A stretch of DNA of 64,000 nucleotides from NCBI GenBank assembly GCA_900074885.1, contig FJUW01000046.1:293408-357407 (forward strand), given 5' to 3'. This document shows, in pieces, positions 1-64,000 of this stretch. A program made the translations under genes and the position numbers. Positions within the stretch are counted from its first letter, which is position 1. Every line of letters begins with the position of its first letter. This DNA comes from Rhynchosporium graminicola (lineage: Eukaryota; Ascomycota; Leotiomycetes; Helotiales; Ploettnerulaceae). Below the pieces are notes generated by a model that saw only the letters and a program-made list of their open reading frames with translations, had not been told where the DNA came from and did no database searches.

Positions 1-168
1 GTATTGGCTGCTACAGGAGGGGAGAACCCGCGAGTTCCAGCTGCAGAAGCTGCCACGGATTGTGCCATATGCATCATGTTATCGCGACGGATAATCATAG
101 ATGGAAGACGGAGATGGTACTGGTTTGTTGTCAGCTTGGCTCGCTTAAATGAGAGCGAGGAGGGCAAT
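1..168. other. 3' flank of the first gene
   Basis: Short stretch downstream of the transcription factor stop codon. I see no open frame or repeat here that I can assign; it may hold the factor's 3' UTR and the edge of another gene outside the window. Confidence 0.4.
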
Positions 169-1900
169 TCATGAACTCACATTGCTCAATACTTTCGCAT
201 GATTCAATCCCAACGTCTCGCTGACGAACAGCAATCGTGACTTCGCCCATATTCGTTGCGAGTCAGATATGTAGTCCATATTCGAGATGCTGAATAGTGG
301 CCACATCATAAAGACTCCTCCGATGGCTTTTATGCCCGACCCTCCATTTCCACTGTCACTCGATAGCGGACTCGCAAAGTCGCCCGACTTCAAGATTCCC
401 GATGAATTCACGCGCCAGCCAAGATGGTACGGGGTGCCGGCAATGACATCCGTGATGAGATCGGCACAAAGTCGAACAGCTTGTGCGTACTCAGGCGTAG
501 TGCGGAAGTCAACCGGTGAACAGATCCAAGCAGCGCAGCGGACAACCGCCCCTGAGATGAAGAGCCTGGCTACTCTGAGTATGTTCCAGAGATTGGCAAT
601 GGTGATGTCTGTATACATGTCTACTTTGCCTGGGAAAACTTCCGCTTTGGTGATATCGCCACCGGGGACTTGATCGACCCACGAAACGGTGCGAGGGCGC
701 CACTCATCTGGCAGAGAAGCTTCCCAATCTAAACATTCATTTTCGAGAGCCTGACCCTTGCGCATAATTTTCGTTACTTCTTGGTAGTATTCATGCGTGC
801 GGGGAAACGTGGACACAGCGTTGTTGAGTTCCATACGAAGCTCAGCAGCACGACACGTTATATCTGTGACAAAACTGCTGATCTTGTCTGTGTCGGTTTC
901 GGCTATCCACCATTTCGTTCCCATGGTCAAAGGCTTCGATCCCGTCAAGGCCGATACCAGCTTAGTGTTGTCAGTATCATCATACGTCAAGTTCGTTAGA
1001 ATTGGTACATACCATTTGATTCCTTACAGAGGTAAAAAGCGAATAGCCGACTTTGGTTTTTAATTGCTTTTTGCCTCTCATCTCTACAAGTTGAACCGCT
1101 CCTTCGACATGTGAGTACCATGCCATAGCATTGGTCTTTTCCATTGCTACGACCTCGAAAAATCCCAGCATTAGAATGGCAGCGAGGGTTGAATCTGTCT
1201 TTTGGTTGACAGGAGACTGCAAGGCCAGATTGGTCGCCTTCAGAGCTTTCGCATACTGTCCGATGGCCTGACTGAATAGCATCCGCTGCCCTCTTGTGTT
1301 TGGCCGGTTCGCCAATGAAGCCATCGCCACAGCCGAGAAAGCAAGTGATAAATGCGAATCCGAAGATTCATTCTTCAACATGGGCATAAGAAAGTCGAAA
1401 TACCCCCTCGATTGTTGGCGAGGCGCGATAACGAAGTTCGAAACGAAGAAGCACGGTGCTTGTTGTTCTAGAGGGATGGATGGTGCTACAAAAGGGACGC
1501 CAAAAGGGACTACCGTCCCCGACATGTCCTGGTCTGGATTCGGCGCGATCAGGGTAGGTGATTTCTGGGGGTTCGTTTCGTCTCTCGAGATCGAAAAGGA
1601 CGACTGTTGGTTCGCAAGTACGATCTGGGACCCTGTCCTCTTGCTGTTCACTGCTCGCCGAGCCCTTCTCTCTGTGGCCTGCGTCTCATTTCGGAAGACA
1701 AGATCGAAATCATCTTTGTATCCTGGACAAACTCGCCTCGACTTAGCGCATTGGTTGCATGTTGGTTTTGTTTCGTCACACTATGTACTGGTCAGTATAG
1801 CTTCATTGCAAGTCTTGGAAGAACTTGAAGCAGTCCTTACTTTAATCCTTCGAGTCCGGCACATCTGACAGCCCCTCGAGGGCTTCCCACAGTAAACCAT
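169..1900 (-). CDS. Zn(II)2Cys6 fungal transcription factor
   Basis: Sequence-specific transcriptional regulator, expected in the nucleus; target genes unknown. Three exons join cleanly: 1900-1841, 1780-1013 and 960-169, giving 539 residues. The start is the ATG at 1900, because it opens MVYCGKPSRGCQMC, the usual beginning of this fungal family. The six zinc ligands are complete: C11, C14, C21, C28, C31 and C38, spaced CX2CX6CX6CX2CX6C. Intron 1 (60 nt) falls between K20 and C21, inside the zinc cluster, a common place in such genes. The rest is the helical regulatory region typical of fungus-specific factors, without a recognisable ligand motif. Intron 2 is 52 nt and starts GTATGT. The gene stands alone; its upstream spacer is long and repeat-rich. 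Class is secure; the biological role is not inferable. Confidence 0.9.
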
Positions 1901-3033
1901 TTTGCTACCGGTACTTCGGTGATGGGCGGCAGATACGAGGGCGTTCCTGTAGATCTACTTCACGCGGTAGATCTTTTGTGTGGATGATTGTTTATTCTCC
2001 GAGCCGTAAGTAGTGTGCAATTCCAGCAGAGAACAACTTTGGCCGTTCTGGGAGAGTACAGTATATATCGAACGTTGCTCACTGACGTATTTCTGTAACT
2101 TGTGGCGGGACCGAACTGTCAGACCGGAGTGCTAAGACTGGGGCAGGCAAGGTACAGTGAGTGACTTGAAGGAAGCTGGCGTTGCGGCCCTCGATCCCTC
2201 ACGAGGGTAGTGAAGTGTGCAGGCGAGTTATGACTTGCTTGAAGGATCCTCGAGCAGAAGAAGGGGAAGGGGAAGGGGTATGAAGCCAGAAGTTGACTCT
2301 GACCTGCTTGGGGTTGGGAACTCGTTGCAGCGCGCGACTTCCTTCTGGTACGCTTGAGGTTTCTCGAACAGCGAGTGTCAAAGTTGAACAGGTAGGAAAT
2401 CGATATCTTTTGGATGGAAATGGGGGGGGGNGGGGTCCTTTGGAGCTTCCTCCTCGGGGCTGATCTGGGATGGGGTTTACTTATCTGTACAGAGGGGAGA
2501 GGGGAGAGGTGGAGGTGGAGGTGCACTGGCTGTGCCGTGTCTGACGCTGCGCCAGGCCCAGGGGTCCGGGTTCCTTTCTCATTCACAGGTGCTTCCTGGC
2601 GCAATGAAGGATTCCAGGGTGTGTCAATTGGGGTTACATGGGGACTACCTGGAACACAAGCACAGACAGGCAGAGAAAGGCACGGGGATAGGGACGTTGG
2701 ACGTTGGACGTTGGTCGGGAGTTTAGGTACTTTGGGTACAGTACAGACAGACTGTACAGTACAGTACAGTAGTGAAGCACGGCCTCGAGCTTTTATTGTC
2801 TTGTACTTCGAGAGCCCCGAGAACTCTCCATGTCAAATCATATCAGGGTTCCTTCCGGCTGTCCGGTAGTTGAGCGCCCCCTAGTACAGCCAGCCCTAGT
2901 ACAGCAGCGAGTCCTCACGGTTGCCATCCGTGTTCTCGTCACGAAGATACAGAAATACAGTAGATGCAGATACAAGTACAGATGTAGATAGATAATGGTG
3001 TCTATGAGAGCTGCACTATTCACAGGTCTGAGG

Positions 3034-3072
3034 CGAAATCGAAGTCGAAGTCGAGGTCGAAGTCGAAGTCGA
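3034..3072. repeat. Tandem hexamer repeat (GAAGTC)
   Basis: About six copies of the hexamer GAAGTC with two single-base variants. Simple-sequence repeat in non-coding spacer; nothing indicates function. Confidence 0.8.
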
Positions 3073-3830
3073 TGCTGCTTCCCGTTGAGATGTACCTACC
3101 TATGCTTCGGGTCGGGAATATGATTCGCTCTAACCGACGATTACAATACAAGTAGTTGCCGGTGCGGGAGACCTTGCAGCGACCGCATGGCCATAGTCCC
3201 GCTAGAACAAAACAGCAAAACAAGCAAAACGCTCCCAATCAAAGTGTTCGGTTGGCGATGGCGTGTAGAGAAAGTGTTGCCGATAGATTGATACATACAT
3301 AGGTAGGTAGGTACCTATAGGCTCAGGTAGGTACGTACCTAGGTTTGGGGGAGTGCGAGGCGGCGCTGAGCAGTCAGTCCAGGAGGCGAGTGACAACGGC
3401 ACTGTTCAGTTTAGTAGCACCTACATTACTGTAGCATCTACTAAGTAGTAGCATCTAGCATTTATTTACAGTCAGTAGCATCTAGCATCTACGGAGTAAA
3501 CAGCAAAGACCAATTCCCCGGAAGCTAGGCAGCTCTCGAGCAACTAGAGGGAACCTAAGACACACCAGCACTAGCTGTAGCTGACAACTGCCACGCCAGC
3601 GCCTCAGTTATATAGCACCAACCTGCTCCCTCAAACACGACAGAAGCTAGAACGGTAAGAAGACCGTTTTGTGTATCTGAGTCTGCTGTATTGTAATAAT
3701 AAGCCGCTCTCCATACAATTCCAATCAAAACCCAATGATGAGGTGTAAAGAATTGGGATCTGCGGCTTGTGAAAGCATGTATGACCTGATCCCAACTTTC
3801 GGAACGATCCCGATCGTTGACCAGGGAATA

Positions 3831-3881
3831 ATCTGCAGCTCCTTGCCAGATGCAAATGCCATCTGGCAAGGAGCTGCAGAT
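3831..3881. repeat. Perfect 22-bp inverted repeat, 7-nt loop
   Basis: Arms at 3831-3852 and 3860-3881 are exact reverse complements (22 of 22) around the loop CAAATGC. The left arm begins ATCTGCAGCTCC and the right arm ends GGAGCTGCAGAT. The RNA from either strand would fold to a strong hairpin. It is not followed by a T-run, and it lies more than 1.5 kb from any recognised gene. It could be a small-RNA precursor, a foldback-element remnant, or a chance replication product. Confidence 0.85.
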
Positions 3882-5440
3882 GGTGTCGCCACTTTCCTCT
3901 CGCTCGCTCGCTCGGACGCTGTTGGGAGTGTGTGGGTGGATCTACGGAACCAAAGTAGTGGGTAGGTAGAGAGGGAGGAGCATCACAGGTCAGGTCGTCT
4001 GCCCCTCGAATTATTCCCCATTTGTGCACTGATCACTCACTCATCGACGATGGATTAGATCTGAACCCGATGGTTTGATGCTCATTGCTCATTGCCCATT
4101 GCTCATAGGCGTTCGAAATCTCTCTCTGTGAAGAGATGAACATTGGGAGAAGGGACAATAAACAATCTCACAGCTTGACCAGCGGCCGGCCAGATGTCTC
4201 TCTCTCATGCCTTATTCCGACGACATTCACCAATCAATATCAAATTCCAAGAGCACCAAATACAATAACGAGAAGTAAGGTAGCCAGTGTCAAGCCAACC
4301 AATTGCTGCGAGTAGAAGTACATACTGGCCAGCAGAGGGAATCCAGGTCAAAGCGTGAAGGCTACTTACTGCTCGGAAAGTCTTGACTCGGTCCAACTCG
4401 GCACTGGGCCTCCGTTTCAGGCTACGGGGGCTTTGCAGGACCTAGGTACGTAGGTATGGAGTTTATGCTTCCAAGAAAATCTAATCCCTCCCTCCTCAAG
4501 AACTCTAAAATCTTAAACTTCGTCGTGGAGTTTGAAGGGTGGCAAGAATGGATGGGGTGCAGGTCATGGACTCCTAGAACGACCTAAGCTTGTCTGAGGT
4601 CGTTCCAGGACAGAATGCTCAGGAAACAATGCGCCATTTATAGGTATCGTGTAATCGTATTCCAGTCTTTCTTCGGAGCACTTTGATCCGTACCGTGGAG
4701 GTATGTCTAGCTTGTGATAGCGGCAACCTGAAGTAGAGGATAGGTAGTAAGCGGATCATAACGCCTAGCGACGGCTAGGACTTTTGATTCTTAAGGGGAA
4801 AGCACAGCATGCTAATCGTTTGAATCATAGCCTGACATACCTAATCAACGGAAGATACAGAAGCCTAGGAACCAAATGAAACACCTGACGACGAGCTGAC
4901 ATGCACGAAAATGCTCGAAAAGTCGGTGCATCACGGCTATACTGTCAAGCCATGCTTTGCACATCAAGTTACCAAACTATGGGTCCGATTCTTCTCTTAT
5001 CTAAACACAGAGTCAACGATTCCCCAATTAAGGTCATCCCTTATGAGATTGCTCTCCCATCTAAAGAAGCCATCCACTTGCTGGCAAACATTCAATTAAA
5101 GAAGTCATATCGACCATGCCTGCAAAATCTGCTTGCTTTTTGCGCCCCCAACTAGCACCCCAAGATCCATGCTATCAAATGCCCATCAAGTGTACATTAG
5201 CAAGAAAAGCAAAGCACCATCCACTTCCTGGGGCATCTATCTGGAGACGAGGTGGAGGAGGCGTATTGGAAGACTTCCTCGGTGCCCCTGTATCCTTCCT
5301 AATTTGCCGTTGATGAAGTGATCATGCCTAAATTTCTAGACAGCCTCTACTTCGCTGCAGCGAAAAGTACCTATTGTATGAGCCGGCTCTCACCAAATGG
5401 CAATTTACTTGACATGGTGCCGAGCCCTATACCCTCCGTC

Positions 5441-8400
5441 TCAGGGTTCCTCAAACATATCAGCTACGCCAGCTAGACTAGGACTCTGCTGCCTCGGCTC
5501 GGTCGACGGTGGTGGCTCCTTCATGAATTCCTGTTGCATCTTGCTTCTATCCTTTCGGACTGCCGATGCGGACTTTGTAATGCGTCCTTGCTCACTAATA
5601 CTCACACCTTTGATATCACGGAGTAAGTCAAGAACCAAGGCGCGCTGCTGGCGTGCCTGCATGCCTTGTCGCATGATATAGCGGATGCATTTGTCGACAG
5701 TGTTTTCCTCGACACCCGGGATACTGACGAGAATCTGGCGCGGGGTTCGCGTGAGCGAGGAGTAATAGATGAGGATTGACGCGATCAGTTGGGCAAGGTC
5801 CTTTTGTAGATCGACAAAATATGGTTCGTTCAGGGAGGATATGCAAGCTTTGAGAACCTCGGTGCTAATGAATTCGCGAATTGATGAGGCCAAGGGGGAG
5901 GTTAGGGTGGCGAAATCGGAGATCAAAGAACGAAATATGCGAAGAACGACACCACAACATCTTCCATCGCGCATGCGAATTGCGTGTGTCATGAACATGA
6001 GGAGAGGTTCTAATATGATGGAAGATGTAAGACAGAATGTACGCATGGATGGGTATACTGATGCCGGATCATCGTTTTGGTACGTCGAAGCATCCTTGGC
6101 TGTTGCAGCGCTTGCTGCTGGGTCTAGGGAAAGTAAGCAAAGGAGAGTCATGGAAACGAGGAATGGATCTTACTTCGACGAGCTGGATCCAAGGAACCGG
6201 CAGCCATCATGACTGCTGCGTGGGTCAGTTGACGGAGGATACTCTCTGCCTTCATCTCGTCTGTCAGATTATCGCTATCCGTGGCTGCAACTTGCTTTTG
6301 TGCAAGCTTCTCCCACTCTGAACTGCATTTGGCATCTATCTGAGCAAAACAAGTTGCCAAAATCGGCGGAACGAAGTGACTCCGCAGCTCAACCGGGCAA
6401 TCGTCTACTAGTAAGCGAACAACATTGAGTAATGCTATGAGTTGATGCGTTGAGAGACAATCTGAGTCTGCAAATAGTGCATGTGCTAGCGGCCCAGGCA
6501 GTTCATTGAATCCATAGAAGTCGACGTCGAGCCTGCTCATACACCAGAGTATAGAGTAACAAGCTTCTCGAATAGTACGGACGGTGCCACGAATTGACGA
6601 GGCGAAGCCCTCCATTGTGCTCTTAGTACCAGACACCCGAGCGTAAAAGTCGTCCTTACTACCTACTGATATTCCCGCTTGCCAGAATCTGTCGGTCAAT
6701 ATGCGGCTGACTAAAGGTTGCATATCTCGAGGAAGACCAGTCCAATTCGCCGGATTGTGGAAAGCATGAGCGTGACTAAAATGTTAGAATTGAGGGCTTA
6801 TGAGATAGGGATAGCTTACCTCAGAAACTTGAGCAGGTTTGGAAGAATGACTGGCAGAGCTTCACGCCATAGAGAGAGTGACACTTCATAAGTCGGCGAA
6901 TCCTTTTCCACCTTCTCAGTGGAGCAGGACAGGAATGACTTGGTGGTCCGCAGTGGCAAAGCCTATGTAATAGTCAACAGGGCCACTCGGCTCTTCAGAA
7001 GATGGTCCTTACCTTCAAACGATCGTCCAACTCCTTTTGTATTAACTGTCCTTCCTCATCAAGCTGATAATAGCCCCATTCATCAATCTCGTGGACTCTG
7101 CGGCTCACGAGATAGTCCTTAACTTTGTCCAAGCCAAGCATTTCAGAGAATCCACTGAAACAAGTCAAGGACCGATCCATATCTGGATCTTGCCACATCT
7201 GCTTGACCGGATCCACGAAACCAAGAAGCTTCTCTAGCCGAACATTGTGTTCGATCTTGGAGGCTTTGAGACTGCAAACCATTAGTATTTGCATGTAGAA
7301 TATTGAGAAATCCGAAGCTCACATGATAGTGAAAAGGAAAGTTCGGTAGGATGTCTGTCTCTTGGAGTCTATGGCCCCCGAACAAACTATATCATTGACT
7401 TTTGCTTCGAGCTGATCATAAACGTCCTAGCTTGGTCAATACTAGGAAACTCGATTGTGCGGAGAATTCTCACCAGGAGTTGGTCAGGCATCTTGCTAGC
7501 CAGTCTCTGCAACTCATAAATGCTATCTATATGCAGTTCCTTCACTGCATCATTGTATGCAGGAAACTCCAGTCGCTCGACATGCTTGTTCGTTAGTAAT
7601 TGCTCGAGGACCTTCAACATGAAGGAAACATTTTTGTCTAGAGCAGTTGTTGAGAATGCAACGACAAGCTGGAGGATTCTCTTGCGTATCATGGGATCCT
7701 GCAAAATGTAAGTGTGGATTTCCGGATGAGGTGCTGCATAAATCTACCTCAAAATTGATCTCCATAAGTCGATCACACCAGGACTCGATGTTATTTTCCA
7801 TAGCCGTGCGCTCTTGCTCCTGGAAAACATTTAGACGGCACGTTCACGTGGAATTGGATGCTTACGTCTTCTTGAGGCTTTGATCCATGGGCCAATCTCC
7901 ATTTCATATAGCCTTTAAGTGCAGCTTCCACGACTGTAAAGTGAGCATCTGTCCGCAGGACTGGAACTGAGGATTTAGAATAGGACTCGACTGTTTGACG
8001 TCAGTATATGACCAGGTACCTATGAAGCAAGACCCACTAGAAAACGAAGGCTGTCCATCATACAAATGCCGCATGGAGGTACCCACTTGGCTCAAGATAT
8101 GGTAGATAGCCTCGGAGCGCTTCTGACGAACAATACACTCGATGATCTGAACACTATAACGACGATAATTGCCAAGGAATGCGTGTCTCTCAGGGATTGT
8201 GTCTATGTCCTCAAGCAGGAAGATCACAGAGGCGTCGTCTGAATCTTCAGGGAGATTTTCGTAACGTATCAATCTTGAGCTACACAACTCAAGCAAAGGT
8301 GCAATTAGAGGCGTGATAGTAGGCGAACTGCCAATAATATCTGAGCGAAGAAGACGGGTCCAAGTAACGAGGAGGGGTATCGAAATAACAAAACTTTGGC

Positions 8401-9698
8401 TTTGTGCAATGGCAAGAAATAGATTCAACAGGTTTGGCAGATCGCAGTCGTCAGGAATTGACGAAATCTTTTGCTCTATAAAGCTTCCGAGATTCGAGAT
8501 CATCTGAGGACCAAGTAAGCAAGGTACATTTAATCACAAGTCAGCAGGATATCAAACCTCAGAGAATTTCTTGGCAAATAAATATTTCTCGTCGTCAATG
8601 TCCCGAGGATCAACAGCTGAGTACTCAAATAGTTTGCGGAGCAGGTCGACGATCTGGCCAGTATACATAGGGCAAACCAATGACAAGAAATCTTCGTCTG
8701 AGAAGTGGATTCTACTATATAAAGCATGAAGAGCTTCCACAGACCCCTAGTTCTGTCAGTGAGTAGAGAAGACATCTTTGATCAGAAAAATTGCTTACCA
8801 ATTGCACTGTGACACTAGACGTGGCCAGGCTTTTACACATGTGCTGAACACAGGATGCACTTGATATTGCCTTTGGAATTGCCCATGGCATAACAGACTT
8901 GTAGACAGCCAACGTTCTAATAGCACAGCTCTGGTACTGCGTGTTGCCTGTGAGGTCGTTGTCCAAGCACTGATTTAGCAGCTCGCCAATTCTAACCAGC
9001 CAGCCCTCCTCTCCATGTCTGACAGTTGTGCCAATTTGTCGATTTGGGAAAGCTTCAGCAAGCACAATGGCTGGTGTAAAGATCTCCACGCATGCCTTGC
9101 TAAGAGCCCCTTCTCGTAAAACCGCAATTGTATCTTCCCCATTGAAAACTTCGTCTGAAAGCGTTTCAAGAATGAAAAGCACAAACTCTTTATGAACCAC
9201 CGATCCAGGAGCGTCCCATAGCTGCAGAAGAAGCTGGTCCATATCCAGCCATTCTGCAGCCCAGCTTCTCTTTGCGATTTCGACCCACAATTGAGCAGTC
9301 TTGTTTCGAAGGTATAATGGGTCGTCAGGCGATACATTCTGGGAGAGCTGGAGGATCCATTCCCGTAACGCAGTACCCTGTGCCTCAGAGTATTCTGCCC
9401 ATTTGTGTTTGATCGCGTGCTCGAGGAGGGAGAGACCATAGTGACGGACCACAGCCTGCTGGCTTTCGTCGGAGGCCAAAGTGAAGCCATGGTATGGAGC
9501 CTCGACATTGTTCTTGATTTCGTCCAGGAATATTGAAGCTTCTCGGCGGGACTCGTTCGAAGAGTATGGACCATGAACTATCTGCAGAGCTTCTTGAATT
9601 TGAGGCAGTAAAGTTGTGCTATCTCCGTTCACTTGGTTTGTACTCTCGTTCGTGCTATTCAGCACGCTGGTGGTACTGTGACCATTCGAGCCGTTCAT
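5441..9698 (-). CDS. msn5: Exportin-5/Msn5 family nuclear export receptor
   Basis: Karyopherin-beta receptor that, with Ran-GTP, carries cargo such as phosphoproteins (yeast Msn5) or structured RNA (animal exportin-5) through nuclear pores. Eleven exons keep one frame: 9698-8799, 8746-8558, 8503-8038, 7966-7866, 7819-7748, 7698-7474, 7426-7323, 7271-7013, 6962-6820, 6775-6174 and 6123-5441. They sum to 3744 nt, or 1247 residues, the normal size for the family. The N-terminal third carries the exportin hallmark RHYGLSLLEHAIKHKW near residue 86. The remainder is helical-repeat sequence with no enzymatic motif. Ten introns of 44-71 nt all show GT..AG ends; one starts GTGGGT, and it was chosen because it alone restores frame. 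The N-terminal 25 residues are S/T/N-rich. The family call is strong; the msn5 symbol is by best resemblance. Confidence 0.88.
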
Positions 9699-10460
9699 AA
9701 TCAGACTGCTAGCTCTGGGTACAGAACAGCAGATTTTGTATTCTAAAAGTCACCTGTGACCAGAGATATTGCATTAGATCATCTAAATCGCAAGTTGATA
9801 GCAAGTCGTGCGCGTGAATACCAGTGGAAAAGAGCTCTGTTTACCAAGAAGCACTCTTATAGAGATGACCATGGACAAAGTGATGTTCAGTTGCAGCAAA
9901 GCTATTTCGAATCTGCCAAAGAATTCGAATGTAATTGACAAGGAATGGAGGCTTCTTCGAGGAGGAAGATGGGAGGTAAAGTCTATCTCGGCCTTCTCCA
10001 ACCAAGGCTGAAGTCGGCCGCTCGCCCGGTACCTACCTAGCTTTGGCAAGGCAAGGCTAGATTTAGCACGTGGCCAATCACGGGGAGCTGCATCTATTTT
10101 GGTCCCAAGGCAAAGACATCCTGAGTTGAGTTGTACTGCCGTTGACATAAGATTTGGAGCTTTTTTATCAGTGCATCCGAAATCCATTGCAAGTCATCAT
10201 AGACAAATTCATTTGTCCAGGATTGAGGACGTTTATAGAATAAAAATGGCCATCTATAAATCTGGTTTACTAAGTAAGATGCTTTTTGCTTTGTTTCTAT
10301 AGTGCTACAGTAGTTCCATCATCCGCCCACGCCAACCTCACCTCAGTCCAATCCTATCCGTCTCCCCAGACATAGAATATCATTGAACAGCCTATCAATC
10401 ACTCGCGTCAGCTTAAGGCTATGACTCCAGATCTGCGACACACCCAATGAAGGATTGAAT
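9699..10460. other. Spacer between exportin start and SEC24 stop
   Basis: About 760 bp that should hold the exportin promoter and the SEC24 3' end. An open minus frame at 9783-10187 has no recognisable protein character. No repeat or RNA gene seen. Confidence 0.5.
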
Positions 10461-13392
10461 CTAGCTCACCTTCTCCCTCAAAGTTCCCATCCACTGCTGG
10501 AAGCTCATGCCTTGGTCCGCCCGATCTTCCACCAAGAGTGTCTGCGCCCACAACTTCAAGCTTGGATCGCCATCCTCGCGGATCACGTAAAGATGCGGCA
10601 CAATTATACTACCGACACCACGAGCTCGGTAATCCCGACTCTTCATAACTACAGCTCGGACGCGCTCGTTGAAGTCGTTGTCGAGTTCTGGGAGGGTGCT
10701 CTTGCCGGCTTTGAGTTGAGTCCGGTCGCCTACATCGAAAACATCGGCTAAGAGTTGCGGTACGGCGTCACGGCCAACCCAAAGGAATTGGGTCTGTCCA
10801 TCGTCGATCAGGTAAAGGCCATATGGCGCCAAGCGTTCCGAGGAAAGATTGAGGGGTGGCGGGAGGACGATTTGCGAGGTTTCGGGGTCCGGAACACCAG
10901 CGTGGTCAGGCATGTCGTGTAAAGAGTAAAGTCGAGGGTAGATGTACTGCATAAGTAGAGGAAGAGGCAAAGTTGATAGCTGGCAGAGGGCAGCAGAGCG
11001 AAGATCAGAGGGTATCTGTGCCGATTTCCGCAGACCAACGTTCTTGATGAGGCCGAGGAACAGAACAGGCAAACCGCGAAGATTGGCGGGGAATTGTAGT
11101 CCGCCACCGCCAGAGTTACCTCCTGCGAGTTCTTTCTTGAAAGTCTGAAGAAGCTCGATAAGCTTCGATTGGAGTGCTTCGCGGGCCGGTTCAAGACCAC
11201 TGCTCAGGGCTCGCTCAACAGCCTTGTGACTGAAGAAAGTAGTGATGGCACACTGATCAGCGGATGCGTAAACATCCACGAGATTGGTGGTTGTAGGTAG
11301 TGAAAGTGTCATTACACGGATTCGTCGTTCTCCATTGCTAGTAGTGTGCAGGACGGCGGTTTGCATGCATACAAAGTTTTTGGTCAAGCTCTCATCGATA
11401 GCAACCTCTACAACGTAGCTCTGGTCGCGAGGAAAAGCAGGGAACGCACAAAGATCAGAACTTCGATTGAAGAAATTACCATAGAACGTACTCATGCGCA
11501 GGCCAGTGGTAGCGCGGACACGTAGCACAGCTTCTAGTCCAATTTCCGCTGAGAGGTAGTCGCTGAATTCAGTAGCAAATTTGATAGCGTCCTCGCTTCT
11601 CCCAGCGTTCCATCCAGGGTAGAAGTAGGTTTGTCCACCTGTGTATCTTGGGAGGTTGCTGAGGGAAGCCACGTCTTGGTACTGGGACGAGAAAAGGAAC
11701 ATATCAATCGAGACTTGGTTCTTCGAGCACTCCACGGCAAAGCTCTTGTAAAAACTGTTGCCAGTTTGTAGAAGGGCGCTTTCCTTCGAAGTGCCAAGAA
11801 GTTTCTTGTCCTCGCGCATCTCGAGCTTGCCGTATCCAACATTAGGCATTGAAGCCGTTATCACAACAATCTTACCACCAAGTGGAGAGATGAGCTTGTG
11901 GCCTGCCCTCAGCGCAGACCCCATACACGAACCATTATTTTGGTTCGTCTGAAACATTGCTGGGAGCGTAGTGAGGAACTTTTCGACGCTCAATCTGCTC
12001 TCTGATAGAGGGACAAGTAATTCTTGGGGAATTGGCAAGAATGGCTCATCAAGATCACTCACAACGAGCATTTGAGTTTCACCATTCTCGTCAGAGTCTT
12101 TGGGAACAGCAAAATAGTGCAAGCTCGAGTCAACAGCCATGAATCCCACTCGTGTCCGTCTGTCAGCATTTGGAAGTCTGTTTAGGGAATCCAGAATCGT
12201 TCTGGCACTAGTGGCCAAGAGACCACAAGAAACCGAAGCATAGCTGACGTCGAACAAGAATAAGTACACAAGTGGCTGTGGTGGTCGGACCATGTATTCT
12301 TGAGGGGCAACAAACTCCACTACTGCGTGATTCAGTTCCGGTCTCTGCCATCGGTCAACACTTTTCTGAGCCGCTGCATCCCAATCGAAGGCTTGCGGAA
12401 CATCGTTTGTAAGGTTGCACATATTACATCTCCATCTGTGTCCGTGATCGAGGAATGTTACATATGGATTGATGTACGATCGACACCTCCTGCAACGTGA
12501 GATAACCTGATCCTGAACAATAGGAACTGGATCATCCACATCGTGGAGGGACGTATATGGCTGGATAACTAGTGCGAATGGAAGCTTCGACTTCTTTAGG
12601 AGCGAGTGTGTAGTAGGAACCGCATTAAGAGTTGACCGGACATATTTTGAAGGACAGTTTGCATCAGGCGAGGGGGTGACGCTCGACTACATAAAATTAG
12701 TACAGCTTTTAGTAATATCCCAATAGACATACATTGGGTGGAAGTATTATCGGAGGGGGTGGCAGGTCCAGTTCTGCGACGTTGAAAGGTTGATTGAGTA
12801 GGTCCGTAGGGTACAATTGATTCAAAACTGCTGGTCGAGCAGCTCCTCCGTGTAGTTGGGGTTGTCCTGGCTGGACTCCTGGTTGGGGCGGTTGTGCACC
12901 CATTCCCATCTGGCCCATTCCCTGGGTGATTCCAGCAACTCCTGGAGCTTGCGGCGCTCCAGGTCCTGGATACCCAGCGGCAGGGTTCTGATAGCCTACA
13001 CCACCGCCGTACTGTGCTGGAGCAGCATAGCCAGGACTTGCTACAACTGGATCAGGACCTCCAACTGAGGCCCCATATTGCTGGGAACCATATGCAGGAG
13101 CTTCTGCCTGAGCTTGATATCCTCCGTATGCTGGACCTGGAGCTGGTTGAAATGCAGGTCCGCCGCCTTGAGTCTGACCTCCCAATGCTGAATTCGCACC
13201 AGCACCAAAGTCATATGCTTGCGCCGCATAGCCTCTTTTCTTCTTCTTGCCTCCATCATGCTCAGGTTGCCCCACAGGAGGAGGAGGCGATGCAGCTTGC
13301 GCGTCGAAGCCTGGTTGGGAGGGACTCTGCTCCGCGTATGGATCTTGGGAAGCGTATCCCTGAGGCGGATATCCGTCTTGTGGTGCCGCCAT
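10461..13392 (-). CDS. sec24: COPII coat cargo-binding subunit Sec24
   Basis: Partner of Sec23 in the inner COPII coat; selects cargo at endoplasmic reticulum exit sites. Two exons, 13392-12733 and 12686-10461, are joined by a 46-nt phase-0 intron beginning GTATGTC and ending ATGTAG, giving 961 residues. The first 220 residues are the expected low-complexity P/G/Q/A-rich tail. The zinc-finger domain follows, with CX2C pairs at about 285/288 and 307/310. Next come the vWA-like trunk, beta-sandwich, helical and C-terminal gelsolin-like domains, ending in LREKVS. The start is the first ATG of the tail, followed by [12 protein letters not shown]. Sec24 is essential in yeast, and nothing here looks damaged. 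The gene is divergent from the small membrane-protein gene at 14071, sharing about 680 bp of upstream DNA. Confidence 0.95.
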
Positions 13393-14070
13393 GCTTGCTT
13401 AAAGCTGGAAGTTCGATGCGGTAGACTGGCCTTCAACAACTGCAATATGGAGAGAACTTCCGAATGTATGCTGTCCAAAACTGGTTGTTGGTCGAGTAAG
13501 GGGCACAGCTGAGATGTAAACTGTATCGTATCGACTAAGCTTGTATGTGCGGTGATCTTAACTGTGATCTGAGAGATAGTTAACACGTTAACACGTTGCG
13601 AAATTTCCAGGCAGGCAATTGTATGATTCACAACCTCTGCTTGCTCTGAAGAAGTCGAGAATATCGACCTGCGGAATTGACGTGCCGAAGGGAAAGATGT
13701 AGGAGTGTAATTCGTGCAGGCAGTAGGGGAAAGTTGATCCTGGCCTTATTACCTGGCCCCATCCAAAATCCCCACATTAGCTGGCTGGAAATCTGGCTGC
13801 TACAGCTCGGTTAGGTCACATGTACCGGCTAAACATCGGCTCAGTCACGCTGTCAGCTCAAGGATCACTCTTGTGGCTGCGCCCGCGCCCGCGCCCGCAT
13901 TTCACATGGCACGAAACCTACTTTATGCTCTCATCCTTGTGAAACTCTCCCTCTGAATCTAGTCACACCTGAGAGCTTGACTGTCCCCGCGGCTTTATCG
14001 CCAGCCTTTAGGATAATAGAGACCACACCTTCACTTCTATCCTACAGTGGCTATCGCTGCTATCGCAAAT
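13393..14070. promoter_or_regulatory. Shared divergent promoter region
   Basis: Upstream DNA of SEC24 (minus) and the small membrane-protein gene (plus). It contains a GC-rich CGCCCG tandem (13879-13898) and a pyrimidine-rich run before the plus-strand ATG. No specific factor site can be assigned with confidence. Confidence 0.5.
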
Positions 14071-14592
14071 ATGGCTTGGGGAAAATCTTCAATACCTAAA
14101 CCTCCTCCACCTCCTAAATCAGCTCTAAGGTATCCATACTTATGTCTATACTCCAGATCTACTGCTGACACACTTCGCAGCAAACTCCTCCCACTTTTCA
14201 TCCTCTTTATCGTCCTAGGCGGGCTCGCGTTCGTCGGATACCATGTGTACCTAATTGTCTGTAATGTCCAAACCGCTACGAACGAGAAGATGGAGAAGAA
14301 AAACGTAGTCTTTACCAAGGATGGAATGAAAGTCGGGGTGAAGGAGCTACGCAACGAGAACTATGTCGACACGACCCAGAGTTTCTTGGTGAAGGCCTGG
14401 AATCTGAGTACATGGCCTGAGTACAAGAGCAGGCTATGGAACAAGGACGCGCAAATCAACAAGGTGGAGTCAAGGAAGCCGTATGTTAATGCCCTTCTAA
14501 TCCCATACAAAATTGTGTCTTCTATCAATGTCCGAACCTAATTCGAGGACGTTGGTTGCCATAGATTTTCCCGTCACTCCTCTACCACGTAA
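14071..14592 (+). CDS. Small single-pass membrane protein, function unknown
   Basis: Three exons: 14071-14129, 14181-14480 and 14565-14592, predicting 128 residues. The N-terminus has a proline run (IPKPPPPPKSAL). One strong hydrophobic helix follows at about residues 21-43 (LLPLFILFIVLGGLAFVGYH), then a charged, lysine-rich tail of about 80 residues with conserved-looking text (FTKDGMKVGVKELRNENYVD). The start is the ATG of MAWGKSSIP; an upstream GTG is not used. Intron 1 is 51 nt (GTATCC..CGCAG). Intron 2 (GTATGT..CATAG) was placed because it gives a short in-frame end, RKPFSRHSSTT; read-through without splicing would instead end after about 15 other residues, so the last exon is less certain. 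It may sit in mitochondrial or endomembranes; no family name is known to me. Confidence 0.7.
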
Positions 14593-15788
14593 TCGAGTTC
14601 TGCCCATGTCGATACGCCATTCCAGCCTCTTTACGATACCCAGCCAAGTCTATTTCTTTTACGTAGACAGCTTCTTCTTGTTTCGGGTCCAATCGATGTG
14701 TGATCGGCGCATCACTCTATCACGATTGTGTAGTATAGTATTTAGTTTTACGGTACGGCAGATCTGCAGCAGCGATTGATTGCTTTACGATGACGGAAAT
14801 GTGGCGGGATTTAGATGGAATTTCAAATGGGTGTCAATTTATGATAATGATTGCAATAGTCAACTTTCAGAAAAATACCCATCTCAGAAGCGATTTTCGT
14901 TTCATATAAAGAAGAGGTAAAGACGTGTGCGGTGAATTTAGAGCTACAATCACGATTGAATATATCCTCTTTTCTTATTACAAGCCCTTCACATGACACT
15001 GAACCGAACAGTATTTGATGTTACGAAAACATAAAAGACTTCACTAGGGAAATAATCTCTCAAATCACAACAAGGTAATAGGGATTCTTTTTCATCTGAT
15101 TCCAATGTGACAACAGCATCGCCGAACATTTAGGGCAAAGGACATTTACTCGAATAATCTTTCATAGCGCTGAAATAATACAGTCCTGCCTATAGTAGAC
15201 CAGCACAATTTCAACCCACGAAAATGTGATAGACATCTAATCATATTCTGATTCAAAGTCACGAAAACCTCACAGGACACTGACGGGACAGGACAATGAC
15301 TCGAATAATCGCCAAGGTCACGAAATGATTGTTGGACTTTACTAAGATTCGGAATGTCAAGTCACGAAAGATTCTATTAATTCAACTATATTCTTACCAT
15401 TGGTCATGAATCCTCTTCAGGACGTTCCTTGAATCTCGTTCAGAATCACTAAAACAGTAAGAAACTTGATTGGAGAAGTAGAATCGCGAGGTACGAAAGC
15501 ATCACCGGACTTTCGTCATTTGGTAGGTGGAAGACTGAACAGAGTAATCCGGTATTCTTTTCATCACTAGATGCAAATTTCGGCAGCCTCGCACGTGGTA
15601 CCTGTATCTTGCAGTCATAGTATTTCCCGGACAGCCTTTCGTTGACCTTGTTACTCTAATTCTATGCAAATGGTTGGTATAGCATGGTCAAAGCAGACTT
15701 TATTTTTTCACACCATCTAATCTTATAAGCGTTGCGTTCACGGAACAACATGAAGTAGTTCGGTAGCTAAAGCTATTTTGTCTTGTCT
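14593..15788. other. AT-rich spacer with recurrent AAGTCACGAAA motif
   Basis: No open frame of interest. The sequence AAGTCACGAAA or close variants recurs at 15255-15267, 15314-15325 and 15358-15370. The same motif family appears in other spacers of this window (see findings). Otherwise AT-rich and without clear genes. Confidence 0.6.
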
Positions 15789-16957
15789 CTACCAATCAAG
15801 GTTTGTAGGTACAATGGCTGAATATGGATCCCGATCATATTTGCTGACATCAACACTAAAAAGATCATCTGAGTTCAACTCTTCCTTGATCTTCCTTTTC
15901 AGAGCAGGCTTCATTCTTTCCTCCAAATAGGCTCTCTCACTATTACTATGACACGTCGTAATAACACATCTTCCAGCTTCAATTGCAGCCAACGCCTCGT
16001 GATGGCTCAATTCGCCTGTGAGCAAAAGATCGACATCAAGTCCGTTCAGGATCGAGCCACCAGACCCGGCACAAATTCCAACGGTCCTGATTTCGATCCC
16101 AGATCGCTGCCCTTGAACACAGGTCTGAGGAACGGCAACCGACACGAAATTACCAGTCAAGTTCGACTCAATAGACTCCGTATAGGTACCTTTGATAACG
16201 CGCTGGACTAGGCCCCCTAGGGTTTGAGGGGTCGTGAATGTCACGATCCGTCCATAACCCGAGGATGAGAAATCTGCGGCGAGGTTGTCAAGTCCCGGTA
16301 CTGGATTGATGATTTTCCGAGTATGGCTGATGATCTCGCCTGTTTTCGTCTTTGCATCGAGTCCAGTAATTACGTCTGCTAGCCAGTCATTGAGGCCTCC
16401 GGGAGCGGCATCAACTGCTGTGTGAGGACTATAGACGCTGATTCCCTCTGACGCAAGACGAAGAAGAGTGTTTTGTTGTGTGTTGGAGAGTGTTATAGCT
16501 TTCAAAGCTCGAAAAATGATTGGATCTGTAATCGGATTTTAGTCATCCTTTTTACATGATATCGCAGGCTTTCGTCTGCACAATGATGTCAATGCTTACG
16601 ATAAGCGATGACTATCGAGTATTTTCCTTCAATGGCTTCTTCTGCCACAGCTTTGGTGAGATCGACAGTGAGAAGTGCAGACTTGGCAAGGGCAGTGTTA
16701 TTTGGCCTGTACGGTGCTTCAAGAAGAACTTTTTGAACGTCAATCCCGTCCCAAATGAATGTAAATTTGAAGGCTTACGGCCTGTGTTATCAAATGACTT
16801 GTCGGCCAAAGCCTCTGGATACCTTTGGATAAGCAAGTCAGCATTGTCCGGACTGGCAGGGGCGCTCACGTGGATTTGGCACTTACAACTTCTTCATTGC
16901 TCCTACTACCGTCTTTGTGAAAGGCGAGCTTGTTACCACTGGCACTAGAGAAGACAT
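15789..16957 (-). CDS. nif3: NIF3/YbgI-family metal-binding protein
   Basis: Member of the NIF3 family (yeast Nif3; bacterial YbgI), which binds a di-metal centre; its reaction is not settled, although databases often call it GTP cyclohydrolase 1 type 2. Four exons: 16957-16887, 16822-16779, 16728-16600 and 16525-15789, giving 326 residues from the ATG at 16957. All three introns (64, 50 and 74 nt) restore frame. Family marks are SPFTKTVVGAMKKLYPEALAD, VIAYHPIIFRALKAIT with the metal-site histidine, SPHTAVDA, and late TGELSHHEALAAIEAG and TTCHSNSE. An in-frame ATG at 17005 would add MIAQKLFRRQISTISA, a basic, acid-free stretch resembling a mitochondrial presequence, giving 342 residues. Diverges from the hydrolase gene at 17729. 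Confidence 0.92.
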
Positions 16958-17005
16958 GGCTGAGATTGTGGAGATTTGTCTGCGGAATAATTTTTGCGCA
17001 ATCAT

Positions 17006-17728
17006 CACAATTCCAAGTTGAGAATCAAAGATGATGTTTAATGTTTTCTTGCAGTTGAGTGGATCTCGCCTACGTGTATGTAGCCGCCCGCATTTGATTA
17101 GCGTAGTTTTTAGAGTGTTGAGATTCCCAGACGTGATCGCTTCCTCTTCACCCCTCTACATTCTCTTGGACGTTTCCAAGACGTAGGTTCGCGAACAGTG
17201 TATGCAGACTCCCATGATTTTCTTCTTTTGTGGGACCATCTACCAAGAAGGCAAAGGATATTCCGCCGACCATCCTACAGAGTCCTTCACGCTTATTCAG
17301 GTGATACAGAGTCTGATTCAGAGAGTCAATTGGGTCGACTTCACTCAGTGCAGCGGACCAGAACGCCACATCTTGTCAGCTCGTGAGATCTGACTATTTC
17401 AAGATGTTAAACAAATTTTCGCGCTCGCCGCGGTCGATGATTCGATGGTATTCAGCTAGAATTCGGCGCAGCCTGATCAGCCCATACCTATAAGCAGCTG
17501 GAACTGCCAAGTCGCAGAAGCCCGATCTACTCAAATCTTTACATTTTACGCTTGGTGGCTGAGGATGGTCATCAGCTATATAATTATTCTTCTTTAGGTA
17601 CTTCTTGTATAATCCCGTTACCCTCCCAAACAGCTTTCTTCCCAGTAGTACGAGTCTCTCTCAAGTTTTCGGTCTTCCGTCTTGACCACTTGCCCGCTTC
17701 AACCGTTTTTATCATTGCTCCAGACAAC
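17006..17728. promoter_or_regulatory. Divergent promoter region, NIF3-like and SGNH genes
   Basis: About 720 bp between the farthest NIF3-like ATG and the hydrolase ATG. Overlapping open frames at 17148-17386 on both strands look like chance. Pyrimidine-rich tracts precede the plus-strand start, as usual in fungal promoters. Confidence 0.45.
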
Positions 17729-18876
17729 ATGGCCACATTTTTCAGATTCTCGGTGCTGCTTGCCTTTCTCCACTCAGTCATGTCCAGACCGCTCTCTACT
17801 TGAAACAAATCAGAAGCATGGATATTCAACCTCCCATCATCCTATGCTGCTTTAGGGGATAGCTTCGCTGCTGGACATGGTTCAAGATTGCCTCTCGACA
17901 AAGATCGTAAGAAACCTTGAAATCGTTATGCAGTACAGTTCTAATGCATTTGAAGTCAAGTGCCAACGCCAGAGTGGCTCATACCCTGCTCAGCTCTTTA
18001 ACATCAACCCATTCTTTGGCGACTCTTCAAGCTTCGATTTTGTGGCCTGCTCCGGAGATAAGTTAGAGGACATCGATGCCCAAGTTAAGAAGCTTGCTCA
18101 GAAGAAATTTGACCTTATCACATTGACGATCAGTGGGAATGACTTTGGATTCGGCAACATTGCAGTGTGTTTCAATCTCTCCTTCACCTCCTCGACGCTA
18201 ACTTCATGACTAGGGAGCATGCGTCTACCAGACCCGATCAGCCAACATCACCAACCCTCAGAAAGTCTGTGATTCCGCTCTCGCGACTGGCGAAGCTCAT
18301 GTGGCCAACAGATCCATCTGGGACAGCTTCATTCAGAAACTCTCCCTGATTAAGTCCACATCTCTTAACGAAGGTGGTCGAATCTTCGTCACAGGCTATG
18401 CGAAGTTCTTTGCTAATACTGTTGATGGCGATGCTTGCAACTCCATCTCCTTCTTCCCCATCCCACAGCTCGCAGCTCTCAACATGACTGTCTCGACGCG
18501 CCGCCGGGCCAATGCACTAGTGGGTGCAGTCAACCGTGGCATTCAGAGATCTACTGAAAAAGGTGCACCTAACGTTCAATTCATAGATTTCGACAAGTTG
18601 TATGCAGGACGTAGATTCTGCGAGGCGAAGAACTCGAATGATCCTATTGGAGCAAACAATCCTAACGTATTCTTCAATGATCTTACCACGATCTTGCCAG
18701 CAGTTGGTGCTGCGAATTCTACGAAGCAAACACCTGGACTGAAGGTGGATATTACGAACGTGTTGCAGCAGAAATCAGTATTTCATCCTAAGACTGGAGC
18801 ACATAGGATTTTGGCTGCGGAGATGAATTACAATATTCTGCTGCACTCTACCATCCCAGTCATTCCTCATGTTTAG
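17729..18876 (+). pseudogene. SGNH/GDSL-type hydrolase with in-frame TGA
   Basis: Secreted esterase/lipase-like hydrolase. Exons 17729-17906, 17956-18164 and 18214-18876 sum to 350 codons, and both introns (49 nt each) restore frame. Residues 1-21 form a signal peptide (MATFFRFSVLLAFLHSVMSRP). Then codon 25, at 17801-17803, is TGA. After it the same frame continues with block I (GDSFAAGHG, nucleophile serine), block III (SGNDFGFG) and a C-terminal block V histidine (VFHPKTGAHR). The frame has no other stop, so decay is recent or the TGA is an error. TGG, one transition away, would suit this place. A 37-nt GT..AG segment across the stop (17777-17813) would put the rest out of frame. The stop codon lies 183 bp from the transposon block. 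Active if the TGA proves wrong. Confidence 0.75.
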
Positions 18877-19058
18877 AATGCTCTGTAGGAAAGGACATCT
18901 TGGAGTTATGATGGAAACAGTAGATCGAGAGGCGTTAGAACAAGGTATTGCATTTGGGACATAATAGAGTAAAGGCAGAAGGTAGTGAACTATATAGAAC
19001 ACTTCTCTGGCGTTCTTAGACTACTAGCCGGTCCACCTCCAGTTTCGCTCGGCTAGTA
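18877..19058. other. Short gap between hydrolase stop and transposon edge
   Basis: Holds the hydrolase 3' flank. Ends at the TA dinucleotide (19057-19058) taken as one copy of the target-site duplication of the DNA transposon. Confidence 0.6.
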
Positions 19059-19253
19059 CAGTGATTCTTCGGTTTGGCGTGATTCTTTAGTAAATAACGC
19101 CGGTACACCGCCTTTTGGTGTGAACCCCACTAAATATTAATATGCTATAATTATCAGAACTAGAAACTACTGAAGCTCTATGAATACTATACCGATTTGC
19201 CTCTAAACTACTTCTTTTTGAAGCTCTTGATCTATAGAGTATATATTCAGTCT
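19059..19253 (+). repeat. Left terminal inverted repeat of the DNA transposon
   Basis: Matches the reverse complement of 40004-40197 over nearly its whole length, with a few transitions. Similarity stops after ATCTATAGAGTATATATT. Confidence 0.9.
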
Positions 19254-19259
19254 GCGGCT

Positions 19260-20640
19260 ATACCTCCTAAATCTGCTTCCAAGATTAGTATAAAAGCTCC
19301 AAAAGGACGTAAATCGACTAAACCACGTACTCGACTACCTTCTGCGCTAGTATAACTAGCTAAAATAACCCTGAAAATCAATACTAAGAGTACTACAACT
19401 GAGTCTACTGAGCCTACTATAGACTCAGTTATAGCTATAGTACCAGCTATAGTACCAGCTACAGTACCAGTACTAGTACTAGTACCAGCTATAGTACTAG
19501 CACTAGCTATAGCAAGCCAATCGACGCCTCCACCTCCACCTGAATCGATTATACTCTCTTCTTCGCCTCCGCAGATTATTATATAAGTTATAGAGTTGGA
19601 AATTCGATACTACCTAGATAGCGAGCGTATTAGTAGTATAATTAGTAGTGTTTCAAATAAGCTAGGAGAGGAGGAATATACCTACTAATCGATTAAGGAG
19701 ACTACTAGAGATGTGACGCTTGCTCTAGAAAGGTCTCAAAACTACCTGAGTAATAAGACCTCATATTGCTATGAATATGAAGTAGTAAGAATCACTTGAG
19801 AATCTACAACTAAGGAGTGAAGAAGTAGAGAGAGAATGGAAGTATATACATGAAAAGGGGCCCCTAAACTCTACTCGTGTAATCTCGCTTAGCAGTAAGT
19901 GTTTCTACTAATAGGGAGAGACCTCCAAACCTGACCAGTCGTCACAAGAGAGGTAGCAGATAATACTATTAATTCAAGGGGTATTTCCAGCCTAAGAAGA
20001 GATCACACTTACTAGTACGCTACGTATAGAGCTAATAGTAATCCGAATAAGGTAGATATTAGTAATTCAGCTGATTTCGACTATATTATTAAACGAGTTT
20101 CAAACTAGGGAGCTAAAGGCAAGGAGAAGATACTCAGACTCCAGATTTGCTTTAGTATTATCTTAACTCCTTAGAGTATAGTTCGACCTCTATAGAAAGA
20201 TCTAGTACTAGTAAAGCCTCTAATTATTACTATTCTAAAGCGTATATATAGAGATCTGAGAGAGGAGAGAGAGGAGGTACTAAAGCCTAAGAAACCTCGT
20301 ATAGCGATAGTATAATTAATAGAGGAGGAGAAACTAAGCTGTTAAGCTGAAAAAGGAACCTTTAAGGAGCTCTTAACCTTAATTCAAATACTATAGGCTT
20401 ATAAAGTTAGCTCTTATAGTTTAACTACTCGCTTTTGCTAAGTAAATAATAATAAGCACTATTACCTCTCAGGAGCTAATTTGACTCGCTAGGGCTATAA
20501 TATTAAAGAAGGAGTTACTATAATTAATAAGCCTTCTATACTTCATAGAGGAGACTTATTAAGAGAGCTTACTAGGCGTCGAGAGGCAGAAGAAGTAAAG
20601 GAGAGAAGAGGGAGGAAGAAAAAGAAGAGAGAGTCTTAAT
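19260..20640 (+). pseudogene. Second decayed frame of the DNA transposon
   Basis: Reading the plus strand gives one frame broken mainly by TAG/TAA. It has a basic start (KAPKGRKSTKPRTRLPS), an alanine/valine/proline repeat region around 19430-19520, and, after the solo LTR, a lysine/arginine-rich end (RREAEEVKERRGRKKKRES, stop near 20638). The transposase is on the other strand, so this is a separate gene. The basic tail suggests nucleic-acid binding. I do not recognise the family; it could be an accessory protein of the element or a captured host gene. Confidence 0.45.
19712..19946 (-). mobile_element. Solo LTR of Ty3/gypsy family B
   Basis: A 235-bp LTR, TGTGACGC..CGTCACA, inverted relative to the LTRs of element B at 27935-37280. 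It is bounded by perfect AGAGA duplications (19707-19711 and 19947-19951). No internal sequence remains, so the two LTRs of a full element recombined. It keeps many TG and CA dinucleotides that other family copies have lost. Confidence 0.92.
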
Positions 20641-21395
20641 ATAATTTATCTTTATAACAAGAACGTCGAAAAGGAGCATAATACCATCTACAGACGCCTT
20701 ATTAGCCTCTAAATAGCTTCCTATATCAGTACCCTATAATATAACCTCCTTAACCTCCTCCGGTATAGTCTCCTTATACTCTTAGCTCATAGGGCTATTT
20801 TTAACCTCCGATATACCCTTAACTTAATATACCTAATCTAGACTATGAATATCGACTGCCTGAACTTTAATTACCTCTAAATCGACTACAGAAGAGAGCT
20901 AGTAGTAAGTTTCTATCGATAGCAGATCTGCGAGAGTCGAGCCTACTACGTAGTAGTAGTAATTCTAAGGAGGTATTATTTGCACTGAAAACGTTTCTTT
21001 ATAAGCTCTTACTACCCCCTAAAGCTTCTATAGCTTCGTAATTCGACTTCGCTATTAAGATATTTATAAAGTAAGAGTATAATATAGCTATGATATCAGA
21101 GATAACGATTAGAGAGGGAATAGAGCTTAGAATAAAAGCTAGAGTCTTAAAGGTTATAAAGATGAATTTGAAGGCATTCAAGAAGTAGTATAATCAGTAA
21201 GAAGTATAATAAACTATAGAAGAGGAGGAGGAGGAGGAGGAGGAGGAAGAGGAGTAGAGAGCAAATTTCTAGTAATTATAGCTATTTATATGCCTTCTTC
21301 TTCTTCTTCTTCTTCTTCAAGACCTTAGTACCTATAATAGCGAAAATATGCCCTTACTCTACGTTGAGCTTCAGCTCTAATTCCAACTATACGTA
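20641..21395. other. Remaining left interior of the DNA transposon
   Basis: AT-rich remnant between the second decayed frame and LTR A. It holds a GAG/GGA microsatellite (about 21224-21254) and a CTT microsatellite (about 21295-21319). A 60-residue minus frame at 20999-21181 shows no family resemblance. Confidence 0.5.
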
Positions 21396-21663
21396 TGTAA
21401 CGACACAAGACTCAAGGCGGTATACAAGTAAGAATAAACAAGTAGGGAGGCTAAGAGCGATCTTATATAGTCTACTACGAAGGAAACAAAAAGATAAGGA
21501 AGGAAGAAGAAGAGAGATAGAGTATAAGGCACCTTATATACATATGCCAGTACTAGCTCGATACTATACCGAGTCGGACACTAGTTCTGCCGGGATACCT
21601 ATGAACTTAGGCCCTAGTATCTATCCTTCTTCTTATATGACATTCAGGTAAGCTATTGTCATA
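21396..21663 (-). repeat. LTR of element A (3' LTR by coding polarity)
   Basis: Starts TGTAACGACACAAGAC and ends ATTGTCATA. A chance open frame at 21364-21651 lies inside it and is not a gene. Confidence 0.9.
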
Positions 21664-21669
21664 TTACCC

Positions 21670-24600
21670 CCCCCCTAAGAAGAGCTTAACCCTAAGCTCA
21701 GAAGGTTATAGTTTATACTAGAATTAGTCTTTATTATAACTATTTTCGTCGATATTCGCGTAATAAGCGCTAGCTGCTCTTTAGTAGTAGTAAATTCTTT
21801 ATTAAGTTCTAACTAGTTACGTTGCTATAATAGTACTATATTAGTTATAGCTTCTAAATCAGGCAGTAAGTAGTATTTACTTTATCTGTTTATAGTAGGA
21901 GTCGAGTTTAAGTGGGGCGTGGGGTATATAAAGGAAGAGGTTTATTAATATTAGAGCCTTTCCTTTTTAACCGCGATAACTACTTTAACTTATAAGTTTA
22001 CTCTCCCTAGACTACGACTCCTATAGTAGGTATCGTTACTAACTACTATAGCAATCTGCTATAATCTTATATATTAATTGACCTAATTAACTCTTCTCTT
22101 AATATAAGTAAGTTTCTTATCTTAGTTTTAGGGATAATCCTTAAGTGTAGTACGGGGGTTTCACGGATCTATAATACTAACTCCTATAGTACCTTTACTA
22201 GTTCCTACTGGTACTCTTTCGGCAGCGTATCGTATATGTTACTTGCGATATATTCGCGCTTTCCTTAAGATAAAGTATAATAATACTCCTATTTTAGAAC
22301 TCTTATACTCGTTTTTATAAGCTTAACTCTAAGCTTTATAAGTATTATTTAGCGTTAAAGAGTAGTTATAAGTATATGAATTACTTAGATATAAACGTAA
22401 TTATATATACTAACGCGTTATAGTTACCTGACTATATTAATACGGAGTATACTATTTTATCTGGTTTACTTCCTAGTAGCGAAGCTAAGGACGCGGAGCT
22501 AAATCGGAGTAGTATTATAGCTACTTATAAAGCTATTAATTAGATCTATTATCTCGCGAAATCTACTACTCCTATTACTATATTAGAGATTACTACTATA
22601 TAATTAGCGGAGACTTAGGCTTTAAGGCGTTCTATAGAGAAAGTGTTTAAGGAGTTAGAGTTTATTAAGGTAATAAGTTGCGATCTTAAACCCTTAGATA
22701 CTAGTACGATACTAATACGATATAGGATTTAGATCTTCTAATAGTCGATTCAGCGGAGTCTAAGTTAATAGCTAAAACGGCGTTAAAGCAGACGAAGGAA
22801 TTAAATAGTATTATACGGGAATTTGCAAAGAAAGCTATATTTAAAGCTACGATATCTAACGCTAAGAGAAAGAGGAATTTACCTTCTAGTTCAGAGATAG
22901 TATCGGATCTAGATACTCCCGGACTCTCTCTAAAGAAGAAAGCCTATAGGATTAGCTATTATACTCGGTCTGCTACTAGGGCTATGTTAGTAGATTTAAG
23001 TAAGGAGTTAGATATAGTAGTTCTAGTTCTAGATATTCCAGATTTACTAGAAGCTCCGGAGGACTTAAGGGAGAGAGCTAGTAAAGTAGAGGTAGTTAAA
23101 GAAGTAGAGTTTTAGATATAGTATTATTATGAAGTATAATCGGGGGATTATTCCTAGTAATAAATTCTAATACTAGTAACTATAATAGCTTATTATCCTC
23201 TAAGTAACTATAGTTATCTATTCTATCTTCTTAGGCCTTAATCTACTAATCTAGTTTACGCGGAAGTCCAGGTTTACTTAAGTTAGTAGCGTAGAAGTCT
23301 CTGAGTTTATACGGAGTACCTATTAGGTTAGAAGCGTTATACTAAGTTAGGTCCGGGTCGTAGCCTAGCTAGCTAACTTAATACTTCAGATTATCTCTTA
23401 GGAGCTATATAGCGAGTATATCTTATAACTCCTACTCTTCTTAAGTAGTAATAACCTCCGGGGGTAGATTTAGTAACTCCTAGCTTAGTAATAGGTCGTC
23501 CGGGTCCTTAAAGAGTAATTCGGGAGCGAATATATTATATATAGAAGATCCCGGGGGTAAATCTAGCTTATATAAGTATCCGATCTTAGCTAGGACCTAG
23601 TATAGTCCTACCTAGAGACTAGATAGCTTCTTACTTAGCTAGTAATTCTTAAAGTTCCTTATAGAGAGAAATACTTTATCTCTAACTTCCTAGTTAATAT
23701 TACGCCGTTTCAGGTTAGTTATAGCGCTTATCTTATACTAAGTAGCTAATATATTAGCTTTTATAATCTCAATAGCGGATTTAGTACGTTTAGCTAAGGA
23801 TTTAGTATCGGTATAATTAAGCTTCTCTTATAGTATCGATCCGGTGAGTTACTTCTAGTCCTAGCTATTCCGTAGTAGNAGAAGCGTTATACTAAGTTAG
23901 GTCCGGGTCGTAGCCTAGCTAGCTAACTTAATACTTCAGATTATCTCTTAGGAGCTATATAGCGAGTATATCTTATAACTCCTACTCTTCTTAAGTAATA
24001 ATAACCTCCGGGGGTAGATTTAGTAACTCCTAGCTTAGTAATAGGTCGTCCGGGTCCTTAAAGAGTAATTCGGGAGCGAATATATTATATATAGAAGATC
24101 CCGGGGGTAAATCTAGCTTATATAAGTATCCGATCTTAGCTAGGACCTAGTATAGTCCTACCTAGAGACTAGATAGCTTCTTACTTAGCTAGTAATTCTT
24201 AAAGTTCCTTATAGAGAGAAATACTTTATCTCTAACTTCCTAGTTAATATTACGCCGTTTCAGGTTAGTTATAGCGCTTATCTTATACTAAGTAGCTAAT
24301 ATATTAGCTTTTATAATCTCAATAGCGGATTTAGTACGTTTAGCTAAGGATTTAGTATCGGTATAATTAAGCTTCTCTTATAGTATCGATCCGGTGAGTT
24401 ACTTCTAGTCCTAGCTATTCCGTAGTAGTATACTATATTTAAAGGTATATAGCGCTATGCCGATAGAGTCGTAAGGTAAGGTTACTTAGGTACAGTCTAT
24501 TATCAGTAGTAGTTCGCTCTAGTTACTCTAGTAGTAATTAATAAAAAGTCTAAGGTATTAGTTAATATACTAATTTATAATCTCCGTTTATCTGTCGGTT

Positions 24601-27600
24601 TACTAGTAGAAAGAAGTAAAGAGCTTAACTTTAACTCTAATTATATAGTAAAACTCTTACTAGAAAGATAAGACTAACTAAGCTCCTTAGTTAGATATAA
24701 TTAACTTAGGGGTATATCCGAAACGATATATCTATTAGATAAATAATATCGCTATCCTGCGGGTATTAATATTACGGTAGTATAGTATCGATATAGAGTC
24801 CTTCCTTAGGCGGTCGATAAATACTAATATCCTATTAAATCTTTAGTTATCAGGCGAGAAGTCCTTAAAATCTATAGCTAAGTACTATATAAGGTAGCTA
24901 AGTACCGGTAATAGGTGGAGGAATCCTTGCTGTTTCGTTTGCTTCGGATAAGAGTACTAATAAGAGTAGTAATTACGAGTATACTATTTTATATCTAATA
25001 TAAGTCCTTTCTAGTAGTAATAGATAGAAATTATTTCGGCGGTCTTACGAGTATTTAGATAAGCGGAGGAAACTTGATTGTGGACTTTACTAATTAAATA
25101 GGTATATAGTAGGGTATAGTATTATACGTATAGATAACTATTATAAAGTAGTAAACTATTATTAATAGTATAGCTATCTCCTAATATATTCTGTTTATTA
25201 GAGAACGATTCTTAGTTAAATTAGTATAGCTTCTCGATTAAATTAAAAGAATTACGTGCGAGTTCCGGTAGCGTATTAATCCTTAGCGATATTAGGTATA
25301 TATAACTAATTTAATCGATATAATACTTAGCTAGTTCCGCGTTAATCCTAAGGTCTAGGTAGTCTAGAGGTAATAAAACCCGAGATCTACTATCCTGTTT
25401 CTATTATTCCTATATCCTTAGATCTTATTCTCTATAGCTAAGGATATCAGCTTTAGTATTATCTTTATTAAGCGTATATATAATTTGAAAGTTAAATTCG
25501 GAAAGGAATTCTATCTATTTAGCTTACTTACTAGTTAGGACCTTAGTAGTTATAAAGTATTCTAAGGATCGATAGTTCGTATATACGCCGGTATAGTATC
25601 GTAGAGATATAAGTTCCGGTCTCTATTTCCGGAAAGACTTAATAATAGCGTATAGCTCCTTATTATAGATCTCCTAATTTAGTTTATATCTATTAAGAAT
25701 ATAGGAGTAGAATCTAATTAGATACTACTAGTTATCTTTATATAATTAAGAGATAACTCTAGCTATTATACTATCGGAAGTATTAGTTTCTAGTTTAGTC
25801 TATAATTTAGAGTCGAAATAGTATAGTTTCTATACTGATAGTAGCTATTAACGTAAATTATCGAAGGACTTCTTATAATCGTTAGTGAAATTCTATAGTA
25901 CTATAAGCTAAGTAAGTATTAAGAGAGGTTTAGTGATAAGGCCGAAATTCTAAATAAATTAATAGTAGAACTTATAGAATCCTAGGAAGGATTTCACGGC
26001 TATTACCGTTTCGGGATATTTCTAGTCTACTAACAGTACTACTTTCTTAGGATCTAGCTCGATTCCGTTAGTAGTAACGATATATCCGAGGTATTTAGTC
26101 CGAGTAACGTAGAATTCGCTTTTCTTAATATCTACTTAAAGTCTAGTATCTATTAAGTATTATAGTACTAATTTAATATATTCTTTATATTCCTAGAGCG
26201 TTTCTAAGTATATAAGGATATTATCTAGGTAAGCTATATAGAAATTATCTAAGTAGTCTAGTAGTATATTATTTATATATTACTAGTACGTACTAGGTCT
26301 GTTATAGAGCCCAAAAGGTAGTACTTTATATTTATAGGATCCGAAGCGGGTTCGGAANGATCTAAAGCGGGTTCGGAAAGTAGTATACTCCTCGGATTCG
26401 GGGTCTATATAGATATAGTTAAATACTACCCGGATATTTAGTTTAGTAAAGATTACTACTTTAGATATATAAGTTAAGAGCTTATCGATCCTAGGTATTA
26501 GGTATAAATCCTTTCGAGTGATCGTATTAAGCTTATAATAGTTAATATAGAAGCGTAATCCTCTATCGGCTTTTTTAATAAATAGTATAAGTAATATAAA
26601 GGGACTTTAGCTGGATTCGATAAATCCTTTATCTAAGTTCTTTATAAGATACTCCTTAGTTACTCGTAATTCGTCTATAGATTACTAATATAAGGGCGAA
26701 TATACGTTAAGTAATAGTTTTTCTAGAATAATTTTATAATTATATAAGCGATATAGTAGAAGAATATTAGAATCCCGCTTAGAAAAAGCTTCCTTAAGAG
26801 TATAGTATTATTCCGGTAGCTTTTCGGCTACGAGTCGTTCGGTATCAGGATCCTTAGGAGAGTTGCTATTTAGATAGTCTTATAAGAGGCGGTTTATCTC
26901 GTAGATACTAATAAAGAATAATTCGGAACTTTTATATTTTATATTAAAGTAAAAAGCTATAGTACTAATTTAGTAAATCAGAACTAGTTTCTAGATCCTC
27001 GGAGGTTAAGAGGAGCACTTATAATAGAGTTTCGGCGCAGGTACTTTTCTTAATGAATTCGGAGCGAAAAGGGGTTCGGATTCCTTAGCGATAAGCGGAA
27101 ATAAGTTAAAGGGTAAGGATAATACGTTAATATACTATATCGCTACTATTTAGTATAATTAGCGTTAGTCTAGCTAGTTTATAGCTAAGTCCTGCGTGTT
27201 AGTATCGATTTAGTAAGATCGATTGATACTAGGTTTGCGAGACGATAGAGTTATAATTATCTCCTTATTATATTAGAAGGTAGCTAGATAGTATTCCGAC
27301 TATAGTAGCTTATAGTAGAGCGTATCTAGCTTAACTTGAAATCGTCGTATCTATTTAATACTAATAATTATATCTTATTATCCTAAATCGAGGAGAATAA
27401 AAGGGTAGTTATAAATACGCTTACTATTAATAGAAAAGTATAAACGTATAAAATAGGTAATATAGGTTCTAATAGACTATTAGAACTTACGTATTAGAAT
27501 AGAATAGGATAGTAGCTCGATTTTGATACTAAGGGCTCCTGATAGTTATCTAGTAAGAGTGCGATTAATAAATAGATAACTATTCGCTCCGGTATCGATT

Positions 27601-27929
27601 AAGCTACTTATAGAGACTCCTAGCTTATTTATACTAATTATAGTCGGGTATATGAATTACTTACTTCCTATTAGGGAGTTAAGGTCTAGATTAGAGAGAT
27701 TATACTTACGTAGACTTAGGAAGGAGTTTTTACTTAGGCCTTATTGTTTCCCTTTAGTATTAGTCTAGATTCGGAGGGTATATCTTCTACTACTTCCTTA
27801 ATTACTTAATCCTCTTCCGGAAATTCGTCGATTAATTAAACCTTAGGCGGGTTAGGGTAGTCTGGCTTAATATAACCGAGCTATCTATAACTATAATACT
27901 TAAGGGGTTCTCCGGTCGAGGTAGTAGGG
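21670..27929 (-). pseudogene. Element A gag end and pol remnant
   Basis: Read from right to left on the minus strand: a C2HC zinc-knuckle relic (about 27905-27840), an aspartic-protease active site LIDTGANSYLFI (about 27620-27580), and a Ty3-type reverse transcriptase with KVLPFGL (about 26330-26310) and YLDNILIY (about 26240-26215). RNase H and integrase should follow leftward, but I did not resolve them motif by motif. Many TAA/TAG stops interrupt every frame. Two N joins (23879 and 26358) fall here, the first with a duplicated 549-bp flank. Confidence 0.75.
23330..24428. repeat. 549-bp direct duplication around a single N
   Basis: 23330-23878 and 23880-24428 are nearly identical, with one G/A difference noticed (AAGTAGTAATA against AAGTAATAATA). 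They are separated only by the N at 23879. This is the pattern of two overlapping contigs joined without merging the overlap, not of a biological tandem. Confidence 0.85.
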
Positions 27930-27934
27930 CGTTT

Positions 27935-28170
27935 TTGTAACGACTAGTCAGGTTTGGAGGTCTCTCCCTATTGGTGGAAACACTTACTGCTAAGCGAGAT
28001 TACACGAGTAGAGTTTAGGGGCCCCTTTTTATATATATACTTCTATTCTCTCTCTACTTCTTTACTCCTTAGTTATAGATTCTTAAGTGATTCTTACTAC
28101 TTTATATTTATAGTAATATAAGGTCTTATTACTCAGGTAGTTTTAAGACTTTTCTAGAGTAAGCGTTATA
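27935..28170 (+). repeat. 5' LTR of element B
   Basis: Starts TGTAACGACTAGTCAGG and ends AAGCGTTATA. Same family as the solo LTR at 19712-19946, in the opposite direction. Confidence 0.92.
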
Positions 28171-29836
28171 TTATCTATAACTCTTTTACTTATATCTAGG
28201 AAGATAGTAAATATCTACTTATATTATACCTCTGTACTTAGAGCTACTAAACGCAGGAGATTATACTATATAGAGAAGGCTTATACTAAGTATAAACTTG
28301 AAGAATAGTACCTAAACCGAAGTAACTTAAGTCTGATAAATCGACTACTAGTTCTCTGACTCCCTCTACTTCCTATTCTTCGGCGACTCGTAATACTCGC
28401 TATAACTTACCTCTCTCTATAGTAGAGAGTACTCGCGATAACGCCTTATCCGAGTTAAGCTTCCTAACTCTTACTATAATCAACGAACTTACTAAGTCGC
28501 TAAACCTCCCTAATAATACTCTTATATTAATAGTAACTATAAGTAACTTATAGGAAGACTACGCTTACTAGCTATAAGAGGCAGAAAGGAAGCTCGCGGA
28601 GGAGAGATAATTAAATACTAATCTATCTGCAGAACTACGCTAGTTATAGGACGAGTTCCTAGAACTATACTAGTTGATTACTTAGCGCTCTACTAAGTCT
28701 ATATCGTTTAATAACGTTTAATCGCGTATAATACTACTACTATTAATTAAAGAAGATAACGCTACTCTTACGCCTGATAATCGTTATTAAGAATAATCTA
28801 CTAGAGGAATATTATTAATATTATACGCTACGCGTATAGAGAAGATACTAAACCTTCTAAATAAGCTCTCTAATAGAATCGACTACTCTCTAAAACTCTA
28901 GGAAGTATAGATACGTAACGCCCTCCGGCGCTACTCTAGCTATTTTATCGACGAAGATCACTATAAAGATTAGTTACTTAACTAAACGGAAAGAATAGCT
29001 AGAACTTACTTAGAACTCTTATTCTTAGAACTAGAATATAACGAAGAAGGTAGTATAATCGATTCACTTGATATAGTTACTTAACTTGTCTCTTTCTTAT
29101 TTAATCTATACGACTAATAAACTATAAGAGCTAGCTACTCCGCGCTAAAGATAGATTATAAGTAGACCTTCTAGATATTCTACTACGAGTTTTATACGCT
29201 AGCTCGTAAAGCTAGAGTAAATAATTAATTAACTTTGAAAATAGACTTATAGGAGAAGCTACTTGTACGGCTACGGAAACAGCTCTTCTAATAGTACTAA
29301 ACGTTAAGGATACTAGAAGAATATATTAAGGCTATATAAGCTAAAGACTAAGGTTAATTTATTAAAAAGACTTATTATTCCGAGTCTTCAGCTAAGGCTA
29401 GCGCGACTCGGGAACGCCCTATAAATACCTCCTCTTAGCGCCGTAGTACTAACTCCTCTTCTTATCCGTAAATTAGTCTTCTTACGCCCGAGAATATTAG
29501 TACGACTAGTAAATAAGTACTATACTCTGCACGAAACGATACGCCTCGTGTATAATCGCTAGCGAATACTCCTTATCACTTTATACTTACCTTATACTTA
29601 CGCTTATTATCAGCTCGACCTAATACTCTATATCGAATTAATATAATTAACGCTAATAACGACGTTGACAGCGAGCTAGAAGAAACGTACGATAACGCCC
29701 AGGAGTATGTCAAACCGCTAGTAAAAGACTACGCCTAGGGAAAGACTCCTTCCTAGGTAGTATACGAGATATGCGATATCTTGACCTTACGAAGCTTCTC
29801 AGTAGTTAATCGTTCACTACACGTGCTACTCTTACT
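28171..29836 (+). pseudogene. Element B gag remnant
   Basis: Plus-strand relic of a retrotransposon structural protein. The best visible text is around 29170-29330 (FYYEFYTLARKARVNN, then an interrupted helical stretch), typical of gypsy gag. No zinc knuckle was resolved. Stops are frequent. It ends at the TTACT target site of the inverted copy. Confidence 0.65.
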
Positions 29837-30071
29837 TATAACGCTTACTCTAGAAAGGTCTCAAAACTACCTGAGTAATAAGACCTCATATTACTATGAA
29901 TATAAAGTAGTAAGAATCACTTAAGAATCTATAACTAAGGAGTAAAGAAGTAGAGAGAGAATAGAAGTATATATATAAAAAGGGGCCCCTAAACTCTACT
30001 TATATAATCTCGCTTAGTAGTAAGTGTTTCTACTAATAGGGAGAGACCTCTAAACCTGACTAGTTATTATA
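29837..30071 (-). repeat. LTR of nested copy (3' LTR by polarity)
   Basis: Starts TATAACGCTTACTCTAG and ends CTAGTTATTATA. Followed by a pyrimidine run that is the complement of the polypurine tract seen just before 37046. Confidence 0.9.
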
Positions 30072-30882
30072 TTACCTCCCCCTCCGAAAAAAGCTCGCCC
30101 TCGAGCGTTAGTCTATCTCCTTATTACTATTAAAGTAGTCGTAATTATTAATTCTATCGTAGAAAGCTTTTAGCTAATTAGGTAGTTTAGCAGGAGGTCT
30201 AGCTTACGTTAGGTTATTAAGGTGGAATTATTATAGCTTAATAGGAGCGTATTTAATATCTATAGCGTTATATTATATAAGATCGACGTCTTGATTTAAC
30301 TAGGAAACTCGGTATAAGAGGCTATTACGCTACTTATAGCACGCAAGTATATCTTCGATCTCCTATTTATCGTCACTAGTAATATTAATAAGTAGTAGTA
30401 GTNAGAATCTATAACTAAGGAGTGAAGAAGTAGAGAGAGAATAGAAGTATATATATAAAAAGGGGCCCCTAAACTCTACTTATATAATCTCGCTTAGTAG
30501 TAAGTGTTTCTACTAATAGGGAGAGACCTCTAAACCTGACTAGTTATTATATTACCTCCCCCTCCGAAAAAAGCTCGCCCTCGAGCGTTAGTCTATCTCC
30601 TTATTACTATTAAAGTAGTCGTAATTATTAATTCTATCGTAGAAAGCTTTTAGCTAATTAGGTAGTTTAGCAGGAGGTCTAGCTTACGTTAGGTTATTAA
30701 GGTGGAATTATTATAGCTTAATAGGAGCGTATTTAATATCTATAGCGTTATATTATATAAGATCGACGTCTTGATTTAACTAGGAAACTCGGTATAAGAG
30801 GCTATTACGCTACTTATAGCACGCAAGTATATCTTCGATCTCCTATTTATAATCACTAGTAATATTAATAAGTAGTAGTAGT
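29924..30882. repeat. 479-bp direct duplication around a single N
   Basis: 29924-30402 and 30404-30882 match with only a few substitutions (such as CGTCACTAG against AATCACTAG). They meet at the N at 30403 and include part of an LTR plus adjacent interior. Probably an unmerged contig overlap, or two different genomic copies wrongly joined. Confidence 0.8.
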
Positions 30883-32392
30883 AATAAGGTTTATCCTAGA
30901 AAGGGGTCGTTTAGATACTTCCGTAGCTTAGCAGTAGGGAATACGTTATATACTTTTATACTAGTAAGGAGCTCTAGGCGATAAGAGCTTCCGACCTTTT
31001 CAATTATATAGAAAGGTCTGTTAGTTAGGAAGTCGAGTTTTTTACTAAGTCGAGTACTTATAAAGTAGCGTATATCTAGCTAGATAAAGTTATCTATAGT
31101 AAAGTCGACTTTATAGCGTAAGCGATTATAGGATTAGGATATCTTAGCTTTTATATATTAAAAGCTAGATTAAGCAGTAGTCTAGGTATCGCGTAAGCGA
31201 TTAGTATAATCTAGAGCTTACTAAGTATTCAACTTATTAGTAGGCGTAGTAGAGTTAAGTAAGTCTTTCTAATTCTAATTAACACAAGGTATATATCTAT
31301 AAACGACTTTAAAGAGTAAGAGACCTCTAAGGGATTCGTAAGGGAGAGTTATCTAAGCGTAATCTATAATAGGTAAGAATTCCGATTAGTCGTCTTAATA
31401 ATAAGAGATAAAAGGTCGTAATCTGCGTTAGAGATATTAGTTATAGATTTCTATTTAGCTATCTATTTATAAGTAATCTGCTGCAGAAAGCTATCTTTTA
31501 GTACTAAGAATTATAATAACTATAGTCTAAAAACAGGAAACGAATTAAGGCCCTCTATTAGAGGTAATTATTAATAGAGCTCCGAAATAGTAGTATATAT
31601 AGTATAAGTAAAGCTTTATAAGGTCGCGCGTATTAGAGGTCTTTTAGTAATAACGCGGATCTAATATAGTGCGCCTACGAGCTTAGATCTCTAGTTACTA
31701 AAAGATCGTATAATTATAAGTATTTCCTTATTGTAAATAGCGTAATTAAGCTCGGCAAGTAGTATAATCTTAGAGAAGTAAGCTACTAGGAACTAGTCTT
31801 CGTTATACTATTACGATAGTATACCTGCTATTACTCTATCACTAGCGTCTATTTCGATCATATAAGGTAGATATTACTAATAGTAGTAGAGGAGTAGTGC
31901 CGAAATAAGAGCGTACTTTAAGTAATCAAAAGCATCTTTATACTCTCTAGCGAACCGAAATAATATGTTATTTTTAGTAAGTTATATAAGAGGTTTTACG
32001 ATAATTCTATAGTCCTTAATAAATCGTTAGTAGAAGTTATAAAAGCCTAAGAACGATTATACGCCCTTAACTATAGTCAGGTAATTCTAAGATTATATAA
32101 TATTAACCTTCTTAAGGTCTACCTCGATCCTAGAAATAGAGATAATAAATCTAAGGTATTTAGTGCAAGTAATATTAAATTCATACTTCTTAAGGTTAGC
32201 TTATAATCTAGTNAGTAGTCGATTTATCGGACTTAAGTTACTTCGGTTTAGGTGCTATTCTTCAAGTTTATACTTAGTATAGGCCTTCTCTATATAGCGT
32301 AGTCTCCTGCGTTTAGTAGCTCTAGGTATAGAGGTATAATATAAGTAGATATTTATTATCTTCCTAGACGTAAGTAAAAGAGTTATAGATAA

Positions 32393-32627
32393 TATAATAC
32401 TTACTCTAGAAAAGTCTTAAAACTACCTAAGTAATAAGACCTTATATTACTATGAATATAAAGTAGTAAGAATTACTTGAGAATCTATAACTAAGGAGTG
32501 AAGAAGTAGAGAGAGAATAGAAGTATATATATGAAAAAGGGCCCCTAAACTCTACTTATATAATCTCACTTAGCAGTAAGTGTTTCCACTAATAGGGAGA
32601 GACCTCCAAACCTGACCAGTCGTCATA
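32393..32627 (-). repeat. LTR of nested copy (5' LTR by polarity)
   Basis: Starts TATAATACTTACTCTAG and ends CCAGTCGTCATA, directly followed by the TTACT target duplication. The 179 bp to its left (32214-32392) are the reverse complement of the start of element B's interior. Confidence 0.9.
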
Positions 32628-32632
32628 TTACT

Positions 32633-35600
32633 AAGAATGGACTCTCGTATAAGCTACCCGTACTTCTTAATTCTGGAGCTAATAGATATTATTTTATTAA
32701 TTATTCTTTTCTTAAATCCCTTTCCTTCTTCTTAAAACTTTTAATTTACTTTCTGCTAAACGTAATTCCTATTAAAGGCTTTAATAGCGTTAATAGTAGT
32801 ACTATTAGTTACTATATAATACTTAATTTAATAGTAGATCGTCGCGTTTAGGTATTTACCCCTTTTCTTATTACTACTCTCGGAAACTATAGTATTATAC
32901 TCGGAAGGATCTGGCTTTCGGAATATTAAGTACTCTTAGATACTTCTAAACAATAGATTATTTAGCTACTATATACTCCTCCTAGTAACGTTTATAGCTC
33001 TCCGATCGAGATTAAGGACTTACGTAAATACTATACTTACTAGCGCTACTAATATAACGCTAACGAACGAAACGAACGCCTTAATTAGTTCTGGGAAGTA
33101 TATAAGGAATAGCGAAGCGCAGCTAACTCTCCTATTAATATTCGAGCTATTATTAACTCTATCTCTATTATTAAATGACTATTACTAGCTTAGAAGCGCA
33201 TTTCTAGGGAGACTTATAGCTATAAAAATATCTAAAACTCTCCCCTAGAGAGTGTTCTATAGGCAACTAACCCTCTATTACTACTACTAATTAGTTAGGA
33301 CTATTTCTCTAGCGTTTATATTACTTATTATAGATACGATAAGCCTAAGTATTTATTACTTAAAGAATAAGAATAGAGTAATAAAGAGAAGTCTTTATAC
33401 TCTAGAGAAGCTACTAATATATAGCCGAAGTACATACGATTTAGCGATATTATCGCTTATATCCTACGTGAATCTCTACTTTAACTCTAATTAGAAGTCT
33501 CTACGTTAAAGACCTACGTATAAGATTACGATTATATAATTCATACTATAGACTAATAGTTATTCGGAATATTATCTCGCGACTTAATAGAAGCTACTTA
33601 AAGTATAAAAATAGCTATTATAATATTTCGGAAGCGATAAAGATTACCTTACATGCTTAAACCTCTTCTAGAGCTTCTTACGCTAGAGATTTATACGATT
33701 AGCAGCTTAGTTTTCTATCTCTTATATAAATACTAGAAGTCTTCTAATAATAAGATCTTCTCTATTACTCTTCACGAGATAGATAAGCTTCTTAACAACC
33801 GAATCGTAGTTTAGTAATATAATACTACTATCGTATCTTTAACTATCGACTTTATAGAATATTATAAAACCGCCTAGTAATTTACTATTAGCTTAAGCGA
33901 ATTAGATTTAGAACTATAGATCTCTTATAAGTATAGCTAGTAAGTATGCGTCTTTTCTAAGGAAGCTAGTAATATTCTTCCTCCTTATCGCTTATACGAT
34001 TACCGAATTAAGCTTAAGGAAAGGGCCGAGAAGAACCTTAAATACTCCCTCTTATATAAGATATTAGCTAAAGAACTTAAAGTCGTTAAGGCGTATATTA
34101 CTAATAACTTAGCTAAAGGTTTTATCGAACCTTCTTAAGTACTATACGCTATACCTATTCTTTTTATTAAGAAAGCTAATAGAAGTCTAAGATTCTATAT
34201 CGACTTTCGCGTACTTAATAACCTTATAAGGAAAGATTAATATCTACTGCTATTAATCGATAAAACGCTAGCTAGAATCTCTACTATTAAGATATTTACT
34301 AAACTAGATATTCGCTAGGTGTTCTACCGAATTCGAATGGATCTAGCCTCTAAAGAGTATATGACTTTCCGGACTTATTATAGTATATATAAGTATAAGG
34401 TACTCCCTTTCGGTCTAACTAATAGCTCTGCGATATACTAGCGATATATGAATAATATCTTATTCGACTACTTAGACGACTTCTATATAGTATATCTAGA
34501 TAATATTCTGATCTACTCTAACGACTTACTATAGTATTAATTATACGTACATAAGGTACTATAACAATTATAAGACGCTAGATTATAAGCCGACCTTAAG
34601 AAGTATAAATTCAATATTACTTATACTAAATACCTTAGATTTATTATCTTTACTTCTAGGATTAAAGTAAACTCTAAGAAAGTCGATATTATATAATCTT
34701 AGAATTACTTAACTATAGTTAAGGGCGTATAATTATTCTTAAGCTTTTATAACTTCTACTGACGATTTATTAAGAACTACAGAATTATCGTAAAACCTCT
34801 TATATAACTCACTAAAAATAACGTATTATTTCGGTTCGCTAGGGAGTATAAAGATACCTTTGATTACCTAAAGCACGCTCTTACTTCGGTACTACTCCTC
34901 TACTACTATTAGTAATATCTACCTTATATAATCGAAATAGACACTAGTAATAGAGTAATAGCAGGTGTACTATCGTAATAGCACGATAAAGACTAGTTCC
35001 TAGTAGCTTACTTCTCTAAGACTATATTACCTACCGAGCTTAATTACGCTATTCACGATAAGGAAATACTTATAATTATATAATCTTTTAGTAACTAGAG
35101 ATCTAAGCTTATAGGCGTATTATATTAGATCCGCGTTATTACTAATTATAAAGCTCTTAAGTACTTTATAACCTCTAAATAGCTAAACGTACGATAAGCC
35201 TAATAAGCTAAGCTACTCGCAGATTATAACTTTATAATTACTTATCGACCTAGGAAGTATAATCTACTTACTAATACTCTCTCTTATAGAACAGATAAAT
35301 TAGATAACTAGAATAACGCTAAAAGAACTTAGCGTTTATAATAGCTACTACGCGAAGACTAAATCGATCTAGTGCTACTTATAAGTAACCTCCGGAATAG
35401 CTCCGACTCTATAGATAACTTTAAGCTTATTAACGCCTTAGAAGTCGCTGACCTATCGCTAGTCTTTTTTATAGTATAGTAAGTACTTGACGCTAATCGC
35501 ACTATACTATTACTCTAAGCTTTACGGAAATAAGCTCTCTCCGCTACTCCTAGAAAACTAACTATAGAAAAAGATCTTCTACTCTATAAAAGAAGACTAA

Positions 35601-37045
35601 TCGTACCTGATATCTTATACTTTCGCACGCTACTTATACGCGAAGTATACGACTGATTAGAGACTACTTATCTAAGTGCAAAGAAGACCTTATAACTACT
35701 AGTATTATAATACTAGTAGTACGGAATCGCTTTAACTATTAACTAGTACTACTATAACTATTATACTTACCGACGAATTCAAGTGCCGCGTAATAAGAAA
35801 CCGGGCTTCCTCTAACTCCTACCTATACTATTATATCTATAGGAGCATATTACAGTCGACTACTATAGCTTTAACTACGATAAATATAGCTATAATAACA
35901 TTCTCGTATTTATCGACTGTTTTAGTAAATAAGTAATTAGTATTCTATACCGAAAGACCTCTAATACGCGCGACCTTATAAAGCTTTACTTATACTATAT
36001 ATACCGCTATTTCGGAGCTCTATTAATAATTACCTCTAATAGAGAGCCTTAATTCGTTTCCTGTTTTTAGATTATAGTTATTATAATTCTTAGTACTAAA
36101 AGATAGCTTTCTGCAGTAGACTACTTGCAAATAGATAGCTAAATAGAGATCTATAACTAATATCTCTAACGCAGATTACGACCTTTTATCTCTTATTATT
36201 AAGACGACTAATCGGAATTCTTACCTATTATAGATTACGCTTAGATAACTCTCCCTTACGAATCCCTTAGAGGTCTCTTACTCTTTAAAGTCGTTTATAG
36301 ATATATACCCTGCGTTAATTAGAATTAGAAAGACTTACTTAACTCTACTACGCCTACTAATAAGTTGAATACTTAGTAAGCTCTAGATTATACTAATCGC
36401 TTACGCGACACCTAGACTACTACTTAATCTAGCTTATAATATATATAAGCTAAGATATCCTAATCCTATAATCGCTTACGCTATAAAGTCGACTTTACTA
36501 TAAATAACTTTATCTAGCTAGATATACGCTACTTTACGAGTACTCGACTTAGTAAAAAACTCGACTTCCTAACTAATAGACCCTTCTATATAATTGAAAA
36601 AGTCAGAAGCTCTTATCGCCTAGAGCTCCCTGCTAGTATAAAAGTATATAACGTATTCCCTACTGCTAAGCTACGGAAGTATCTAAACGACCCCTTACTA
36701 AGATAAACCTTACTACTGCTACTACCTATTAATATTACTAGTAAGGATAAATAGGAGATCGAAGATATACTTACGTGCTATAAGTAGCGTAATAGCCTCT
36801 TATATTAAGTTTCCTAGTTAAATCAAGATATCGATCTCATATAGTACGACGCTATAGACATTAAATACGCTCTTACTAAGCTATAATAATTCCACCTTAA
36901 TAACCTAATATAAGCTAGACCTCCTGCTAGACTATCTAATTAGCTGAAAGCTTTCTACGATAGAATTAATAATTATAACTATCTTAATAATAATAAGGAG
37001 ATAGACTAACGCTCGAGGGCGAGCTTTTTTCGGAGGGGGGGGTAG
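32633..37045 (+). pseudogene. Element B pol remnant with chromodomain-like end
   Basis: Plus-strand polyprotein relic. Visible landmarks are a protease-like LPVLLNSGANRYYFIN (about 32662-32710), reverse transcriptase with VLPFGLTNSS and VYLDNILIYSND (about 34400-34530), RNase H text around 35040-35270, integrase with HTVDYYSF and FIDCFSK (about 35850-35930) and a second metal-site region near 36030, and a chromodomain-like EIEDILTCYK..LNQDIDLI (about 36750-36840). Every frame is broken. Several key acidic residues read as asparagine, as G-to-A mutation would give. Ends at a polypurine run before the 3' LTR. Confidence 0.82.
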
Positions 37046-37280
37046 TATGACGACTAGTTAGGTTTAGAGGTCTCTCCCTATTAGTAGAAACACTTACTAC
37101 TAAGCGAGATTACACGAGTAGAGTTTAGGGGCCCCTTTTTATATATATACTTCTATTCTCTCTCTACTTCTTTACTCCTTAGTTATAGATTCTCAAGTGA
37201 TTCTTACTACTTTATATTCATAGTAATATGAGGTCTTATTACTCAGGTAGTTTTGAGACCTTTCTAGAGTAAGCGTCACA
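37046..37280 (+). repeat. 3' LTR of element B
   Basis: Starts TATGACGACTAGTTAGG and ends AAGCGTCACA. Preceded by a purine/G run and followed by the GTTTT duplication. Confidence 0.9.
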
Positions 37281-37285
37281 GTTTT

Positions 37286-38821
37286 AGCGCGGAGGGAGTA
37301 CTAGCTTATACCGGGGTAGAAGTATATACGTATAGTACAGGAGTAGTTTATCGAGGAGCTAAGCTTAAGGACCGGTAAGAGGTAGAACTAGTAGTAGTCG
37401 TAGTAGTAATAGTAAGCTTATAGTACTATACTTAGGCAGTAGCTTTCTCGGGATAGGTATATTCCGAGTTATAGCGACGCTTAGTATTAAAAGAAAGTAA
37501 GGATCTAACTATAGAAGCGTAATCCTTATTTCATGTTAGTTTAATAATAAGAGTTAAAGCGCGTAAGAATAGTATAATCTTATCTTATATATAGAAGAAC
37601 TACTCTTTCTTTTTAACCTTACTTTAGATAGTAGCGCTTTGAAATCGACTACGAAACTCAGCGAAAGTCTCGCGTATATAACTAGGTTATTATATTTCTA
37701 AGCGTTAGAAAGCGTTATAGTAGTTATCTTCCTCTAAACTAGTAAGAAAGTTCTCCTCTAATAAGGAGATTATTTTATTACTAGTTTTAAACTTATTAGC
37801 GAGGTACTAAAGCGTAAGATACTCCTTAGCTAATCTAGTAACTAGCTCCTATACGAGAACGCGCTAGGAGAAGTCCGTAAGGTAGTAGTTAGCGTTTATA
37901 GCTAGCTGATCTCGTATCGATACTCTCTATTAGAGGAAAGTAGGGTCCGATCTATTATCTAGGAGCAGGATCTTCTTAGTAAGATAAGACTTCCTAGGGC
38001 GTAACTCTACTGATTCGGCGCCGAGAGAGGGAGATAGTTTATTAGGAATAGTATCCTCTCTCTCGGTACTACGTATTAGAATAGAGTTTATTAGGTTATT
38101 AAACTCTACTATACGCGGAGATTATAGTATTAGTTCTAGTAGGAGAGTCGAAGATAGGCGAGGGACTCTTATAAGGAACTTATCTTATACGGAGATTAGT
38201 CTATCTATAGTATTTTCTAGAGAGTTATTCTTTTTCTCTTAGTCTACTAATTATTATAAGAGGGAATAGATCAGGTTCGAGTTACTTACGGTAGTAAGAG
38301 TACTTAGCGATTATACTCCTAGTGAATTTCGCTTTTATTTTCCTTTCTCTCTCGGTTAGTACTTCCTTAATAAGGTATTAATATTCTCTAGGGTAAGAGA
38401 CGTTTAAGGTAAGGAAAGGTATAATAGATTAGGTTCGGAGGTAAAGCGGGGGGGATCGCGTTAGGTTCCCCTAGAACTAGAGGGGTCTCTAGTTTATTAG
38501 TTAAGAGCTATAATAGTAGCTTAAAAAGGGGTATATTAGGGCTATTTCAGTAGCGATACGTAGAGGTTAAAGTTCCGGGGTATTTATTATACTTTCTTTA
38601 AAATCTATCCATAATTCCTTTATACTAAGGGGGTTATTAAAGGAGCGTTAGCGAAGACCTCTTTTATTATACTATTTATAATAAGCTAAATTAAACCCTG
38701 ATTTATAATTATCTGAGAGATCTCTAGTATCTTAGCTATATACGAGTAGTTATCGAATAACTAACTTAGTAGTAAGATATTATAGTAAGCTATCTCCGGC
38801 TATCTTAATCTTTTTGTTTAA
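37286..38821 (-). pseudogene. Element A gag remnant
   Basis: Minus-strand interior of element A between its right LTR and the element B insertion. Position and polarity make it gag, and the frame appears to continue across the insertion into the zinc knuckle near 27900. No motif stands out alone, and stops are dense. Confidence 0.6.
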
Positions 38822-39089
38822 TATAATAATATAAGACTTAAGGCAGTATATAAGTAAGAATAAACGAGTAGGAAGGCTAAGAGCGATCTTATATAGTCTA
38901 TTACGAAGGAAATAAAAAGATAAGGAAGGAAGAAGAAGAGAGATAGAGTATAAGGTACCTTATATATATATACTAGTACTAGCCTGATACTATACCGAGT
39001 CGGATACTAGTTCTGCCGGGATACTTGTGAACTTGGGCCCTGGTATCTATCCTTCTTCTCATGTGATATTCAGGTGAGCTGTCGTCATA
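38822..39089 (-). repeat. LTR of element A (5' LTR by coding polarity)
   Basis: 268 bp, the same length as the partner LTR at 21396-21663. The first 25 bp differ from it only by C-to-T and G-to-A changes (TATAATAATATAAGACTT against TGTAACGACACAAGACTC). The far end is better preserved here than in the partner. Confidence 0.9.
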
Positions 39090-39094
39090 ACGTA

Positions 39095-40003
39095 TAGCTA
39101 GTATTAAGAAGCTTTCAAACTCCTTCTAGGTATACTATTTCCACCTCTAATTTCTTCTAATCCACGCCTTTAGATCTGCGAAACTCTCTTCAATTAGGTT
39201 GAAAAAGGGGTAATATAGTAGGAGATATTTAAGCTGAAGACCGAAGGTAGCGTATAAGATAGCGACTTTAGGAGCTCTATAGATAGAGGCGTTATCTATA
39301 ATAATAACTCTGATTCTAAGCTTAATATACTCCGGTAAGATACTCTTTTTAAGCTATTCAGTGAAGATCTCTATAGTAATAGAGCCTTAGAAGATTAAAA
39401 GCTAATAATACCCCCTTATAGAGTATACTAGTAATATTAACTACCTTATCGACCTTTTTAGAACCCTCGATACCTCTACTAGAGCTCCTCTTAGAGCCTA
39501 ACCTCTCCTTCTTTCTGCTATACGTTTATTATAAGCAGATTTATCGATAAAGTAAAGGTAGTGAGAATTCCAGAATACTATCTTACGCCTCTAAGTAGCG
39601 ATTAATTCGTCGTTTCGTTAGGCCGCAGATACTAAAAGTACTTTCTTAGTATATTTAATTCGTTTAAGAGCTTTAGAGACTTGATTAATCGATATATCGA
39701 TATCGTAAGCTTCGTAAAGGTAAGTAGTAATCTTATCTAAGTACAGATCTGGATCTCTCTCTAATAGAGCTATAATATATAGCTCTATATTATTAGTTAT
39801 TACTAGCTGAGGATCTCTCCGGCGTCGATTTAGAGCCTTATCTTATTAGATTCGATAATTACGCTAGTAAATTATCTTATATATTATTCTATACTCTCTT
39901 GCTAAGGCGCGCAGGTCAAGATTCTCTCCTGAACGTAGTACTTGATCGATTTAGTATGTTTTCTATGCTAGCAGATTAGGAGCTATAATATTAATGTTAT
40001 AGT
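39095..40003 (-). pseudogene. Tc1/mariner-like transposase remnant
   Basis: The minus strand, read from about 40000 downward, gives a DDE transposase broken by several stops. Motifs in order: an N-terminal helix-turn-helix-like part (LDLRALAREYRI), first catalytic region YFIDKSAYNKR, second VIIIDNASIYRA, and third LLYYPFFNLIEESFADLKAW, matching the D, D, E pattern of fungal Tc1-like transposases. Cut-and-paste transposition in the nucleus is its family role. It is inactive here through premature stops. The tail lies next to the insertion site of element A. Confidence 0.85.
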
Positions 40004-40197
40004 AGACTTAATATATACTCTATAGATTAAGAGCTTCAAAAAGAAGTAGTTTGGAGGCAAATCGGTATAGTATTTATAGAGCTTCAGTAGTTTCTAGTTC
40101 TCATAATTATAGCATATTAATATTTAGTGGGGTTCACACTAAAAGGCGGTGTACCGGCGTTATTTACTGAAGAATCACGCCAAACCGAAGAATAGCT
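40004..40197 (-). repeat. Right terminal inverted repeat of the DNA transposon
   Basis: Reverse complement of 19059-19253 with few differences. The outer tip reads ..CCGAAGAATAGCT, followed by the TA duplication. Confidence 0.9.
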
Positions 40198-40364
40198 TAT
40201 ATTTTGTGATTACGATTCCCCCCTCGCAAGTCCGGCCCAATTCCAGAAGCGCCAAGAAAGCGGCCGCCTCAGTCTAAGATATGGTTGCGAATTCGGATCG
40301 AGGATGTTGATTTCGTATTTCCCGACGCGTTGAACAATTGGCTCGAAAATATTCGGATAGCGCT
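40198..40364 (+). promoter_or_regulatory. Short upstream region of the BolA-like gene
   Basis: Only about 165 bp separate the transposon edge from the ATG. The composition is that of normal host DNA (GC-rich, with CGCCAAG and GCGGCCGCC). Any older distal promoter is now beyond the transposon block. Confidence 0.6.
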
Positions 40365-40846
40365 ATGGCAGAGACAGCAGGTGTTACGCAGGAGGTGCTG
40401 AAGGAGAAGATCACTCAAAGCCTAGGAGCAGTCCATGTCGAGATCGAAGATATGTCTGGTAAGGACCCCGCTACCCCTCTAAATGCATATGCATCTCTCC
40501 ATCTCTTGGACCTGCAGAATCCTTCTTGATGTTTTTCCCCTATACATATAAAAACAATCTTTCCCTCAATCTTTAGCTTGTTTGACAAGACTGATTCGCG
40601 GTATCAGGTGGCTGCGGACAAGCCTACTCAGCCATAATAGTATCGCCGCAATTCGAAAAGAAGACGACGCTTGCAAGACATCGACTGGTCAATACGGCGT
40701 TGAAAGCGGAGGTTGCTGCCATCCACGCCTGGACGCCGAAGTGCTACACACCAGAACAATGGGAGAAGCTGAACGTTGAGGGAAAGGGTGTTGTTGCTCT
40801 GGGGAAGGAGACGAATGGAGAGGTGGTTCGTGGCACGGCGGCTTGA
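40365..40846 (+). CDS. fra2: BolA2/Fra2-like iron-sulfur regulatory protein
   Basis: Small BolA-domain protein. Family members pair with CGFS monothiol glutaredoxins to bind a [2Fe-2S] cluster, and in yeast Fra2 with Grx3/4 reports iron status to the regulator Aft1. Exon 1 is 40365-40458 and exon 2 is 40608-40846, joined across a 149-nt intron (GTAAGG..TATCAG), giving 110 residues. The joint makes [10 protein letters not shown], the BolA loop with its cysteine. The invariant RHRLVN follows with the cluster-ligand histidine, then [16 protein letters not shown], which suits the cytosolic BolA2/Fra2 type rather than mitochondrial BolA1/3. The length is normal, with a short glycine/valine tail. 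The intron is longer than others in the window. An upstream TTG in frame is not needed. The gene looks intact despite lying beside the transposon. Confidence 0.88.
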
Positions 40847-42117
40847 GGGATTCTAGTCGGGGGCCTGAGAGAAGGAAGAACCTGAATCACATCGAGACGA
40901 GTCACAGATCCGAGAAGGGGAGGCTGGTCAAGGAATTAAGGGTGTAGGAAGATTTTGATACCAGGTAATTGAGGTGGATAGGTTCGTACCTATGGGGCCT
41001 CGTGGAAGATAGGGTGTTCCGCCAGAGTGAAAGAAGGATCGGAGCGCATGGCGCTTTGGCTGCATGATATGGAGAAGATGCATATCATGTCAAGCTTTGA
41101 CACATGAAAATAAATGTCTTCAGACAACTTCAGTACATTGCCTCGCCCTTCCCTGAGCAGAGCCTCACGAGATCGAAGGTGATGCTAGTTCCGGAGACCT
41201 TGCCATTCCTCTCTTTTCAGGCCACGAAGAGCTACCAGAATGATTATCGACTGATCATATGTATGTTGTCTGTGTCGCTTGCAACAGCATTTCTCCATCC
41301 CCCCTCATCACTGGGCCAAGTCTCCTCCAGAAGTCATGAGATGTGCTCGTAACATCATTAAGATGCAAGTAAGCCCAAATTCGGAGAGAGTAGCCCCTCC
41401 ATAATTTGGTTTGGTTTCAACATGGTTGCTGTCTTCTGCCTACTTGAGGCAGAAATCTTGGGAATCTCCGAAAGTGACTCAAATCGTCTTGCTCATACGC
41501 TGAGCAACGAGACTGAAGACTGCCACAGAAGACATGAACAGTACAATATTGTAGAACTAGTCCTCATGAGTAAAGTTTCAATGAGGACTTGCGATACTTA
41601 CTGCGTTCCTTGAATATGCGCTCTCCTCAGCATCTGTACGAGCTTCAACGAAGAGCCGGCGGAGATTAGGGAGGTTTGCCTTAGAAGATGCGATTAGACT
41701 CATGGTGATTTTAGAACTTGGGATGAAATGAATCATTCTTACCATTCTGTCGAGATGCTCAATTATCTCTTGTTTCCAAACCCTTTCCCTCGACAGGGAA
41801 TGCAAGTGAAGTTTATGGGTATTACCCCCTTGTTCCTGGTGATTACAAGTACTGTATAAGTACTAGCGCGAAATTCAAGGTTGACAACAGAAGGCTGAAG
41901 CTGTAGCGATTAAGAGCATACCTACTCTTCATCACCACAACCGATAACGCCTTTCCATACTGCGACGCATATAACCAAAACCCTATCTATTTCTCGAAAT
42001 TGTGATACCGTATCACAGTCCCCCTCCACGATTTGCACGAGGCTGCAAACACACCGTGGAACAAAAAACAGACCCTGGGCGTATGAGGGGCACCTCAAAT
42101 CGCCATCTGTGTGAGCG
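40847..42117. other. Spacer before AP-1 beta gene
   Basis: About 1.3 kb holding the BolA-like 3' flank and the adaptin promoter. Short open frames at 41104-41352 and 41422-41613 have no recognisable character. No repeats or RNA genes noticed. Confidence 0.5.
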
Positions 42118-44481
42118 ATGGCGGTAAATAGGATCAAAGGGGCCTTCGCGGTACCCAAGAAAGGAGAGACCTTCGAGTTGAGGGCTGGCCTGGTATCACA
42201 ATATGCGTATGAGCGCAAGGAGGCTATTCAGAAGACCATCATGTCCATGACCTTGGGCAAGGATGTGTCTGCGCTGTTCCCTGATGTGCTGAAGAACATT
42301 GCAACAACAGACCTGGACCAGAAGAAACTGGTATACCTTTACTTGATGTAAGCATATTATCGCCCATGCTACTGCTACTATAACTGGTTGCTGAGCTATC
42401 TGTTAGGAACTATGCCAAATCACATCCAGACCTGTGTATTCTAGCGGTCAACACTTTCGTACAAGATTCCGAAGACCCAAACCCTCTGGTAAGAGCGCTG
42501 GCGATCCGTACAATGGGATGTATTCGGGTGGATAAGATGGTAGATTACATGGAGGAGCCACTACGGAAAACATTACGAGACGAATCCCCCTACGTCCGGA
42601 AAACGGCTGCCATATGTGTTGCGAAGCTCTTTGATCTCAACCCAACGATGTGTCTGGAGAACGGGTTCCTTGAGACCTTACAAGAAATGATTGGAGATCC
42701 AAATCCCATGGTGGTAGCCAATTCTGTTACAGCACTGGTTGAGATTAATGAGGCAGCTCCAGAAACCAAAGCACTTCGAATAACTCCAGCTACGCTCAAG
42801 AAGATGCTGATGGCTCTCAATGAGTGTACAGAGTGGGGAAGAGTGACTATCCTTACGACTTTGGCCGACTATAAGGCCCAGGACGTGAAGGAATCAGAGC
42901 ACATCTGCGAGAGAGTTTCGCCGCAGTTCCAGCATGTAAACCCTAGTGTTGTATTGGCAGCTGTGAAAGTTGTCTTTTTGCACATGAGGAATGTCAGCCA
43001 AGAGTTGAATAAGCAATATTTGAAGAAGATGGCGCCTCCTTTAGGTAGGTTACTTGGCGATTTTTGTTCATTCTATTATTAATCATATTCAGTCACTCTT
43101 GTGGCGTCCGCTCCAGAAGTTCAATATGTTGCTCTCAGGAACATCGATTTGTTGCTTCAAGCCAAGCCAGATATCCTCAGCAAAGAGCTGCGAGTGTTTT
43201 TCTGCAAATACAACGATCCTCCATATGTCAAGCTACAGAAATTGGAGATCATGGTACGGATAGCCAATGACAATAACGTCGATCAACTCTTGGCAGAATT
43301 GAAGGAGTACGCCTTGGAAGTCGATATGGATTTTGTTCGAAGAGCTGTCAAGGCCATCGGTCAAGCGGCTATCAAGATCGAGAGTGCCAGCGAGAAGTGC
43401 GTCAACACACTCCTGGATCTTATTGCTACCAAGGTCAATTATGTTGTTCAAGAAGCCATCGTGGTCATTAAAGATATCTTCCGAAAGTATCCTGGTTACG
43501 AAGGCATCATTCCTACGCTTTGCAAATATATCGACGAGCTAGATGAGCCAAACGCTCGAGGTGCTCTTATTTGGATCGTCGGAGAATATGCCGAGAAGAT
43601 CAGCAATGCTGATGAAATCCTGGCTGGATTTGTTGAAGGTTTCATGGAAGAATTCACACAAACTCAGCTTCAAATCTTGACCGCGGTAGTCAAGCTGTTC
43701 TTGAAAAAGCCCGATAACAACCAAGGCTTGGTACAAAAAGTCCTCCAAGCAGCCACAGCGGAAAACGATAATCCGGATATTAGAGACAGAGCATACGTCT
43801 ATTGGCGTCTACTTTCAGGTGACCTTTCCGTCGCAAAGGTATGCAGAACTTGACATTAGGTCTGCAACAGAAAGCTCACAGATATAGGACATTATCCTCT
43901 CCGACAAGCCTCCCATCACCACAACAATGTCATCTCTTCCTCCGGCTCTTCTTGAGTCACTCCTCAACGAACTATCTACCCTCGCCTCAGTTTATCACAA
44001 ACCACCCGAGACATTTGTCGGTCACGGCCGTTATGGAGCCGACGCCATTCAGCATGCTGCAATTCAAGAACAGCGCCAAGATGCCGCCGACAACCCTATC
44101 GCTGCCGCAGCCATTACGGCACCAAATGGTCAGAACGCCGAAAACCTCCTTGACATTGATTTCGATGGTGCAGCTCCAGCATCCGCTGACGCACCTCCAA
44201 GTGGTGGAGCATCTGGCTTAGAGGGACTAGCTGGCACACCACAAAGAGTCGCTAGTCCAACAGCTGGTCCTCCACCTGGTGCAAGCAGTATGGATGATAT
44301 GATGGGCCTCTTTGATGTGAATGGAAGTAGCTCAGGTGCTCCAGCAGCAGGACAGAATAATATGATGAATGGTTTTGCTGGCTTGGATCTTGGAGGTGCT
44401 TCTCAGCCTCCCCCGACACAGACGCAAATGCATGGTGACTCGTCCAGAAAGACAAATGAGGATTTGCTAGGCATGTTTTGA
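42118..44481 (+). CDS. apl2: AP-1 complex beta subunit (beta-adaptin)
   Basis: Large subunit of the clathrin adaptor AP-1, acting in trans-Golgi/endosome traffic. Four exons: 42118-42347, 42407-43044, 43093-43838 and 43888-44481, giving 735 residues, close to yeast Apl2. Introns of 59, 48 and 49 nt all restore frame. The start [17 protein letters not shown] and the alpha-solenoid trunk (for example [17 protein letters not shown] and [17 protein letters not shown]) are beta-adaptin hallmarks. The hinge has a clathrin-box-like NLLDIDFDG near residue 615 and ends in DLLGMF. There is no C-terminal ear domain, as usual for fungal AP-1 beta. AP-2 beta was considered; length and hinge fit AP-1 better. 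Intact. Confidence 0.93.
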
Positions 44482-45124
44482 AATGCTGATTTGATCCAGT
44501 AAACTTTCGTAGCGAGGGAAGGAAAGGGCGACTTAGCTTGATCAATCTTTGATTAACCGCAACCAACTAAATGCAATTCATTTATGATGTCCAATTCGTG
44601 AAAATTCTTTGTTGTCTTTTCAATATCCCCAAATTTCGTGAACAGACAAATTCATAACTGACTAGGAAATTCACCTTTCAAACACACTAAAATTATCGCT
44701 TCGTCAAAGTCATCAAGACCTTATTTGGAATTGGGTGTTTACTTTTGGCCATAGCCCTTGATGTTTCCTGTCTTTTAGGATCGCGTAGCGAGATTGGGTA
44801 CAGAACATCAAGCGAAAGGATACTTCAGTTCTATTGAGCAGTTCCTCACCAACCTTTGCAGACGTCAACTAAGGTCTTCGTGGTTACCGAATCATATTGT
44901 TTCGGATCGAAATAAAAGACTCGACCCCCTGACTGTACTCCCAGTTTTAAGGGGACATGTTCAATATGACAAAGTTAGTTTTAGTATTCTGTAATCGATT
45001 ATTCGATCAACTCCGACGAGCAGTCCTGGCAAGCTTGCCCTCGTCAGCAGCATAATCAGATGTTGGGGTTGTGATGATGTATGAAGTTTATTCAGCACTC
45101 CGCTCCATTTGGTGGTTTGAAACC
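44482..45124. other. Spacer between AP-1 beta and a small minus-strand gene
   Basis: 3' flanks of two converging genes. Nothing else recognised. Confidence 0.5.
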
Positions 45125-45372
45125 TTAACGCTTGTTCAGAGGCGAGTCGTTCACTGGGTTGAGGATCATCTTGTCCGTGAGAGGGTCGGCAATGTAGTCA
45201 GTTTCCATACGCGCTTTCTGCTCATCAAGGAGGGTCTGAGACGGCACTCATTTCCCGTCGTCGACTTCTGTGCTTCAAAGCAAAATCCTTCTCCTTCCTT
45301 GTTGTTGAAAGTGGCGACATTGCTGGTGGTGAGTAAGGCAGCTAAACTCACACGCAAGAATATACGCGTCAT
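45125..45372 (-). pseudogene. Small unknown protein gene with one frameshift
   Basis: The minus strand from the ATG at 45372 reads MTRIFLRVSLAALLTTSNVATF, a signal- or mitochondrial-type start, then KEGEGFCFEAQKSTTGNECRL. Near 45234 the sensible frame changes, and the next frame continues LLDEQKARMETDYIADPLTD to NPVNDSPLNKR and a stop at 45127-45125. The total is 248 nt, one base short of 83 codons, so one missing base accounts for the break. No GT..AG pair can bridge it. Both halves have gene-like composition, so I take it as one gene with a sequencing gap or a fresh mutation. I do not recognise the family. Confidence 0.5.
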
Positions 45373-47184
45373 ATTGAGGTAATCGTATCTTTGAATGAGA
45401 TGTCAGTAGTTGTTAACAGTAGTGCTGAGATTGAATTGACGTAGAAGGATATAGCTCTACCTGTAAGAAATAGGGATTGATCTGAGAATTAAATACGTAT
45501 CGTTCAGAACCGACAATCTGGGTATCCTGAAAGAAAGACGTGGTAACTTCTCAAGCATTGGTATGCTTAGCCTCTTCCTGTCTAGGAAGTCAAATATAGC
45601 CTTAGGTGCATCTTTACCAATGAATCATTATCGAATGATTGGTGTCAATCCGGTCGATGCTTGAAGGGAAGGCGAGGAGGTTAGCCAATTTCTTGGTTTA
45701 GAAGTTCTAGCGATGAAAGCTGAATGAAGGTGATTTATCGTTGTTATATAGCCTATTGCTTTCACAAAAAATACCCACTCAGCTGTATCGTGATGATTGA
45801 CCTCAGAGAATGCTCTTCTAGGCCTTCAGTCCGTCTTCAGCAATCTCATCTCGTCTTACCTAATGCTCAAAAAGACCTCAGCCATCCACCCCGTTTCTAT
45901 CTCGGAAGGGGCCATACCACGTAGACCTTCGACCACTGCGTGCTAGTTAAGCTCAGTACAGAAGAAGGTCTAAGCAGAGCATCCCTCCGTTCAACTATCA
46001 CAGTGATATTAACCCTGGCTTTTTTATTCAGACCGTTAGTATTTCTGTGCCAAGGTTTCCCTGGTTCAGCCTCCAACTCTGGGGTCAGGCTATATACTCT
46101 GCGATTTGATTTAGCTTCCTATGATCTTCCCAGGGGGAAATCACTACTGGAAGACTTCGAGAGCTCTCCGACCGCTCAGGAACCATGTTGAGTCAAAACT
46201 TGTCGACTCCTCGATCTAGAGTTTGTGAGAGTTTTAAATCCGCCAGGACCGACTTCGAATGCTATCTGGAATAACGCAGACGTCAGAATATTGCTAAGAA
46301 TATTTCGAAAGGGAAGCATGGCTTGAATTATCATAGAAACTCCTCTGCTATTTGTCAATATCGAGTGGACACCCATAGTCTCGTAAGCTGAGTCTCCGAG
46401 GAAAAAAAGTTCTTTGATAGTCTCAGATATATTCCGAGCCAATTCGAAAGAGTGTATTTATATTTTATAGCGAGCCTGTAGCTAGCGATCCGTTACAAAT
46501 GATGAGAGCGCTGGTATCGGTCAATTAACAATGCAACACAATGTCGAATCTTCTGCATAATTTGCAGAGAAGTTATCAGAGCAAATAGCTCATCTCGAGT
46601 TCGGGTGGGGATTTTGAAGTGCAAGGGACATGTGCCCCGTTCGTGATTGCCATTGATCTCAACTTGACCTCATATTGTCGATTCTAGGATGGCTTCGTAA
46701 GCTCACATTTCCCTTCTGATAACGTTCTATGAGATCTGGTGACTTGTGAAAACATGAAGACCACTATTGTCTAGAAATAACGAACACAAACTAGCCAACC
46801 CATAAATGTCGGAAATAACTAGTCAATGTTGAAGAAGGTGATATTCCGATGCATATGAAAGTAACAAATCACTATCTTGATTTCATAATTTTTCGATACC
46901 AAAGTCTTGAGATCTTTCCGTGATATCGCTATTGTAGTCAAGTTAAGTTCTTGGCTAGTTTTGTGCCTTGAGTAGTCTCACATTGCGAGTGCATCTACAA
47001 ATAAAGTCAACAAACCGTGATATCCTTGGCGAGGCTTCGGGTAAATTGACACCCCTGCAAACTCACCGGGCTGCATCATCCGCGTCGCGACTTTTGAACG
47101 CGTTCTATTCTTCAGCCTCGTCTGCTCTAGATCGAAACCATCAACAACTGCTGCACTAGAAAAGAGAACCACTCTACAATCGCC
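45373..47184. other. Spacer, no gene recognised
   Basis: About 1.8 kb. Open frames at 45724-45924, 45940-46191 and 46176-46442 have no motif and biased composition. The last part holds the promoter of the DEK-C/HIRIP3-like gene. Confidence 0.5.
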
Positions 47185-48810
47185 ATGGCACCATCAGAGA
47201 AAGCTATCGTCGCCGGCATCTACGCCGCAATCAAAGAACTGCACTCGACAAACCCAGAAACACTCACAGTACGCAATGTGCGCAATAAAGCTGAGGCAGA
47301 TTTGGGAACCGAATCTGGGTTCCTTTCCAACGAATCATGGAAGGAGAAATCGAAGAAGATAATCAAGGACTATGCAGTAAGCACCATAATACCCTGGTGC
47401 AGATAGTTGCGCTAATTCGTGTGTTTGCAGAATCAATTGGCTGAAGTGGCAGAAGAACCAGAAATCCCTACGCCCAAAGCGAAAGCTGTTGCTGTTCAGA
47501 AATCTGCGCCTGCGATGAAGAAGGCTGCAACGCTTCAGAAAGGCAATAAAAGAGGAGCTCCAGAAGCTAAGGCGCGAGATAAGAAGCGTCAGAAGAAAGC
47601 AAAGTCACCAAGCGACAACGAGACATCTGAGCTTAGTGAGATTACCCCGAGCGAAGAGAGTGCGGCCTCTGACTTTGGGGACTCAGATAGCGATGCGCCA
47701 AAGAATAAGAAGAAGTCTACGGGAAAGGCAAAAGCTCCGGCGAAGAGTCAAGCAAAGATCAGAGCGAATGTCGTATCGGAAAGTGAGGACTTATCGGATG
47801 ATGAGAAAGAGCTGGAGGACTCAGATGACAGCGAAGCACCGAAGAAGAAGATCAGGTTAAAGCCAAGAACTAGGACGCCAGTTAAGCGCCAATTGAAGAG
47901 TAGGGCGAAGATAGCAAGTAGCGACGAGTCCGAAGAAGATCTAGACAGTGAAGCATCTGCGCCGAAGAAGAAAGTCTCGAAAAAGCCCACGCCAAAGAAA
48001 GCTGCGCCTAAGAAGTCGAAAGCAACAGTGGACTCAGACGCTGAATCGGAACATCAAGCATCCGCCAGTGTATTGCTTGCAACCCCTAAGAAAGCTGTAC
48101 CTAATTCGTCAGCTAAGGCCACGACATTGGACTCTGATGCAGAAGACAAACCAACATCAAAACCTGACGACGGCGGATCCGAATCCGAAATGTCTATTGT
48201 GCTTGACCCAACTCCTAAGCCTAAGCGCCAACGAGCACCCAAAGGCGAAAAGAAAGCCAAAGACCCCAAAGTACCAAAAACGGGAGCCTCTACCAGAGCA
48301 AAGGCCAAAGCCTCCGCAGACCTCTCACCAGACGAAGCTGACATCAAGATCCTACAATCACAGCTCAACAAATGCGGCATCAAAAAAATCTGGCAATTCG
48401 AGCTCAAGCAATATGGTGACGATAACAAAGCTAAAATCCGGCATTTACAGAACATACTGAAAGAGATTGGTATGACAGGACGATACAGCGACGCTAGAGC
48501 GAGAGAAATCAAGGAGATGCGAGAGTTGCAGGCGGATTTAGAAGCTGTGAAAGAAGGTGAAAAGGCTTGGGGATTGGAGAGCGGGAGAAGGAGTCGGGGT
48601 GCGGCACCAAAAAGGAGTATGAAAGTTGCAAGCGAAGATGAGGAAGAGAGTGGTGAGGAAGGTGCGACTAAGGCGGCTAGGAAGTCGAGGAGTGATGATA
48701 AGGCTGGAAGTGAAAGTGACGATGGCGATGATGACCAGCCTCCGGCGAGGAAGCGACGATTGGATCCTGGATTAGCGTTCCTGTCGAGTGAGGAGGATAG
48801 TGACGAGTAA
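47185..48810 (+). CDS. DEK-C / HIRIP3-like acidic chromatin protein
   Basis: Probable nuclear histone-binding or chromatin factor. Exons 47185-47376 and 47431-48810 are joined by a 54-nt phase-0 intron, giving 523 residues. Residues 1-64 resemble the DEK C-terminal fold (helical; NVRNKAEADLG..WKEKSKKIIKDY). Residues 65-360 are a low-complexity stretch alternating Lys-rich and Asp/Glu/Ser-rich tracts, with many possible CK2 sites (SDSD, SEDEE) and nuclear-localisation-like KKKK runs. Residues about 370-440 (LNKCGIKKIWQFEL..LKEIGMTGRYSDARAREIKEMREL) resemble the conserved C-terminal part of HIRIP3, which chaperones H2A/H2B in animals. The end is acidic (SSEEDSDE). Family assignment is by remembered resemblance; a histone chaperone role is inference. 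Confidence 0.75.
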
Positions 48811-51282
48811 AATTATGAGCCAAACAGGACGGATGTCAATTCTAATGTCATGAATGTATTACCACACTTTTTACTGAAGAATCGAACTCAAAATGATGGC
48901 GCTAGGCGGCGAAAGAATAATGTTCAGTGTCCTGCTTTACCTGATTAATAACTCTAAACGCTCTCAAAATCGTGAGACATCTTGTCTATCTCCTCAATTT
49001 CACTGCAAAACTTATTAGTAAACAGTTCAATTTAGCTAGTATAACATTATCTTCGGACATAATCATACTGGCCTATGTTATTCTGCTTCAAGGTAAGCAC
49101 TTGCCCAAGTGCACGTGTGCTGGTGTATCGACGGCATACCTCGCTGTCTGCTTTGAGCTCATCCGAACGGAGACTCTTTTGTAAGACTGTAAGTCTAGTG
49201 ACCGAAAGTATCCAGGAGCTATCAATTATCGAGTACAAGCGAATTGGACTAGAATGGAACGTGAGTCGTTGAGCACGATTGAAGGTTGATCCGAAATGGT
49301 CTCCCACGTTCAGCCTTGTAAGTCGAAATCAGTGCAGAATCTTTTGCCGACGTAATGATCTTCAACTCGGAATCCAGGGCGTTGGAGATTTGATCAAGCA
49401 GCCTAGTCCGGTTCACAAGGCACGCCGACAACTGCATTTCCTACCATTCGATTCAATTCTGGGACGTCTTTAGAGAGTGAGTGGGAATATTCTACCCTGA
49501 AGGCGCTGATATGTTATGCAAACCGGAAGTTAACCTAATAGTGTGCGATTAGAATTGAAGCTTGCCTCCTAGGAGCGCGTTTTCCCCGCTGAACAGGAAG
49601 AACGGTGCGAAAGACGCGACAGTTGATACAATCCTCAGCACCAGCATGTAGTAAAATTTGATATTCGAAAGACACCGAAATGATTTAAGATTGACGAATG
49701 ATGAACTGCCACTAAGTTTTCGAAGATATGATGAAGTGTTGCTGTTGCGCGATGTGAAGCGAGCCGACACAGGACTCGAGAAAAAAATAGATTTAGCGGT
49801 CAATATCTCGGGAGACAATAGTTTCAACAGATTATTGTGTTCAGGAAAAAACCTCTGATAACTTTGCAATGATATCGCGGATGGTGGAACATTGAAATGA
49901 GTTTTTGCAACACCAGAGATTCATTTGCAAAGTAGGTGGAGAAATCAGAAACTTCGTAGGCTGACTCATACTATGGCCGCAGTGGCAATTCGTGTAAAGG
50001 AAAGACTTGGAATAGTATATGAGTACTATATCATCATTCTTAGTAAAGTCCTATGATAGGTTTGTGACTTTAGAGAACATTTGTCTGTACGTCCCCAAAG
50101 CTACTCATGGCTTTTATGTTGAGTTCAACGCCGAACTAAACAAAACTTGCAGAAATATCTGTAAGATGAGTTGGTGCGAATGTGAATTGCTTTTAAATCC
50201 GAGATAATTCCTGTCATGGTTTCTTGACTTTGGGCTATTATTTGAGTGAACTTCATATACCAAATCCGCGATCTTTAATTCGTGTGTATGTAAATAAATG
50301 TTTGAACTGGGCGAGAGAAAGCAACCATCTGCAATATGGAGAAGCGCAAGTGCGAAGTGTCTTTTGATCATACCAATGTCTCGCGGAAGCTTCGTGACTT
50401 CAATTCGTTACTTAGATGAAAGTCCGGCAATATTTTCGCGATTTTCAGTAAGATCGAGACTGGCGTAGCTCCTGTCCGATGAACTGAAGACTGAAGTCGC
50501 AAAAAAAATCTGTGACTTGTAAGACCTGCAAGTCAAATGTGCCAGAAAGTTTTTTTGACATCGAAATATGGCTCCAGTTATATCCCGAGGCCTTTTCATG
50601 ACTTTGAAATATAGCTTTAGTGAAGTCACGGAAAAGATTCCTGACGCTCAACTGCAACTCTAGAGAAGTCTCAACATAATTTCATGACTTTCAAATGCTA
50701 CTATAATGAAGTCTTAATCCTTATGCAAAATTCATACACAGTTTTATGACATGAGCTATGATTGTGAATTATGGAACTCGATATTACAGAGAAACAGCCC
50801 GGCATCGGGATGAGGATGTCATATTTTATAGATGGAATCTGGTTCGGAAACCGTTCGTTATGCGGGTTATTGCGGAGCTAGACTCATGGAAAGTGTCATT
50901 CGAATCGTCGATGACATAGAATCGAGGAGTCGATATCCATCGATGTATCGTGATTCAATTATTTGGTGAAGTATGAGAACTGGTTGTTAGACTACTAACG
51001 AATGTAATAGAAGTCGTAGATCTCATGTGAAACCTGAATGTATAATGAGATCTTTGTCGGTTGAGGAAGACTGCAATCCAAGGCACCTTGTAAAGTAGCT
51101 GAGACTTTTCTTTGTAATGGTATTCATTCAATTCATTATTATAGTGAATGCAAACTCGAACAGCATAAACAGTGGTTGCCTTGTAGGTGTGGTGTGGTGT
51201 GGTCAGCTTGGACACAAACAGGCACCGCTCCTCGGTAAAGCGAATTTCGCAGTACGTCTACTCTGATATTGCTCTCCTCTAC
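48811..51282. other. Spacer with degenerate CATGACTTT/AAGTC repeats
   Basis: About 2.5 kb. The part from 50390 to 50770 contains recurring half-motifs: TTCGTGACTT (50391-50400), TTTTCATGACTTTGAAAT (50593-50610), GAAGTCACGG (50632-50641) and TTTCATGACTTTCAAAT (50680-50696), spaced roughly 40-90 bp. Overlapping open frames on both strands show no protein character. Confidence 0.55.
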
Positions 51283-51494
51283 GTCCTTCGGGACATTTGG
51301 TGTACGTACATCCACTCCATGCGCAGCGCAGCAATCGCATACTAACGTGCATTATAGCAATTTGAAACGATACAGAGAAGATTAGCATGGCCCCTGCACT
51401 AAGGATGAGTAAGTTACTCCATCAGTAATGTCTGTCTGATTAAGTACTAATTATACCGCAGCACGCTCAATCAAAGAGAAGCTACCAATTTTTT
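51283..51494 (+). ncRNA. U6 spliceosomal snRNA with two introns
   Basis: Catalytic RNA of the spliceosome. Three exons give an RNA of about 100 nt that follows fungal U6 from end to end. Exon 1 is 51283-51301, GTCCTTCGGGACATTTGGT, the 5' stem-loop. Intron 1 is 51302-51357 (56 nt; GTACGT start, TACTAAC at 51340-51346, TATAG end). Exon 2 is 51358-51408 and holds GAAACGATACAGAGAAGATT, then AGCATGGCCCCTGCACTAAG. Intron 2 is 51409-51461 (53 nt; GTAAGT start, TACTAAT at 51445-51451, CGCAG end). Exon 3 is 51462 to about 51492, CACGCTCAATCAAAGAGAAG, then a T6 terminator. The ACAGAGA box, AGC triad and internal stem-loop are intact. Both gaps have complete spliceosomal signals, so this is not a truncated copy. 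U6 introns are known in some fungi, including fission yeast. No clear TATA box is seen near -30. Confidence 0.93.
51489..51494 (+). terminator. RNA polymerase III T-run terminator of U6
   Basis: Six T residues end exon 3 of the U6 gene, right after GAGAAGCTACCAA, followed by more T-rich sequence. The usual polymerase III stop signal and source of the U6 oligo-U tail. Confidence 0.85.
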
Positions 51495-52562
51495 CGACAA
51501 TTTACTTTTATTTTTATTTTTGCTTCCTGCCACTTCCCGAAATTTACCCGTTATTTTCAACACCATAAGGTGGCCTGACTACTCCTCATCTAAGCCTCAG
51601 GCTCGAGGTCAACCAGGCAGGAGGTGGGGCTATAGACTGGAAGAGGCAAAACAAGGCTAAGCGAACAATGCCGAACGCGCAGAGCTTTCACGCTATTTTG
51701 ACGGATTAGAGCTTGTTTGAGGTACGCGATCCATCTAGGACCACTCAAACCACGAATGGAAAGCCGCATTCTTCAGACACATCCAGTTCTCGACCATCTA
51801 CTCATAAGACCTATTTCAAGCCATCTTCGTAATATAGGCTTATCCTGTCGCAATAGCGCTATTACCACTCAGAATTCATCATGGATGATCAACAATCTAC
51901 CGGGCTTGGTGGGCAAGTGGGCAAGCCTGGCTGGCAAATTTCCATATCGATTCATTAGCGAGATGCACTGTTGTCGTGAACTCCACGAGCGACCCAGTGA
52001 CAAGCAGCCAGTCTACACGTGCCCGGTGACAACTATGAAACTGAGAAAGATTATGATAATCACCACTATTAGGTGTAGTGTGCACGGAAAAGTCTGATTA
52101 TCTTGTGGCTAAAGCTAAGTATATAATATACGCACTTCTCAGTACTATAAGCCTCGTGCAACACCAGAATTCCGACATAATCAGCACGTCTAATTCAGAT
52201 TTAGGAATTGCATTGAAATCGGAAGACATTCTACATGAATTCAGTTTACAATTGATATCAGTGACACTCGTGAGCTCAAAGTCTGTGCGGAACTGAAAAC
52301 ATCTTCTAGCCGCCCACATCTTCGGCTCAATGGAGCTTGAAACATTATGAGGGTTCGAAGTATAGTATTGGTCACAAAGATGACCAACGAAAGGTCGCTA
52401 TCACAAGATCCCCACTTGTGTTTGTATACCTGGTGTCACCGTGTTACAAAGCTGAGGGGTCCTCATCGTGTACATCTTTCTTGCTGGCAGTGATTGCATC
52501 TCAAAATGTTAACGCTGGCAACATCTTCGCTTTTACCACATCGATCCGATAGATACGCGAAA
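51495..52562. other. Spacer downstream of U6
   Basis: About 1 kb. An open plus frame at 51717-52097 shows no motif or typical composition. Nothing else recognised beyond the B-box-like site. Confidence 0.5.
51600..51610 (+). promoter_or_regulatory. Possible downstream B-box-like site for U6
   Basis: GGCTCGAGGTC resembles the polymerase III B box (GGTTCGANNCC) with two mismatches and lies about 105 bp beyond the T-run. Budding-yeast U6 uses a B box about this far downstream. The resemblance is weak and may be chance. Neither intron contains a better match. Confidence 0.2.
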
Positions 52563-53170
52563 ATGAACGATGAACAGAAAAGCGATGCACAGATGGCTTG
52601 TGAGCGAGAATATTACACTTCTGGCACAACACCTGGGAAACGAAGTCTAGCACCGCACGAATACAAAACCATCCAAGAAGGCGATATCTATATCCCACTT
52701 CCCAACAAGGAGAGGCTTGAAAACGCACATCACTGCCTGGAATTCATTCGAAAAAACACTGATATCCCCGTTCTGGATGTGGTTTCTTTCTGCGAGAAAG
52801 AAGGGGCATGCTAGGCACTCGTCTGGTCGAAAATGCGGTGGTGTTAAAGCATCTTTCGGAGGCGGATCGATTAAAGGTGGTGCCCGAAGTGCGAAAGCAT
52901 ATCGCAACTCTTTAATCCCTCGAAAGGCATTACCCTCAAGGACCTATGGGCATCCTATGCCGCCTCCCCTGGCCACGATGAGATCGATTCAGGTTGATGG
53001 CACGAAATATGAAGCTTCCTCTGCCAACAATGAAGTCTTCCGCTTCTGCCACTGCGACCTCTCGTGCACAAATATCTTTGTCGATCCTATATCGTTCAAG
53101 GCAGTTGGTATCATCGATTGGGAGGTAGGTAAAGGAGAAGTCAATTCGCTCGTATTTTTGCATTCTGGGG
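52563..53170 (+). pseudogene. Decayed aminoglycoside-phosphotransferase-like kinase
   Basis: Relic of the fungal APH/choline-kinase-like family of small-molecule or unknown-substrate kinases. From the ATG at 52563 the first frame runs to a TAG at about 52812 (text EYKTIQEGDIYIPLPNKERL, then ENAHHCLEFIRKNTDIPV, typical of the N-lobe). Another frame carries LVWSK, and a shifted frame gives LKHLSEADRLKVVPEVRKHI before a stop. The C-lobe core is in a further frame at about 53035-53130: FCHCDLSCTNIFVDP with the catalytic aspartate, and GIIDWE with the metal-binding aspartate. Two or more frameshifts plus stops are needed to join these parts, and no introns explain them. The key residues survive, but no full-length product is possible. 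Confidence 0.75.
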
Positions 53171-55443
53171 GTTTCATTGACGTGATATACTATATCCTCA
53201 AGGTAATGGAAATTACCTCACTCCCATTGCGTTACAGTACAGTGGATTTTAGTCCGACTGTTCATGGAATTCCATACTAGCTGAATGCGGATGCCTCGGG
53301 CGGCCAAAGCCTCCCACAAGAATTCAAGCAGACGAAAAGATTCTGGGAAGCTCGACGAAAGTCGCCAGAGGTCTTGTGTGAGTGAGAGCAGGCGAAAGCT
53401 TTTCCAATATCAGTACATTCACATGCGAATACTACACTTTCTGCAACCCTAAAGTACCTATGGCGGTGCGTTCCTTGGCCCCCTTTAACCTCTGGAATGA
53501 CGGAGGCGAATCTAGCGTTATGATATCTAGCTGATCATCGTGAACACTGCTCTTTCAAACATATCATCTGCTGGCTGGCCTGCCAGTCACTTGTCTGCCA
53601 GAATATCTACTGTACTCGGATTCATGGACGGTTTCCGGACTAGGCTCACGAGATCCATTTTAGGGGTTGGAGCAGGAGTCCTCCGTGGTTCAATGGTGGT
53701 GGACTTGGACTTGATGTTTTATTACCAAGTTGGTGCTAGAAACAACGCAGCTGGGACCCTGCCTTCGAGTGGTGGAGCACATCGTGGTTAATTCGCGACA
53801 TGATCCGCCGTTTCCCATTTTTTAATAACTATTTGAAGTGTAATAGGTTTTGGTGACAGTACTGTTTGATATCTTTGAAAATGGAGAGAATATCCTTATA
53901 ATTGAAAGTGGTTATCCAAAGAATTTTCTAACGTACATGAAAGCAAGATTTCACGAGTCTTGGGTGCCATTTACAACAGCAGAAATCCCTGTCAGTAGAT
54001 GGAACCTCATGATGAAGAGGATTCGAGAAAGTTGATCATGAGTGATTTCGAGTCCAGTGTCCAAATCTAGTGTTACGCATAATTCCATAAACATGGCATA
54101 ATGCAGGCGCACCTCGGGTGCGATCACTGCTTCAGCTGTTCAATGAAGAAATACTCGGTCGTCACAGAGTTGAACCTCCCGGCCCGGGGGCCGGAGTCGG
54201 TTTTGAACGATGATATCTGGTCAGAAATCGCCTGCGAACCTACCATTAATTGGCAGAGACCCTTCAAGGACCCGAGGAGTAGACATTTGAATGACGAGGG
54301 GGTCAACGCTCTAGAGGTTCCTTCAGCACTTGATACTAAACACTATTCGTTATCGGATTTTGCTAGTTCTAGAGTACAGTCTACAGCAGTAGTCGTCAGC
54401 GAAACCTAAGACTATACATTTCGGCGCTGACCAATCTACTATCAGGTATTTATGTGACTTGGAGATATCAGCAATTTAGGTACCTAGACATTCTCTTCAT
54501 GGCACCTACCTAACAATAACCTACCTCTATTTTTAATTAAACGGAAAAAAATGTAATCATCCCGTACTAGGTAAGATAATACCTAGGGTAGAGTGTTCTA
54601 CGACGGACCGCTCGGTGACTACATAATCGGGCACCGTTGCATCGACCGTCAGACAACCACGATTAGTATCCACAGGAGACTGGCCCGCCGATTATCTATA
54701 AACAGATCTACTTGGCAAAATGGAAGTCGCCGCGGTTTCTTATTATGATTTCTGATTGACACTTAATCGAAGATTATGTAAGTATCAGGCTCACTATGGC
54801 CAGCCTTGGATTCGACGTACTCTACTCGTATAATATCATTATCATTTGACACGTGGGGCTGCAGGTCAGGTCAGGTCAAGTACAGTATAAAGTGTAGGTA
54901 CGTTGCGGGAACATTACGTCGATGTGATATTCGCGACTGGCCCGCCCGCCCTGCCATATGCATGCCCGGCCACGCCTTACGAGCCGCGAATCAAGGAACG
55001 AGCAACCGACAAAACTCGAATCGAAATATAAGGCATCTATCTATCTATTTGTTTGCGTCTGTACTTCAACCCTCTCCATCCTATTGAGGTAAATAAGCAA
55101 GCGCCTTGAGGTTCAGAATCGCCCTGTCCACTCCAGCATCACCTTCCACAGCTATTGCGAAGTCGATGCAATTGCCACGTCCCTAGTAAAGCTCTGTTTG
55201 CAGCTTCCACTACGAATCACGATTTCCCCCCGAAGCTGCACGAAGCTGCCACACGAAACTTCGATCATCACCTCATTCAAAAAACCGCAAGGAACCCGTC
55301 GACTTCATCCGGAAAAGTTCGCAACTCACAACTTGACCACCCCTCCAAGATAACCCCTCCATACCTCGCTCGCTCGTAACCTGCCTGCGATCTCTCTTTA
55401 CGACACAAATCAGCGACTTCTACAACCTTCGACAATCTACGCC
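53171..55443. other. Spacer and TPS1 promoter
   Basis: About 2.2 kb. The left part may contain further debris (open frames at 53540-53791 and 54101-54409 without known motifs). The right part is pyrimidine-rich leader DNA. Two CCCCT elements, 55340-55344 and 55354-55358, lie about 90-100 bp before the TPS1 ATG. They match the yeast stress-response element core, which controls trehalose genes there; function here is inference. Confidence 0.5.
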
Positions 55444-57098
55444 ATGCCTTCAGTAGAAGAGCCAAATGTGCAAGGCAGATTACTGTTGGTCTCCAATAGA
55501 CTGCCCATCACCATCAAACGCTCCGACGATGGGTCATACAGTTTTTCCATGTCATCTGGTGGTCTAGTCACAGGTCTAAGTGGCCTGTCAAAGACGACCA
55601 CCTTCCAATGGTATGGCTGGCCTGGCTTGGAGGTTCCAGAGGCAGAAGCCGGACCTATGGTCAAGAGACTCAAGGATGAACATGGCGCAGTCCCTGTATT
55701 CATCGATGATGAGCTGGCAGACCGGCATTATAATGGCTTCTCCAGTAGGTCAACTTCCCGGGACAACAAGAAGTTTGCTAATGAAGATCTCAGACTCTAT
55801 CCTCTGGCCTCTCTTCCATTACCACCCAGGAGAGATCACCTTCGACGAGTCAGCATGGGAGGCATACAAGGAAGTCAACAGACTGTTTGCAAAGACTATG
55901 GCGAAGGACGTACGAGACGGGGATTTGATCTGGGTACACGACTACCATTTGATGCTCTTGCCAGAGATGCTACGAGAGGAGATTGGCACGTCGAAGAAGA
56001 ATGTCAAGATCGGCTTCTTCCTACATACGCCATTCCCTAGTAGTGAGATCTACAGAATTCTGCCAGTCCGAGAACAGCTTCTCCTTGGAGTCCTCCACTG
56101 CGATCTGATCGGTTTCCATACTTATGATTACGCACGGCATTTTTTGAGCAGTTGTTCCCGAATCTTGTGAGTACAACCTGCAGCCTCTATATATTTAGTG
56201 TACTTGACTGATTTGGAACAGAGAAACACCAACAACTCCAAACGGTGTCGAGTTCCGCGGAAAATACGTCACAGTCGCTGCTTTTCCCATCGGAATCGAT
56301 CCCGAGAAATTCATCGAAGGTTTACAGAAGAAGTCTGTTCAAGACCGCATCGCCGTCTTAGAACGCAAATTCGAAGGTGTCAAATTGATCGTCGGAGTCG
56401 ACAGACTAGATTACATCAAAGGTGTTCCTCAAAAGCTGCACGCCCTCGAAGTTTTCCTTTCAGAGCATCCAGAATGGATCGGCAAAGTTGTGCTCGTCCA
56501 GGTCGCAGTGCCCAGTCGTCAAGACGTCGAAGAATACCAGAATCTGAGAGCTGTTGTCAACGAGCTCGTTGGCAGGATCAACGGCAGATTCGGCACTATT
56601 GAATTCATGCCTATCCATTTCTTGCACCAGTCTGTTAACTTCGATGAGTTGACGGCGTTGTATGCTGTTTCGGATGCTTGTTTGGTGTCTTCAACGCGCG
56701 ATGGTATGAATTTGGTCTCGTACGAATACATCGCTACGCAACGAAAGCGTCATGGAGTCATGATCCTGTCGGAGTTTACAGGTGCGGCTCAATCACTCAA
56801 CGGCTCTTTGATTGTCAATCCTTGGAATACCGAAGAACTTGCCGGCGCTATCCATGATGCTGTAACGATGTCTCCTGAGCAGCGCGAGATTAACTTCAAG
56901 AAGCTTGAGAAGTACGTCTTCAAATACACGAGTGCGTGGTGGGGAGAATCGTTTGTGAGCGAGCTGGTGAGGATCAGTGAGCATGCGGATAAGAAGCAGA
57001 AGAGAGTTGGTGGCGCTACAGCTACTGGTGCTGCAGGCAAGATGCAGGAAATTGCTGGAAACGTCAGAGATATGGTTTTGGGCAAGGAAAATGAGTGA
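55444..57098 (+). CDS. tps1: Trehalose-6-phosphate synthase (UDP-forming)
   Basis: Cytosolic glycosyltransferase (GT20) making trehalose-6-phosphate from UDP-glucose and glucose-6-phosphate; needed for trehalose storage, stress tolerance and control of glycolytic entry in many fungi. Exons 55444-55744, 55794-56166 and 56222-57098 give 516 residues, the usual size of a synthase without the phosphatase half. Motifs in order: GRLLLVSNRLPITIKR (residues 11-26), FQWYGWPGLE, HYHPGEITFDE, VHDYHLMLLPEML, FPIGIDPEKF, VDRLDYIKGVPQKL, and DGMNLVSYEYIATQ with GAAQSLNGSLIVNPW near the C-terminus. Both introns (49 and 55 nt) restore frame exactly. The start is the ATG in MPSVEEPNVQGRLL. The tail (GGATATGAAGKMQEIAGNVR) is weakly conserved. 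Intact. Confidence 0.97.
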
Positions 57099-59567
57099 TA
57101 AGGAGCAGTGATGAGTTGATGGCATGGACGGAGAAGATGAGTTGTTACGATACCAAAGTGAGCTTCGCTTGCAAGCCTTTAGGCGTTTAATGAATGCATT
57201 TTGCCATAAAATTAAGGCCCTGCTCTGTGAGCTCAGTAATTTTCCAAACAGGAAGAGGCGTTTTCCAACCGTTGTGACATAAGATGTATGGTACTCTTCC
57301 TGGATGCTCATCTAGAGACGATTTTTTGGAGGATCCATGCTAGATCTCAGCCGGGGCTTGTCAACAAATAGAGTAGGATCGAAATCTGGGGAAACGTTCC
57401 CGTTCCTTCCTCAGCGTTGAGAACGATGATTGAAGAAGCTGCTCTTTCCAATCCTTCCTCTCTTTAACATCATCACCACCACTTAAACAATCTTTTGGTT
57501 ACTGTCACTATCAATATAACTATCCTCGTTCTGACCATTGTCAATATCAATATCAGTGTCACTCGAGGTGAGAAATTCGTCTTCAGTGAAGTAGAAACCT
57601 GCTAGGTATAATACACAACTCGATTTTAATGTCCAAAATACATCTCGCGACATTACACAAGGAATAGTTCAAAGTCACGCAAGCTTTTGATGACTTTACT
57701 ATGAGTTATAATCCAGGATGAATTTACAATAAGCTTGTTAAAATCGGTCCGCTGGAGATCAATTTCCTCTGCCTCGCCAGCCCGTTCTTGTCGTCATTAG
57801 TATGGCTTTTTGTCGGCGTGGGGTCACTTTCTGCAGCAAGATAACTAACTTTTTAACGATTGAAGTTTCTCTGATCCTCAATTAGTGAAGTAAATTAACC
57901 CTGGCTTTGAGATTTAATTTCGGCTTTTGATATGGAATATCTTATTTCATGAGGTATGTAGCGGTAAGCTTGTGTCACAACTGATTAGCTACCGAGCTAC
58001 TTTATGAAACTTCATAGATCTCCCTCGGTAGGCCTGTAGACATCTTATAATCTATCACTCTATCTGCGAGAATTAATCTAAAGTATAGTGTATTTCTTGA
58101 AACACTCTAAATAGCAGTCACAATCACTTTCTAATGATCACTCTCGTGGGGAGTAACCTCTATAAAGCTAGCGGGACATAATCGCTCGCAGTGGTATTTG
58201 GATATTTTGAACGAGTGAGAAATCGGTAGAGTGTGTTTCCCTGCGGTGTGGAGTTAATAAGGGCGATAGACTTAAAGGTGACAGACTTAAAGGCGATAGA
58301 CTATTGGTTTATCGCCGACTCTGCCATTCTCTGAAGAGAAGTCATTCCCGGATGATGGGAGTAGACACGAGGAGTATGATGGGCTTGAGCGCTCTTAGGG
58401 GAGAAGGGAGAGATCTGACTACTACAGAAGACAGTAGAACTTTGACTATTGCTGCCGAGTGGTGTTATAGAATTATGTGCGACGACTGGGTAGACTTGAT
58501 CGTCTTTGCTGTTTGTTATTAGGGTTTTTTTTTTTAGCTAGAGATAGCATTACTGATGGATCTTTCAGAATTACAGCTCTGAAAAGAGGTAGAGAGCGTA
58601 CAATGGAAAGTGCTCATTCCACGTTATTAAACATTTGAGTGTAGCGTGTTCTTGTTGTTGTTGCCTCCGCCTCGCTTAACAAAAGCGAATGCGGAACAGC
58701 TAGATGAAGGTATGGAGGTAGTATTGAGCTGATAATCGCTTAGCTGACTAGCAATTCATGATATTCGGTTGCCGGCAATCCTCATCTTCGGATAGACCGA
58801 GGCAGAGCGAGGTTGCCTTGAAATATGTCCGGTGAATAGGCAAGGTATCGTCGTCCAGAGCCAGGGTTTCTACTCGACAAAGCCCTTCCTAAATTCTACA
58901 ATTTCTAGATACTAACTACGTCATATCTACTACCATTTTCATGACTCTGCAAGCTGTTATAGTATGTGTCCTGATATGACTAAGCGACTTTCAATCGGCA
59001 GCCCAGTCCGAACTTACCGAGGACGAATTTTGCCCCGCCTCGGAGAGGGATTCACTGTAGTTTGGTTCATCAATACCTATAACGTTAGAAGGTTCTGGTC
59101 GAAAAGAATGACACGAGAATGCTCCAGAAAATTGCCTTAAGTAACGTCGTCACGACACTGCTTTACTAGGTACTTGTGGTTAACTTTACGCAATATTGAT
59201 ACCATACCGGCCACTGTTAAGCGAAGTTAAAACAATTCTTCTTTGACAAGGTAGGCGTAGTATTTTCCAGGTCGCGACGCAGAAGAAGGAGACCCTGTTT
59301 AATTATGTACGGTCTCTGCACGCCATAGCTCTCGTTACATTAGCTATCAAAGCATTATTTTTAGGGCTCCTGTTTTTCACTATAAATCGAAGCGCTTCCC
59401 GAGATAAACTGCTCTGACTAGACAAAAATGCAACTTTGAACCCGAAGAAATCACTGGTGTGGTACTAAGATCGAAGCTACACGATCCATCAGACACTACC
59501 TAGATATTAATGAAAATGAAATATTCTAGACTTTACTAAAACCAAAGCTTTCCATTCTTCCCAGTTG
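57099..59567. other. Spacer, no gene recognised
   Basis: About 2.5 kb. A 56-codon minus frame (57653-57483) with an acidic tail (TDIDIDNGQNEDSY) is the only protein-like text and is unsupported. It also holds AAGTCACGCAAG (57672-57683), ATGACTCTGCAAG (58941-58953) and a threefold 15-bp repeat (58262-58306). Confidence 0.5.
58262..58306 (+). repeat. Three tandem 15-bp units
   Basis: GGCGATAGACTTAAA, GGTGACAGACTTAAA and GGCGATAGACTATTG follow each other. Short degenerate minisatellite in a spacer. Confidence 0.8.
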
Positions 59568-60167
59568 ATGAATGCAACATCGACGGCTTCACCATATCAA
59601 ATTATCAGATCCCAACTCGTTCAAACAATCGCCGTATACTCAATCTCATCTAAGTCCAAGGTCCCATCAACTCAAAATTCAGCCCCAGTCGCAAATCTAC
59701 TTCCATTACATAGCACTGTAGTAGAAGCGGAACCGGAGCACGAAGCACCTCAGAACAAGCTACTCAATTCCGCCTGTTCCCTTCTAGAAACGTCGCTTGA
59801 GATTGGCGAGAGCAACCACTCTCAGAAACTTGTGTATGATTATTGGACCAACGGAGTGAATATGTGCTGCTTGTTGCTGTGCTTCTTGTTCCTCATGCTT
59901 CACTTAGTAACGAACGAGCTACCGAACGACCAAGCCGCACAGATCGAAACACCTTACATCTCAAATGCCTTTAAACTTGCCATGGGTTTGATAGCTTTGT
60001 GGCAGTGGCTGCTTTCAAAATTTCGGAATTCTTTTCGTTATTGCATACAGCGAGTCGTTCATGCCGTCTTCACCAAAAGTCGGCAGAGGGAAAACATGAC
60101 ACTGGGTTTGCAGGGTGGAATTGACCCGCAACTAAGTTCAAAGATATTAATCTCCTTCGACACTTGA
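59568..60167 (+). CDS. Unknown protein with a membrane segment
   Basis: Uninterrupted 199-residue frame from the ATG at 59568. Residues 1-95 are polar and S/T/Q/E-rich. A strong hydrophobic segment follows at about 100-116 (CCLLLCFLFLMLHLV). A second weaker one is at about 138-152 (LAMGLIALWQWLLSKF). The tail is basic, then ends in a Leu/Ser stretch. No family, signal peptide or intron is recognised. Codon choice and length make chance less likely than for other frames in these spacers, but nothing proves expression. It could be lineage-specific or a decayed gene fragment. Confidence 0.4.
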   Translation: MNATSTASPYQIIRSQLVQTIAVYSISSKSKVPSTQNSAPVANLLPLHSTVVEAEPEHEAPQNKLLNSACSLLETSLEIGESNHSQKLVYDYWTNGVNMCCLLLCFLFLMLHLVTNELPNDQAAQIETPYISNAFKLAMGLIALWQWLLSKFRNSFRYCIQRVVHAVFTKSRQRENMTLGLQGGIDPQLSSKILISFDT

Positions 60168-60971
60168 TAACTTGAAAATTTCACCTAACCATGGGCTAAG
60201 TACTTTCGCTCGGATTCGGCATGCTCACCACCCGCAAGAATTGGCTCAAAATTTCCGTTTGGCTGGCCCTGTGCTAGCCCATGTAGTACCCGACACCTTG
60301 AGGGCACTTCCAAAATTGAAAAATTCATAGCGATATTTATGACCAACAAAGTATTAGCACTCAAAACTTCCTCCACACTCCTTCGAACTTATCGAACACC
60401 TTCGAGGCTCCCGCTGTTTAATGTAAGTGGAGTTTTTCGGATTCTCATATAGCCTGAGGCAGGAAGCTAAAAGCTCATCGAGGAACGATCGTTATCGTGC
60501 CAAAGATGTGTGAGATGTCATGAGAGCGCGATACTCAGTGTTAAGTACGTTGAATGTTTCATAGTAGTCCTTGTAGCAAATGAGGAGATTCATATTTTTG
60601 GATGTTTCCCAGGCTCAGCCGCGCTTGACTGTCGCAGGGATCCTGCCGCCGTGGGACCCGCGCGCTTCTTAGTTTACTTTTCATTAGGTGCTCGCCAAAA
60701 TGTCGACGCGCTCTACACGACTCCCTCCACATTCTCTCGTACGGATTGACGTTGTCTTCCATGTAATCCTTATTTTTCCTTGCTACTATAGCAATTCGAC
60801 TAAGGATGATTGACCCATGCTGGCTGTCGATCGGCCGCGTTTTGCCGCCGCGTCGCACTGTAACTCGCCCGGCCAGCCTCTCAGTAGTCCATCACTTTTG
60901 ACCGACGATCAGTCACGCAACCATCCATACCATATACCTGCCACTCGTCCCTCCCAGAATTCTTCCAGAAT
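60168..60971. other. Spacer, promoter of the next gene
   Basis: About 800 bp without a recognisable gene. Open frames at 60510-60749 (plus) and 60559-60858 (minus) overlap each other and show no motif. Confidence 0.5.
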
Positions 60972-62308
60972 ATGCCGACTCAAAAAATGAAACAAAATTT
61001 CGGAGACGACGACTTGAAGAAGAGGCAGAAGTTTACTCAAAACTATTGGGATTCATTGTCTGTTCTCTGGCTGACACGTCGAGCACTCGAGGAGCACGAG
61101 GACCGCTGTTGTTGCGACCGGAGCTCGAGCTCTGTACCCATACAAGCGAGAGAGATATCCCTATCGCGTTTCGCCAGGAACGGTGGGCCAGATCTGTCAG
61201 ATTTAAGAGGCGTGAGTGCTGACAATTTAATCCCATGCTCATTTGCTAAGTGTTCCAGTATTCACCCAAAACACTCCTTGAAATGGGTCCGCAACGAAGC
61301 TCCGCTCGCGCCCGAAGTCGAAGAAGCGAAAGCAAGAGCAGCAGGAATTCACCAGCGACTTCCAGCAAAGCCAGTGCTAGAACTTCTGCGTATGATCGAA
61401 ACTTCGAACAGCACCTCATCGATCATCAAATATACCCCAATAATCGAGCAGCTAAACCAGACAATTGGGCCGACATCAACCTGCGAATGACGCAGCCAAG
61501 AGCCTCCCTTTCACCGTCAAAATTGTCTGAGGAAGCCTTCGAAAAGTTCCAGAAGATCAGCGAGTCAGCATTGACCGAAGCTAAGGTCATGAATACAGCA
61601 TTTCCAATCATCCTTGGTTCCGATGCAACAGATATCCCGTCGGAACAGTCGTTACTATTCAATAACCTCAAGTCACTCACTGACGAAACTGTCGTTGACG
61701 CTAAACCCGACTTTTATGACGGCAGCGAATTGGAGAAAATCCATCCAGAGATACGAGAAAGCCTGAGCTCAACCATTATACCCCCTACGCTTCGGCATGC
61801 GCCTTGTCCTCCAAACTTTTTCATGAAAGCTAAAGGTCCCGACGGTAGTGCAGCGGTAGCAAAGCGGCAGGCTTGTTATGATGGGGCATTCGGCGCTCGC
61901 GCCATGACTTCTATGCGGCAATACCGACAGCCACCGATATTGGACCACAAGGCATTGAGTATAACTACCACGTTTCACGATAGCTGCCTGAGATTGTACA
62001 CAACCCATATCACCGACCTGGGGTCTGAAGACGGACCGAGATACCACATGACCCAGCTCCGCTCTTTTGCTATGACCGACACAGTTGAGACCTTTCGAGA
62101 GGGCGCCTCTGCACTGAGGAATGCTCGAGATTGGGCGATGGAGCAGCGGGAGCAAGTGATAAGTACAGCAAACATGGCAGTAGGCATGGATGACTCTCGA
62201 ACAAGTGCATCGAAATCTGCTTTCGAAGGCGACGCTTCGACGGAAGGTGGCCCACAGCCTTCCAAGGGTCGCAATCTAGCTGCTCCAAATCAGTCTGCAC
62301 AACCTTGA
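60972..62308 (+). CDS. Fungal-specific PD-(D/E)XK-like family protein
   Basis: Member of a large fungal family of unknown function (I think the one labelled DUF7924; identifier not certain) whose core looks like a PD-(D/E)XK nuclease fold. Exons 60972-61211 and 61259-62308 are joined by a 47-nt phase-0 intron, giving 429 residues. The N-terminus has the family text YWDSLSVLWLTRRALEE and FARNGGPDLSDLRGY. Then comes a serine/arginine-rich linker (residues 93-125) and YDRNFEQHLIDHQIYPN. The core is at about 225-340: DAKPDFYDG (acidic residue of the PD motif), NFFMKAKGPDGS, KRQACYDGAFGARAM, YHMTQLRSFAM and AYRNARDW-like ALRNARDWAMEQRE. In relatives as I recall them the strand reads ..LEAKGPDG; here the acidic residue is lysine. 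A nuclease role is inference. Confidence 0.75.
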
Positions 62309-63002
62309 CTATGGCAAGACCTCCAGCGAAGCCAAGGAACGTACACGATTGGGTACCTTATGTATTTTTTAGAATTTCTTAGCAGCTATATAATAAAGCA
62401 GTTCACACCACCATACTACATACCTCCATCATAAGTCTTACGTTTGCCGCGAGTAAGCGGCTTTTTTGACAGGTCGTTATGAAATACCTACGTTTACAGC
62501 GCGATCTATGTTTAGCCAGACTGGCTGTGCTAGCGTCGTACCCATTCAGTTAGTATTCTGACGTATTTAGCGGGCTATCTATGTCAGATGGAAGTGGCCG
62601 ATCAAGGCTGACTGGACTGCCCACGATGGAAGACTTTAAAGTCACGAAAGTACCTCAGAACCTCACTTGATTATTAACGTAGTTTCAAGGAGATCATACA
62701 AGACTTTGACATGAAAAGTTAATAAAGTCGTGAAAATGATTTAGTAATTGCATTGAACGAGTGAGATAATATGAGCCTCGCTAGTCGGCCCCTTTTTTGT
62801 GGATAACGATTTATAGGCGGGTACGCCTAAGCAAACCCAAAAACGTGTCTTGGCTCTTCGGTCTTTGCGTACCCGCATTGACAAACCGATTAATCTGAGT
62901 TGTGTGGGGTTGTTGATACAAAGATCTGGTGCAACATCTACAACTTTTTAGGTGATCTTTGAAGCTTGTCTTCTGTTGTACTTCATCTAAGATAGAAGGC
63001 CA
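62309..63002. other. Spacer with AAGTCACGAAAG motif
   Basis: About 700 bp between two plus-strand genes. TTTAAAGTCACGAAAG at 62635-62650 and AAAGTCGTGAAAATG near 62726 belong to the motif family seen at 15255-15370 and 50593-50696. No gene recognised. Confidence 0.55.
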
Positions 63003-63732
63003 ATGAGCAAATTACGAATCCTCTGCCTTCATGGCTTTACCTCTAATGGCAGTGTCCATGCTCATCAAATTCGAGGTATCACAAAGGCGCTATCAGCCGA
63101 ATACGAATTTCTTTTCCCGGTTGGCCCTCGTGTAGTCGAGATCTTAGAAAATTCGAAGCTTGAGAGCCCCTCAATGAAATCATGGAGCGAGTACGTCTCC
63201 AAATATTCCACGTCCGGACATAGAGGCTGGTGGGTTACCAAAGAGCCCAATCCTGCGAACGGTGAGCCAGGGACATTCGAAGGACTTGAGAAGAGTCTCA
63301 AGTACATCGGAGACTTCATTCATAAGTCGGGTCCAGTCTATGCAATTTGGGGCTTTAGCCAGGGAGCATGCTTTGCTGGCATGTTGATGGCTTTGCTTTC
63401 TCTAAAGCAGATGGATAATCCTCTTCGGAACCACCTACCCTGTCAACCCCTTTGTACCTAGCGCTGGTATCTTCATCGCTGGCTTCAAAGCAAGATTTCC
63501 GCAGTATGATAGCGCTTATGCATCGGGGATTGACGTACCAACTCTACATGTAATCGGATCTCAAGATGTTGCTGTGGTTCCAGAGAGAAGCGAGGCTTTG
63601 GTGAAGATCTCTACGAACCCGTCGGTTCTGAGACATGGTGGTGGTCACAATTTCCCGACGTCAGAGGAGGACCAGAAGATAATCATCGATTTTCTGCGTC
63701 AGAAAGTTCGTGTGACAAGCACAGATCATTGA
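63003..63732 (+). pseudogene. FSH1-family serine hydrolase with one frameshift
   Basis: Alpha/beta hydrolase of the FSH1/OVCA2 type, small serine hydrolases often found singly or in fungal secondary-metabolism clusters. The start LRILCLHGFTSNG, the nucleophile elbow GFSQGACFAG (Ser about 122), the late aspartate in GSQDVAVVPERSE and the histidine in HGGGHNFP form a complete triad. The frame breaks at about 63450: upstream reads NPLRNHLPCQP, then a stop 4 codons later; the next frame continues PSAGIFIAGFKARFPQYDS to the stop at 63730-63732. The span is 730 nt, one base more than 243 codons. A run of four C (63447-63450) one base too long would account for it. No intron fits. Probably a sequencing error in an intact gene, else a very young pseudogene. 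Confidence 0.8.
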
Positions 63733-64000
63733 GAGTAGATATGAGGGCGCAGTCTGAGTGGCTATCGTCGGTTCTGGTTTGGGTTATTTCTCAGGGTCGC
63801 CTGGCAAATGTTCAGCTAGACTCTTACAAGGGAAATTATCGGAGGGAATGACAATATTCGTTCCCTCTCAACCACAGAATATGTTCATCGGCGACAAATT
63901 CTAGAAGTCCTTTCACAAAATTAAGACATCATCTCACTGAGATTATTCATTTACCCCATCCATCTCTCTAAAATAGGAAATAAGCTGCGGCATGCTGCAC
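63733..64000. other. 3' flank to window end
   Basis: No open frame or repeat recognised in the last 268 bases. Confidence 0.4.

Follow-up and report, generated by a model that had tools for sequence, protein, structure and literature searches.

A U6 snRNA gene interrupted by two spliceosomal introns, and U2 genes split likewise, in the fungus Rhynchosporium graminicola

Introduction

Can a U6 snRNA gene that is cut into three pieces by introns be a working gene, and is it the only spliceosomal RNA gene of its genome to be cut in this way? These questions arise from a 64-kb stretch of Rhynchosporium graminicola DNA (hereafter the window) that contains such a gene. U6 introns have reportedly been known since 1989, when Tani and Ohshima are said to have described one in the Schizosaccharomyces pombe U6 gene, and Canzler, Stadler and Hertel reportedly surveyed intron-bearing fungal U6 genes in 2016 (RNA Biology 13:119). 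Splicing of the U6 precursor is established for fission yeast, according to excerpts of two papers (PMC10484740, PMC8917221), and fungal U6 genes often carry several introns, as stated in an excerpt of a 2021 article that cites Canzler 2016 (PMC7827515). An earlier note on this DNA had put forward two U6 introns at these positions as a possibly new combination, which was overstated, several introns per fungal U6 being already in print in the same excerpt (PMC7827515).

Results

From a reading of the sequence and a scripted re-cut of its exons, we identified a three-exon U6 snRNA gene at window positions 51283-51494 on the plus strand, with exons of 19, 51 and 33 nt. Exon 1 (51283-51301) carries the 5' hairpin GUCC-UUCG-GGAC, as found in the sequence and in the fold of the spliced form. 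Exon 2 (51358-51408) contains the ACAGAGA box and the AGC triad, placed by the Rfam match and by alignment, and of the internal stem-loop it holds the 5' arm, the loop and the greater part of the 3' arm. Exon 3 (51462-51494), recognized from sequence, alignment and a predicted pairing with the U2 5' end, comprises CACGC..GAGAAGC.., the 3' domain and the terminal T6. The exons are separated by intron 1 (51302-51357; 56 nt), which has the signals GTACGT, TACTAAC and TAG with the branch A located 12 nt from its 3' end, and intron 2 (51409-51461; 53 nt), which has GTAAGT, TACTAAT and CAG with the branch A 11 nt from its 3' end, both on the plus strand. By consensus alignment, the two introns lie after Rfam U6 model positions 24 and 74, respectively. 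Numbered along the gene itself, the first split falls after nucleotide 19, as the earlier note had it and in agreement with the re-cut exon 1 (51283-51301). The second had been placed just beyond the internal stem-loop, which is approximate: with the stem-loop limits that we assume for this RNA, intron 2 falls on the 3' boundary of that structure.

Removal of the two introns has a large effect on the match of this locus to U6. In a simple global alignment to the Rfam U6 consensus, the score rose from 24 for the unspliced form to 128 for the spliced form. The unspliced DNA scored 59.9 bits against Rfam model RF00026 (cut-off 44) at 51337-51440, a match that spans exon 2 and lays both model ends over intron sequence. 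The covariance-model comparison of spliced and unspliced forms that had been proposed for this locus was thus made with the unspliced form by model (59.9 vs 44 bits) and with the spliced form by alignment (24 to 128). The spliced RNA starts with a perfect GUCC-UUCG-GGAC hairpin, ends with a run of six U, and brings together in one molecule the 5' hairpin, ACAGAGA, AGC, the internal stem-loop and the 3' U tract; the internal stem-loop was assigned via the consensus alignment, the minimum-energy fold of this segment by itself being weak (-4.3 kcal/mol). The proposal that a complete and conserved U6 is cut here by two spliceosomal introns is borne out by both junctions, each of which restores U6 on removal.

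With GT-AG ends and the 5' and branch sites and 3' spacing of that class, both U6 introns resemble U2-type introns. For comparison we used three mRNA introns of 46-55 nt that were verified through homology and reading frame: two on the plus strand in TPS1, which encodes trehalose-6-phosphate synthase (55745-55793, 49 nt, GTAGGT..TGCTAAT..CAG; 56167-56221, 55 nt, GTGAGT..GACTGAT..CAG), and one on the minus strand in SEC24 (12687-12732, 46 nt, GTATGT..TACTAAT..TAG). The U6 introns were similar to these three mRNA introns, and to the seven U2 and two U3 introns described below, in length, 5' site, branch site and branch-to-AG distance, and the statement that they bear the signals of neighboring mRNA introns holds for the three that were checked (two in TPS1 and one in SEC24). 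A strict intron motif (GTANGT..TACTAAY..YAG), counted on each strand over the 64-kb window, occurred twice on the plus strand, both times as a U6 intron, and three times on the minus strand, one of these being the SEC24 intron. As 60 dinucleotide shuffles of the plus strand gave a mean of 0.53 and a maximum of 3 such motifs against the 2 observed, the motif count is weak evidence when taken alone, and what decides is that both junctions restore U6. Pairwise similarity among introns reached z scores of up to 3.7 (91 pairs, 100 mononucleotide shuffles each), from which we draw no inference because introns have common splice motifs and the pairs are many.

The surroundings of the gene are of mixed composition. 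An AT-rich block (window positions 20001-40000; GC 0.31-0.35) lies between gene-rich flanks, and stop-to-stop frames of at least 150 aa were absent between 18.9 and 42.3 kb of the window. Measured per 4 kb, this block has TpA/ApT ratios of 1.6-1.9 and (CpA+TpG)/(ApC+GpT) ratios of 0.14-0.27, and on this sequence measure its dinucleotide ratios are a signature of repeat-induced point mutation. For the SEC24 open reading frame, the best of 1854 matches, 120 of them listed, is a Marssonina coronariae protein with 97% identity over 741 aa; identity falls to 80% over the N-terminal 204 residues. We take M. coronariae to be a synonym of Diplocarpon coronariae, a species of the Leotiomycetes (Helotiales). 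The SEC24 comparison thus places this genome in the Leotiomycetes, close to Diplocarpon, and not among the basidiomycete red yeasts, and the lower N-terminal identity makes a relative more probable than D. coronariae as its source.

We found one U6 gene in the 55.3-Mb, 121-contig assembly by a covariance-model search that scored 47 of its 3472 first-look candidates. A 26-mer from the core of U6 exon 2, searched with up to 3 mismatches, likewise had a single match genome-wide. A second, intron-free U6, the existence of which had been raised as a check on this locus, was found in the assembly neither by the covariance model nor by the 26-mer pattern.

Two further searches concerned U6 sequences in other collections. 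U6 of related fungi, sought in a viral collection, gave 0 matches. A complete, intron-free eukaryotic U6 (104.9 bits) is present at 2255-2359 of contig JAIYDP010000129.1 (locus L031), which is filed under a Verrucomicrobiaceae MAG; aligned over 109 columns, this U6 and the spliced U6 described here agree in 82. The U6 in this contig probably stems from eukaryotic DNA that was binned with a bacterium.

The U6 gene is not the only split spliceosomal RNA gene in this genome, as we found three U2 genes, all interrupted by introns, within ~45 kb of a single contig (C113). The genome search with the U2 model (cut-off 46 bits) returned two matches above the cut-off and two below it. U2 gene 1 (C113:308175-308364, ~308.4 kb, minus strand; L018) scored 98.1 bits and has one intron, and three introns are present in each of U2 gene 2 (C113:270164-270345, ~270.0 kb, plus strand; L017), at 43.9 bits below the cut-off of 46, and U2 gene 3 (C113:262852-263033, ~263.2 kb, minus strand; L016), at 53.5 bits. 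An extra match of 23.4 bits (L005) overlaps the 5' part of U2 gene 3 and was not counted separately. The low model scores are found because the 5' parts of these genes are cut up. When we searched with a pattern of the U2 5' end, allowing up to 3 mismatches, there were 8 matches, of which 3, each without mismatch, are the U2 genes. The other 5 (3 mismatches each) were dropped, as no U2 sequence was seen downstream by eye; the reversed control of this pattern gave 4 matches, so weak 3-mismatch matches are expected. Used as the query of a DNA search, the 3' portion of U2 gene 1 recovered that gene only; the search was blind to U2 genes 2 and 3, so further divergent U2 genes could escape it.

The U2 introns, seven in all, are confined to the first 55 nt of the RNA, where they interrupt helix Ia, the branch-recognition sequence and the stem IIa loop. 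Intron positions were counted by hand along the Rfam U2 consensus, and we take position 25 to fall in U2/U6 helix Ia, the human residue numbers being assumed likewise. U2 gene 1 has a 50-nt intron (GTAAGC..TAGTAG) after position 37 (GUGUAGU^AUCUG), and its removal restores U2. The introns of U2 gene 2 (52, 46 and 53 nt) lie after positions 25, 37 and 55, and those of U2 gene 3 (51, 50 and 50 nt) after positions 32, 38 and 55. In U2 gene 3, the branch-recognition sequence GUAGUA (positions 33-38) therefore forms a separate 6-nt exon between two introns. All seven U2 introns have GT-AG ends and a recognizable branch site, with the A 10-11 nt from the intron end. One of them contains a TTTT run, a feature that would be relevant only under Pol III transcription.

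Splicing of the three genes in silico gave stretches of 192, 191 and 190 nt, with ends set by eye. Each spliced form contains six standard pairs in stem IIa, and all six pairs show two-sided change across the three paralogues; the loop of this stem carries an intron in U2 genes 2 and 3. Stem IIb folds in all three spliced forms. As covariation of this kind is unexpected in dead copies, the sequences argue, expression aside, that the three split U2 genes are functional.

Other small RNA genes differed in the presence of introns. Four U1 copies were found (L007-L010, on contigs C75, C35, C68 and C31), with nearly identical 5' parts; they start AUACUUACCU and have no insert longer than 1 nt across the first 100 model positions. 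Their scores (36-42 bits) are below the Rfam cut-off of 69.5, and we accepted them despite this because of the 5' end, the loop and this alignment. One U4 and one U5 gene aligned with no insert longer than 2 nt. Two weak U4 matches (L012, 26.7 bits; L013, 19.7 bits), below the cut-off of 46, were not counted. The SRP RNA gene aligned end to end with largest inserts of 8 nt. The two U3 snoRNA genes (L028, 1501-1752; L029, 1501-1744 on the minus strand; each plus upstream sequence) have one apparent intron each, at different places and of 62 and 63 nt with limits set by eye; for the first of the two we assumed where its 5' end lies. Introns were thus found in the U2, U6 and U3 genes and were absent from the U1, U4, U5 and SRP genes found. 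Among the spliceosomal RNA genes found, four of four U2 and U6 copies are split (nine introns) vs none of the six U1, U4 and U5 copies.

We also looked at the U6 locus for signals of its expression and at the spliced RNA for pairing with its partners. The T6 at 51489-51494 (plus strand) is the only T run of at least four in the U6 gene and is likely a Pol III terminator; when 9114 stretches of 206 nt were sampled across the window, 4448 had no TTTT either, which makes the uniqueness of the T6 weak evidence. Inspection of 51203-51282 by eye revealed no TATA box near -30. When scored against the B-box and A-box consensus sequences, the best B-box match in 51183-51910 was 7/10, which 154 of 180 plus-strand stretches of 700 nt equaled or bettered; neither the two U6 introns nor the ~400 bp downstream yielded a B box above chance. 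An A-box-like match (7/9) occurs at the usual place in the spliced form only, as intron 1 splits that stretch; in the unspliced form a 7/9 A-box-like match occurs elsewhere, at its position 172. The lack of a TATA box near -30, a B box at chance level and a split A-box-like stretch are points against reading this locus as a working U6 gene. TATA-less fungal U6 promoters are on record (PMC13117603). Spliced U6 is predicted to form both stems with the genome's own U4, in duplexes of -21.0 and -10.2 kcal/mol, the former interrupted by a lone mismatch and an internal loop, which also counts against the gene, and to pair with the U2 5' end at -10.4 kcal/mol, all of these being raw energies without a shuffle background.

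Discussion

We conclude with high confidence that this fungus has a working, apparently single-copy U6 gene with two U2-type introns that are spliced out, and that the U2 genes found are likewise split. Gene structure, splicing signals, copies in the assembly, and restored RNAs with covarying stems form the sequence basis of this explanation, from which we infer transcription, splicing, the order of processing and the origin of the introns. A U6 precursor of ~212 nt would be transcribed through both introns, presumably by RNA polymerase III and up to the T6, and existing spliceosomes would excise both introns to yield a mature U6 of ~103 nt. In fission yeast, Lsm2-8 is bound to the U6 precursor before intron removal and the capping enzyme Bmc1 binds the spliced form only, according to an excerpt of PMC10484740; by analogy, the same order here (Lsm2-8 first, Bmc1 after splicing) is a fair guess. 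U2 and U6, which provide branch-point recognition and the active site, would both rely on earlier splicing, and the U1, U4 and U5 genes found would not. Read in this way, every U2 and U6 gene found would have to be spliced before its product could act. We lean, with distinctly less assurance, toward a broader reading in which U2 and U6 would exist only as split genes, one with a GUAGUA microexon, the catalytic RNAs would depend wholly on the spliceosome's prior work, and the intron positions would trace the parts that touch introns, as expected of scars of reverse splicing.

We weighed two other accounts of the U6 gene. If it were a dead or decaying copy, with the working gene intron-free and absent from the assembly, the fragmentation into 121 contigs would offer such a gene a place to be missed. 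The U6 exons are conserved, however, and both junctions restore U6; neither the covariance model, with 47 of 3472 candidates scored, nor the 26-mer found a further copy in the assembly; and three U2 genes are split likewise with covarying stems, so that in this fungus a split snRNA gene is very likely able to work. We therefore consider a dead copy highly improbable. The second account, in which the introns serve a Pol III promoter, has a precedent in fission yeasts: in Schizosaccharomyces, the U6 intron reportedly harbors a B box with a promoter role. Here, by contrast, the B box does not rise above chance in the introns or within ~400 bp downstream, and a promoter function of this kind is very unlikely, if marginally less so than a dead copy. 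A working, spliced U6 gene remains our preferred reading, and with it the origin of the introns becomes the next consideration.

That origin may lie in reverse splicing of excised introns into the U6 and U2 of active spliceosomes, followed by reverse transcription and recombination, a route that is compatible with our best explanation. The earlier note had taken the introns to support such an origin; their positions are indeed compatible with it, but the genome search yielded no donor intron. In its favor, the positions cluster where U2 and U6 act at the catalytic center, and an origin of this type is thought to apply to the S. pombe U6 intron (PMC10484740). All seven distinct positions belong to U2 or U6, with the U1, U4 and U5 copies found having none (0.0023 under uniform placement), and all five distinct U2 positions lie in the first 55 of ~190 nt (0.002 under uniform placement, or 0.007 if positions 37 and 38 are counted as one); these probabilities were computed post hoc from approximate RNA lengths, with positions in paralogues taken as independent and 5' intron bias left out of account. 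Fungal introns do show a 5' bias, and this bias or selection could yield the same clustering. Moreover, paralogues are not independent, the test was picked after the pattern had been noticed, and U3, which acts outside the spliceosome, is itself interrupted in both of the copies found. Searched against the genome with 60-nt queries, each U6 intron matched only itself at E values of up to 10 (very common words skipped), a result that an old event would also give, because donor similarity would then be gone. On balance we regard reverse splicing as a serious candidate for the origin of these introns, one that we stop just short of favoring.

Comparison with known systems indicates which parts of this arrangement add to what has been described. 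Takahashi et al. reportedly found an mRNA-type intron in the U2 gene of Rhodotorula hasegawae in 1993, so that a spliceosomal intron interrupts U2 there as it does here; that species is a basidiomycete, reportedly with one intron, in contrast to an ascomycete with three U2 genes found, seven introns and a 6-nt GUAGUA exon. The S. pombe U6 gene similarly has an mRNA-type intron near catalytic nucleotides that is removed by the spliceosome (PMC10484740, PMC8917221, both in excerpt), a removal that in our case is deduced from sequence; it differs in having one intron rather than two, and neither intron here yielded a B box. Multiple introns per U6, as in this gene, are a feature of the fungal set of Canzler 2016, going by the excerpt of PMC7827515. 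Fungal U3 genes offer a further parallel, as an excerpt of Canzler et al. 2017 (PMC5832005) describes spliceosomal introns in these small RNA genes, mostly in the 5' stem-loop and sometimes differing between paralogues; U3 is split here too and, unlike U2 and U6, is not a spliceosome component. The U6 gene alone is another case to add to the known intron-bearing fungal U6 genes. What may be new are the multi-intron U2 genes, the GUAGUA microexon and the restriction of introns, within the set of spliceosomal RNAs found, to U2 and U6; split ascomycete U2 genes are not described in the literature among the matches listed, from a search with most subscription journals outside its coverage.

A split U6 gene poses a classic puzzle, in that the product is required for making the product, and U2 adds a second core RNA to it here. 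If U2 and U6 are always split in this fungus, it would be a natural system for studying how such a loop keeps running. It would also allow one to ask how a 6-nt branch-recognition exon gets spliced in, and whether snRNA intron positions record reverse splicing at the active site. Each insertion could be dated by comparison across the Helotiales.
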